Below are positions 1 through 44,647 of a stretch of 44,647 nucleotides of DNA, piece after piece. The translations under genes and the position numbers were made by a program. The notes under the pieces were generated by a model. That model ran no database searches and had not been told where the DNA came from. It saw only the letters and a program-made list of their open reading frames with translations. This DNA is from an uncultured Bacilli bacterium (lineage in GTDB: Bacteria; Bacillota_I; Bacilli_A; RF39; UBA660). The stretch's first letter is position 1. The number at the start of each line of letters is the position of its first letter. The stretch is taken from assembly GCA_944358355.1 (NCBI GenBank), contig CALVQY010000008.1, positions 1 through 44,647 of the forward strand. Direction: 5' to 3'.

Positions 1-70
1 ATAAACTTTCTTATTAGATACTTTATATGTTATTTTATTTTTGAAATTGTTGGATATTATAAATTTAAAA

Positions 71-376
71 TTAACAACTACTAGGTAAACTTGAATTACT
101 TGAATTTATATTAAGTCTTTTTTCTAGTTCAAAAATTCTTTGATCTTTTTCTTTTATTATTTTTTCGTATTTTCCACTTACTTCTTGAACTGCCTTAGTA
201 ACTGCTTTAGTTAAAGTAGCTTCTAGCTTCTTATCATAATTTTCTTCTAAATATTTTAGTTTAGATGCTAGTGATTTTTTCTCTTCTATTAATTCATAAT
301 TTCTATCTTGTAATTCTACTAACTTCTTTTCTAATTCATTAACTCTAGTTTGTAATTTACCTAATGTATTTCTCAT
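71..376 (-). pseudogene. N-terminal remnant of an IS66-type transposase
   Basis: The 101-residue product is almost entirely charged coiled coil (about residues 5-85) and ends in NINSSNSSLPSS followed by Cys and a stop. A coiled coil leading into an (N)SSNSSLPSS motif is the usual start of IS66-family TnpC transposases, where the zinc-binding and DDE domains follow. Here reading stops right after the motif and the remaining 70 bases show no continuation. I read it as a 5' scrap of a transposase gene that kept its ribosome site. The start at 376 is chosen because AAAGGAG lies 8 nt upstream; an in-frame ATG at 400 has no such site. It could instead be a small standalone coiled-coil protein. Confidence 0.55.
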
Positions 377-462
377 CTTTAAAACTCCTTTTATTTTCAT
401 TATTATATTATCATATAATTGTGGGATTTTATCATAATAATTGTGTAAAAAAAGTAACTATT

Positions 463-1029
463 TCACTTTAGGTTGTGAATAGTTACATTTTTTTCATTTT
501 CTAAATATAAATAGTATTTTACCCATTTTTCTATTTCACTTCTATTGAAATAATTTTGTTTTTTTCTTATTTCATTTATTAAGTTATTAAGTTGATTTTT
601 TATTATATAATCTATTTCTTTTGGATATTTAAATTTCTTTTTGTGATAATTATATTCATTTTTATCAACAACCTTGAAACTTCCACTACTAAACACTTTA
701 ACATCTAAATCATAATCTATGTATTTGATTGTATTTTCTTCTATTATTATTGGACTTGCCATATTACAGTAATAGCATATGCCTTTTCCCTTATATTGTC
801 CTATGATATTGTACCATTTATGTAAGAAAAAAAATAATATAGCTGGCTCTTTTGTTTTCCAGGTGTGTCCATCTTTTTCTGTGACAGTTGTACAATTATT
901 TGCAAAAATTAAGATTCCTTTTTTAAAATCAAAATTTAGAAGTGTCGCTTCATCCCAGGCTTTATATATTTGACCATTATGTTTATAACTGTGTATTTGA
1001 TATTTATGACCTATTTTTAATTTTTCCAT
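463..1029 (-). CDS. DUF402 family protein, probable nucleoside tri-/diphosphatase
   Basis: This 188-residue protein matches the DUF402 pattern. A beta-rich N-terminal half contains W-Y-N-I-I-G-Q-Y near residue 72, followed by C-Y-Y-C-N-M-A-S-P. The core YIDYDLDVKVFSSG (about residues 103-116) holds the acidic metal-ligand segment, and V-V-D-K-N-E-Y and a helical tail follow. Characterised Bacillota members hydrolyse nucleoside tri- and diphosphates with divalent metal. Length fits the family (about 170-190). An AGGAGGTG site precedes the ATG. It sits alone on the minus strand between a transposase remnant and a membrane-protein cluster, so neighbours add nothing about its role. Family membership is fairly secure; substrate is inferred from relatives. 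Confidence 0.75.
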   Translation of the reverse strand: MEKLKIGHKYQIHSYKHNGQIYKAWDEATLLNFDFKKGILIFANNCTTVTEKDGHTWKTKEPAILFFFLHKWYNIIGQYKGKGICYYCNMASPIIIEENTIKYIDYDLDVKVFSSGSFKVVDKNEYNYHKKKFKYPKEIDYIIKNQLNNLINEIRKKQNYFNRSEIEKWVKYYLYLENEKNVTIHNLK

Positions 1030-1075
1030 TTTTTAACACCTCCTTTATAATTAAAAGAAAGTAAGTATCAAAAGC

Positions 1076-1234
1076 TTACTTTCTACCAAAGTATTTTATT
1101 GCCCAGCATGCTATTAAAAATAGTATTATAGCAAGAATAACCCAGAATGCTGGCTCTTTTGTGTAGGGAGTCAAAAAATCATTTATCTGTGTTGTTAAAT
1201 CTTCAAGCGTATTTTTTAAGTTAAGTATTTGCAT
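1076..1234 (-). CDS. small single-pass membrane protein (52 aa)
   Basis: This short reading frame encodes 52 residues. A hydrophilic amphipathic N-terminal half (LKNTLEDLTTQINDF) leads into one hydrophobic segment, about residues 31-46, ending in a basic YFGRK tail. A GAGGAAG ribosome site sits just before the ATG, inside the last codons of the upstream DUF308 gene, so translation is probably coupled to it. I do not recognise a family. The arrangement suggests a small membrane partner of the DUF308 protein, which is inference only. The good ribosome site and absence of a competing frame support a real gene. Confidence 0.55.
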   Translation of the reverse strand: MQILNLKNTLEDLTTQINDFLTPYTKEPAFWVILAIILFLIACWAIKYFGRK

Positions 1235-1235
1235 T

Positions 1236-1877
1236 TTAATCTTCCTCTTCTCTATCTACTTCTTTAACTACTTTAGCCGTTCTAGCTTTTTTACTTCTAC
1301 TTTTATTTTCTTTTCTTTCTGTACTTATTTCTACACTAAAATTACTACTTTTTCTTAATATGATGCTATTAATTATATCTAAAACAGCATAAATTATCAT
1401 AAAAATGCCAATAATCTGTGTAACTACTACAGCACTTGTAAATGGATTAAATAATATAACTACTCCACACACTAAACAAACGATAGCCATTATTAATGAT
1501 GGTAAAAAATATTTACTATTTAAATTTTTTAAAACGAGAGCTTGTTGTACTTTAAAGGAACTACTAATTATGACAGCAATGCCTACAACAATCGGAATAA
1601 TACTACCAATAAATTCTGGGACAGTTACTAAAAATACTCCTGCAACAATGCTAACGATACCATAAACTATATTTAGCTCTACAAAAATATCTTTAGTACT
1701 ATTTCTTAAAAAGTTTATAATTGCAATAACTCCTAAAGCTATTAAGATACCACCTACTAAATATGAAATTCCCATTAAAGTAGCACTCGATTTAAAAAAA
1801 AGTAGTAAGCCTAACAATAATAAGAATATAGAGCTTATCAAAGATGGCCAAATTACCTTTTTAATCTCTACTTTCAT
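1236..1877 (-). CDS. HdeD/DUF308-like integral membrane protein
   Basis: The 213-residue protein has six hydrophobic segments in hairpin pairs covering roughly residues 10-175. Short glycine-rich turns such as GISYLVGGILIALGV and the repeated small-residue pattern are typical of DUF308 (HdeD) proteins. The last 35 residues are a highly charged cytoplasmic tail rich in Lys, Arg and Glu. GAGGAGG lies just before the ATG. It overlaps the end of the upstream VanZ/RDD gene by 17 nt and is followed by the small membrane gene, forming a three-gene minus-strand membrane operon. Function in Bacillota is not established; acid resistance is known for the enterobacterial relative and should not be assumed here. 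Confidence 0.7.
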   Translation of the reverse strand: MKVEIKKVIWPSLISSIFLLLLGLLLFFKSSATLMGISYLVGGILIALGVIAIINFLRNSTKDIFVELNIVYGIVSIVAGVFLVTVPEFIGSIIPIVVGIAVIISSSFKVQQALVLKNLNSKYFLPSLIMAIVCLVCGVVILFNPFTSAVVVTQIIGIFMIIYAVLDIINSIILRKSSNFSVEISTERKENKSRSKKARTAKVVKEVDREEED

Positions 1878-3009
1878 CTTTAACCTCCTCTTTGTTACAT
1901 TTTAACACACTTTTTGTATCTTGACTAGGTTCATTTTCATCATCCATGTAGTAAACTGTACTTATATTTTGTGTTTTTGTTAAACGTTCATATATTAAAG
2001 GTTTTTTACGCCCAAAAAATTTTAAACATATTTCAAAGTAAGTATAAGTTATGAAAAGAATATAAAATAGTATTATAATTCCATTAATATAGTTGTTTAG
2101 CTCTATTATAATGATAGGTCCAAAAACAATTAGAAAATAAAGAATTATTTGTCTTATACATATTGATATTTTTTTATACCTGTTTTTACTATCTAATTTT
2201 ATTTTTACTATATATTTTCCAAGGGTGTATGAAGTTAAGGTTGGTAGTATTATATAATAAAATATAATAATAATTACTAATGGTAAGAGGAAGTTATTAA
2301 AATTTAGGAATGTTAATATTGTAAACATTATAGTTGCAAAAATGAAAATATCTATTAAGAAGGCTAAAAACCTTCTATATATAGATACAGTTTTACCTCT
2401 TTTATAAGATAATCTATCTATTTCATCTCTTGCAGGTAAAAAAATGGTGACAAGAGGAGTAATTAAATAACCTAAGACACCACCCAAAGTATTAATAATT
2501 AAGTCATCAACATCAAAAAGGCGATAAGCTTTTGGATAAAGACCATATAAACCTGTAAGTTGGGTAATTTCAAAATAAAGGCTCAAAAGAAACGTATAAA
2601 TTATAGTTGTAGAAAGTTTTTTCTTAAAATAATATCTTAAATAAATACCAAACGGTATAGTAATGGCGATGTTAAAAAGAGTTGTATAAACTATAGGTGA
2701 TTTTAGAAAAGTTACTACACTACTTGCTTCTTTAAAAGAGGTGACAAAATCACCTAAAAAGGAAAAAGGTATTAATTGAGGTATCTTTGTTGGCATCGCT
2801 ATAACTTCTTCTTTACTTGGTAATGGTAATATTACAAGAAAATATGCCGTTAAAAGGTAAAGGATAAAAGTGTAAACAATACTGCTTCTTATTAAAGGTA
2901 CTGATCCATATTTATGATATTGAACTAATAAATAGGGTAAAGTTATTAAAAAAGCTAAAAATGGAAAAATTAGAAAAGCAGTCTTAATTGATTCTAAATA
3001 TACTTCCAT
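1861..3009 (-). CDS. VanZ-like and RDD-domain membrane protein
   Basis: This 382-residue polytopic membrane protein appears to fuse two families. The N-terminal half (about residues 5-195) has VanZ-like features: transmembrane helices, the VILPLPSKEEV segment and FEITQLTGLYGLYPKAYRLFDVDDLIINTLGG, a VanZ hallmark written here in short pieces F-E-I-T-Q and D-V-D-D-L-I-I-N-T-L-G-G. From about residue 205 (SIYRRFLAFLIDIFI) an RDD domain begins, followed by helices and a charged tail. VanZ is linked to glycopeptide resistance in enterococci, but most chromosomal VanZ-like proteins are uncharacterised; RDD proteins may be transporters. It overlaps the downstream DUF308 gene, suggesting coupled translation. 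Confidence 0.75.
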   Translation of the reverse strand: MEVYLESIKTAFLIFPFLAFLITLPYLLVQYHKYGSVPLIRSSIVYTFILYLLTAYFLVILPLPSKEEVIAMPTKIPQLIPFSFLGDFVTSFKEASSVVTFLKSPIVYTTLFNIAITIPFGIYLRYYFKKKLSTTIIYTFLLSLYFEITQLTGLYGLYPKAYRLFDVDDLIINTLGGVLGYLITPLVTIFLPARDEIDRLSYKRGKTVSIYRRFLAFLIDIFIFATIMFTILTFLNFNNFLLPLVIIIIFYYIILPTLTSYTLGKYIVKIKLDSKNRYKKISICIRQIILYFLIVFGPIIIIELNNYINGIIILFYILFITYTYFEICLKFFGRKKPLIYERLTKTQNISTVYYMDDENEPSQDTKSVLKCNKEEVKDESRD

Positions 3010-3017
3010 ATTATATC

Positions 3018-3980
3018 CTAAAATAATTTTAATACTTCATCAAGGTCAGTTGAGCCATTGAAGTAAGTAACTAATTTTTCTAAAAACTCCGAAGATTGAT
3101 TATTCTTTGCTAATAGTTTGGTTAAGGAGTTAATGGCAATACTTCCTTCAACAGTATAATGTTTTTTATATACTTCAGCTTCTTCATTATTAGTATATAG
3201 TAGAACTCCATAACTATAGTTACGACTCGTTTTGCTATTACAAGTTAAGAGAATATCCCCTAAAGCTCCATAACAAGTAGCTGTATCACCACTTCCTCCT
3301 AGTTTAGTTACTAAATCTTTAGCATAATTATATATTTTAGTTAAATAATAAGCATTAGTAGAGTCACCTTGATATTTACTATTAATACTTCCCATAAGAA
3401 TAGCTAAGACATTTTTAATAACCCCATATAATTCTAAACCAACATAATCGTCTATTACTTCTATTTCAACATTAGTTTCTTCAAATAGCTTTAACATTAA
3501 CTCTTTAGTCTTTTCATCTTTTGTCCCAAGAGTTAGGCCAGCTTTACTATTAACGATAAGCTCTTTAGCAAAAGTTGGACCAGCAAGATAAGAAACGTGT
3601 CCTTTTAATTTAAGTTCAGCAAATATTTCTGTCATTAAAAGATCTGTGTTTCTCTCAAGACCCTTAGATACTAGAATTACTCTGCTATTATCATTTAAAT
3701 ATTCTTTTATTCTATTAAGTACTTCTCTTACATGATTGCACGGTATTGCTACTATGATTAAATCAGAATTACTTAAAGCTTTCTCCAAATCCATAGTTAC
3801 ATCTAAATCATTCGCTAATTCTATTCCTGTTAGGACTTTATCATAAGTGTTATTGTTAGTTATTTCTAAATATTCTTCTTCAAAAGCAGTCCAAAAAATA
3901 ATATCGGCTTTGCTTTTATCATGTAATAAATTTCCAAGAGCAAGTCCAAATGCTCCTGTTCCTAAAATTGTTACTTGCAT
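3018..3980 (-). CDS. gpsA: NAD(P)-dependent glycerol-3-phosphate dehydrogenase
   Basis: GpsA reduces dihydroxyacetone phosphate to sn-glycerol 3-phosphate in the cytoplasm, supplying phospholipid backbones. The 320-residue protein begins with the dinucleotide-binding glycine motif GTGAFGLALGN (residues 7-17). It continues with VAIPCNHVREVL, SKGLERNT, YLAGPTFAKEL and the catalytic-domain segment GLELYGVIKNVLAI with the expected lysine, then GDILLTC. Length is close to the usual 330-340. A good ribosome site (AAGGTG) precedes the ATG. In Bacillus gpsA lies beside der and near spoIVA; here all three remain within 8 kb, though orientations differ. Confidence 0.95.
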   Translation of the reverse strand: MQVTILGTGAFGLALGNLLHDKSKADIIFWTAFEEEYLEITNNNTYDKVLTGIELANDLDVTMDLEKALSNSDLIIVAIPCNHVREVLNRIKEYLNDNSRVILVSKGLERNTDLLMTEIFAELKLKGHVSYLAGPTFAKELIVNSKAGLTLGTKDEKTKELMLKLFEETNVEIEVIDDYVGLELYGVIKNVLAILMGSINSKYQGDSTNAYYLTKIYNYAKDLVTKLGGSGDTATCYGALGDILLTCNSKTSRNYSYGVLLYTNNEEAEVYKKHYTVEGSIAINSLTKLLAKNNQSSEFLEKLVTYFNGSTDLDEVLKLF

Positions 3981-4028
3981 ATTATCACCTTCATATTAAT
4001 GATACTAATAACTTTACTTTTTGACAAG

Positions 4029-4054
4029 AAAAATAATCTTACTAATTTGTAAGA
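4029..4054 (-). terminator. intrinsic terminator after the LiaF-like gene
   Basis: On the minus strand the stem TCTTAC / GTAAGA, with a 6-nt loop, is followed by TTATTTTT. It starts at the stop codon of the LiaF-like gene and separates it from gpsA. Confidence 0.6.
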
Positions 4055-4699
4055 CTACTTAACTTCTGTTCCACCAAAGATAGATATACCGTTAATTGTT
4101 ATAGTATGATTTTTCTTTTTATCAGTAGAAGTTGTTTTATTTTCATTTCCTCCAAATAGTGAGAAAGAATTAAATTTCACTTTAAAATTATCATTTACAA
4201 AGATACTAGTTCCTCCAAAAATGGAATAAGCATTAATAGTTATATCTTCTTTTGACTCTAATTCTCTTAAATCTAAGCCAACCCCACCAAAGACACTATA
4301 AATATTAGCACCTTTAAAATTAGTATCTGTTACTCTTTCTTCTAAACCACTAAATATACCATAATAGTTTTTTAGATTATTATCTTTTCTTTTAAAAACT
4401 TTTTTTACTTTTAAACTCTCTATTACAATAAATAGTCCTATGATTATTAAAAGAATAGGAAAAAAAGCATCATCTAGTGGATCTTTAATAATGTTTAATT
4501 CTTCTAATAAAAACCAAGTTCCTAAATATAAAACAGTTGTGTTTGCAAGAGTAAACTTCTTGCCTTTTATAATGTAGTATAGAGATGATGCCATTAAAAC
4601 TAGAGGTATTAAATAAGAAAAGTCAATATTAAACTCTGGGGCAATTATTGATATTAAAAATAAAACTCCTATTAAAATAAATATTAATCCTATAGACAT
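4055..4699 (-). CDS. LiaF-like cell-envelope stress membrane protein
   Basis: The 214-residue protein has four predicted membrane helices in its first 110 residues (LIGVLFLISI, YLIPLVLMASSLYYI and the LLIIIGLFIVI segment). After a charged linker comes a repetitive beta-rich domain with recurring S-x-F-G-G units: YSVFGGVG, YSIFGGTS, FSLFGGNE and ISIFGGTE. Such repeats after a membrane part typify LiaF/DUF5668-type proteins, which in Bacillus repress the LiaRS envelope-stress system. No LiaRS pair is adjacent, so partner and signal are unknown. It appears monocistronic, with a terminator directly downstream and the divergent XRE gene upstream. Confidence 0.75.
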   Translation of the reverse strand: MSIGLIFILIGVLFLISIIAPEFNIDFSYLIPLVLMASSLYYIIKGKKFTLANTTVLYLGTWFLLEELNIIKDPLDDAFFPILLIIIGLFIVIESLKVKKVFKRKDNNLKNYYGIFSGLEERVTDTNFKGANIYSVFGGVGLDLRELESKEDITINAYSIFGGTSIFVNDNFKVKFNSFSLFGGNENKTTSTDKKKNHTITINGISIFGGTEVK

Positions 4700-4849
4700 A
4701 TAAACACTCCTTTACACAATTATATATGACTTAAATATTATTATCAATAGTTATGCATAATTTAACTTTTTTTGCCAATACTATCATTAGTTATATAGCC
4801 AGTAGTCGTATAACCATGCAATTGTTAAAATTAAGTTGAGGGCGATAAA

Positions 4850-5101
4850 ATGAATAATGATGGTATTGAGGTTAAAATTGGCGATAGTGCTTTTTACTTT
4901 AAACTTGGTAATTTACTTGATAAGAAGAAAATAAGTAAAAATAAGCTTAGTCAAGATACAGAAACTGATTATAAAGTTATTACTAGATATATTAATGGTG
5001 ATTTAACGAGATTAGATATTAATATCTTAGAGCGACTTTGTAATTATTTGGACTGTAATATCTCTGATATTGTCGAACTTAAAAAGAATGTTTTTAAGTA
5101 A
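4850..5101 (+). CDS. XRE-family helix-turn-helix regulator (83 aa)
   Basis: This small protein is mostly a Cro/CI-type helix-turn-helix. The helices run from about FKLGNLLDKKKISKNKLS to DTETDYKVITRYINGD, followed by ILERLCNYLDCNISDIVEL, the usual ending of YozG-like short XRE proteins. A GAGGGCGAT site precedes the ATG. It is transcribed away from the LiaF-like gene; the shared 150-nt upstream region contains several short A+T-rich repeats and could be its operator, but I see no clear palindrome. DNA target is unknown. Confidence 0.8.
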   Translation: MNNDGIEVKIGDSAFYFKLGNLLDKKKISKNKLSQDTETDYKVITRYINGDLTRLDINILERLCNYLDCNISDIVELKKNVFK

Positions 5102-5133
5102 AAAAGTTTAAGATTTAACTCTTAAGCTTTTTT
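5102..5133. terminator. bidirectional terminator between convergent genes
   Basis: An imperfect stem (AAAGTTTAAGA pairing with TCTTAAGCTTT, one G-U pair) is flanked by A-run and T-run, so it can serve both the XRE gene and the convergent DUF2238-like gene, whose stop lies inside it. Confidence 0.6.
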
Positions 5134-5931
5134 CTTTCTTGGAATAAAGTGTTCTATTCCTTTATATTTGTCACGTTTTTTAATATAGAAATAACCTAGG
5201 ATAGAGAAAGTTACAGCTCCTATAAAGTTAACTATTAAATCTTCCATGGTATCTACTAGACCTATATCTAGGTAACCATCTGATATTGTTATAGTATCAT
5301 TACCATAGTAAATAGTAGTTTTATTTATATCTTTAATTATCTCCGGGTCAAAAGCATTAGCATTTTTTAAGTTAACTGATGAGATTTTATTTATAACAGT
5401 ATCTTTTTGCATATCAGTATTTAAAAGGTTATCGGCAGTATATTCAAAGAATTCCCATGCTACTCCTACAGTCATAGAAAAACAAAATGCTACTAAAGCG
5501 ACGAAGATAGGGCTTAATTCTATATGAAATTTGTCGGTTCTATTTAAAATATCAATTAGAGAAAATCCTATTGCGGCTGCTAGGAAACCATTAAGAGTGT
5601 GGAGTATCATATCCCAGTTAGGAATAATATTATAGAAGTTTTGAATCTCACCTAATATTTCTGCGGAGAATATAAATAAAAGGATAATTATCTCTAAAAC
5701 ATTGGGTATCGTTACTTTTAACTTTTCTTCTACAAAGAAAGGTATTACAAATAATACTAAAGTTAAAATACATAAGAAAACATTATGGTAATTTCCCATA
5801 AAAATTTCTCTTATCATGCAAAGAATAACTAAGAATCTTAACACAGTATAAAATATGGCTACTTTTTTATTTTCTTCTTCTTTATAATATTCTATTAGTC
5901 TTTTTTTGAATTCTTTTGTTTTTTTAAACAT
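5122..5931 (-). CDS. DUF2238/YjdF-like integral membrane protein
   Basis: This 269-residue membrane protein has about seven hydrophobic segments. The central region NWDMILHTLNGFLAAAIGF (about 124-142) and the later VGVAWEFFEYTADNLL (about 175-190) hold conserved His and Glu residues in membrane-proximal positions. These are the signature of the DUF2238 (YjdF) family, whose biochemical role is not known to me. The C-terminal stretch G-L-V-D-T-M-E-D-L-I-V-N-F-I-G-A resembles the VanZ-like D-x-x-x-D-L-I-x-N motif. It diverges from der and probably shares its promoter region. Confidence 0.7.
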   Translation of the reverse strand: MFKKTKEFKKRLIEYYKEEENKKVAIFYTVLRFLVILCMIREIFMGNYHNVFLCILTLVLFVIPFFVEEKLKVTIPNVLEIIILLFIFSAEILGEIQNFYNIIPNWDMILHTLNGFLAAAIGFSLIDILNRTDKFHIELSPIFVALVAFCFSMTVGVAWEFFEYTADNLLNTDMQKDTVINKISSVNLKNANAFDPEIIKDINKTTIYYGNDTITISDGYLDIGLVDTMEDLIVNFIGAVTFSILGYFYIKKRDKYKGIEHFIPRKKKA

Positions 5932-6016
5932 AACATCACCTTTATATAATTATAGAAGATATTTAAATTTGTGTAAAGATATGATACAATATGTGAAAAG
6001 AAAGGAGATGGAACTT

Positions 6017-7324
6017 ATGAAGTTACCAATTGTAGCGATTGTAGGAAGACCTAATGTCGGTAAAAGTACATTATTTAATAAAATAGCTGGGTCTCGTATT
6101 GCCATTATAGAAGACGTTCCAGGTGTTACTCGTGATAGACTTTATGAAGAAGTAAGTTATATGAATAAGCCTTTTTATTTGGTGGATACTGGTGGTATTG
6201 ACTTAGCGAATGAGAAGTTTAATGATGAGATAAAGATGCAGGCAGAAATTGCTATTAATGAAGCCGATGTTGTCATTTTTGTTCTCGATGCGAAAGAAGG
6301 TATTACTAGTAATGATTTAGTTGTTAGAGATATTTTAAGACGTAGTAATAAAAAAATTATTGTAGCGATTAATAAGATGGACAATAAAAATAGTTATGAT
6401 AATATATATGACTTTTATGAACTTGGTTTTGATAATTATATTCCTATTAGTGCTATTCATAATACAGGTTATATTGAACTTATGGATGAAGTTACAAGTA
6501 GTTTTAAGACTAAAGAGGAAACTGATGAAGATGACAGATTGAAGATTGCTATCATTGGAAGACCTAATGTTGGTAAGAGTTCTTTAACTAATGCTATTTT
6601 AAATGAAGAGAGAGTTGTTGTTAGTGATGTAGCAGGAACGACAAGAGACTCTATTAATACTGTTTTTAAATATCATGATGAAGAGTTTGTTTTAATTGAT
6701 ACAGCTGGGATGAGAAAAAAAGGTAAAGTTTATGAGAGTGTTGAGAAGTATAGTTTATTTAGATCAATGAACTCTATCGATAAGAGTGATATATGCCTAC
6801 TTGTTATTGATGCAGAAGATGGTATTAAAGAACATGATAAACATATTGCAGGTTATGCGATAGAACGTGGTAAAGGATTAATTATCGTTGTCAATAAATG
6901 GGATGCAGTGGAGAATGCTAATATATCAGAATTTAAGAAACTTGTTAGAAATGAATTTCAATTTGCAAGCTATGCTCCTGTTGTGTTCTTATCAGCTTTG
7001 ACAAAAAAACGTATTCATACGTTAATGCCTGAAGTATTAAAAGTAAAAGAGAATATCAAAAGAGAGATTAAGACTAGTGTTTTAAATGAAGTTATAGAAG
7101 ATGCTTATAGTTTAAACCCTGCTCCTAGTTATAAAGGAAAAAGACTTAAGATTTATTTTGTTAGTCAAACAGGAATTAAGCCTCCAAAGTTTACTTTTAG
7201 AGTCAATAGTAAAGGATTAGTACATTTTTCTTATGAGAGATATTTAGAAAATAAATTAAGAGAAAATTTTGAACTAGAAGGCACTCCTATTGTCCTTCAG
7301 TTTAAAAATAGAAATGGAGAGTAA
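6017..7324 (+). CDS. der: ribosome assembly GTPase Der (EngA)
   Basis: Der is an essential double GTPase needed for maturation of the large ribosomal subunit. Two G domains are visible: GRPNVGKSTLFN near residues 9-20 with DTGG and NKMD, then GRPNVGKSSLTN near residues 183-194 with DTAG and NKWD. A C-terminal KH-like domain follows, including PPKFTFRVNS. The 435-residue length is that of the family (about 436). The start at 6017 is chosen because the protein then begins MKLPIVAIVGRPN and AAAGGAGA sits 10 nt upstream; earlier in-frame ATGs lack both. The next gene begins 2 nt after the stop, so they form an operon. Confidence 0.96.
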   Translation: MKLPIVAIVGRPNVGKSTLFNKIAGSRIAIIEDVPGVTRDRLYEEVSYMNKPFYLVDTGGIDLANEKFNDEIKMQAEIAINEADVVIFVLDAKEGITSNDLVVRDILRRSNKKIIVAINKMDNKNSYDNIYDFYELGFDNYIPISAIHNTGYIELMDEVTSSFKTKEETDEDDRLKIAIIGRPNVGKSSLTNAILNEERVVVSDVAGTTRDSINTVFKYHDEEFVLIDTAGMRKKGKVYESVEKYSLFRSMNSIDKSDICLLVIDAEDGIKEHDKHIAGYAIERGKGLIIVVNKWDAVENANISEFKKLVRNEFQFASYAPVVFLSALTKKRIHTLMPEVLKVKENIKREIKTSVLNEVIEDAYSLNPAPSYKGKRLKIYFVSQTGIKPPKFTFRVNSKGLVHFSYERYLENKLRENFELEGTPIVLQFKNRNGE

Positions 7325-7326
7325 TT

Positions 7327-7506
7327 ATGTTATTTAAAAGAGTTGATCCTAAAACTGAGTTAGAAGGAATTGATAGAGCTGTTGAGATTTTAAATGATAG
7401 ATTTGAAAAAAAACTTATTAGTTTAGAAGAATTTAATAAGAAATCACTTGAGTTTGGAAAAAGAAAGGCTAAGTGTTTGAAAAAATTAGAAAAAAGTAAC
7501 AAATAG
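7327..7506 (+). CDS. short SHOCT-like protein downstream of der (59 aa)
   Basis: The 59-residue reading frame starts 2 nt after the der stop, with GGAG in the der 3' end as ribosome site. The product is charged and helical. Its segment RFEKKLISLEEFNKKSLEFGKRK resembles the short C-terminal SHOCT motif (kkGlIteeEFekkK) found at the ends of many bacterial proteins. I do not recognise a specific function. Tight coupling to der supports a genuine gene; no other domain is present. Confidence 0.6.
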   Translation: MLFKRVDPKTELEGIDRAVEILNDRFEKKLISLEEFNKKSLEFGKRKAKCLKKLEKSNK

Positions 7507-7542
7507 ATTAAAACCTCATACTATAGAAGTAGGAGGTAATCT

Positions 7543-7782
7543 ATGTTTGGAGACAGTTTTTTTAAGAAAGTTGAACAGAAGACTAATGTTAATAAAGATA
7601 CTATTTTATCTTTAGCAGACAAATTACAAAAAGGTAATATGAAAGATGAGAAAGTACTTTCGGAAGTAGTTGATGAGATTGCTAATATGACTGGGAAAAG
7701 TGTAAGTAGTGAGAAGAAAGATAAGATAATAAAAACGATTATGCAAGATGAAGTTCCTGATAATGTAGATAAGATGTTTTAA
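7543..7782 (+). CDS. spoVIF: stage VI sporulation protein F homologue
   Basis: The 79-residue protein aligns along its length with SpoVIF (YjcC). Shared features are the opening FFKKVEQKTNVNKDTILSLAD, then LQKGNMKDEKVLSEVVDEIA, and MTGKSVSSEKKDKIIKTIM. In Bacillus SpoVIF acts late in the mother cell on spore coat assembly and GerE-dependent transcription. An AGGAGGT site lies 7 nt before the ATG, and its sequence can pair with an upstream ACCTCATACT arm. With SpoIVA and the SASP gene in the same window it supports a spore-forming host. A terminator follows directly. Confidence 0.8.
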   Translation: MFGDSFFKKVEQKTNVNKDTILSLADKLQKGNMKDEKVLSEVVDEIANMTGKSVSSEKKDKIIKTIMQDEVPDNVDKMF

Positions 7783-7800
7783 ATTTTTAAAAAAAGTATG

Positions 7801-7869
7801 AATTTTGTAAATTGACCCTATTTTTGAAGGTCAATTTTTAATTTTCTCTAGGCGAATTTTGTAAATTGA
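7801..7869. repeat. AT-rich dispersed repeat next to an Rpn-type remnant
   Basis: The 15-mer AATTTTGTAAATTGA occurs at 7801-7815 and again at 7855-7869. Between them lies a 23-nt word (7831-7853) ending in TTTTCTCTAGGC that recurs exactly at 20254-20276, upstream of the Rpn-family gene. There an inverted copy of the 15-mer also sits at 20307-20321. Confidence 0.6.
7811..7840 (+). terminator. intrinsic terminator after spoVIF
   Basis: Stem ATTGACC / GGTCAAT with an 11-nt loop is followed by TTTTTA. It lies inside the AT-rich repeat region downstream of spoVIF. Confidence 0.6.
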
Positions 7870-7987
7870 AAGCACTTTTTACCTGAATTTTTAAAATTCT
7901 CTTTTTGCATTAAATATTACATTGTGTTATGGTAAATTCACTTTTCGAAAAGTATCTAATTAATTTATGAGGAGGAATTTATAATAA

Positions 7988-8485
7988 ATGAAAAAAGTAA
8001 CAATTAATATTAATAAGTTTGTATGTCCTGAAGATGGAAATACTATAATTAAGCGGTATAATAAAGAAGTTATCAATGACAAAGGAGAATTAGAAGAGGT
8101 CTTAGTCTGTGATGTCTTTCTAGGACGTTTAAAGGGAATTCGCTATGATGGTACTAACAAAGATAATGCTATGTTGGCATTACTCGGTGCTGATAGTTTA
8201 GAAGAAATGAGAGAAATTGCTAATGGTGATAAAACTATGATGGAAGTAGTTCATACTATTGAAGATATGCTCAATGATGAAGAGTTTATTAATGAATATA
8301 AAGGTAATGTTAAGGAAACTGCTTATGAAAAAGGCTATGATGAAGGATTTGATGATGGAGCTTGGGCTGAAAAAGTCATAATTAGTAGAAGATTACTTAA
8401 TAAAGAATTTGATTATAATTTTATAGCAGATATTACTAACTTATCTCTTGAAGAAGTGAAAAGAATTGAGCGTGATTTAAGCTGA
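7988..8485 (+). CDS. Rpn-like protein lacking the N-terminal nuclease part
   Basis: This 165-residue protein resembles the C-terminal half of Rpn/PD-(D/E)XK recombination-promoting nucleases, such as the one at 19242-20168. It shows an IANGDKTMMEVVHTIEDML segment comparable to IAEGDKELMEVSEKLYEL in that gene, then an acidic repeat EKGYDEGFDDG and a small terminal helix pair N-L-S-L-E-E-V-K-R-I. The PD-(D/E)XK core expected before it is absent. AGGAGG lies before the ATG and a reasonable promoter-like TTGCAT...TATGGT is upstream, so it may still be expressed. It is probably a decayed or domain-lost transposition-associated nuclease. Confidence 0.55.
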   Translation: MKKVTININKFVCPEDGNTIIKRYNKEVINDKGELEEVLVCDVFLGRLKGIRYDGTNKDNAMLALLGADSLEEMREIANGDKTMMEVVHTIEDMLNDEEFINEYKGNVKETAYEKGYDEGFDDGAWAEKVIISRRLLNKEFDYNFIADITNLSLEEVKRIERDLS

Positions 8486-8703
8486 ACGGAATATTTAATA
8501 AAAAGTTAAAAGAAGAAAAAGGAATAAATATAGAAGAAATTGAGAAGACTAGTTATGATAATGGTTATGATGATGGAAAAAGTGATGGGAAGTATGAAAT
8601 GCAAATAGAAATTGCTAAACGACTTAAGAAAGCTAATCTGAAAGATGATGAGATAGCGGAAATTATGGATATTAATCCTTCGGTATTAAAAGATTTAAGT
8701 TAG
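8485..8703 (+). pseudogene. fragment of a second Rpn-like C-terminus
   Basis: An open frame without a start codon runs from the stop of the previous gene. It encodes an Rpn-like tail: a repeat NGYDDGKSDGK followed by IAKRLKKANLKDDEIAEIM and DINPSVLKDLS. This parallels the ends of the Rpn-type proteins at 7988-8485 and 19242-20168 (acidic repeat, then a short two-helix DNA-binding-like end). I read it as a second copy that lost its 5' part by deletion or fusion. Its end overlaps the 3' end of the convergent hydrolase gene. Confidence 0.6.
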
Positions 8704-9718
8704 TAAGACAACTTTTTATTAAAGCTTTTATAGTTTTTAAGATATACTTTTTATTAACATCATCTAATTTATAAATAGCGATTAAAATATTAGGAATTTT
8801 AATTATAAAATTTTTGGATATTTCATCAAGAGTTGTTAAGTTAGTAGATTTTAGAACAAGGAAGAGAGAGTCTATAAAGATTTCTCTTTCTTTTTTGGAT
8901 AGACTACTTATAAAGTCATTTATAACCTTATTAGTATAAGCAGTACCATCTGATAAATCTTTTAAGATTATGAAGTTATTATCTTCAACTAACCAGGAGA
9001 AAGGATCGTGTTCTAAGATTCCTCTTTCACTACTTTTAATTATTTTATACTTTTCATTAGTATATAAAAGCATGCCGATAATAGATGAAGAGGGTACTAC
9101 TTTTTCTATTTTTTCTTTAATATTTTGATAATTAGAAGTAGTTAAAAATTCTTTAATAAAGCCTGGTCCATCATGAGAATATATCTTTATTATTCTAGAA
9201 GATAAAGCATTAGATAAATTACACCCTGCATAGACAGCAAGGTTACCTCCTTTGGAGTGCCCTCCTATATAGAACTTTCTTGGTATTAGTTTAGTTATTT
9301 TCTCTACATAGTTTAAAGCTTCTTTTTGAGCAGGGACTGGTAACATGAAAGCCATATTAAAGTCTTCTTTCCAACCGGTAAGAGTAGAGTCTGTTCCTCT
9401 AAAGGAAATATACATTGTATCATCAGGAAGTAAGAAGGTCACGGCAGAGAACTGTTTTTCTATTAAATCATTAGTATCTTCTATAAAAAAACATAGTTCT
9501 ATATTTTTATATCTATTACTTACTATGACTCTTTTAATAAATTCTTTATTCTTTTTAGTTTTGGCAGATTTAGAAATACTTAATTCTTTTAACTTAGTCT
9601 TAGTGTTTGGAAAATGTAAGTAGGATAAATATGCTAATACTAGACTATCTACAATATTAAAATGGTCTTCATTAAAAGTCTTTTGATTTTTCTCTAAATA
9701 ATTTAAAAAGTTTTTCAA
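8672..9718 (-). CDS. Mbeg1-like alpha/beta hydrolase (DUF2974)
   Basis: The 348-residue protein shows a lipase-type alpha/beta hydrolase core. Y-I-S-F-R-G-T-D-S (about residue 103) resembles the oxyanion strand, and the nucleophile elbow G-G-H-S-K-G-G-N-L-A (about 153-162) places the catalytic serine at about 155. S-H-D-G-P-G-F follows, then HDPFSW as a plausible late histidine region. The GHSKGGN elbow is typical of Mbeg1/DUF2974 proteins common in Firmicutes; substrate is unknown. There is no signal peptide, so it is probably cytoplasmic. It is convergent with the Rpn-like fragments and divergent from spoIVA. Confidence 0.8.
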   Translation of the reverse strand: MKNFLNYLEKNQKTFNEDHFNIVDSLVLAYLSYLHFPNTKTKLKELSISKSAKTKKNKEFIKRVIVSNRYKNIELCFFIEDTNDLIEKQFSAVTFLLPDDTMYISFRGTDSTLTGWKEDFNMAFMLPVPAQKEALNYVEKITKLIPRKFYIGGHSKGGNLAVYAGCNLSNALSSRIIKIYSHDGPGFIKEFLTTSNYQNIKEKIEKVVPSSSIIGMLLYTNEKYKIIKSSERGILEHDPFSWLVEDNNFIILKDLSDGTAYTNKVINDFISSLSKKEREIFIDSLFLVLKSTNLTTLDEISKNFIIKIPNILIAIYKLDDVNKKYILKTIKALIKSCLTNLNLLIPKD

Positions 9719-9798
9719 AATTACTCCTTTCTTTCATAAAAATATTTTTTATGAATAGTATTTAATAGAATAAAAGAAGAAAGAAGGCTGTGATGTTT

Positions 9799-11274
9799 AT
9801 GGAAAAAACGGAAATTATTAAAAATATTGCTTTAAGAAGTGGTGGTGATATTTATTTAGGTGTTGTTGGAGCGGTTAGAACTGGGAAGAGCACTTTTATT
9901 AAGAGAATGGTGGAAACTTTAGTAGTTCCTTATATTGAAGATGAATATGAAAAGAAAAGAACACTAGATGAGATTCCTCAAAGTGCTCAGGGTAAGACTA
10001 TTATGACAACAGAGCCTAAGTTTATTCCTAATCAAGCTGCTAAAGTTGATATTGATGATTTTAGTTGTAATATTAGATTAGTTGATTGTGTTGGATATGT
10101 TATTCCTAATGCTAAAGGGGCAAGTGACGAAGATGGACCTAGAATGGTTAAGACACCATGGTATGATGAAGAAATTCCTTTTGTAGAAGCTGCTGAAGTT
10201 GGTACTGAGAAAGTTATTAAAGATCATTCTACAATTGGTATTGTTGTTACAACTGATGGTTCTATTGGGGAATTTAATAGAAGTGATTATTTAGAAGCAG
10301 AAGAGCGAGTTATTGATGAATTAAAGGCAATTGGTAAACCTTTTATTGTTATACTTAATACGACTCATCCTACTCTACCTGAGACAGAAAGATTAGCAGA
10401 GTCTCTTAAGGATAATTATGATGTTCCTGTTTTACCAATTAATGTTGAAGCGATGAATGAAAGAGAAATGACTGGTATTTTAAGAGAAGCTTTATATGAG
10501 TTCCCAGTACTAGAAGTTAGAGTTAATATGCCTGAGTGGATTGCAATTTTAAATGTAGATAATCCAATTAAACAGAAATATATAGAAGCAATTAGAGAAT
10601 GTGTTATGGAAGTTGATAAATTAAGGGATATAGAAAAAATTACAGAACATTTTAGAAGTAATGATGTAATAGAGAAAGCTTATTTATCAGAAGTTAATCC
10701 TGCTACAGGTATTGTAACTATTAATTTAGAAGCGCCTAGTTCTTTATATAATGAAGTTCTTAAAGATATAATTAAAATAGATGTTACTAGTAAAGCGGGA
10801 TTATTATCATTATTCCAAGATTATGAAGAAGCAAGAAGGGAATATGATCAGATTAAATATGCTTTGAAGATGGTTAAACAAACAGGATATGGGGTAGCAA
10901 CTCCAACTCTTGCCGATATGAAATTAGACACACCAGAAATTATTAAACAAGGACCTAGATATGGAATTAAACTTAAAGCAGTCGCTCCATCTATTCACAT
11001 GATTAGAGTTGATGTAAATTCTACTTTTGAACCTATTATTGGAAGTGAAGTACAAAGTAAAGAGTTGATTGATTATTTAATGAGAGATTATGAAAATAAT
11101 CCTGGGGAAATATGGAAAAGTGAAATCTTTGGTAGAAGTTTAGATAATATAGTTCAAGAAGGAATTCAAGCTAAGATTAATTCTATGCCAGATAATATTA
11201 GATATAAATTACAACAAACTCTTACTAAAGTTGTTAATAAAGGCTCTAATAATATGATTGCTATAGTTCTCTAA
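9799..11274 (+). CDS. spoIVA: stage IV sporulation protein A, coat morphogenetic ATPase
   Basis: SpoIVA polymerises on the forespore surface using ATP and forms the base on which the spore coat is built. The 491-residue protein matches the Bacillus length (492). It has the N-terminal block GGDIYLGVVGAVRTGKSTFIK with the Walker A motif at about residues 21-31, followed by Q-S-A-Q-G-K-T-I-M-T-T-E-P-K-F-I-P and LVDCVGYVIP. The C-terminal end LTKVVNKGSNNMIAIVL is the conserved tail needed for localisation in Bacillus. The start at 9799 gives MEKTEIIKN, matching homologues; in-frame GTG 9790 and ATG 9793 are alternatives. Confidence 0.97.
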   Translation: MEKTEIIKNIALRSGGDIYLGVVGAVRTGKSTFIKRMVETLVVPYIEDEYEKKRTLDEIPQSAQGKTIMTTEPKFIPNQAAKVDIDDFSCNIRLVDCVGYVIPNAKGASDEDGPRMVKTPWYDEEIPFVEAAEVGTEKVIKDHSTIGIVVTTDGSIGEFNRSDYLEAEERVIDELKAIGKPFIVILNTTHPTLPETERLAESLKDNYDVPVLPINVEAMNEREMTGILREALYEFPVLEVRVNMPEWIAILNVDNPIKQKYIEAIRECVMEVDKLRDIEKITEHFRSNDVIEKAYLSEVNPATGIVTINLEAPSSLYNEVLKDIIKIDVTSKAGLLSLFQDYEEARREYDQIKYALKMVKQTGYGVATPTLADMKLDTPEIIKQGPRYGIKLKAVAPSIHMIRVDVNSTFEPIIGSEVQSKELIDYLMRDYENNPGEIWKSEIFGRSLDNIVQEGIQAKINSMPDNIRYKLQQTLTKVVNKGSNNMIAIVL

Positions 11275-11675
11275 GGAGAACTTTTTTCATTTATTATTAT
11301 TTTAGAATGTTCTATTAATTTTAAATATTCTTTATAAGTTATATTATCTATATCTATCTTCTTTTGATAGCTAGGAAAATCTAAATTATCTATTAGTTCT
11401 AAATATACTTTTATTTTATCTTTTATTGTAATTCTTAAATCTATTTCTTCTGAAAAATCAAAAGTATCTATTTTCTCTATTAAAAGAATTGTTCCTACAA
11501 TTTTTGGATTATAAACTCTAACTTCATAAAATCCAGGTTCTAAAAGATTATATTTTTTATTATAATTTAGAAATATATTTTTTATTTTATTAATTGTTAT
11601 ATCTTTATTATTGTTTATTAAGTTGATAGGTATTATCAAGTAAATTAAATTATCATTTTTAACAATTAATTTCAC
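11271..11675 (-). CDS. hypothetical protein (134 aa) convergent with spoIVA
   Basis: I do not recognise this gene. The 134-residue product is predicted to be mixed alpha/beta. It starts MKLIVKNDNLIYLIIPINL, has a beta-rich middle ending near E-P-G-F-Y-E-V-R-V-Y-N-P, and finishes with a helical segment Y-K-E-Y-L-K-L-I-E-H. There is no signal peptide or membrane helix. Its last 4 nt overlap the spoIVA stop region on the opposite strand. A TAGGTGAAG site before the ATG supports translation. Position beside spoIVA is not enough to assign a sporulation role. Confidence 0.55.
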   Translation of the reverse strand: MKLIVKNDNLIYLIIPINLINNNKDITINKIKNIFLNYNKKYNLLEPGFYEVRVYNPKIVGTILLIEKIDTFDFSEEIDLRITIKDKIKVYLELIDNLDFPSYQKKIDIDNITYKEYLKLIEHSKIIINEKSSP

Positions 11676-11703
11676 ATAACTTCACCTATTATAGAGTATG
11701 TAA

Positions 11704-11736
11704 AAGGACTTAAATCGTGTCGATGATTAAGTCCTC
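11704..11736 (-). terminator. intrinsic terminator overlapping the engB stop
   Basis: On the minus strand AGGACTTAA pairs with TTTAAGTCCT across a small ATCG...CGAT inner stem and is followed by TTTTAC. The left arm lies in the last codons of engB. Confidence 0.55.
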
Positions 11737-12303
11737 TAATTTTTTTAATATTTCTTCTCTTCCCTCTTTAGTTATGCTTGAAAATATTACTAAGTCATCA
11801 CCTACTACTAAATCAAGAGTATCTGTTATTTGTTTTTTACATTTTTCTTTTTTACTAGCTCCTATTTTATCAGCTTTAGTAGCAACAATAGTTACAGGCA
11901 GATTATAGTATTTTAGAAAGTTGTACATTAAAACGTCATCTTCTGTTGGTTTATGACGAAAGTCAATTATCATAAAAACTCTTTTTAATTCTTTTCTTGT
12001 TTCAAGATATTCTTCTATCATTTTTCCAAATTTTTCTCTTCTTTTTTTACTAGTCTCAGCATATCCGTAACCCGGAACATCTATTAAATAGAAGTCACCA
12101 TTTACTATATAGAAGTTTAATGTTTGAGTTTTACCAGGATGTGATGAAGTTCTAGCAAGGTTTTTTCTTCCTAAAAGTGTATTGATAAAACTACTTTTAC
12201 CAACATTACTACGTCCTACTAAAAGAAATTCGTTTTTTAGGTCTGTGGGATATTGGCTACGACGGGTAGCCATTATTTTTAATTCAGCACTAGTTATTTT
12301 CAT
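11710..12303 (-). CDS. engB: ribosome biogenesis GTP-binding protein EngB (YsxC)
   Basis: EngB is an essential GTPase for late large-subunit assembly. The 197-residue protein shows all G motifs. G1 is GRSNVGKSSFIN (about 28-39), G2 lies in TSSHPGKTQTLNFY, G3 is DVPGYG (about 74-79) and G4 is TKAD (about 141-144). The family C-terminal IFSSITKEG is also present. Length fits (about 195-200). It overlaps the downstream end of nrnA by 14 nt, so the two are likely cotranscribed and translationally coupled. Confidence 0.95.
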   Translation of the reverse strand: MKITSAELKIMATRRSQYPTDLKNEFLLVGRSNVGKSSFINTLLGRKNLARTSSHPGKTQTLNFYIVNGDFYLIDVPGYGYAETSKKRREKFGKMIEEYLETRKELKRVFMIIDFRHKPTEDDVLMYNFLKYYNLPVTIVATKADKIGASKKEKCKKQITDTLDLVVGDDLVIFSSITKEGREEILKKLEDLIIDTI

Positions 12304-13255
12304 TTTTATTCATCTCTTTCTTTAAATAAATTTCTGTGGCATAATCTATATCATTTATCAACTCTTTTGCTTCTTCAATTGTAGAAAGTCGTGCTCCACT
12401 TGCAAGAGCATGGCCACCACCATTATATTTTTCAGCGATTTTATTAATTTGAGGGCCACGACTTCTTATATTTACTCTAACATTATTATTTTTAAAGTCT
12501 TCTGTTACGATTATCCAAACTAAGACTTCATCTATAAAGTTAAAGTTATTGATCATATTACCAGCTGATGCACTATCGGCTTTAAATTTACTGATAATAT
12601 CATTAGTTAAGATGATATAGGCAACACCATTATCAGTTACTTTCATATTTAGAGAAATGTATCCTTCTAATCTTACTTCTTTTAATGGTCTTAAGTAAAG
12701 ATTGGTATAGATATCTGATAGTTTAAGAGGATATTTTGATAAGTAGGTACTTACAAGACTAAATGTTTTAGGAGTTGAACTATCAAATAGAAAACGATTA
12801 GAATCTGATACTAATCCATAGTATAGAAGCTTTGCTATTTCACCATTACATTTTAATTTTGTATTAAGTAATAGTTCCATTAGTATTTCACATGTACTAC
12901 TAGCTTTATCATCAATATATTCAAGACTATCAAAGCTTTCTATGAAAGGATGATGATCTATTTTTATAATTTTATCAGCTTTGTTATAATCTTTATAATC
13001 TATTCTTTTTTTATCTGGAGTATCTAAAACTATTAAAAGAAAGTTTTCAAAATCTTCTAATTTATCAAGACGTCCCATAAAAGAGAATTTTGAGGAACCA
13101 TTGCCTACTGCATAAACTTTTTTGTTAGGAAAAGTTAGTTTTATTGACTCTTTTAAGGCAAGCTGACTAGCAAGAGCATCAGGATCTACTCCTATATGTC
13201 TTGCAATTACAATTGTATTATATTTCTTTATTTCTTTATATATTTTTTTAAACAT
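12290..13255 (-). CDS. nrnA: DHH-family nanoRNase / pAp phosphatase NrnA
   Basis: NrnA degrades 2-5 nt RNAs and dephosphorylates pAp. The 321-residue protein carries the DHH phosphoesterase motifs: ARHIGVDPDALASQLAL (about 18-34, metal-binding H and D-x-D), VLDTPD (about 77-82), KIDHHP (about 98-103, the DHH motif) and D-D-K-A-S-S-T. The C-terminal DHHA1 domain contains the substrate-binding G-G-G-H-A-L-A-S-G-A (about 276-285). Length matches the family. It is followed by engB and preceded by ackA, all on the minus strand with short gaps. Confidence 0.93.
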   Translation of the reverse strand: MFKKIYKEIKKYNTIVIARHIGVDPDALASQLALKESIKLTFPNKKVYAVGNGSSKFSFMGRLDKLEDFENFLLIVLDTPDKKRIDYKDYNKADKIIKIDHHPFIESFDSLEYIDDKASSTCEILMELLLNTKLKCNGEIAKLLYYGLVSDSNRFLFDSSTPKTFSLVSTYLSKYPLKLSDIYTNLYLRPLKEVRLEGYISLNMKVTDNGVAYIILTNDIISKFKADSASAGNMINNFNFIDEVLVWIIVTEDFKNNNVRVNIRSRGPQINKIAEKYNGGGHALASGARLSTIEEAKELINDIDYATEIYLKKEMNKNENN

Positions 13256-13268
13256 AATTACTTCCTAT

Positions 13269-14441
13269 CTAAATTAGGTTTAAAGTTTCTTTAGCAATCA
13301 TTAACTCTTCGTTAGTTGGAATAGCAAAAACACGTACTTTAGAATCTTTAGAAGTTAATTCTATCTCTTCTCCTGTAGTTTTATTTTTCTCTTCATCGAT
13401 AGATATACCTAAAACTTTTAGTTTAGATATTATATCATGACGAGCAGGAGAACTATTTTCTCCAAGACCTGCTGTGAAGACTATGGCATCTATTCCTTCT
13501 AATTCTACATAGTAGTTAGCAATATATTTAACTACTGTATTAACAAATATTTTATTAGCTAATATTGCTTGTTCATCGCCTTCATCTATAGCGTTTCTAA
13601 TATCACGGTAATCACTATATTTCATACTAACACCAAGTAAGCCTGATTTTTTATTAAGCATATCTACTACTTCTTTGGCATTAAGCCCTTCTTTTTCCAT
13701 TATATATGGGATGATTGAAGGATCTATATCTCCACTACGTGTACCCATCATAACTCCTGCTAAAGGGGTGAAGCCCATTGATGTATCAACACAAATGCCA
13801 TCTTTAACAGCACTAAGAGAACAACCACTACCTAAATGGCAAATAATTGCTTTATAGTTTTTAGTATTTAATATTTCACTTAATCTACCTGCTATATATT
13901 TATGACTAGTACCATGAGCACCATATTTACGAACACCATAATCTGTGTACCAATTATATGGAACAGGGTAAATATAGTTTTCTTCTTTCATTGTTTGATG
14001 ATAAGCTGTATCAAATACTGCTACCATAGGTACATTAGGTAAGGCTTTTTTGCAAGCTTCAATACCTAAAATGTGAGCATGATTATGTAAAGGAGCAAAG
14101 TCAGCATAAGATTTTATATCTTCAATAACTTTGTCAGTAATAATAACAGAATGATCATATGTATAGCCATGAACTATTCTATGTCCTATTCCATCTATTT
14201 CTTCTAGGTCTTTAATAATTCCTAAAGTTATTAATCTATCTAACATAACTTCTACTGCTACTGTATGATTAGGAAGCTCTACTTCCTCTTTTATTTTTTC
14301 TCCATTGTATTTAATCGTATAGAAACTTCCTTCTAGTCCTACTCGTTCAAAATAACCACTAGCAATACATAAACTTTTATCCATATCAAAAAGACTAAAT
14401 TTTAATGAACTGCTACCAGCATTAACAGACATTATTTTCAT
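13269..14441 (-). CDS. ackA: acetate kinase (copy 1)
   Basis: Acetate kinase makes ATP and acetate from acetyl phosphate, or runs in reverse. The 390-residue protein opens with VNAGSSSLKFSLFDM (residues 5-19). It has GHRIVHG (about 86-92), V-F-D-T-A-Y-H-Q-T-M, YGAHGTSHKYI with the conserved His and Arg environment, and HLGSGCSLSAV, then G-F-T-P-L-A-G-V-M-M-G-T-R-S-G-D-I-D and FTAGLGEN. Length is usual (about 395-400). A second acetate kinase lies 3 kb away (17386-18570) in the same orientation, clearly diverged. Here TSHKYI and GCSLSAV replace the LSHQYI and GASISAV of copy 2. Confidence 0.95.
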   Translation of the reverse strand: MKIMSVNAGSSSLKFSLFDMDKSLCIASGYFERVGLEGSFYTIKYNGEKIKEEVELPNHTVAVEVMLDRLITLGIIKDLEEIDGIGHRIVHGYTYDHSVIITDKVIEDIKSYADFAPLHNHAHILGIEACKKALPNVPMVAVFDTAYHQTMKEENYIYPVPYNWYTDYGVRKYGAHGTSHKYIAGRLSEILNTKNYKAIICHLGSGCSLSAVKDGICVDTSMGFTPLAGVMMGTRSGDIDPSIIPYIMEKEGLNAKEVVDMLNKKSGLLGVSMKYSDYRDIRNAIDEGDEQAILANKIFVNTVVKYIANYYVELEGIDAIVFTAGLGENSSPARHDIISKLKVLGISIDEEKNKTTGEEIELTSKDSKVRVFAIPTNEELMIAKETLNLI

Positions 14442-14514
14442 ATATATTCCTTCTTTCTTTAAATCTATTAGTATTATACTATAGATTAGGATTTTTTCAA
14501 AGTATTAGGTAAGA

Positions 14515-15420
14515 TTAGTTAATAATAGAAGCTTTTATTAAGTCTTTTACTTTATTTATTAAAGAGCTTCCTACTTCAGCATCTCCTATTAAAGTAATAG
14601 AAAATGTTTTATAGCCTATTCTATTTATACTGGCTCCACAGTGATAGATAATATCATCATCTAATATAAAGTATCTATCATGAAAGGTATTATCAAATAT
14701 AACTGTTAGATTGTTATATTGTTTATTATATTTTTCTATATCTTGTGAGGTTAGTAAGTTATTAGGTTTAGTGATAATTGTTACATTAATATTTAGTCTT
14801 TTTGTAATATCTAGTATTGTATTATCTGCATAAGCATCTATTATTACAAGACTCTTATTAGCACATTTAAATATCTCTTGTATTTTAGAATAAGCATCAT
14901 AAATCTGACCATTAAAATATATTTCTGTAGATTTTCTCTTTTCTTCAAGTTTACTAAATGAATCTTCTAATGCTTTTATCTTGTCATGGTCTTCTAACAC
15001 CAAATTATTTATATATTTTTGTTCAAGTAAATTAGTAGAAATATATTTTCTCATTGCTACAAAGGCATCCATTATCTGGATACTAACTTCGGTAGCAACT
15101 TTAGTTCTAAGTATTGTGGCTAACATCGCTACACCTTGTTCTGTAAAAACTCTTATATTATATCTTCTACCTCCATGCTTGTTCAAACTTGAGGTCAAAA
15201 ATTTTGACCTCAAGTCATCCATTTCTGAATCATTTAAAACAAAACTAAAACGTTCTGGAAACTTTTCAGGACTATTTCTTACTGCTTGATTAATTTCCTT
15301 AGTACCATTTTTACACTTGTAAAGTCTTGCCAAGTCACTATCTAACATTACTTGTTTACTTCTTATTTCATATATCATATTTTCTATTTTAATATCTTCT
15401 TTTGTAACAACTTCATTCAC
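14515..15420 (-). CDS. ORF6N-domain protein, tandem copy 1
   Basis: The 301-residue protein has an N-terminal ORF6N DNA-binding domain (about residues 8-125). Landmarks are K-Q-V-M-L-D-S-D-L-A-R-L-Y, N-S-P-E-K-F-P-E-R-F and R-V-F-T-E-Q-G-V-A-M-L-A. A short coiled coil (about 140-165) follows. The C-terminal domain (about 170-295) includes VIIDAYADNTILDI, H-D-R-Y-F-I-L-D and CGASINRIGYKTFSI, reminiscent of phospholipase-D-like domains with an H-x-(K/R) type motif. It is the last of three adjacent paralogues; its ribosome site (AAGGAG) lies in the end of copy 2. The AGG-TCA-rich palindrome at 15187-15215 falls in the D-L-R-S-K-F-L-T-S-S codons. Role unknown; a regulator or defence role is possible. 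Confidence 0.8.
   Translation of the reverse strand: MNEVVTKEDIKIENMIYEIRSKQVMLDSDLARLYKCKNGTKEINQAVRNSPEKFPERFSFVLNDSEMDDLRSKFLTSSLNKHGGRRYNIRVFTEQGVAMLATILRTKVATEVSIQIMDAFVAMRKYISTNLLEQKYINNLVLEDHDKIKALEDSFSKLEEKRKSTEIYFNGQIYDAYSKIQEIFKCANKSLVIIDAYADNTILDITKRLNINVTIITKPNNLLTSQDIEKYNKQYNNLTVIFDNTFHDRYFILDDDIIYHCGASINRIGYKTFSITLIGDAEVGSSLINKVKDLIKASIIN
15187..15215. repeat. palindrome inside ORF6N copy 1
   Basis: Arms ACTTGAGGTCAAAA and TTTTGACCTCAAGT are perfect over 14 bp around one central base. It lies within the ORF6N coding region and corresponds to positions 16080-16110 and 16969-16997 in the two paralogues. Confidence 0.9.
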
Positions 15421-15423
15421 TTA

Positions 15424-16314
15424 TCAGTTCTCCTTATCTATTTTCTTTATTTTATTTATTAAAGTGTTTTTTACATCTTTATCTCCTATTAAAGTAATAG
15501 AAAATGTTTTATAACCTATTCTATTTACACTGGCCCCACAGTGATAGATATTCTCATCATCTAAGATAAAATATCTATCATGAAAGGTATTATCAAATAT
15601 AACTGTTAGATTGTTATATTGTTTATTATATTTTTCTATATCTTGTGGGGTTAGTAAGTTATTAGGTTTAGTGATAATTGTTACATTAATATTTAGTCTT
15701 TTTATAATATCTAGTATTGTATTATCTGCATAAGCATCTATTATTACAAGACTATTATTAGCACTTTTAAATATCTCTTGTATTTTAGAATAAGCATCAT
15801 AAATCTGGCCATTAAAATATATTTCTGTAGATTTTCTCTTTTCTTCAAGTTTACTAAACGAATCTTCTAAAGCTTTTATCTTATCATGGTCTTCTAACAC
15901 CAAATTATTTATATATTTTTGTTCAAGTAAATTAGTAGAAATATATTTTCTCATTGTTACAAATGCATCAATAATTTTAATGCTAATATTTATTGCAGTT
16001 TCAGAGCGTAATACACTAGAAAGCATTGCAACTCCTTGCTCTGTAAATACATAGGGTTTATATCTTCTACCACCTTTTATATTTGAGGTTCCAATTTGGA
16101 ACCTCAAATAATTATATTCATCATCTGTTAATTGAAACATAAAATTAGTTGGGAATCTTTCTATATTTCTTTTTACTGCTTTATTTATATCTTTAGTACC
16201 ATTTTTACACTCGTAAAGTCTTGCCAAGTCACTATCTAACATTACTTGCTTACCCCTTATTTCATAAATCATTTTTTCTATTTTAATATCTTCTTTTGTA
16301 ACAACTTCATTCAC
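15424..16314 (-). CDS. ORF6N-domain protein, tandem copy 2
   Basis: The 296-residue middle paralogue has the same architecture as its neighbours: ORF6N domain, short coiled coil and PLD-like C-terminal domain. From about residue 130 to 280 it is nearly identical to copy 1 in protein and DNA, down to long unbroken stretches. Its ORF6N domain differs clearly, with RNIERFPTNFMFQLTDDEY in place of the copy 1 segment. Starts 1 nt upstream of the stop region of copy 3 with AAGGAG as ribosome site. The pattern suggests recent duplication or gene conversion of the C-terminal part with divergent DNA-binding domains. Confidence 0.8.
   Translation of the reverse strand: MNEVVTKEDIKIEKMIYEIRGKQVMLDSDLARLYECKNGTKDINKAVKRNIERFPTNFMFQLTDDEYNYLRFQIGTSNIKGGRRYKPYVFTEQGVAMLSSVLRSETAINISIKIIDAFVTMRKYISTNLLEQKYINNLVLEDHDKIKALEDSFSKLEEKRKSTEIYFNGQIYDAYSKIQEIFKSANNSLVIIDAYADNTILDIIKRLNINVTIITKPNNLLTPQDIEKYNKQYNNLTVIFDNTFHDRYFILDDENIYHCGASVNRIGYKTFSITLIGDKDVKNTLINKIKKIDKEN
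16080..16110. repeat. palindrome inside ORF6N copy 2
   Basis: Arms TATTTGAGGTTCCAA and TTGGAACCTCAAATA are perfect over 15 bp around a central T. It sits at the same codons as the palindromes in copies 1 and 3 (here Y-L-R-F-Q-I-G-T-S-N) but has a different sequence. Confidence 0.9.
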
Positions 16315-17196
16315 TTATCGGTTCTCCTTATCTATTTTCTTTATTTTATTTATTAAAGCGTTTTTTACATCTTCATCCCCTATTAAAGTAATAGAAAATG
16401 TTTTATAACCTATTCTATTTACACTGGCCCCACAGTGATAGATATTCTCATCATCTAAGATAAAATATCTATCATGAAAGGTATTATCAAATATAACTAT
16501 TAGATTGTTATATTGTTTATTATATTTTTCTATATCTTGTGAGGTTAGTAAGTTATTAGGTTTAGTGATAATTGTTACATTAATATTTAGTCTTTTTGTA
16601 ATATCTAGTATTGTATTATCTACATAAGCATCTATTATTACAAGATTATTATTGGCACTTTTAAATATCTCTTGTATTTTAGAATAAGCATCATAAATTT
16701 GTCCGTTAAAATATATTTCATTAACTTTCTTCTTTTCTTCTATTTTTTGAAATGAGTCTTGTAACAATTTAATTTTATATTCATGTTCTAATAGCATATT
16801 ATTTATGTAGTTTTGTTCAAGTAAATTAGTAGAAATATATTTTCTCATTGCTACAAAAGCATCCATTATCTGTATACTAGTTTCGATTGCAACTTTAGTT
16901 TTTAATACTGTAGCGAGCATGGCAACTCCTTGTTCTGTAAAAACAGTATGACCTTTTCTAGAGCCACCTTTTGAAGTCGCAATTTGCGACTTCAAAAAAT
17001 TATACTCTTCTTCAGTAATTCTAAAACAAAATCTTTCAGGAAATCTCTCTATATTTCTCTTTACAGCTTCATTTATTCTTTTTGTTTCTGTTTCATAAAG
17101 TCTTGCCAAGTCACTATCTAGCATTACTTGCTTGCCTCTTATTTCATATATCATATCTTCTATTTTAATATCTTCTTTAGTAATAACTTCATTCAT
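16315..17196 (-). CDS. ORF6N-domain protein, tandem copy 3 (first in operon)
   Basis: The 293-residue protein is the promoter-proximal member of the triplet. Its ORF6N domain reads R-L-Y-E-T-E-T-K-R-I-N-E-A-V-K-R then ERFCFRITEEEYNFLKSQI and V-F-T-E-Q-G-V-A-M-L. The coiled coil (about 130-160) has diverged more than in the other two copies, while the C-terminal PLD-like domain from about 165 is again nearly identical to them. GGAGGATT precedes the ATG. The three genes are spaced by 0-3 nt and must be cotranscribed. They sit between two acetate kinase genes, which looks like an insertion into a formerly simpler region. Confidence 0.8.
   Translation of the reverse strand: MNEVITKEDIKIEDMIYEIRGKQVMLDSDLARLYETETKRINEAVKRNIERFPERFCFRITEEEYNFLKSQIATSKGGSRKGHTVFTEQGVAMLATVLKTKVAIETSIQIMDAFVAMRKYISTNLLEQNYINNMLLEHEYKIKLLQDSFQKIEEKKKVNEIYFNGQIYDAYSKIQEIFKSANNNLVIIDAYVDNTILDITKRLNINVTIITKPNNLLTSQDIEKYNKQYNNLIVIFDNTFHDRYFILDDENIYHCGASVNRIGYKTFSITLIGDEDVKNALINKIKKIDKENR
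16969..16997. repeat. palindrome inside ORF6N copy 3
   Basis: Arms TTTTGAAGTCGCAA and TTGCGACTTCAAAA are perfect over 14 bp around a central T, encoding F-L-K-S-Q-I-A-T-S-K. It is positionally homologous to the palindromes in copies 1 and 2. Confidence 0.9.
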
Positions 17197-17245
17197 TTAC
17201 TAATCCTCCAAAAGAATATTTTAATAACTAGTTATAGGTTATTAC

Positions 17246-17274
17246 TCTATAGTATATTTGTTCGAAAGTCAAGA
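17246..17274 (-). promoter_or_regulatory. possible promoter of the ORF6N operon
   Basis: On the minus strand TTGACT (17269-17274) is followed after 15-17 nt by TATAGA/TAGAGT. The -10 match is mediocre. A small palindrome ATAACTAGTTAT lies just downstream at about 17226-17237 and could be an operator. Confidence 0.35.
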
Positions 17275-17291
17275 GAAAAATATTAAAAATA

Positions 17292-17358
17292 TGTTACGAG
17301 TTTTCGTAAATATTATGATACTATTATTACATAAATATTATCACGAAAATTCGTAACA
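17292..17358. repeat. long-spaced inverted repeat upstream of the ORF6N operon
   Basis: TGTTACGAGTTTTCGT (17292-17307) and ACGAAAATTCGTAACA (17343-17358) are inverted copies differing at one position, 35 nt apart, with a looser AT-rich extension inward. They lie upstream of the putative ORF6N promoter and just beyond the copy 2 ackA terminator. They could be paired operator sites or ends of a small lost element. Confidence 0.65.
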
Positions 17359-17382
17359 AAAAACTTGCTATATAAGCAAGTT
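17357..17382 (-). terminator. intrinsic terminator after ackA copy 2
   Basis: Minus-strand stem AACTTGC / GCAAGTT with a 7-nt loop followed by TTTTTTG, 4 nt after the ackA stop codon. Confidence 0.75.
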
Positions 17383-17385
17383 ACT

Positions 17386-18570
17386 TTATTTAGATAAGTT
17401 ATATGTATCTTTAGCAATTACTAGTTCTTCATCTGTCGCTAGGACATAGCAAGCGATAGATGATTTTTTAGTAGTGATTAATCCTTCTTTATCTTTTCTA
17501 ACAATAGTCTCTTCATTTAGTTTTTCATCTAGTTCTACTCCTAGAGGTTTTAATTTATTAAGTACTTCTTTTCTAATAATAGGATCATTTTCTCCTCCAC
17601 CTGCTGTAAAGATTATAGCATCTACTTTACCAAGTTTTAAGAAATATTTAGCAATATATTCAGCGATACGTTCAGTGTACATATCAATAGCAAGTACTAC
17701 TTTACTTTCATTAGCAATGTAGGCTCTATCAATATCTCTTAAGTCACTCATACCAGCTATTCCTTCAAGACCACTCTTTTTATTTAAAACAGTATCTATT
17801 TCTTCATAAGTTAAGCCTGTTTTCTTCATAATATAGCCTATAAGACTATAATCTATATCTCCACTTCTTGTTCCCATCATAATACCTGCATTAGGAGTAA
17901 AGCCCATAGATGTATCTATACATTTTCCTTCTTTAACAGCACTAATTGAAGCACCATTTCCAATATGACAGATAATTAAATTACCAGCATATCCTAATAT
18001 TTTTTCCATTCTATTAGTTATATATTGATGTGATAGACCGTGAAAACCATATTTTCTAACTCCATATTTAACATACCATTCATAAGGAACTGGATATAAG
18101 AAATCTTTTTCATCAATTGTTTGATGAAAAGCGGTATCAAAGCATGCTACCATAGTAGCATTAGGAATTTCTTCTAGAAAAGCTTTAATACCTGTTATAG
18201 CAGCAGGATTATGAAGAGGAGCTAAATCTTTTATATTCTCAAGTTCATTAACTACTCTATCAGTAATAACAACAGAATGAGAATATAAGGCACCTCCATG
18301 AACTATTCTATGTCCTACAGCTTTTATATCATTAAGACTTTTAACGATACCTTTTTCCACAAGTTCTGTTAATAAAATATCAACAGCATCTTTATGAGTT
18401 TTAATTTCCTTTTTTACATATACCTTTTCTTCATTAACTCTAATAGTATAATCACTATCAGGTGAACCAATACGTTCAAAACTTCCTTTAGTTACAACTT
18501 TTTCTTCTGGCATTTCATATAATCTAAATTTTAGAGTACTACTACCAGAATTAACAGCTAATAATAGCAT
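17386..18570 (-). CDS. ackA: acetate kinase (copy 2)
   Basis: The 394-residue protein has the complete acetate kinase motif set: VNSGSSTLKFRLYEM at the N-terminus, GHRIVHGG (about 88-95), CFDTAFHQT, YGFHGLSHQYI, HIGNGASISAV, GIMMGTRSGDIDYSLIGYI and FTAGGGEN. The motifs are closer to the family consensus than those of copy 1, so this may be the housekeeping enzyme. GGAGAG lies before the ATG. It ends at a clear terminator. No phosphotransacetylase gene is in the window, so its partner lies elsewhere. Confidence 0.95.
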   Translation of the reverse strand: MLLLAVNSGSSTLKFRLYEMPEEKVVTKGSFERIGSPDSDYTIRVNEEKVYVKKEIKTHKDAVDILLTELVEKGIVKSLNDIKAVGHRIVHGGALYSHSVVITDRVVNELENIKDLAPLHNPAAITGIKAFLEEIPNATMVACFDTAFHQTIDEKDFLYPVPYEWYVKYGVRKYGFHGLSHQYITNRMEKILGYAGNLIICHIGNGASISAVKEGKCIDTSMGFTPNAGIMMGTRSGDIDYSLIGYIMKKTGLTYEEIDTVLNKKSGLEGIAGMSDLRDIDRAYIANESKVVLAIDMYTERIAEYIAKYFLKLGKVDAIIFTAGGGENDPIIRKEVLNKLKPLGVELDEKLNEETIVRKDKEGLITTKKSSIACYVLATDEELVIAKDTYNLSK

Positions 18571-18627
18571 AAATCATCTCTCCTTTTACTTATTATATAA
18601 TAATAATTAGAAAAGGACAAAAGTTTT

Positions 18628-19229
18628 TTAATCAGTTATATGAAGTACTATATTACCACTTAATTTAGTTTTAAAGTAATCTTTCTTAAACCAGTTTAAT
18701 AAACATACTATTTCTGTTTGATCTTCAAAATCTACTTTATCTACATCAAAGAATAGCATTATGCCTTGAATGTCAAAATCATAATCTCGCCAATTTGGAA
18801 TTTCTCTTCTTAAAAGTGGAAAAAAGCCATACCAACTTAAATTTTCGTTTTTAAAATCAACATTACCATTTTCTCCTAACGCTAACATATAACCTTTCTT
18901 ATTTGGTGTTTCTTTTATAGTAATACCACTCTTCATCAGGTTTATCTTCACCCCAGTATTCATCTTCATATAGTGTAAAATGCAATAAAAAGAAAGACTT
19001 ATTTAATTCTCTACATAACTCATGAATATTTTTATTAAATACATCTTTTTTTATTTCTAATTTAATTAAGTTTTCCTCTTCTTTAACATTATATAAATTA
19101 AAGTCAAATATTCTTTTCATAGATTGTTTTAATTTATATAGTTCTTCTTTTTCAAAAGGTGTATCATTTCTCTTTGCTAACACCATTGAGGTAGCAACAG
19201 CACAGTTTAACACTCAAATATCTTCCCAT
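18628..19229 (-). pseudogene. hypothetical gene broken by two apparent frameshifts
   Basis: Three partial frames on the minus strand join into one plausible protein. An ATG at 19229 with GGAGATGAAG opens MGRYLSVK. Within about 15 codons the sense moves to a frame reading LNCAVATSMVLAKRND and on to EDKPDEEWYYYK. Near 18905 it moves again, to NKKGYMLALGENGN and the C-terminal LLNWFKKDYFKTK. The overlap of the latter two frames across 18899-18969 is best explained by an indel. I do not recognise the family. It begins 12 nt after the stop of the Rpn-family gene, so it was probably its operon partner. Sequencing error is an alternative. Confidence 0.55.
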
Positions 19230-19241
19230 ATCTTCATCTCC

Positions 19242-20168
19242 TTACATTAACATAGTTATTTGTTTTTTAGATAGTCCAGTAGCTTTCATTATATCTTTTT
19301 TAGATATCCCCATATTAAGAAGACTTTTTGCAATAGATTTTTTCTCATTACTAGCCCCTTGCTTGATTCCTTTTTCTTTAGCAATATTACTATGATACTC
19401 TATCTTTAAAGCTTCTTCTTCTCTTCTTCTTTTCTCAGGATCATATAGTCCTATATTATCAATATTATTTGTTAATTCATATAATTTTTCTGATACTTCC
19501 ATAAGTTCTTTATCTCCTTCTGCTATTTTTTTTATTTCTAGATAATCATCTAACATTAATATTACTAATTCTTTATCTAATTTAGTTAACTCTTCTTTAT
19601 TAAGATATTTATTATAACTTTTCATCATATCTATATGTATCTTTTCACTAGTTTCTGTTTCTATTATGTTTTCATTATTTTTCATGTAAAATTTAGAGAT
19701 ATTTTCTTTTCCTAGGCATTTTTCAAAGTTATCAAAAATATCAAAATTAATTTGTATTACTTTTATATTCTTACTATACTCTTCTCCTTTACTTAACAAC
19801 TCACCTTTTAATTTACCAAAGTAAGCATCATTTCGCTCTATTAATCCATCCCAGTATTCACGATTACATTCTAAGTTAATAATAAAACCTGGTAATTTAA
19901 AGATAAAGTCTGATACTTTTTTCTTTTCTAGAGCATTCGCTATTTTATATTCAACATTCTGTTCTTTAAAGTTTTCAATGATAAAAGCTTTATCGAGTCC
20001 AGTTAATTTAGATATTATATCTCCTAAATATAAAAGACAGTCTCCCATAATAGATTTAAAAACAGAATCAAGAGTACCTTCATAAACAAAGTTATTAGTT
20101 ATCATATATTCTCTAATCTCTTCATTAGAGACATTCTCTGGAATATGTTTTTTACGAAGTTTTTTCAT
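19242..20168 (-). CDS. Rpn/PD-(D/E)XK family nuclease (transposase-like)
   Basis: This 308-residue protein looks like the Rpn family of recombination-promoting nucleases. It has the segment D-S-V-F-K-S-I-M-G near the N-terminus (about 31-39). The core strands FIFKLPGFIINLECNREYW follow, with the E-C-N / Q-x-N-like catalytic strand about residue 95, then E-Y-S-K-N-I-K-V-I-Q-I-N-F. The helical C-terminal region has IAEGDKELMEVSEKL, an E-K-G-I-K-Q-G segment and a final helix-turn-helix-like SLLNMGISKKDIMKATGLSKKQI. The start at 20168 has AAGGAGG 7 nt upstream; an upstream in-frame ATG at 20240 lacks one. TTGCAA and TATAAG upstream are promoter-like. Confidence 0.65.
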   Translation of the reverse strand: MKKLRKKHIPENVSNEEIREYMITNNFVYEGTLDSVFKSIMGDCLLYLGDIISKLTGLDKAFIIENFKEQNVEYKIANALEKKKVSDFIFKLPGFIINLECNREYWDGLIERNDAYFGKLKGELLSKGEEYSKNIKVIQINFDIFDNFEKCLGKENISKFYMKNNENIIETETSEKIHIDMMKSYNKYLNKEELTKLDKELVILMLDDYLEIKKIAEGDKELMEVSEKLYELTNNIDNIGLYDPEKRRREEEALKIEYHSNIAKEKGIKQGASNEKKSIAKSLLNMGISKKDIMKATGLSKKQITMLM

Positions 20169-20253
20169 AAGGTTCCTCCTTCTGCAATACTTATAACTTA
20201 GTCTAAAAAACATTGCAAAAAGGTAATTTTGAAAATTCATTAAATTTATGTCT

Positions 20254-20321
20254 TCAATTTTTAATTTTCTCTAGGCTATTTTTCAATTTTGAACTCTAAA
20301 AATACTTCAATTTACAAAATT
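20254..20321. repeat. AT-rich dispersed repeat upstream of the Rpn gene
   Basis: Positions 20254-20276 repeat exactly the 23-nt word at 7831-7853, and 20307-20321 is an inverted copy of the 15-mer AATTTTGTAAATTGA found twice near 7801-7869. Both places adjoin Rpn-type genes. Confidence 0.6.
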
Positions 20322-20410
20322 TATACTTTTTTATTTTTTTCATAACCTCCTTTTCTCAATCTTTTTTTACAAGTCGCTCTTCTATTTATAAAGTATCATA
20401 ATAGTTATAA

Positions 20411-21304
20411 TTAATCAAGTGCTATTTTTTCATATTTGAAACAATATTTAATATTTTTCTTTAGTAATCTTCTTCTAGTCTTACTAACAATTCTTCTAAA
20501 GATTTTATTGTTTTTGACTTTATAATTAATACCTAAAAAAGTAAATCCTTCAGTACTCTTATATATTTTAGTTTTATTATTAAACTCTAATAAGTAATCT
20601 CTATTAACAATAGATTCTAATATTCTTAAAATATCTTTTAATCTTTCTTTATTGCTATCTATAATAATACCATCGTCCATATATCTAATATAGTATTTAC
20701 AACCTAACTCTTCTTTAATAAAGTGGTCTAAGTCATTAAGATAGAACACTGCAAGGAACTGAGAAGTATAGTTACCTATAGGCAGTCCTGTATCTTTTTT
20801 ATAGAAAGTACCCATACCTAGATTTCTAATAGTATTATTAATATAATCACTATTAGTAGTATTTAAGATATCTTTAATTAATAATAAATCTTCATTACTT
20901 AAATATTTACTTAGCTTATTAAGTAATACTTTATGACTAATATTATAGAAATACTTACTAAAATCAAATTTAAGGATATAGAAAGTACTAGATTTATTTT
21001 TAATCTTAACAAGATATTTATCTAACAAATATCTAGCATAACTAGTACCTCTACCTACTCTAGTTGCACAGTTACTATCTATTAAATACTTATCTAAAGG
21101 TAATAGAACTTTCTTACAGATAACATGATTAACTATCTTATCTTCTAAAGTACTACTCATAATAAGTCGTATCTTTTTCTCTATTATCGTAAAGATATGA
21201 TAATTACTATAAGTATAATTACCACTATTAAGTTTATCTACTAAGATATTACAATTACTATAATAGTTCTTTTCAAAGAGATATAACTTCTTCTTATTTC
21301 TAAT
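20411..21304 (-). CDS. DGR-type reverse transcriptase, no AUG at the expected start
   Basis: The protein has diversity-generating retroelement RT signatures: an N-terminal N-S-G-N-Y-T-Y-S-N-Y-H-I-F block, EDKIVNHVI, the C-A-T-R-V-G-R-G-T-S segment, the catalytic strand LKFDFSKYF, the DGR motif IGNYTSQ and the active site YMDD, then FTFLGI. In DGRs this enzyme copies template-repeat RNA into adenine-mutated cDNA. The first ATG (21160) would remove the conserved N-terminal block. The frame stays open to 21331 but offers only ATA (21316) or ATT (21304), so 21304 is a guess. About 80 residues follow YMDD, fewer than in typical DGR RTs, so the thumb may be shortened. The avd gene abuts directly upstream. 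Confidence 0.82.
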   Translation of the reverse strand: MRNKKKLYLFEKNYYSNCNILVDKLNSGNYTYSNYHIFTIIEKKIRLIMSSTLEDKIVNHVICKKVLLPLDKYLIDSNCATRVGRGTSYARYLLDKYLVKIKNKSSTFYILKFDFSKYFYNISHKVLLNKLSKYLSNEDLLLIKDILNTTNSDYINNTIRNLGMGTFYKKDTGLPIGNYTSQFLAVFYLNDLDHFIKEELGCKYYIRYMDDGIIIDSNKERLKDILRILESIVNRDYLLEFNNKTKIYKSTEGFTFLGINYKVKNNKIFRRIVSKTRRRLLKKNIKYCFKYEKIALD

Positions 21305-21318
21305 AGACTTTCTTATCT

Positions 21319-21660
21319 TTAAAGTCGGCTTTCACTTTTAATCCATCCATATATTAATTTAGTAATTGTAATATATTTCTTACTTATAGATATATATTTA
21401 TCTTTAGATATTTCTTTATAAGTATAAAGTTTATAATAGTAATAATCTAACAATTTAACTTCCACTAACATTTTTCTTTGAATATAGATTCTTTTAGGTC
21501 TTTCTAGAGTATTAGTATAATATAAGTAATAAAGTAATTTATAATTAGAGTCTATTATATTATTCTTAAGTGTTTTATATTTATTATTAATATTTAAAAC
21601 TATTCTTTCAGTAATAGCATCTATTTCTTTAAGTTTATTTTCTAAAACAAAACTACTCAT
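21319..21660 (-). CDS. avd: Avd-like DGR accessory protein
   Basis: This 113-residue basic protein is all helical and ends ISKKYITITKLIYGWIKSE. That end matches the L-(G/I)-G-W-I-K-S close of Avd four-helix-bundle proteins, and R-K-M-L-V-E-V-K-L-L-D-Y-Y-Y-Y-K-L fits the middle helices. Avd forms a barrel-shaped pentamer that binds the RT and template RNA and is needed for mutagenic retrohoming. It lies directly before the RT, as usual. Its start codon overlaps the stop region of the upstream small gene (ATGAGTAG context), with GGAG as ribosome site. High pI and position support the call; sequence similarity by eye is limited. Confidence 0.75.
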   Translation of the reverse strand: MSSFVLENKLKEIDAITERIVLNINNKYKTLKNNIIDSNYKLLYYLYYTNTLERPKRIYIQRKMLVEVKLLDYYYYKLYTYKEISKDKYISISKKYITITKLIYGWIKSESRL

Positions 21661-21991
21661 AAAATTTCTCCATTTTAGAGATAATTTCTTCTATATTATC
21701 TAAGTATAAACAATTTTTTAGATTAGTAGATAACTTATCTATTCTATAAGATAACTTACCATATTCTAAATATTTAGAATATTTATTATCTTTAAAAATA
21801 ATAGGTTTATCATAGTAATAATTAATATGACATTTATTTAATAAAGTTATTAATCCATTCATTGAATTCCTTTCAATGTAAAATGTATCTTTATAAGTTT
21901 TATCTAATAGATAACTAACAATATAACTATCATTTCTATTTACATAAATCATTACTCCTTTACGTTTAAAGTAAACTAAATTATATTCCAT
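21653..21991 (-). CDS. small DGR-linked protein, possibly MutS domain I-like
   Basis: This 112-residue protein precedes avd and overlaps its start, so it belongs to the DGR operon. Its layout LVYFKRKGVMIYVNRNDSYIVSYLL followed by a region L-I-T-L-L-N-K-C-H-I-N-Y-Y recalls MutS N-terminal (mismatch-recognition) domains, in which a K-x-G-x-x-Y-x-x-x-x-x-D-A pattern precedes a helix and strand. MutS-like accessory genes occur in some DGRs. No key F-x-E motif is visible, so this is tentative. The start at 21991 is favoured because AGGAG lies 10 nt upstream; ATG 22000 would be too close. The TR should lie just upstream of this gene once the RIT elements are removed. Confidence 0.5.
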   Translation of the reverse strand: MEYNLVYFKRKGVMIYVNRNDSYIVSYLLDKTYKDTFYIERNSMNGLITLLNKCHINYYYDKPIIFKDNKYSKYLEYGKLSYRIDKLSTNLKNCLYLDNIEEIISKMEKFYE

Positions 21992-22053
21992 TTTTATCAT
22001 TCTCCTATCTTTCCCTTAATGTATCAAAAAAAATTATGTTGAGTTTAACATAA

Positions 22054-22146
22054 TTTTTTTTATGTGAAGTATTTAATTATGTTAAGTTTTTTTAAGAAGT
22101 CCTTATAAAACAAAGACTTCTTTCTTTTTTTCTTAACATAATTTTT
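22054..22146 (+). repeat. left terminal inverted repeat of RIT 1
   Basis: Runs from a T-rich start through TATGTGAAGTATTTAATTATG and ends CTTAACATAATTTTT. The inverted counterpart is at 25126-25221 with a few mismatches near the outer part and one length difference in the T-run. It contains an inner inverted pair AAGAAGTCC... / ...GACTTCTT. Confidence 0.85.
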
Positions 22147-22189
22147 GTTAATATTATATTGTATTCATAAAATAAGGAGGATGATAGAT

Positions 22190-23176
22190 ATGAGTACAAT
22201 ACAAACAAAAGACTCTACAAAAAGAGTAACTGAATTTATAAAGAAAGGAGGAGATATTTTTAATAATCAAATAGATAATAGAATCTTTAAAGGATATTAT
22301 AATTATCTAGTTAGCTTAGGAAATAAAGAAAATTCTATTATAATAAAGTTAAGATTTGTTTATTTATTAGAACAGTACTTACTCTCATATAATAAAAATT
22401 TTAAGACATCTACCAAAGAAGATATTTATAATTATTTTTTTGAATGCTCTAAATTAACATCTTGGAGTCTTGGAGAAATGGATCATAATAAATGGAATAT
22501 TAAAAAGTTTTATAATTGGTCTTATCAAAATAATTATACAAAAATATCCGGAGATATGATTATTCCAAAAATTGTGTGGCATAGAAATACTAATATTAAA
22601 ACATATTATTCTAAAGATGAAATTTCTAAATTATTAAATGCTATTAATATAAAAACTAAAAAAGGAAAAGAAGATTATTTAATAATAAGTATAATTTGTT
22701 ATCTAGGTTTAAGAATAAGTGATGTTATTAACTTAAAATTAAGTGATATTGATTTTAATAATAATACTATTTCCATTATTCAATATAAAACAGACAATCA
22801 ATTGACTTTGCCTCTAATTGATAAAATAAAATATCCATTAATTGATTATTTAAAAAACGTTAGACCTACTGATACTAATTTAGATTATATTTTTTTAACA
22901 AGTAATAAGCCATATCAGCATAATATAAAGCTAAAAAAACATAATTATATTGTAAAAAACTATTTAATTAAGGCTGGAGTTAATATTAATGGAAGAAAAC
23001 ATGGATTTCATGCACTAAGACATAGTTTTGGTACTATGCTTTTAAGTGAGAACGTTTCATTATATTCAATATCTACTATATTAGGACATAGTCATATAGG
23101 AACAACAATGACATATTTAGATATAGATGTATCTAAGCTTAAAGAACTTGCTTTGGAGGTTCCTTATGTTAAATAA
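22190..23176 (+). CDS. tyrosine recombinase, first of RIT 1 trio
   Basis: The 328-residue protein has a core-binding N-terminal domain (about 1-130) and a catalytic domain. The catalytic residues are visible: Arg in YLGLRISDV, the HALRHSFG box (His and Arg), LGHSHIGTT and the nucleophilic Tyr in TYLD. It is the promoter-proximal gene of the trio. The start at 22190 is chosen because AGGAGG sits 9 nt upstream; an in-frame ATG at 22145 has no ribosome site. It overlaps the next gene by 11 nt. Confidence 0.9.
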   Translation: MSTIQTKDSTKRVTEFIKKGGDIFNNQIDNRIFKGYYNYLVSLGNKENSIIIKLRFVYLLEQYLLSYNKNFKTSTKEDIYNYFFECSKLTSWSLGEMDHNKWNIKKFYNWSYQNNYTKISGDMIIPKIVWHRNTNIKTYYSKDEISKLLNAINIKTKKGKEDYLIISIICYLGLRISDVINLKLSDIDFNNNTISIIQYKTDNQLTLPLIDKIKYPLIDYLKNVRPTDTNLDYIFLTSNKPYQHNIKLKKHNYIVKNYLIKAGVNINGRKHGFHALRHSFGTMLLSENVSLYSISTILGHSHIGTTMTYLDIDVSKLKELALEVPYVK

Positions 23177-24128
23177 TTATGAATTTAAAAGCATATTTAA
23201 AGACGAACTTAACTATTTTATTAAATATAAACGTAGTCTAGGATTTAAATATGAAAATGAAGTATATAGATTAAGACGTCTAGATTATATTCTAGTGGTT
23301 TTAAAAATAAAATCTAAAAAAATAACCAGAGAAATATTTTATGAATTAATAAACAATAATGACAAACATGGCGAAAATTATGCTAGTCAATATAGAGTTA
23401 CAAAAGATTTTTGTAAGTTCTTAATTTCAAATGGTTATAAGAATATATATTATGAAGATAAGAAGTTTAAGATAATAAATAATTATAAACCTATTTTATT
23501 TACAGATAATGAAATAATTAAACTATTTAAAGCTATGGATGAATATTCTAATTGTAGTGAAGATGAAAAAAGGTATTTTATTTATTACTCATATTCTATA
23601 TTATTTAGACTAATATATAGTTGTGGATTAAGAATTTCTGAAGTAATTAAAATAAATATAGAGGATATTAATTTTAATGAAAATACAATTAACATCATTG
23701 ATTCTAAAAGATATATATCCAGGATAGTAGTTTTTTCTAAAAGTATGAAAAGATGTTTAGAAACTTATTTGAAAAAATTTGAAATAAAAAAAGGGTTATT
23801 ATTTAAAGATGTTAACGGAAATAAAATAAAGCCATATAAACTAAGAGATTATTATAAGATTATATTAGAAAATGCTAATTTGAATATAAATTCCCATATT
23901 CATGATCTTCGCCATTGTTTTTGCAATAAAGCCTTTAATCAAATGCTAGAAAAAGGATATGATGAGAATGTTGTTATAATTTATCTTTATAAGTATATGG
24001 GGCATAAACGTATTACTGAAACTGAATACTATCTACATTTTACTGACTACAATAAAAACAAATTACTAAATATAAATGACTCTTTTTCTAAATATTTATA
24101 TGAAGGAGTTGAATTAGATAATGATTAA
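23166..24128 (+). CDS. tyrosine recombinase, second of RIT 1 trio
   Basis: The 320-residue protein opens MLNNYEFKSIFKDELNYFI, whose style closely matches the second recombinase of RIT 2 (MMNFNSIFKEEIVSYI). Catalytic signatures are SCGLRISEV, HIHDLRHCF, YMGHKRITETE and YYLH. The start at 23166 has GGAGG 6 nt upstream, inside the end of the first gene; an earlier in-frame ATG at 23127 has none. The overlap implies coupled translation so that all three recombinases are made together. Confidence 0.9.
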   Translation: MLNNYEFKSIFKDELNYFIKYKRSLGFKYENEVYRLRRLDYILVVLKIKSKKITREIFYELINNNDKHGENYASQYRVTKDFCKFLISNGYKNIYYEDKKFKIINNYKPILFTDNEIIKLFKAMDEYSNCSEDEKRYFIYYSYSILFRLIYSCGLRISEVIKINIEDINFNENTINIIDSKRYISRIVVFSKSMKRCLETYLKKFEIKKGLLFKDVNGNKIKPYKLRDYYKIILENANLNINSHIHDLRHCFCNKAFNQMLEKGYDENVVIIYLYKYMGHKRITETEYYLHFTDYNKNKLLNINDSFSKYLYEGVELDND

Positions 24129-25119
24129 TAGATTCAGCAAATTACTTCAACAATTTCTAACGAGCTATATTATGGGAGAATGTAATTACTCAGTTAATAC
24201 AAAGGCTTCTTATTCAACTACTTTCTATTTATTATTAGTGTTTTTGAAAAAAGAGAAAAATATTAATCCAAATAAAATAGAAATTGAATTAATTACTAAA
24301 GATTTAATTATTCAATTTCTTGACTGGTTAGAAACACAAAGACATGTTTCTATACGCACACGGAACCAACGACTTGCAGCAATTAAATCGTTTTATAAAT
24401 ATGTTCAAATAAATGAGCCAGATTTACTTGACACATGTTTAAATATTCTTAGTATTAAGAACAAAAAGGTTCCTAATAAAATGATATCATATTTCTCTGA
24501 AGAAGAAATGAAATTAATGATAAATTATTTAAATGAAGCAAAAAATTTAAAATTACTAACAATGATATGTGTTCTTTATGAAAGTGCATCTAGAGTTTCT
24601 GAATTTATAAGTATTAAATTAGATGATTTAAATTTAAATGAGAATGCAACTATTACACTGCATGGAAAAGGTAATAAAACTAGAATTATTCCAATTAGTA
24701 AAGAATTAGCAATGCTTATAAATAAATATTTAAAAGACTCTTATATTAATTATGGTGATGATTATTTATTCTATTCTAATCAAAAGAAAAAATACAGCAG
24801 ATTTGGAATAAATTATATTATAAATCAATTAGTCAAAAAATTACATTTAATATATCCAAACTATTTTAATGGCAATTACCATCCACATTCTATTAGACAT
24901 ACTAAAGCGACACATTTATATAATAATAGTACTCCATTATTATATATTAAAGATTTCCTCGGGCATAGCACTATAACTTCTACTGAAATATATGCAACTC
25001 CTGATATGAAAAAAGAAAGACAAGAAATCTTAAAAAATGCTCAAGAATTAGATGTGAAAAATAAATATTCGAAAGATAAGAAAGATGCATTAGATGATTG
25101 GCTAAAGAAAAATATGTAA
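24121..25119 (+). CDS. tyrosine recombinase, third of RIT 1 trio
   Basis: The 332-residue protein has Q-R-L-A-A-I-K-S-F-Y in its N-terminal domain, a segment shared with the third gene of RIT 2. The catalytic domain follows: ESASRVSEF with the first Arg, H-P-H-S-I-R-H-T-K-A, FLGHSTITSTE and IYATPD with the Tyr. It overlaps the second gene by 8 nt, and AAGGAG precedes its ATG. The C-terminal tail is strongly charged. Confidence 0.9.
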   Translation: MINRFSKLLQQFLTSYIMGECNYSVNTKASYSTTFYLLLVFLKKEKNINPNKIEIELITKDLIIQFLDWLETQRHVSIRTRNQRLAAIKSFYKYVQINEPDLLDTCLNILSIKNKKVPNKMISYFSEEEMKLMINYLNEAKNLKLLTMICVLYESASRVSEFISIKLDDLNLNENATITLHGKGNKTRIIPISKELAMLINKYLKDSYINYGDDYLFYSNQKKKYSRFGINYIINQLVKKLHLIYPNYFNGNYHPHSIRHTKATHLYNNSTPLLYIKDFLGHSTITSTEIYATPDMKKERQEILKNAQELDVKNKYSKDKKDALDDWLKKNM

Positions 25120-25125
25120 TGTTCT

Positions 25126-25221
25126 AAAAATTATGTTAAGAAAAAAAGAAAGAAGTCTTTGTTTTATAAGGACTTCTTTAAAAAATTAACATAACTAAAT
25201 ACTTCACATAAAAAAAAAAAA
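25126..25221 (-). repeat. right terminal inverted repeat of RIT 1
   Basis: Reverse complement of 22054-22146 apart from scattered mismatches and a longer A-run. It begins 6 nt after the third recombinase stop. Confidence 0.85.
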
Positions 25222-25456
25222 TCAAGCATATTTGTAAATTTATGTGTTTTACATAAATTTGCTATTATACTTGACATAAACTATTGGACTAACCTTTCCT
25301 TTAGTTTTATAGGGTCAGATAGTGTATAAATAGTTTCATAAATATTTACAATTCTATTATCTATCTAGTCTTTAGTGTTTTAACACAAGGAAATTACCTG
25401 TTCCTTTTATCTATTCTATATAGTTATTAACCATAATGCTAGGTTTAAAAGTAAAT
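25222..25456 (-). other. non-coding spacer, presumed part of DGR template RNA
   Basis: No open frame of note lies here. Near the RIT 1 end, AAATTTATGT and ACATAAATTT pair around a 5-nt loop (about 25238-25262), inside a looser outer pair TCAAG/CTTGA. The rest has no recognised motif. Position between TR and accessory genes fits the spacer that in known DGRs is transcribed with the TR and helps prime cDNA synthesis. RIT 1 separates it from the operon. Confidence 0.45.
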
Positions 25457-25499
25457 GCCGAACGCCGTTCGCATTGGACGGGCTATTGTTGTTCGCGTT
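25457..25499 (-). repeat. DGR template repeat, 3' part (43 nt)
   Basis: On the coding (minus) strand this is the 3' segment of the template repeat, with AAC/AAT codons and the invariant GGCGTTCGGC end. Against VR1 (29116-29158) it differs at six positions, and against VR2 at six. All differences are at A on the coding strand (T on the plus strand). The repeat breaks off at 25499 where the RIT 2 inverted repeat begins. Confidence 0.93.
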
Positions 25500-25580
25500 A
25501 TAGGACAAAATAAATTATGAGACAAAAAGATAATAATTGTTGAAATTACTATCTTTTTTTGTATTTTTTGTCTGATAATA
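25500..25580 (+). repeat. left terminal inverted repeat of RIT 2
   Basis: Begins ATAGGACAAAATAAATTATG. The inverted copy at 28788-28868 matches over 81 nt with two mismatches. Both ends are preceded by TTCGC(G/A)TT, extending the symmetry outward. Confidence 0.93.
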
Positions 25581-25638
25581 TATAATATTCTCTTGAAAAG
25601 TTTGATTCAGCTTTTCAAAGGGAGAGGATGTGATAGAA

Positions 25639-26880
25639 ATGAATCAAAAAATAAGAAAATTAATGTATCATAGTGAGGAGGTGTTAATGAACAATAATTT
25701 TTCTTTGGACAAAGTAAGTAAATTAAAAAAGCATTGGAAACAATTTAAAGTTTATTGTGAAGAAAATGATATATTGAGTTTTACCAATCAAACAATATAT
25801 TCTTTTCTACTTGAAAAATATAACATTAATTTTAATGAACAAAATACATTATCAAAAGAAGAAAATAAAATCGTAGAATCTATGAAAGCACTTATTAATA
25901 TAGATGATTTTGTTATGAATTATTTAAGTTCTATTAAAGTTAATAGAGGAATAATTTTATCGAATTATTATAGTGGCTTATTAGACAATTACTTAAGTTA
26001 TTGTAAAGACGTTTTAAATAATAAGGAGACTACTATTAAAGACAAACAAGTATTAATAAAAAACTTCTTTTATTATTTAGAAAATAAAAATGTAACAAAT
26101 ATTGAAAATATGGATAAAGATGTCATTAACAAGTATCTTGAAGATAATACTGAGCCATTATCAAGAAGAATTAGTATTTGTTGGAGCTTAAGATGCTTAT
26201 TCAATTATTTATTTACAGAAGAATTAGTACAAATTAATTATGAATATCTTATACCAGTTGTTAACAGAAATACTAAAAGTAGTTTACCAACTGTTTTTGA
26301 AAAAGAAGACGTAGAAAAAATATTAGACTATCTAAAATATGATACAACTAGCACGGCTAGCAGAAGACATTATGCAATGATTTTAATTGCTGCAAGATTA
26401 GGATTAAGAGGAATAGATATTAAGCATTTAAAGTGGTCTGATATAAATTGGAATGAGAAAACAATATATATAATTCAAGAAAAAACTAATAAACCTGTTA
26501 AATTACCTTTAACAAATGATATTGGTGATGCCATTATAGATTATATTAAATATGAAAGGCCATTTAAGATTAAGAAAGAAAATGACTATATTTTTATAAG
26601 ACATATATTCCCATATATTAAGTTAAGTGATTCCTTTTCATTTAATCATATAATAAAACGAGTTGCTAATAAAACAGGAATAGATTTATCGAAGTATGAA
26701 AAAAAAGGAATACATTCATTTAGAAGAACACTTGCAACTAGCTTACTAAATGATAATATTCCCATAACAACTATATCATCAACACTAGGCCATTGCAATA
26801 TAGATTCAACTAAACAATATTTAAGAACTAATGAAAAGAACTTAATCAAGTGTTTTTGCGAGGTCGATGATGAATTTTAA
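25639..26880 (+). CDS. tyrosine recombinase, first of RIT 2 trio
   Basis: The 413-residue protein is longer than its RIT 1 counterpart because of an extended N-terminal region (SAM-like helices to about residue 215). The catalytic domain has ARLGLRGIDI with the first Arg, KGIHSFRRTLATSLL (His and Arg), LGHCNIDSTK and YLRT with the Tyr. The start is uncertain: ATG 25639 keeps the helix expected before the core-binding domain, but ATG 25687 has the best ribosome site (AGGAGG, 5 nt spacing) and GTG 25630 is also in frame. The 3' end overlaps the second gene by 14 nt. Confidence 0.88.
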   Translation: MNQKIRKLMYHSEEVLMNNNFSLDKVSKLKKHWKQFKVYCEENDILSFTNQTIYSFLLEKYNINFNEQNTLSKEENKIVESMKALINIDDFVMNYLSSIKVNRGIILSNYYSGLLDNYLSYCKDVLNNKETTIKDKQVLIKNFFYYLENKNVTNIENMDKDVINKYLEDNTEPLSRRISICWSLRCLFNYLFTEELVQINYEYLIPVVNRNTKSSLPTVFEKEDVEKILDYLKYDTTSTASRRHYAMILIAARLGLRGIDIKHLKWSDINWNEKTIYIIQEKTNKPVKLPLTNDIGDAIIDYIKYERPFKIKKENDYIFIRHIFPYIKLSDSFSFNHIIKRVANKTGIDLSKYEKKGIHSFRRTLATSLLNDNIPITTISSTLGHCNIDSTKQYLRTNEKNLIKCFCEVDDEF

Positions 26881-27820
26881 TAGTATATTTAAAGAAGAAA
26901 TAGTATCTTATATAAATTATAAGAAAAGTAATGGTTATTCCTTTAAATCTGAGATTGAAAAACTCAAAAATTTAGATAAATATTTAGTTGAAAATAATAT
27001 AAAAGAAAAAAAATTAACAAAAGAGCTAGTTATATCATTTATAGATAGCCACAAAGCAAGAAGTAAAACAGTTACTTTAGCATCTTATGCTAGTTTAATT
27101 AGGCAATTTGCAATATATTTATGTAGAATTGAAATTGATGCTTATATTATTCCAATAAATTATTATAGTGCTAAAAGGAACTTTATACCTTATATTTATA
27201 CAGATAATGAAATAAAATCTATTTTTACTACAATAAAAGAAAAATATTCTAACAATAATATTAGAAAGAAAAAACAAGTGTATCTAATATTCAAATTACT
27301 ATTTGGAACAGGTATGCGTATAAGTGAAGTACTTAATTTAAAATGTAAAAATATAAATTATGTAAAAAATAGTCTCAAAATAGAAGATACTAAAAATAAT
27401 TGTGATAGATTAATAATAGTAAGTGATAATTTAATTAAAGAACTACAAGATTATAATAAAGAATATAATAATGGCTTTGAATACTTTTTTGAAAATAGGA
27501 TTAATACCAAATATACAGTAGGGGACTTTTATTCTATATTTCGAAAAATTATTTTTAAGGCTAAAATCATGCATTTTGATAATGGACCAAGAGTACATGA
27601 TATTCGCCATACTTTTGCTGTTAATTCATATAGAAATGCAATTAAGAAAGGCTTTGATATAAATAATTATGTAGTTACTTTAGGTGTGTATATGGGACAT
27701 AAAACAGTATGTTCAACATATAAATATTTACATTTAACTATTGAATACTATCCGAATTTAAAAGAAAAAATAGGAAATATTATTACATTAGAAAAGGAGA
27801 TAGATTATGAAGATTTATAA
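26867..27820 (+). CDS. tyrosine recombinase, second of RIT 2 trio
   Basis: The 317-residue protein resembles the second recombinase of RIT 1 in both halves. Catalytic signatures are GTGMRISEVLNLK, R-V-H-D-I-R-H-T-F-A, YMGHKTVCST and KYLH. The spacing Y-M-G-H-K before the Tyr segment is shared with the RIT 1 gene. It overlaps both neighbours by 14 nt. An ATG at 26870 is equally possible. Confidence 0.9.
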   Translation: MMNFNSIFKEEIVSYINYKKSNGYSFKSEIEKLKNLDKYLVENNIKEKKLTKELVISFIDSHKARSKTVTLASYASLIRQFAIYLCRIEIDAYIIPINYYSAKRNFIPYIYTDNEIKSIFTTIKEKYSNNNIRKKKQVYLIFKLLFGTGMRISEVLNLKCKNINYVKNSLKIEDTKNNCDRLIIVSDNLIKELQDYNKEYNNGFEYFFENRINTKYTVGDFYSIFRKIIFKAKIMHFDNGPRVHDIRHTFAVNSYRNAIKKGFDINNYVVTLGVYMGHKTVCSTYKYLHLTIEYYPNLKEKIGNIITLEKEIDYEDL

Positions 27821-28784
27821 TATTACAGAAGCTTTATCAAGTTATTTTAATAATTATTTAAGACTACAAAAGAATGTAAGTAATAATACAATTATTTCTT
27901 ACAAATATACTTTTAAGTCATTAATTAAATATTTGATTACTAATAATATTACTACCTTAAAAGATTTTTCATTTAATGATTTTACAAGAGAAAATATTCT
28001 TGATTTCTTAAATGATGTAGAAAGTAAAACGTCTATATCTACTAGAAATCAAAGACTTGCTGCTATTAAATCTTTTTGTCAGTATTTACAATATGAGCCT
28101 ATAGAACATTTGACACAAATACAAAGAATATTAAAAATAAGAATGAAAAAATTTTCTGCTAAAGAAATAGACTTTTTAACAAAAGAAGAATTAACTTTAT
28201 ATTTAAATTCGATAGATATAGACAATAAAAAAGGCGTTAGAGATTATACATTAATTTCATTCATGTATGAAACTGGCTCTAGAATAAATGAGGTAGTTAA
28301 TGTAAAAATATGCGATTTACAGTTAGATGATAATTATAATGTTCTACTACATGGAAAAGGAAATAAATTAAGGAGGGTGCCTATAACAAATGAATTGAGG
28401 AATATGCTTTTAAAGTATATCAAAGCATTTAAATTAAATAGTACCTCTTATTTATTCCAAGGACAGAAAAATCAAAAATCATCAACAAAAATGATTACGC
28501 ACATTGTAAATAAGTATGCAAGTAAATCAAAAATAAATAAAAACATTCATCCACATGTTTTTAGACATACTAGGGCAATGCATTTATTAGAAGCGGGACT
28601 TACTTTAGTTGACATAAGAGATATTTTAGGGCATGTTTCTGTTAAAACTACAGAGATATATCTTAAAATAAATATAGAACTTAAAAGAAATGCAATATTA
28701 AATGTCTATGAAAATAATGATAGATTTGAAGAGCCAAGTTGGATTAAGGATGAAAATGTATTAAAAGATTTATTAGACTTATAA
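27807..28784 (+). CDS. tyrosine recombinase, third of RIT 2 trio
   Basis: The 325-residue protein contains the N-terminal segment TRNQRLAAIKSFCQY, nearly the same as in the third gene of RIT 1. Catalytic motifs are ETGSRINEVVNVK, HPHVFRHTRAMHLLEAG, ILGHVSVKTTE and IYLK. AAGGAG sits before the ATG. The right inverted repeat starts 3 nt after the stop. Confidence 0.92.
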   Translation: MKIYNITEALSSYFNNYLRLQKNVSNNTIISYKYTFKSLIKYLITNNITTLKDFSFNDFTRENILDFLNDVESKTSISTRNQRLAAIKSFCQYLQYEPIEHLTQIQRILKIRMKKFSAKEIDFLTKEELTLYLNSIDIDNKKGVRDYTLISFMYETGSRINEVVNVKICDLQLDDNYNVLLHGKGNKLRRVPITNELRNMLLKYIKAFKLNSTSYLFQGQKNQKSSTKMITHIVNKYASKSKINKNIHPHVFRHTRAMHLLEAGLTLVDIRDILGHVSVKTTEIYLKINIELKRNAILNVYENNDRFEEPSWIKDENVLKDLLDL

Positions 28785-28787
28785 ATT

Positions 28788-28868
28788 TATTATTAGACAA
28801 AAATTACAAAAAAAGATAGTAATTTCAACAATTATTATCTTTTTGTCTCATAATTTATTTTGTCCTAT
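28788..28868 (-). repeat. right terminal inverted repeat of RIT 2
   Basis: Inverted copy of 25500-25580 over 81 nt with two mismatches, ending GTCCTAT. Confidence 0.93.
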
Positions 28869-28904
28869 AATGCGAATTATAAGACATGTCTTATAATTCG
28901 TATT
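28869..28904. repeat. palindrome between RIT 2 and the 5' part of the TR
   Basis: CGAATTATAAGACA and its complement form an uninterrupted 28-nt palindrome, flanked by AATG and TATT. The outer TTCGTATT resembles TTCGCGTT at the left junction and the inverted TTCGCATT at the inner side, so three related 8-mers mark the crossover points. Confidence 0.85.
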
Positions 28905-28940
28905 GCCATTGTTGTTCACGTTCCACACGTTAGACGTACT
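28905..28940 (-). repeat. DGR template repeat, 5' part (36 nt)
   Basis: Coding-strand 5' part of the TR. Joined to 25457-25499 it gives 79 nt: 26 codons plus one base, eleven codons being AAC or AAT. Against VR1 (29159-29194) there are seven differences, all at coding-strand adenines. Confidence 0.93.
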
Positions 28941-28992
28941 AATGGTAATTCCCTACTATAATTTATTTAATCTAATTATAGTTTTTTAATTC

Positions 28993-29028
28993 AGTCACGA
29001 AAGAGAATGGTGTTTCTCTTTCGTGACT
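28993..29028. other. strong hairpin just after the DGR target gene, without a U-tract
   Basis: AGTCACGAAAGAGAA and TTCTCTTTCGTGACT form a perfect 15-bp stem around a 6-nt loop. It ends 1 nt before the stop codon of the target gene. On the coding strand it is followed by GAATTAAAAAAC, not a U-run, so it is a poor intrinsic terminator. Hairpin/cruciform structures just after the VR assist retrohoming in the Bordetella phage DGR, which this could parallel. Confidence 0.6.
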
Positions 29029-29029
29029 A

Positions 29030-30958
29030 TTAACTTCCTAACTGTATTTCAAAAGGTGAATTCAAGGTCCCATCACCATTTAAAATTTGCACGTTAGATT
29101 TTAGATTTAAAGAAGGCCGAACGCCGTCCGCATTGGACGGGCCATCGTCGTACGCGCTGCCACTGCCGCTCACGTTCCACACGAGAGACGAACTATATGG
29201 TGTTAAAGTCCAATAGTATGTATTATTTCCATATCTATCAAACTGACCTGACATTAATTCTCCAAATCTTAATAATCCTGCTTTAGCATCTGTTGTAGAT
29301 GAATTTGTACTACTCATATTGGTATCTGCATATTTTGCTAGTTTATATGAAGTGCCACTTCCTACTGTTCCTAGATACCAAGTGGTACTATCTTCTATCA
29401 TATCACTATATGTACTATCAACGTAATTTGTTAAATAGTCTCCGTTCAGGAATGCCCCTATTGTATTTGTACTTGAAAATGTTGTATTACTTCCAAAGGC
29501 ACTTGTTATAAAAGTTCCAGAACTCTTTAACGGTTCGGCACTTACTATTTTTGTACCACTACCATTTTCATGACTTACTATTCTATATAGATTATTTTCC
29601 TCATTTCCAAATCTTATATATTCTCCACTATACCTACTTGACAACAATGTTCCTGAAAGATTAGTATCATTATCTCCGTTTAAGCGATAAGGATTATCTA
29701 TTGTTCCATCCCCACTCACGATACGAACGCTAGATTTTAGATTTACAGATGGCCGAACGCCGTACGCACTGGACGGGCTATCGTAGTTCGCGCGGCCAGC
29801 GATGTTGCTCACGAGCCACACGTAAGACGTACTATATGGTGTTAAGGTCCACCAATAAAGTCCATTATTCAAATAGCCAGTTGAACTGCTTGCTCCTCTA
29901 TAACTTGTTACATACTCATAATAATTTAGTAAACCTACTGCATCAGTTACTATTGTCGTTTCTGCTGGCTTACTTGATGAGGTAGTCAAAGTAGCATTCC
30001 ATTTAGCATCTGTTACAATAAAATTCTCATAATCCCTTAAATTACCTAAGAAGCCATCAATACTTGTATCATTTAGCCACTCTTCCATATAACTTCCTGC
30101 AAAGTCTGTACTACCACTTGAATAATTAATTGCACTTATATTCCACTGTGTTACTAACTTAGTTGTCTTTGCTTCATTATTTACACTCACCGCTCTCCAT
30201 AACTTTCCGCTATACCAGATATAATTATTAGGGTCTGTTCCTGTTATAAAAGTATCTGTTCCATCATCATAAGTATCCCCATTATCTCCTACGTTTGCTA
30301 ATACTACTTCACTTACTGGGTCACCTTGGGTGTTAACTCCATTAACTACTATCTTTCCATGATAATGTTTATTTAAAACATCATTTCCTACTCCTTCTCT
30401 TATCCATACATATAGAGTATAGGTAACACTTCCTCCTGCTTCAAGAGAACCTGTTGCTATCTTATAGTTAGAGTCAGCTATTGATGATAGATTAGCAGGT
30501 GCTGCTGTATCTAGCTTATATCTTATATAATCTTTATTTAATTGGATATTCGCACAGTTTTCTTCTTCGTTATTAATCATATCTAAATCATCTTGTATAA
30601 ATACTTCATAATCTGCTGCTAAACTTCCTGTATTTTTTATTGTAAATACATATGGTTTTAATTTTAATCCTTCTTCATCAGACATAGGGTATTGTCCTGA
30701 TAGGTTGATATTATTACTACTATCTTCTCCAAAGTCTATATTTAATGTTCCTACTTTTATAACATTATAATCAGCTGACTTTGATACTGATGTAAAGACA
30801 GCATAGGCGCTACCTAGAGATATTATAGTTACACCTAATATTGAAAATAATGTTAATAATAATTGTCTTTTAGCCATTTTAGTTAGTGCTACTTCTTTGA
30901 AGTTATATTCTTCTATCTTTTCTTTAGTAATTTTTTTTCTATTATTAAATCTCTTCAT
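29030..30958 (-). CDS. DGR target: membrane-anchored protein with two variable lectin-like domains
   Basis: This 642-residue protein begins with a basic cytoplasmic stretch and one membrane segment (about 35-55, LLLTLFSILGVTIISLGSA). A camelysin/TasA-like beta region follows, K-V-G-T-L-N-I-D-F to about 200. Two related C-terminal domains with the DUF6273-like pattern come next: about 215-415 and 420-642. Each ends Y-W-x-L-T-P-Y-S, a variable stretch, then G-V-R-P-S-x-N-L-K-S. The variable stretches are the DGR variable repeats. It is probably surface-displayed, binding varied ligands. The start at 30958 (ATG) is preferred over GTG 30970, which adds four residues; the ribosome site is weak. 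A promoter lies just upstream. Confidence 0.85.
   Translation of the reverse strand: MKRFNNRKKITKEKIEEYNFKEVALTKMAKRQLLLTLFSILGVTIISLGSAYAVFTSVSKSADYNVIKVGTLNIDFGEDSSNNINLSGQYPMSDEEGLKLKPYVFTIKNTGSLAADYEVFIQDDLDMINNEEENCANIQLNKDYIRYKLDTAAPANLSSIADSNYKIATGSLEAGGSVTYTLYVWIREGVGNDVLNKHYHGKIVVNGVNTQGDPVSEVVLANVGDNGDTYDDGTDTFITGTDPNNYIWYSGKLWRAVSVNNEAKTTKLVTQWNISAINYSSGSTDFAGSYMEEWLNDTSIDGFLGNLRDYENFIVTDAKWNATLTTSSSKPAETTIVTDAVGLLNYYEYVTSYRGASSSTGYLNNGLYWWTLTPYSTSYVWLVSNIAGRANYDSPSSAYGVRPSVNLKSSVRIVSGDGTIDNPYRLNGDNDTNLSGTLLSSRYSGEYIRFGNEENNLYRIVSHENGSGTKIVSAEPLKSSGTFITSAFGSNTTFSSTNTIGAFLNGDYLTNYVDSTYSDMIEDSTTWYLGTVGSGTSYKLAKYADTNMSSTNSSTTDAKAGLLRFGELMSGQFDRYGNNTYYWTLTPYSSSLVWNVSGSGSAYDDGPSNADGVRPSLNLKSNVQILNGDGTLNSPFEIQLGS
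29116..29194 (-). repeat. DGR variable repeat VR1 (C-terminal domain)
   Basis: 79 nt, same length as the joined TR, differing at 13 positions. All 13 are adenine positions of the TR on the coding strand. It encodes N-V-S-G-S-G-S-A-Y-D-D-G-P-S-N-A-D-G where the TR has mostly Asn codons. Confidence 0.95.
29752..29833 (-). repeat. DGR variable repeat VR2 (internal domain)
   Basis: 82 nt. The substitutions relative to the TR (about eleven) are all at coding-strand adenines in my alignment, plus one in-frame 3-nt insertion near the middle. It encodes L-V-S-N-I-A-G-R-A-N-Y-D-S-P-S-S-A-Y-G. Confidence 0.92.
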
Positions 30959-30985
30959 TATAATCAACACCCTATCTTTATGTAT

Positions 30986-31014
30986 AGTATAACAAATATT
31001 AGAAGAGTAATCTA
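30986..31014 (-). promoter_or_regulatory. probable promoter of the DGR target gene
   Basis: TATACT (30986-30991 on the minus strand) with an extended TGT just before it, and TAGATT 17 nt upstream as a weak -35. It lies 28 nt before the start codon. Confidence 0.6.
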
Positions 31015-31048
31015 GTACTTTTTGTATTTTGTTAATTAAAATATTGAT

Positions 31049-32599
31049 ATCCCGTTTGTGTATAAATTTAAATTTGGATATCCCGAATAGAAATAACTCA
31101 TATACATTAACCTATAGTACAATGTTTTTGTTGAGAAAATTATGTATGGAGGTATGTATATGAGTCGTAATTATTCTAACAAAAATCTAACTATATTAGA
31201 ACTAGGTAATATTGAATTTTACTTAAATGATGGTAAAAGTCCAGCAGAAATCGGTAAAATTTTAAATAGAGGTCCATCAGGTATTAGAAAAGAAATAAAA
31301 CATTACTCTTCTTATTTTGGTGTTGCAAGAAAATGTTCTAATTGTCTGAACAAAGATAATTGCCACCAAAAATTTCTCTGTGAAAATATTATAGATAAAC
31401 TAAAATGTTCTCAATGTAAATTTTGTGTTAATGCAGTTAAATATTGTCCTAATTATAAAGTTGAAAATGATTGTGAATTGTTAAAGAAAAATCATCACGT
31501 TTGTAATGGATGCGAACTTTATCACAAATGTAAAAAAGTAAAAATAAAGTATCAGGCTGAAACTGCAATAAAAAAACATGATATTGTACAAAGAGTTTCT
31601 AGAACTGATACTAAAGCTGATAAAGTTCCACAAGATTATAAAAATTATTTATCAGATAGAATAAAAAAAGGAATTTCACCAGATATTATTTTAAATACTT
31701 TACCTGAAAAATATAAAATGTTTAAAATATCAACACCTACTTTATATGATTGGATTGATAAAGGTTTACTTGATTGTTGTAATCTTGATTTAAGAAATAA
31801 AGTATCAAGAATACGTTATGGTTCAAATACACTTAAAAGGAATATGTTAAAGGCCATCAATTAAATGGAAGAAGTATTGAAAATTTAACTCAAGAGGAAA
31901 GAGAAAAAAGACCATTAGGTATTGCAGAGTTTGATACTGTTGAAGGCATTAAAGGCGGAGAACTATTATTTACGATTATGATTCCTTGTTTCTCTTTAAT
32001 GTTAGCCTTTAAAATAAAACACAAAACACAAGAAGAAATAGGAAGAATATTAGATGAACTAGAAAGAAAGTTAGGACGATATTTTTATATTTTATTTCAT
32101 AAAGCAATTCCTGACAATGGTGGTGAATTTACTGACTTTTTAATATTAGAAACTTCTATTTACAAAGATTTAGAAAAAAGATTAAAAGTATATTATACAC
32201 ATACTTATGCATCTTATGAAAAACCACATATAGAAAATAATCATATCTTATTAAGATGGTTAATAAAAAAAGGATATGACATTACATTATTGTCTTCAAA
32301 TGACATATTAAGTATTATTAATAGATTAAATAATTATCCACGTCCAACCAAAGAATATAAAACGACGTTACAATTATTAGAAGAAAAATTAGGGTATGAA
32401 ATATTGGAACTTTTGGATTTACACCATATTCCAATAGAAGAATTAAATATGAAAGACACAATATTAAAAAATCAAGAGCGAATGAAATGAGTTCATCTAG
32501 ACTCTTGATTTTTTAATTTGTGTGATTAGGATTAATTTTACCAACAAAGTTCACCTTTGTTGCTTATCAATTAATAAAATCGGGATATCCAAACGGGAT
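31049..32599 (+). mobile_element. IS30-family insertion sequence
   Basis: Inverted ends are ATCCCGTTTG (31049) and CAAACGGGAT up to 32599. Inside, TTTGGATATCCCGA also recurs inverted at both ends. The left copy carries about 17 extra bases between the two parts. It encloses one frameshifted IS30-type transposase gene. It lies about 35 nt upstream of the promoter of the DGR target gene, pointing away from it. Confidence 0.8.
31160..32490 (+). pseudogene. IS30-family transposase with a frameshift
   Basis: The N-terminal part (31160-31864) has an HTH region S-P-A-E-I-G-K-I-L-N-R-G-P-S-G-I-R-K-E-I, a run of paired cysteines (C-S-N-C, C-K-F-C, C-N-G-C) and S-P-D-I-I-L-N. Near 31840-31864 the sense shifts by -1 to GRSIENLTQEEREKR, and the rest of the DDE core follows: EFDTVEG (first Asp), PDNGGEF (second Asp) and KPHIENNH (Glu), ending at 32490. 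No standard slippery heptamer is visible, so the frameshift is probably an inactivating indel. The start at 31160 has GGAGG 7 nt upstream. Confidence 0.8.
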
Positions 32600-32661
32600 T
32601 TCATAATTTAAATTAACCTACTTTTTGTATTTTTTTATTTGCAGTTTCTACGCATTAAAAT

Positions 32662-32687
32662 AAAAAGATAGGCTTTATCAGCCTACC
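32662..32687 (-). terminator. terminator copy in the duplicated SASP 3' end
   Basis: Stem GGTAGGCT / AGCCTATC with a 5-nt loop followed by TTTTTA on the minus strand; a copy of the terminator at 34404-34429 with one stem change to a G-U pair. Confidence 0.65.
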
Positions 32688-32704
32688 CGATAAGTTTATA
32701 TTAC

Positions 32705-32851
32705 TTATTTATTAGTATAACTTCCGCTAACTTGATTTAATCCGTTTTGTACTAAACGTCTAGTGATTTCACCACCAACTGAACCGTTAGCACGACTAGT
32801 AGCATCTGGTCCTAAATTAACACCAAATTCATTAGCTATTTCATATTTCAT
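32705..32851 (-). pseudogene. 5'-truncated duplicate of the alpha/beta SASP gene
   Basis: The last 48 codons of the spore-protein gene at 34446-34661 are repeated here almost unchanged at the protein level, from [19 protein letters not shown] to the end. The first 23 residues are replaced by unrelated sequence leading into an 11-bp tandem repeat. An internal ATG could allow a short product, but no ribosome site precedes it, and the lost part includes the N-terminal region with the other conserved lysines. I call it a pseudogene created by segmental duplication. Confidence 0.85.
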
Positions 32852-32877
32852 CTTATCAATAGCTTGTTTTTTCAAAA

Positions 32878-32921
32878 TTTTACTGCAGTTTTACTGCAGT
32901 TTTACTGCAGTTTTACTGCAG
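32878..32921. repeat. four tandem copies of an 11-bp unit
   Basis: TTTTACTGCAG is repeated four times without change, between the end of the AlbA_2 gene and the truncated SASP copy. Each unit contains the palindrome CTGCAG. Confidence 0.95.
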
Positions 32922-32924
32922 TTT

Positions 32925-34352
32925 TTATTTTATTACCCATTGAGGTTTTTTGTCTGTTCCTATATTTTCTATTAAATTATTCTTTCTTAAATAAGTTAAC
33001 ATATATCTTATTTTATTATTTAAGTCTTTATTATTTTTGGCATTTATCATAGATGAAATATAATTATCTATCTCTTTTCTAGTAACAATACCATTTTCTT
33101 TAATAAAATTATATAGTTTTTCTTTTGTTTCATCTAAATGTAAATTATGTTCTTGTTCTTTTGATACTTTATTTGCTTCTAAAGGTACTATTACTTTAAA
33201 GACATCATCATCTTTAAAACTAGGAATCCCTCCAGTATATATTTTATTATATTTAGTTATTTTCTTTATACCTGATCCTAATTCATCTGCTAAACCTATT
33301 TCTTTAAAGAAATTAGCTAATTTTGGATTTTTAGGATAAGGTGTATAATTATTCAAATCTATATAACCAATGTTTTTAGGCTTATTAGCATTTTCTGTAA
33401 TTATGGCATCTTTTGTAATAATTAATCTTGCAGGTAAAGGATTAGAGTATTCTCTGTGTATTAATAGATTAACACATAATTCTCTTGCTATGATATCTCT
33501 TACATTTATTCTTTGATTATTTTCTAGATAAAATTTATCATTTAAATGTTTGGCAATAAAATTTACTAATCTTTCATAGCTTTCTATTAAATTGGTCTTT
33601 ATATCATCCCTATCATCATATCTATCTATATCTTCTACTCTTAATATAGCATCAGTTCTATAATATGATAAAGCTGATGCTATTACTTCATCTTTACCAA
33701 ATAATAAAATCCCGGCTAGATTTATTCCTTCTTTACCTGTTTGTAAATCTTTTTCATATAGAGAAGCACTTCTTAATAGTTCCATATCATTCATAGAAGC
33801 CCACGGGTGATTAGCAGTTCTATTTACTGCCATTTGTCTTGCCTTTTCTATTAAATCTTTTCTTAAATCATCTGAGGTAGCATATGGAAAAATTTTATTT
33901 TCAATATAGGTACTACTCTTTCTTATGTATAGATTAGAAACTAAAGTAGTGTTATTAGTAATATCATAATCTCCATCTTCATTTCTATCATAGATTTTAC
34001 CAACTGACTTATGAACATCTGAACTTTCATATACATAGATATAAAGAATAATTTTGTCATCAATACTATATTCTTTTATTTCTAAATGAACTGTAGGAAA
34101 TATCTTTTCCGAATTATTACAAAGATTTGCAAAGTCTTTCTTCATGCTTGCAATATAAGTTTTATATATACCTATTACCTTTCCATCATCATCCACTCCT
34201 AAAAAGATATGTCCTCCATTTCTATTTAGCATACCACATATTGTTTCAAATAGCGAACTAGGCAATTTTTCTTTAGCTTTTTTATATTCTACAGTAGTAC
34301 TTTCTCCTTCTTTTATCTTTTCATATAAATTTGTTGGTAGTTTAGATAACAT
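32925..34352 (-). CDS. AlbA_2 (Schlafen-like) domain protein with HATPase_c_4-type region
   Basis: The 475-residue protein starts with an AlbA_2 domain: STTVEYKKAKEKLP then I-C-G-M-L-N-R-N-G-G-H-I-F-L-G-V-D-D-D-G (about 14-55). A central region follows, with N-L-A-G-I-L-L-F-G-K-D and R-I-N-V-R-D-I-I-A-R-E-L-C-V-N-L-L-I-H-R-E-Y. Next comes N-P-K-L-A-N-F-F-K-E-I-G-L-A-D-E-L-G-S-G-I, the HATPase_c_4 signature, and a winged-helix-like C-terminus. Such proteins are often labelled transcriptional regulators or RecG-like helicases; some are linked to phage defence. The start at 34352 is 7 nt after AGGAGG. The gene is bracketed by two copies of the SASP 3' end, so it arrived as, or with, an insertion. 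Confidence 0.8.
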   Translation of the reverse strand: MLSKLPTNLYEKIKEGESTTVEYKKAKEKLPSSLFETICGMLNRNGGHIFLGVDDDGKVIGIYKTYIASMKKDFANLCNNSEKIFPTVHLEIKEYSIDDKIILYIYVYESSDVHKSVGKIYDRNEDGDYDITNNTTLVSNLYIRKSSTYIENKIFPYATSDDLRKDLIEKARQMAVNRTANHPWASMNDMELLRSASLYEKDLQTGKEGINLAGILLFGKDEVIASALSYYRTDAILRVEDIDRYDDRDDIKTNLIESYERLVNFIAKHLNDKFYLENNQRINVRDIIARELCVNLLIHREYSNPLPARLIITKDAIITENANKPKNIGYIDLNNYTPYPKNPKLANFFKEIGLADELGSGIKKITKYNKIYTGGIPSFKDDDVFKVIVPLEANKVSKEQEHNLHLDETKEKLYNFIKENGIVTRKEIDNYISSMINAKNNKDLNNKIRYMLTYLRKNNLIENIGTDKKPQWVIK

Positions 34353-34403
34353 ATTCATACCTCCTCTACATATATTATACAACATTTAATTTATTTTTTA
34401 ACT

Positions 34404-34429
34404 AAAAAGATAGGCTTTATCAGCCTATC
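34404..34429 (-). terminator. intrinsic terminator of the SASP gene
   Basis: Stem GATAGGCT / AGCCTATC with a 5-nt loop followed by TTTTTAG on the minus strand, just after the stop codon. Confidence 0.85.
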
Positions 34430-34445
34430 GAATAAGTTATATTAC

Positions 34446-34661
34446 TTATTTATTAGTATAACTTCCGCTAACTTGATTTAATCCGTTTTGTACTAAACGT
34501 CTAGTGATTTCACCACCAACTGAACCGTTAGCACGGCTAGTAGCATCTGGTCCTAAATTAACACCAAATTCATTAGCTATTTCATATTTCATTTTATCAA
34601 TAGCTTGTTTAGCACCAGGAACTCTCATCTTCATTGAACCAGTGTTCATTTTGTTGTTCAT
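34446..34661 (-). CDS. alpha/beta-type small acid-soluble spore protein
   Basis: The 71-residue protein has the SASP signatures: [18 protein letters not shown] with the E-(I/F/V)-A germination-protease site, [22 protein letters not shown], and a C-terminal V-Q-N-G-L-N. These proteins coat spore DNA and protect it from UV and are made in the forespore under sigma-G. AGGAGGTGAAAC precedes the ATG; GTG at 34670 is the alternative start. In Bacillus sspA lies near nifZ and thiI, the same order as here. It ends in a strong terminator that is itself duplicated at 32662. Confidence 0.93.
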
Positions 34662-34735
34662 TTGTTTCACCTCCTACACTAGTAGAATGTGAAGTTTTTT
34701 AATTTTCATACATTTTTTTTACTGGTAATTTTTAC

Positions 34736-35911
34736 CTATAAAATATTTTCATATTTTTTTTCTTCTTTATAGATAAAAGTATTATCTATTGTTTCTTTTA
34801 AAAGCTCTTCATAGTTAACTTTTTCCTCTTCTTTTAGAGTTTCTTCTAATGATGGATTAATTATAGGATGTTTTGGTACAAAAACAGTACAACAATCTTC
34901 ATAAGGCAAGATACTTGTATTATATGTATCTATTTTTTTAGCAATATCTATTATTTCTAATTTATCTAGACATGCTACTGGTCTTATTACTGGTATATTT
35001 GTTACATTATTTATTACATACATACTGTTTAGTGTTTGAGATGCAACTTGTCCAATAGATTCACCATTAATTATTATTTTAGCATTATATTTTTTACATA
35101 AAGCATCCATTATTCTATACATCATTCTTCTCATAATAGTAATAACATAGTTAGGAGATACACTTTTATATATTTCTTCTTGCAATTTTGTAAAAGGAAC
35201 TATATAGAGAGTTATATCATTAGTATAGACTTTTAACTTATTAACTAAAGTTATTACTTTTTCTCTAGCCTCTAAACTAGTATGTGGTATCGCTTCAAAA
35301 TATACTGCATCTACTTTAATTCCTCGCTTCATAGCAAGGAAACCTGCTACAGGAGAATCTATTCCTCCACTTAACATTAATAATCCTTTTCCTTGTATTC
35401 CACTAGGATATCCACCAAGTCCATTAAATTCATTGTAGTAAATATAAGTATTCTTTTCTCTTATTTCTACATGAATAATAACTTCGGGATTATTAACATC
35501 TACTTTAATATTATCCTTATTTTTTAAAACTATACCTCCAAATATTTTAGATAATTCCATACTAGTTTTAGGAAAAGATTTATCACTTCTTTTAGTTTCA
35601 ACTTTAAATGTTTTAAAGTTTTGTAATTTAACTGTTTTAATTAATTCATTCTTAATAGAATCTAAGTCACTATTAGTAACATATGCAATATGATATTTAT
35701 GAATACCAAATATCTCATGTATTTTCTTAATAATAGATTCTTCATCTTCTATATTATAATGTATATACATCCTAGATAAATCTTTTTCAATTTCAATATT
35801 AAAGTCTTTTAATTTATTTTCAATATTTTTTGTTAAAGTTTTAACAAAAAAGTTACGATTTCCTTTTTTAGTAGTTAATTCTCCATATTTAATTAATATT
35901 ACTTTTTCCAT
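34736..35911 (-). CDS. thiI: tRNA 4-thiouridine synthetase ThiI
   Basis: ThiI transfers sulfur to U8 of tRNA, using a persulfide from a cysteine desulfurase. The 391-residue protein has an N-terminal ferredoxin-like and THUMP region (about 1-165) and the PP-loop motif MLSGGIDSPVAGFL (about 180-193). Conserved G-E-S-I-G-Q-V-A-S-Q-T (about 281-291) and L-P-Y-E-D-C-C-T-V-F-V-P-K-H-P near the end follow. There is no C-terminal rhodanese domain, as in Bacillus. The start at 35911 gives MEKVILIKYGEL and has AGGAGA upstream; an in-frame ATG at 35989 is less likely. The desulfurase gene lies just upstream. Confidence 0.95.
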   Translation of the reverse strand: MEKVILIKYGELTTKKGNRNFFVKTLTKNIENKLKDFNIEIEKDLSRMYIHYNIEDEESIIKKIHEIFGIHKYHIAYVTNSDLDSIKNELIKTVKLQNFKTFKVETKRSDKSFPKTSMELSKIFGGIVLKNKDNIKVDVNNPEVIIHVEIREKNTYIYYNEFNGLGGYPSGIQGKGLLMLSGGIDSPVAGFLAMKRGIKVDAVYFEAIPHTSLEAREKVITLVNKLKVYTNDITLYIVPFTKLQEEIYKSVSPNYVITIMRRMMYRIMDALCKKYNAKIIINGESIGQVASQTLNSMYVINNVTNIPVIRPVACLDKLEIIDIAKKIDTYNTSILPYEDCCTVFVPKHPIINPSLEETLKEEEKVNYEELLKETIDNTFIYKEEKKYENIL

Positions 35912-36028
35912 AGAGTTTCTCCTTTCTATATATTCATTACGAATTTTTATACATTTTACGCATTTTTCGTAATGGCCTTTAGCTTGCAATACTTTTATTT
36001 TAAATTAATTGTAGATATAAATAAATCT

Positions 36029-37129
36029 TTACAAATTATCTTTTAATATTTTTATAAATTCTTTAGCTTCCTCCATAGTATTATCTTTAGATAAAGAAAG
36101 TCTTAATGATGTCCTAGATATCTCTTTATCTTTAGTTAATTCATAAATACTCTTAGAGTAATCTTCTTTAGAAGAACATGCTGTTTTAGTAGATAAATAG
36201 ACATCCTTAGCTTCTAATTTATGGATTATAGTTTCAGGTTTAATACCTTTAATACTGAAGTTTAAAATATAAGGAGATGAATCTAGTTTAGAATTTATTG
36301 TAACACTATCTATCTTATTTAACTCATCTCTTAGATAGTTATTAATTTCTTTTACTTTTAGATAAGCTTTAGGTTGGTCTTCTAAGGCTAAACGTAGAGC
36401 TTTAGCAAAAGATGCTATTAGTGGTAAGGCAGGTGTTCCTGCTCTATAAATAGTTTGAGAATCACCACCATTAATTATTGGAGATAAGTTAATCTTCTCT
36501 TTTTTTATAAGTAAAGCGATTCCTTTAAGACCATTAAATTTATGAGCTGATGCTGAAAATAAATCGACATTAGTTAAATCTACATCTATTTTAGTTAGGC
36601 TTTGAGTACCATCGACATGGAATATGGCCTTACTATTTTCTTTAATTATTTTACCTATAGTGTCTATATCTTGGATTATACCTAGTTCACTATTAACATG
36701 ATGAATAGAAACAAGTATGGGGTCTAGTTTTAACTTTTCTTTTAAATCATTAGTATCTATATGGTAGTTTTCATCTAATTTTAAATTAATAACTTCTACA
36801 TCTTTTAGACTATTTAGTGTATTAGTAATAGAAGGATGTTCTAAAATAGTAGTTAGTATAATTCTTTTCCTATTAGGATAAGCATCTAATACTCCTTTAA
36901 TCGCTAAGTTGTTTGATTCACTACTACTACTTGTAAATATTACTTCATCTTCTTTTACTTTTAAAAGACTTGCTACTTGTTTAGTAGCAGCATTCATTAA
37001 CTTTTTACTTTCAAATCCTAGTTTATGAATAGAATTGGCATTACCAATATACTCTTTAGAAACAGTAACAAATGTATCTAGGACTTCATCTCTTACTTTT
37101 GTAGTCGCTGCATTATCAAAATATATCAC
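36029..37129 (-). CDS. cysteine desulfurase, NifS/IscS family (NifZ-like)
   Basis: The 366-residue PLP enzyme shows IYFDNAATTKV at the start, FTSSSSESNNLAIKG (about 68-82), the His of SIHHVNSELG, and SASAHKFNGLKG with the PLP-binding lysine (about 195-206). The catalytic-loop cysteine is in STKTACSSK. It very likely supplies the persulfide for ThiI, the gene downstream, as NifZ does in Bacillus. No ATG is well placed; GTG at 37129 (upstream AAGGG) matches the family start, with GTG 37138 as alternative. It overlaps the preceding small gene by 14 nt. Confidence 0.93.
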   Translation of the reverse strand: MIYFDNAATTKVRDEVLDTFVTVSKEYIGNANSIHKLGFESKKLMNAATKQVASLLKVKEDEVIFTSSSSESNNLAIKGVLDAYPNRKRIILTTILEHPSITNTLNSLKDVEVINLKLDENYHIDTNDLKEKLKLDPILVSIHHVNSELGIIQDIDTIGKIIKENSKAIFHVDGTQSLTKIDVDLTNVDLFSASAHKFNGLKGIALLIKKEKINLSPIINGGDSQTIYRAGTPALPLIASFAKALRLALEDQPKAYLKVKEINNYLRDELNKIDSVTINSKLDSSPYILNFSIKGIKPETIIHKLEAKDVYLSTKTACSSKEDYSKSIYELTKDKEISRTSLRLSLSKDNTMEEAKEFIKILKDNL

Positions 37130-37415
37130 TTTTATCACCCTTTTCGTCAATTATATCATATTTGTTTTCTCTTAAAATAGTTTCTGTAATATTATAGTCT
37201 TTGTATTTATTAAAGACTATGGAAATGTTTTTTGCAAGTAAAAAAATATTCTTAGTAAATAAAATTTTATTATTAAGAAGATATTTTTTTATATCTTTAA
37301 TATGAAGAGATTCTAGAATAACTATTAGTTCTTCGATATCTGTATTATGCAAAGATGATATTTCTTTTCTATTAAAGCCTAATCTTTGTAGTATTTTTTT
37401 ATCATTTATTTTCAT
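37116..37415 (-). CDS. hypothetical helical protein upstream of the desulfurase (99 aa)
   Basis: I do not recognise this gene. The 99-residue product is mostly helical and charged, with segments KKILQRLGFNRKEISSL and LIVILESLHIKDIKKYLLNN, and no membrane helix. The first forty residues look like an SAM/HhH-type helical fold, but that is weak. Its 3' end overlaps the desulfurase start by 14 nt, which argues for translational coupling and a real gene. A G-G-A-G-G-like site (CCGGAGGGCC) lies before the ATG. Confidence 0.6.
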   Translation of the reverse strand: MKINDKKILQRLGFNRKEISSLHNTDIEELIVILESLHIKDIKKYLLNNKILFTKNIFLLAKNISIVFNKYKDYNITETILRENKYDIIDEKGDKSDIF

Positions 37416-37483
37416 AGGCCCTCCGGTTAATTAACTATACTACTATTCTTTAGGCTAAATTGCAAGAAAATATATTTATAGAT

Positions 37484-37516
37484 AGAAAAAGTTTTGCAAA
37501 TTCTAGGCAAAACTTT
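37484..37516 (-). terminator. intrinsic terminator after the OB-fold membrane protein gene
   Basis: Stem AAAGTTTTGC / GCAAAACTTT around a 9-nt loop, followed by TTCTATC on the minus strand; one arm overlaps the stop codon. Confidence 0.7.
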
Positions 37517-38106
37517 TATTCAGCAAAGGCATTTTCAATAGTTAAAGTTTTATTATTATAGGATTTAATTATTCCTATAAGAGTTACATCATCATCTTTA
37601 TTTAAATCTTTAATATTATTAGATAGAAGACTTGCTTTAACGGTTAAATTATATTTACCTTCTTCATTATCAGTAAATTTTAAAGTAATAGTGTTATTTT
37701 TATTATTTTTACTAGAAATAGTTCCTGTTAATCTTATAAATTCTCCAATATGAGTATTATTATCGTTAATAATAGAGTATGCAAGATCTGTAATAGTATA
37801 ATTTATGGGAGTAATATCATATTTTATAGACCATGAACCTATTACAGTATCCCGCCTACCAACTTTTTGATTATATTTTATTACTTTATAACCTAAGCCA
37901 TAATATTCTTTAGTACCACCATCATTATAAGTTTTAGTATTAATAGCAAGAAAAGGGCCAATGTTTTTCTTTGATACTAATATTATATCTGTAGTTACTA
38001 ATATTCCTATTACTATTATTACTATCATAATAATAGTAGATATTTTCCTAATTTTTTTCTCTTCTTCTACAGGGATACCTTCTTGTTTTTGTTCTTCTGT
38101 TTGCAT
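37516..38106 (-). CDS. membrane-anchored protein with OB-fold-like domain (196 aa)
   Basis: A charged N-terminal 20 residues lead into one membrane helix (about 22-44, TIIMIVIIVIGILVTTDIIL). The extracytoplasmic part then has ITDLAYSIINDNNTHIGEFIRLTGTISS and V-T-L-I-G-I-I-K-S-Y-N-N-K-T-L-T-I-E-N-A. The pattern (helix, then x-G-x-x-V-x-(V/L)-x-G-x-I) is that of tRNA-anti-like OB-fold domains often found on membrane proteins. Ligand unknown. It starts 10 nt after ligA on the same strand. In Bacillus the gene after ligA is also a membrane/lipoprotein (yerH), but I see no sequence link. Confidence 0.6.
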   Translation of the reverse strand: MQTEEQKQEGIPVEEEKKIRKISTIIMIVIIVIGILVTTDIILVSKKNIGPFLAINTKTYNDGGTKEYYGLGYKVIKYNQKVGRRDTVIGSWSIKYDITPINYTITDLAYSIINDNNTHIGEFIRLTGTISSKNNKNNTITLKFTDNEEGKYNLTVKASLLSNNIKDLNKDDDVTLIGIIKSYNNKTLTIENAFAE

Positions 38107-38116
38107 AATAACACCT

Positions 38117-40126
<2,010 letters not shown>

Positions 40127-41041
40127 TTAAATAGTTATCCACAATTTTTCTTTATAAACTCCTTTTTCTATTAAATCTTTTATAGCTTTTTCCACATCTT
40201 TTTGATCTTCTTTATAAGTCATTCCATACCAAGTAGAGGTTGTTTTTATAACATCTATAGTTTTGATATTTTTCTTAAGACATGTGTCTAAGATATCTGG
40301 TATCTGAAACTCAAAATCATCAAGATTCTTTTGATGAAGTGATAGAAATAAACTTAATTCTTCGTTTAATATATCAAAGATATCAGGAGAAAATACTAAA
40401 AGGTTCATAGAAACTAAAGTATCTTCATCTATTTCTATTCCGTTGTTACTATAAAGTGAAGAAGCAACTATTTTATTCTTTTTAGCTACTACTTTACATT
40501 CTGTTATTTTAGATAGTTTATTATTACCTACTTCCATTATACCTCTTTTACAAACACCATTAGGACTTAGGGTATTAATTAGTTTATAGGCAATTATACC
40601 ATAATGATTATAGATAATATTGTCTAGATATTCACTAGCTTTTAAAAATGCATCAAGCCCATAAAAATCATCAGCATTTATTACAATAAATGGTTCATTT
40701 ATTTTATCTTTAGCACAGTATATAGCATAAGCAGTACCTAATGGTTTAGTTCTTTTCTTTAATAAAGGTTTAAATCTAGAAGGAATGTAATCATTATTTT
40801 GAAAAGCATAATCTACTTTAATAAAGGGTTCAATTATTCTACCAATTGTCTCTTTAAATTCTTCTAACATTTCTTCTTTAATAACAAATACTACTTTAGT
40901 AAATCCGGCTCTAATAGCATCATAAATAGAATAATCTATGATATATTCACCATTAGGTCCTACTTTTTCTAATTGTTTTAATCCCCCAAAACGGCTACCA
41001 ATTCCTGCTGCCATTATTAATAATGTTTTTTCTTTTTTCAT
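40127..41041 (-). CDS. GlmU/GalU-like nucleotidyltransferase, copy 1
   Basis: The 304-residue protein has a nucleotidyltransferase fold. LLIMAAGIGSRFGGLKQLEKVGPNGE (written in parts: M-A-A-G-I-G-S-R-F-G-G-L-K) binds nucleotide, and the metal-binding D-D appears in FIVINADDFYGLDAF. Y-G-I-I-A-Y-K-L and T-S-T-W-Y-G-M-T near the end are typical of this subfamily, annotated as sugar-phosphate nucleotidyltransferases. The ATG overlaps the stop region of its paralogue upstream, so both are made together. The exact sugar is not inferable. Confidence 0.8.
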   Translation of the reverse strand: MKKEKTLLIMAAGIGSRFGGLKQLEKVGPNGEYIIDYSIYDAIRAGFTKVVFVIKEEMLEEFKETIGRIIEPFIKVDYAFQNNDYIPSRFKPLLKKRTKPLGTAYAIYCAKDKINEPFIVINADDFYGLDAFLKASEYLDNIIYNHYGIIAYKLINTLSPNGVCKRGIMEVGNNKLSKITECKVVAKKNKIVASSLYSNNGIEIDEDTLVSMNLLVFSPDIFDILNEELSLFLSLHQKNLDDFEFQIPDILDTCLKKNIKTIDVIKTTSTWYGMTYKEDQKDVEKAIKDLIEKGVYKEKLWITI

Positions 41042-41042
41042 A

Positions 41043-41960
41043 TTAATCACCACTTTCCCATAAATTATTGTTATATATTTTATTTTTTATCATGTCATTA
41101 AGAGCAGATACTACTTTTTCTTTATCTTCTTTATATGTTACTCCATACCAAGTGGCATCAGTTTTAATTACATCTGTAGTAATTCTCTTCTCTTTAAGAC
41201 ACTCATTTAAAACTATTGGTATTAAATATTCACAGTTTGATAAATCATGTTTATTTTTTTCTAAGAATTCATCTAATTTTTCTTCTAAAATTTTAAAAAT
41301 CTCAGGTGTAAATATAAGAAAATTCATAGAGGCAATAGTATCTTTAGAAGTAGTAAAACTTTTAGTACCATCTAAGGGTTCTACTTCTACTACATCACCT
41401 ACTAGTTTAGTTTTACTTTCAATAATAGTTATTAGTTCATTTTTATCATTAACTTTACATACGCCTCTTTTAGTAGAGCCATTAGGACTTAAAGTATTAC
41501 CTAATTTATAAGCGATTAGTCCTGCATGATTGTTTTTAATTTTATCTAAATAATTACTGGCTTTAATAAAGGCATCTCGTCCATAAAAATCATCGGCATT
41601 AATGATTGCAAAGGGCTCATTTATCTTATCTTTAGCACAGTATATAGCATGAGCAGTACCTAGAGGTTTTACTCTTGTTTTTAGTAATTCTTGATAATCT
41701 TTAGGCATATTATCATTAGTTTGAAATACATATTCCACTTTTACATGAGGTTCTACTCTTTTACCTATTGTTTCTTTAAATATTTCGTAGTTTTCTTTCT
41801 TGATAATAAATACTACTTTAGTAAAGCCGGATTTAAGGGCATCATAAATTGAATAGTCTATTAAATATTCATTATTAGGCCCCATCCCCTCTAGCTGTTT
41901 TAAGCCTCCAAAACGGCTACCTAGACCTGCTGCCATTATTAGAAGTGTTTTATCTTTCAT
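41043..41960 (-). CDS. GlmU/GalU-like nucleotidyltransferase, copy 2
   Basis: The 305-residue paralogue of the downstream gene shares its layout: LLIMAAGLGSRFGGLKQLEGMG, then FAIINADDFYGRDAFIKAS, and T-D-A-T-W-Y-G-V-T-Y-K-E-D. Within the central region it has R-V-K-P-L-G-T-A-H-A-I-Y-C-A-K-D, where copy 1 has T-K-P-L-G-T-A-Y. Both retain substrate-binding and metal motifs, so both may be active, perhaps as a heterodimer or with different sugars. The pair sits between pcrA and ligA, where Bacillus has nothing equivalent. Confidence 0.8.
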   Translation of the reverse strand: MKDKTLLIMAAGLGSRFGGLKQLEGMGPNNEYLIDYSIYDALKSGFTKVVFIIKKENYEIFKETIGKRVEPHVKVEYVFQTNDNMPKDYQELLKTRVKPLGTAHAIYCAKDKINEPFAIINADDFYGRDAFIKASNYLDKIKNNHAGLIAYKLGNTLSPNGSTKRGVCKVNDKNELITIIESKTKLVGDVVEVEPLDGTKSFTTSKDTIASMNFLIFTPEIFKILEEKLDEFLEKNKHDLSNCEYLIPIVLNECLKEKRITTDVIKTDATWYGVTYKEDKEKVVSALNDMIKNKIYNNNLWESGD

Positions 41961-42034
41961 ATATCCTCCTAGTATTATTTTTCTTATAATTTCAATATGT
42001 TAGCACAGAATTCCGGCACTTTTCAGCTTAATTT

Positions 42035-42430
42035 TCACATTTTTCTTACTTGCCGATTACATTTGACATATTTTTTTCCTTTCTCTAAGCCTTTTTCTAA
42101 TTTAAAGAGACTTCCTGCAAAGGTAGTTGCTAAAGAAGAAACTACATTTTCATAATAACTTTCTTCATTATATGGCCCATTATATTTTCTTTCCACAATG
42201 CTAGATGTAAATAAATTTTGTTCTAAATTATAAGTAGCAATTAAAGTTTTGCCTTTATATAAATTATCTGCAATATTAGTATCTAATAAAAAGTCTAAGT
42301 CTTCTTCTTTTAGTTCCTCTAGTCCTTCTATAGATAAGCTATCACCTAATATTAAGGCTCCATTTAAACGATTAATTTGTCTATCAGCTACTACACTTAA
42401 TTTATAGCCTTTTTTTAAATATTCTTCCAT
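42035..42430 (-). CDS. hypothetical protein after pcrA (131 aa)
   Basis: I do not recognise this gene. The 131-residue product lacks membrane helices. It has a hydrophobic strand G-A-L-I-L-G-D-S-L-S-I-E-G, an acidic stretch LEELKEEDLDFLLDTN and a basic C-terminus with two cysteines' worth of spacing reduced to one (YVKCNRQVRK). It begins 14 nt after pcrA with AAGGAG before the ATG, so it is cotranscribed with it. No function is proposed. Confidence 0.55.
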   Translation of the reverse strand: MEEYLKKGYKLSVVADRQINRLNGALILGDSLSIEGLEELKEEDLDFLLDTNIADNLYKGKTLIATYNLEQNLFTSSIVERKYNGPYNEESYYENVVSSLATTFAGSLFKLEKGLEKGKKYVKCNRQVRKM

Positions 42431-42444
42431 AATGTATTTCTCCT

Positions 42445-44535
42445 TTATACTTTAGTTAAACTTTTATGATTTTTTATTAATTTTTTAACCCCATAAGGAT
42501 GAGAAAAAGCTACTGTAACTAGAGAATTAGTTACATCAATAACCTTACCTGCTCCAAAGTTTTCATGATGAACATAGTCTCCTACTTTGTAGTCAACGTC
42601 CTCATCTCTTAAAACATCTTCTTTATTTATTATTTTTACTTCTTCTTTTTCTTTATTTTCAGTTTCAATTAAACTTTTATCTATTTCTTGTAAGAATCTA
42701 CTAGGTGGATTAATTCCTTCTTTACCAAATAGCATTCTTCTTCTAGCGTTCAATAGATATAATTTTTCTTTAGCTCTTGTAATTGCTACATAGCATAATC
42801 TTCTTTCCTCTTCTGTTTCACTACTACTCATAAGTGAATTTAAGTGAGGGAATATTCCTTCTTCTAATCCTAATACAAAGACAACATCATATTCTAGGCC
42901 TTTAACAGCATGAATTGTCATTAAGCTTACTTTATGTCTTGGATCTTTATACTCATCTTTATCATTAACTAGACTTACTTCATATAAGAAATCTTCTAAT
43001 GAAACTAGTCCCATTCTTTCTTCAAAGGCTTTAGTAATAGATTTAAATTCTTCTAGGTTTTCTAATCTTATTTCGCTTTCAATTAATTTTTCACTTTCTA
43101 GTTCTTTTTTCATACCAGTAGCATCTAATACTTTATCTATTAATTCTGTTAATGTTACTTTTTCTTTTATATTTTGTAGTGATAGTATTAATTCTTTAAA
43201 GCTTAATTCTTTACCACTTTCTATTGCATCAAAAAGGCTAATATTTTCAAGATCAGCTTTGGCTGTAAGATGTTCTATTGATTTAAGCCCTATACCTCTT
43301 TTAGGGGTATTTATAACTCTTAAAAAGCTGACGTCATCTTTAGGATTATAGATTAATTTAAGGTATGCTAGCAAGTCTTTTATTTCTTTTCTTTGATAGA
43401 AACTAAAGCCTCCTACAATGCGGTAGGGAATGTTTTGTTTTAATAGTTCTTCTTCTATAACACGTGACTGAGCGTTAGTGCGATAAAGAATTGCTATATC
43501 ACTGGCATCTTTTCCAGCATCTAGAAGTTTCTTTATCTCCATGGCAGTATAATGACTTTCATCTTTCTCATCATAGGCACGATAATAAGTTATTTTATCT
43601 CCTTCGCCTTTAGTTGACCAAAGATTTTTCTCTTTTCTTTTTTCATTGTTTTTAATAACACAGTTAGCAGCATCTAGTATAGTCTTAGTTGAACGATAGT
43701 TCTGTTCTAGTTTTATACTTTTAGCATTAGGATAATCTTTTTCAAAGTTTAAGATATTTTTGTAATTAGCTCCTCTAAAGCCATAAATAGCTTGGTCGGC
43801 ATCTCCTACGACACAAATATTTTTATACTTAGCACTTATCATTTTTGATAAGATGTACTGAGCTTCATTTGTATCTTGATATTCATCTATTAAAATGTAT
43901 TTATAACGTTCTTGATAATGTTGTAAAACATCAGGAAACTTTCTAAATAATTTTATAGGTAAAAGAAGAAGATCATCAAAATCAACAGCATTGTTTTGTT
44001 TTAATTTTTCTTCATATTTATAATATACTTCACTAACTACTTTCTCATAATCACTAGCAATGTATTTTTCATAGTCAGATGGAGATAACAATTCATTTTT
44101 ACAATTACTTATTTTATTTCTAATTGCTTTTGGATTATATATTTTAGGATCATAGTTTAAAGTTTTTAAGATTTTTTTTACTATTGTTAAAGAATCATCA
44201 CTATCCATGATAACAAAGTTATTATCATAATCTAATTTTTTATAGTTTTCTCTTAATATTCTAAGTCCAAAAGAGTGAAAGGTTGATATTTGAATATCTT
44301 TAGATTTTTGACCAATCATTTTATCAACACGTTCTTTCATTTCAAGGGCTGCTTTATTAGTAAATGTGATAGCTAATATTTCCCAGGGTAAGACATCTAA
44401 TTCTTCTATTAAGTATGCTATTTTAGTAGTTAATACTTTCGTCTTACCAGAGCCTGCTCCTGCTAATATTAAAAGAGGTCCATCATTATATAAAACTGCT
44501 TCTTTTTGTTCTTTATTTAAATTATCTAAGTCCAT
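42445..44535 (-). CDS. pcrA: ATP-dependent DNA helicase PcrA
   Basis: PcrA is the Gram-positive UvrD-type superfamily 1 helicase used in repair and rolling-circle replication. The 696-residue protein opens LNKEQKEAVLYNDGPLLILAGAGSGKTKVL (here in parts: Q motif N-K-E-Q-K-E-A-V and Walker A AGAGSGKT near residues 25-32). It continues with AITFTNKAALEMKERV, STFHSFGLRILR, the D-E-Y-Q-D-T-N Walker B, G-D-A-D-Q-A-I-Y-G-F-R-G-A and Q-N-Y-R-S-T. S-L-M-T-I-H-A-V-K-G-L-E-Y and C-Y-V-A-I-T-R-A-K follow. The PcrA C-terminal D-Y-V-H-H-E-N-F-G-A-G-K-V is present. As in Bacillus, ligA lies downstream. Confidence 0.97.
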   Translation of the reverse strand: MDLDNLNKEQKEAVLYNDGPLLILAGAGSGKTKVLTTKIAYLIEELDVLPWEILAITFTNKAALEMKERVDKMIGQKSKDIQISTFHSFGLRILRENYKKLDYDNNFVIMDSDDSLTIVKKILKTLNYDPKIYNPKAIRNKISNCKNELLSPSDYEKYIASDYEKVVSEVYYKYEEKLKQNNAVDFDDLLLLPIKLFRKFPDVLQHYQERYKYILIDEYQDTNEAQYILSKMISAKYKNICVVGDADQAIYGFRGANYKNILNFEKDYPNAKSIKLEQNYRSTKTILDAANCVIKNNEKRKEKNLWSTKGEGDKITYYRAYDEKDESHYTAMEIKKLLDAGKDASDIAILYRTNAQSRVIEEELLKQNIPYRIVGGFSFYQRKEIKDLLAYLKLIYNPKDDVSFLRVINTPKRGIGLKSIEHLTAKADLENISLFDAIESGKELSFKELILSLQNIKEKVTLTELIDKVLDATGMKKELESEKLIESEIRLENLEEFKSITKAFEERMGLVSLEDFLYEVSLVNDKDEYKDPRHKVSLMTIHAVKGLEYDVVFVLGLEEGIFPHLNSLMSSSETEEERRLCYVAITRAKEKLYLLNARRRMLFGKEGINPPSRFLQEIDKSLIETENKEKEEVKIINKEDVLRDEDVDYKVGDYVHHENFGAGKVIDVTNSLVTVAFSHPYGVKKLIKNHKSLTKV

Positions 44536-44647
44536 ATTATTACCTACTTCCTAATTCATTATATCATTATTTGTTAAATTACAATTTATTTAATGTTAAA
44601 ATTTAGATAATTTTCAAAATTAAATTAACAACTTGGAAAAAATAGGT

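Follow-up and report, generated by a model that had tools for sequence, protein, structure and literature searches.

A RIT element inserted in the template repeat of a diversity-generating retroelement points to the repeat as a likely attachment site of its RIT clade

We analysed a 44,647-nt stretch of DNA (contig CALVQY010000008.1), referred to here as the window, whose positions are used for all coordinates. It carries a diversity-generating retroelement (DGR) whose template repeat (TR) is interrupted by a recombinase-in-trio (RIT) element, RIT2. Relatives of RIT2, or their end sequences, occupy the same point of the TR in eight other genomes representing six other species of the genus and two further lineages. 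On the strength of this recurrence we consider it highly probable that RIT2 inserted into the TR of the window DGR and that the TR is the attachment site recognised by its RIT clade. This reading builds on features visible directly in the genomes, namely where the insertion lies, its palindrome and cores, its recurrence, and element DNA that is nearly identical between divergent hosts.

The TR halves are separated by 3405 nt containing three overlapping tyrosine-recombinase ORFs. A sequence-only reading had proposed that the two segments form one TR; both halves were confirmed at 25457-25499 and 28905-28940, with a single split point. Joined in sense orientation (minus strand), they make a 79-nt repeat that, as also proposed, aligns to the first variable repeat (VR1) without a gap, and the 13 mismatches all lie at TR adenines. 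Over VR1 and VR2 together, 24/24 substitutions fall at TR adenines (p = 3e-7 for VR1 and 3e-6 for VR2 if mismatches were random over the 25 A's in 79 positions). We searched the left TR half and arm against the assembly to which the window belongs (1.5 Mb, 93% complete), where the half matched elsewhere only VR1 and VR2. An intact TR explaining both VRs, the outcome named in the sequence-only reading as speaking against a split repeat, was thus not found by this left-half query of the genome's own assembly.

The window DGR resembles known DGRs in its reverse transcriptase (RT), a candidate Avd-like gene, its TR and its adenine-only VR changes, and differs from them in that a mobile element interrupts the TR. 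The RT motifs LPIGNYTSQ and YMDD can be read, the former placing the SQ dipeptide in motif 4, and a 17-nt frameshifting deletion lies near the RT start (about 21323/21324) relative to three aligned relatives. The Pfam model bAvd also matches the homologue at locus L144 below the cut-off (E 1.5e-6), and the corresponding G328 ORF has no bAvd match; the second accessory ORF of the window has no Pfam match. Two more distant loci share the TR spacer at 76-79% identity over short stretches. The second RIT of the window, RIT1, sits in an A-tract between this spacer and the accessory ORF, a site that is empty in relatives. Other RTs in the window genome are those of C36 (45% identity) and C46 (39%).

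Table 1. Features of the split DGR and its RIT elements, in window coordinates.
Feature	Positions	Strand	Evidence or remark
DGR RT, downstream part	20411..21160	-	RVT_1 E 3.6e-19; frame broken near start
Avd-like accessory gene	21319..21660	-	PF22296 bAvd E 0.0037, below cut-off
Second accessory ORF, between TR spacer and avd	21653..22000	-	DNA conserved in relatives
RIT1, second RIT	22034..25217 (about)	+	three ORFs: 22145-23176, 23127-24128, 24121-25119
Conserved spacer 3' of TR	25217..25456	-	87-97% identical in relatives
3' half (in sense) of DGR TR	25457..25499	-	43 nt; joined halves fit VR1
Left 8-bp core of RIT2, TTCGCGTT	25492..25499		common to TR; version fitting VR1 and VR2
Left (ritA-side) inverted arm of RIT2	25500..25583	+	96% complementary to 28785-28868
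ritA of RIT2	25630..26880	+	PF00589 E 8e-31; collinear with pHG1 RIT
ritB of RIT2	26867..27820	+	overlaps ritA; PF00589 E 2.5e-20; collinear with pHG1 RIT
ritC of RIT2	27807..28784	+	overlaps ritB; PF00589 E 2e-33; collinear with pHG1 RIT
Right (ritC-side) inverted arm of RIT2	28785..28868	-	complementary to left arm
Inner core of RIT2, AATGCGAA	28869..28876		next to palindrome
20-bp perfect palindrome TTATAAGACATGTCTTATAA	28877..28896		single copy in 7/35 genus genomes, each in TR
Outer core of RIT2, TTCGTATT	28897..28904		fits neither VR1 nor VR2
5' half (in sense) of DGR TR	28905..28940	-	36 nt; joined halves fit VR1, A-only mismatches
DGR target gene with VR1 and VR2	29030..30970	-	PF19789 (DUF6273) E 1.7e-9
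VR1	29116..29194	-	13/13 mismatches at TR adenines
VR2	29752..29833	-	11/11 mismatches at TR adenines; one extra codon

The catalytic motif of tyrosine recombinases in RIT elements is R...HxxR...H...Y. We read it by eye in all three RIT2 proteins; a regular expression found HxxR in A, B and C and missed or misplaced the other motifs. The three ORFs overlap by 14 bp each and all match PF00589, which, with the adenine-only VR changes, bears out the earlier view of a DGR combined with a three-recombinase RIT. An inverted repeat surrounds the trio and a palindrome overlaps one end. The sequence-only reading had described inverted repeats and a 36-nt palindrome; both exist, but the 36 nt consist of an 8-bp core, a 20-bp perfect palindrome and another 8-bp core. 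The VRs, as read from the alignments, hold a single core copy.

Excerpts of two papers describe RITs as overlapping tyrosine-recombinase genes ritA-ritB-ritC of ~3.4-3.5 kb with inverted ends and a palindrome at one end (PMC3414803, PMC10214605). RIT2 agrees with these in gene trio, size, inverted ends and one-end palindrome, and is collinear with the pHG1 RIT (best protein matches A-A, B-B and C-C, in the same order). It departs from the RITs in these excerpts in its arms, which measure 84 nt (92 nt, 96% complementary, if the 8 nt overlapping the TR edge are counted) against 28-34 bp (PMC3414803, PMC10214605), and in having a fixed target, the DGR TR.

The earlier suggestion to seek an intact TR in related genomes was borne out by a census of the genus. 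Thirty loci were fetched by their spacer and scanned for the spacer-end motif, which 23 had and 7 lacked (hit G013:C49 was left out). The TR is contiguous at the insertion point in 19 of the 23 readable loci, two of which (L082 and L087) have a short deletion in the TR; three run into a RIT arm (window, G009 and G020) and one holds another insertion. Scanning for the 20-bp palindrome with <=2 mismatches gave one copy in each of 7/35 genus genomes, all seven in a TR at the same position, and a reversed-pattern control gave 0.

Twelve loci of the clade or palindrome have readable flanks: nine are TRs, one is TR-like, one ambiguous and one elsewhere. The nine TR loci were matched by homology, and only in four does a whole RIT lie between both halves, on one contig each (window, G009:C20, L144 and G328/L123). 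The remainder are partial: G010 and G002 retain some genes, G020 (TR halves on two contigs) and G012 an arm and the palindrome only, and G032 the palindrome only; G010, G012:C48, G020 and G032 yielded no close ritC. The palindrome adjoins the 5' TR half in 9/9 cases, and the gene block occurs in either orientation. When matched to a VR, the L144 flanks overlap by exactly the 8-bp core, with 13/14 mismatches at A; the G328 VR is weakly A-biased (13/26, p 0.05). Insertion of a RIT in the TR is real, and is better described as repeated, position-specific insertion by a RIT clade than as a single accident.

Several candidates did not qualify. G199 counts as TR-like only, since no VR was found, and G167 was rejected as a TR case and is called ambiguous because seven similar loci were tested and their mismatches show no A bias. 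Near the degenerate palindrome of G196, no match to a RIT, an RT or a target gene was found.

How might the TR serve as attachment site? We propose that the recombinases act on an excised circle in which the ends would meet as arm-core-palindrome-core-arm, and that one circle core would recombine with the 8-bp core of the TR motif GTSAACAACAAYGGY-AACGNGAA-CAACAA. Since this junction is symmetric, either core should be usable, which would explain why the palindrome is always on the 5' TR half and the gene block in both orientations. Judging from these sequences, the site used by the clade is likely the unmutated AAC-rich core of the TR. The VRs would probably be spared because mutagenesis has changed adenines forming the site (8/29 positions in VR1): the TR must stay adenine-rich to work, and its VR copies likely escape by being mutated. 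Tn916-type integrases have variable coupling sequences, short cores that differ between the ends and travel with the element. RIT2 likewise has short cores unlike at its two ends and carried along with it, unlike Tn916-type elements in its three recombinases, palindromic end and fixed target.

An RT starting at the spacer would copy 43 nt of TR and then 3.4 kb of RIT, yielding no cDNA with homology at both ends, so that hypermutation would stop; we infer, as did the sequence-only reading, that insertion in the TR halts mutagenesis. If the two outer cores recombined with each other, the element should be excised and the TR should become contiguous again, its core perhaps altered. The RIT could then be a domesticated off-switch that leaves and re-enters the TR in hosts that benefit from turning hypermutation off and on, a reading we regard as improbable. 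In its favour, the outer-core exchange restores the TR on paper, both gene-block orientations are found, and the RIT of G024 matches that of the window at all of 3201 nt, the arms of the two differing solely by two core versions swapped between the ritA and ritC sides. The RT and accessory ORFs of the split L144 and G328/L123 loci are long and open, and the VRs of split loci look fresh: non-adenine changes affect 5/375 sites in four split loci vs 41/761 in seven intact ones, where the split count leaves out TR-half self-matches, G328 and G167 (with G328 it becomes 18/434) and includes two L144 VRs that are identical, hence not independent. Matches <40 nt or >97% identical were filtered out, and seven of the nine contiguous loci supplied gave VR rows (L036 and L048 gave none). 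Against a switch, G020 has no RT, Avd or accessory match within 5.6 kb of its split TR, the spacer there being followed by what looks by eye like a transposase ORF; most of the locus is gone from G032, whose RT contains the 3' end of a group II intron; the G010 RIT is cut off by istA/istB-looking genes; and no genome examined shows the empty and filled states of one locus. Reversible switching is possible in general and unlikely in the window genome, because excision alone, as envisaged in the sequence-only reading, would leave the RT reading frame broken by the 17-nt deletion.

Signs of mobility also favour our preferred reading, repeated insertion at an attachment site. The ritA genes of G009 and G010 are 99.4% identical in hosts whose RT regions, on other contigs, share 82.8% and whose flanking VR genes share 73.8%. 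Such near-identical copies in divergent hosts, next to uninterrupted sites in relatives, indicate by comparison of genomes that the RIT element moves. The window and G024 copies bear on mobility as well, and the lower share of non-adenine VR changes at split loci speaks for recent insertion. The same figures make a single ancestral TR insertion, inherited vertically and decaying since, very unlikely. Position and palindrome are indeed common to the genus loci, and an alignment of the window with G009 extends over 5 kb, RIT included, at 84.9% identity; but contiguous TRs exist elsewhere in G009, G010, G012 and G032, gene-block orientations differ, and in other lineages elements whose RitC is only 46-56% identical occupy this very point.

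That RITs insert unspecifically, hitting the TR by chance and persisting in DGRs as a tolerated place, seems to us hardly credible. RIT1 does sit outside the TR, and at the exceptional locus L142 (RitC 93% identical) the one readable side adjoins an unrelated, ATPase-type-looking ORF; nevertheless, in genomes of ~1.5 Mb, nine loci carry the insertion at a single point of a repeat ~80 bp long, and in every case the palindrome adjoins the same half of the TR. Least credible of all is an assembly artefact fusing RIT to TR: every split locus is from a contig-level assembly, assemblers can be misled by inverted arms and several RITs stand alone on 3.3-3.5-kb contigs, but the junction type recurs across samples and naming schemes (BRZ_HM NODE_2131, BRZ_NS NODE_2079, E02 k127_2886466), each contig carrying its own host's TR sequence.

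Among the open-licence PubMed Central papers listed, no description of a RIT within a TR came to light, nor any RIT-DGR link. A 2023 table in PMC10214605 has RIT target specificity, the empty site and movement among the untested properties, and our genome comparison bears on all three: the target is fixed, relatives have uninterrupted sites, and divergent hosts carry copies that are nearly identical. Excerpts of the DiGReF survey describe recently inactivated RTs (insertion elements, frameshifts, stops) whose VR/TR pairs are still adenine-only (PMC3521204); in those cases the RT was hit, whereas here one element clade has struck the template itself, several times and always at a single point. 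For DGR biology, the finding is of a mobile element that likely targets the hypermutation template, and it offers a testable model for the natural loss, or perhaps pause, of hypermutation.

Relatives were also sought more widely. A protein search returned 475 at E <= 1e-60, 120 of them listed, without genomic context; viral contigs gave 4 matches at 22-27% identity, phages 14 records (best 37% among the 10 matches listed), and plasmids 447 records, every one <60%. Elements with RitC 46-56% identical split TRs in two other lineages, a sister clade lies at the 3' ends of target-type genes (three loci), and a third RIT clade lies inside DGR RTs (three loci). These related clades suggest a wider specialisation. 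The fuller proposition, that RITs are specialised on DGRs (at the TR, the target-gene 3' end and RT motif 4) and that the TR clade is a naturally reversible off-switch flipping and excising via its 8-bp cores, is one we find doubtful. A phylogeny of RITs was reportedly given by Ricker in 2013. Our own tree has 35 rows, 25 without a label, the labels TR, RT and VRend having been set from flanks; L155, L158 and L159 were left out, and L150 and L152 are not independent elements because their RitC are nearly identical. Its four labelled TR rows fall in one nine-row group (89/92), which also holds L142 and is sister to a group with target-gene-end rows, the two being joined at 99/98.

The DGR of the window lies on the minus strand. 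It comprises a target gene, the TR and a conserved spacer of 240 nt, followed by an accessory ORF, an Avd-like ORF and the RT gene. The TR had been read from sequence as lying in two parts, and its halves indeed join to 79 nt. All 13 mismatches between the joined TR and VR1 fall at TR adenines (p 3e-7), as do all 11 to VR2 (p 3e-6), which also has one extra codon that could be explained by multiples-of-three slippage at AAC repeats, a process treated in PMC12875486. The 3405 nt separating the halves hold a plus-strand trio of overlapping tyrosine-recombinase genes that match the RIT of plasmid pHG1 gene for gene (A-A, B-B, C-C). The inverted repeats and palindrome of the sequence-only reading are both present with different dimensions: the arms span 84 nt, not 81, and the supposed 36-nt palindrome at the right end is a perfect palindrome of 20 bp with an 8-bp core on either side. 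PMC3414803 describes RITs whose inverted repeat overlaps with a palindrome.

The insertion recurs at one point of the TR. The palindrome (≤2 mismatches) is found in 7/35 genomes of the genus (the window's genome included), one copy each, and all seven copies lie in the TR at the same position. In G009 an entire RIT (89.6% identical over 3201 nt) separates two TR halves on a single contig; in G020 the halves and their arms are spread over two contigs; one half with palindrome and arm is seen in G002, G010 and G012, and the first two of these also have a portion of the genes; in G032 the palindrome and one half are present without an arm. Outside the genus, in locus L144 (RitC 56%, RT 42% identical), a RIT splits a TR next to RT, Avd-like and accessory ORFs; the two VRs of this locus are identical, and on the VR the two TR flanks share an overlap of exactly 8 bp. 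G328 (genus g86, RitC 46%) has the same arrangement, and a VR elsewhere in its genome crosses the junction gap-free. In G199 just one side is TR-like, and G167 is ambiguous as a TR insertion. An exception is L142 (RitC 93% identical), which joins an ATPase-like ORF on its sole readable side; the RITs of G024 and L145 have no flanks. A wider search found a degenerate palindrome in 6/386 family genomes (the window's, G009, G328, G199, G167 and G196), with no RIT nearby in G196. Several RITs (L075, L124, L128, L151) occupy 3.3-3.5-kb contigs ending at, or a few bases from, the outer arm ends, as if the flanks differed within the population.

An RT match at E ≤ 0.001, weak matches counted, occurs in 32 of the 35 genus genomes. 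Thirty loci were fetched with the spacer, and 23 of them have the scanned spacer-end motif. The intact TR that the sequence-only reading suggested seeking in relatives is common among these 23: 19 are contiguous at the window's cut point, two of them with a short TR deletion, while three, including the window, run into a RIT arm and one has a different insertion. In G002:C1, a contig of G002 (L043 about 346-1850), a TR is interrupted in its 3' half by an insertion that by eye is a transposase-bearing element. Around the insertion point the TRs share GTSAACAACAAYGGYAACGNGAACAACAA, with changes in several loci, most of all in L144, G328 and the outer cores of G010 and G002. VR1 differs from the window version of this motif at 8/29 positions, which would explain why no RIT was found inside a VR among the loci examined here.

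Between G009 and G010, ritA is 99.4% identical, whereas identity is 82.8% for the RT regions, which lie on other contigs, and 73.8% for the VR genes adjoining the RITs; from this we infer that the RIT element moves. The RITs of the window and G024 are identical over 3201 nt, and their arms differ solely in that the two core versions have exchanged sides. In 9/9 loci with a homology-matched TR, the palindrome is on the TR half that is 5' in sense. The gene adjoining the palindrome is ritC in the window, G009, G002 and L144 and ritA in G010, G328 and the TR-like G199, a count without G020, G012 and G032, whose orientation cannot be told. Either insertion from a circle whose junction is symmetric or inversion between the two inverted cores would place the palindrome on one TR half with the gene block either way round. 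The outer core of the window fits neither VR1 nor VR2 and the left core fits both, so the element probably carried its outer core in with it; an identical core is present in the intact TR of G001.

A RitC tree with 35 rows places the four TR rows in a single group of nine (support 89/92), which also takes in G199, G167, L142 and two rows lacking flanks. The sister of this group (joined at 99/98) comprises five rows with no assigned context and RITs in or beside the codons for the NPFTL-type end of DGR-target-like genes; the DUF6273 match is above cut-off in L136 and below it in L139. In a separate group, RITs interrupt DGR-type RT genes between the conserved LP and IG codons of motif 4. Each of these two patterns is seen in three loci.

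Coordinates of the window DGR, its second RIT and RITs at other DGR sites
Feature	Locus	Position	Strand	Remark
DGR target gene, two VRs	window	29030-30970	minus	DUF6273
TR, two pieces	window	28905-28940 + 25457-25499	minus	
RIT1, second RIT	window	about 22034-25217		in A-tract between TR spacer and accessory ORF
RIT at target-type gene 3' end	L136	7427		homology
RIT at target-type gene 3' end	L139	5970		homology
RIT at target-type gene 3' end	L125	3941		by eye
RIT in RT motif 4	L150	about 1405-4840		homology one side, by eye other
RIT in RT motif 4	L152	about 3674-7111		homology one side, by eye other
RIT in RT motif 4	L126	about 1047-4441		by eye, one side

Non-adenine VR changes number 5/375 positions in four split loci, a figure without G328 (13/59), versus 41/761 in seven intact loci; with fewer such changes, the split loci look recently active. 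PMC3521204 reported DGRs in which the RT was recently broken and the VR/TR pairs were clean. A 17-nt deletion near the start of the window RT disrupts the reading frame in comparison with three aligned relatives; the six relatives shown have it open. The 5.6 kb on the spacer side in G020 gave no match to RT, Avd or accessory genes, and the G032 RT contains a group II intron 3' end (Rfam RF00029, E 2.5e-9; L053/L076 831-904), by eye near the YMDD codons. The RT and accessory ORFs of L144 and G328 are still long and open. Decay thus often goes along with the insertion, and the proposed role of the RIT as a reversible switch of hypermutation is at best possible.

In agreement with the earlier remark that no described case was known, none of the papers listed by full-text searches of the open literature links RIT elements with DGR templates. 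RIT elements and DGRs are both known kinds; what is new is their fixed pairing.

Relatives lack RIT1 at its place in the window; in G264, a RitC 98% identical to that of RIT1 adjoins an A-tract. The window also carries three tandem ORF6N-domain paralogues (PF10543; 14515-17196) and, at 31142-32490, two ORFs resembling IS30-type transposase pieces, the first with a weak below-cut-off HTH_38 match and the second with none.
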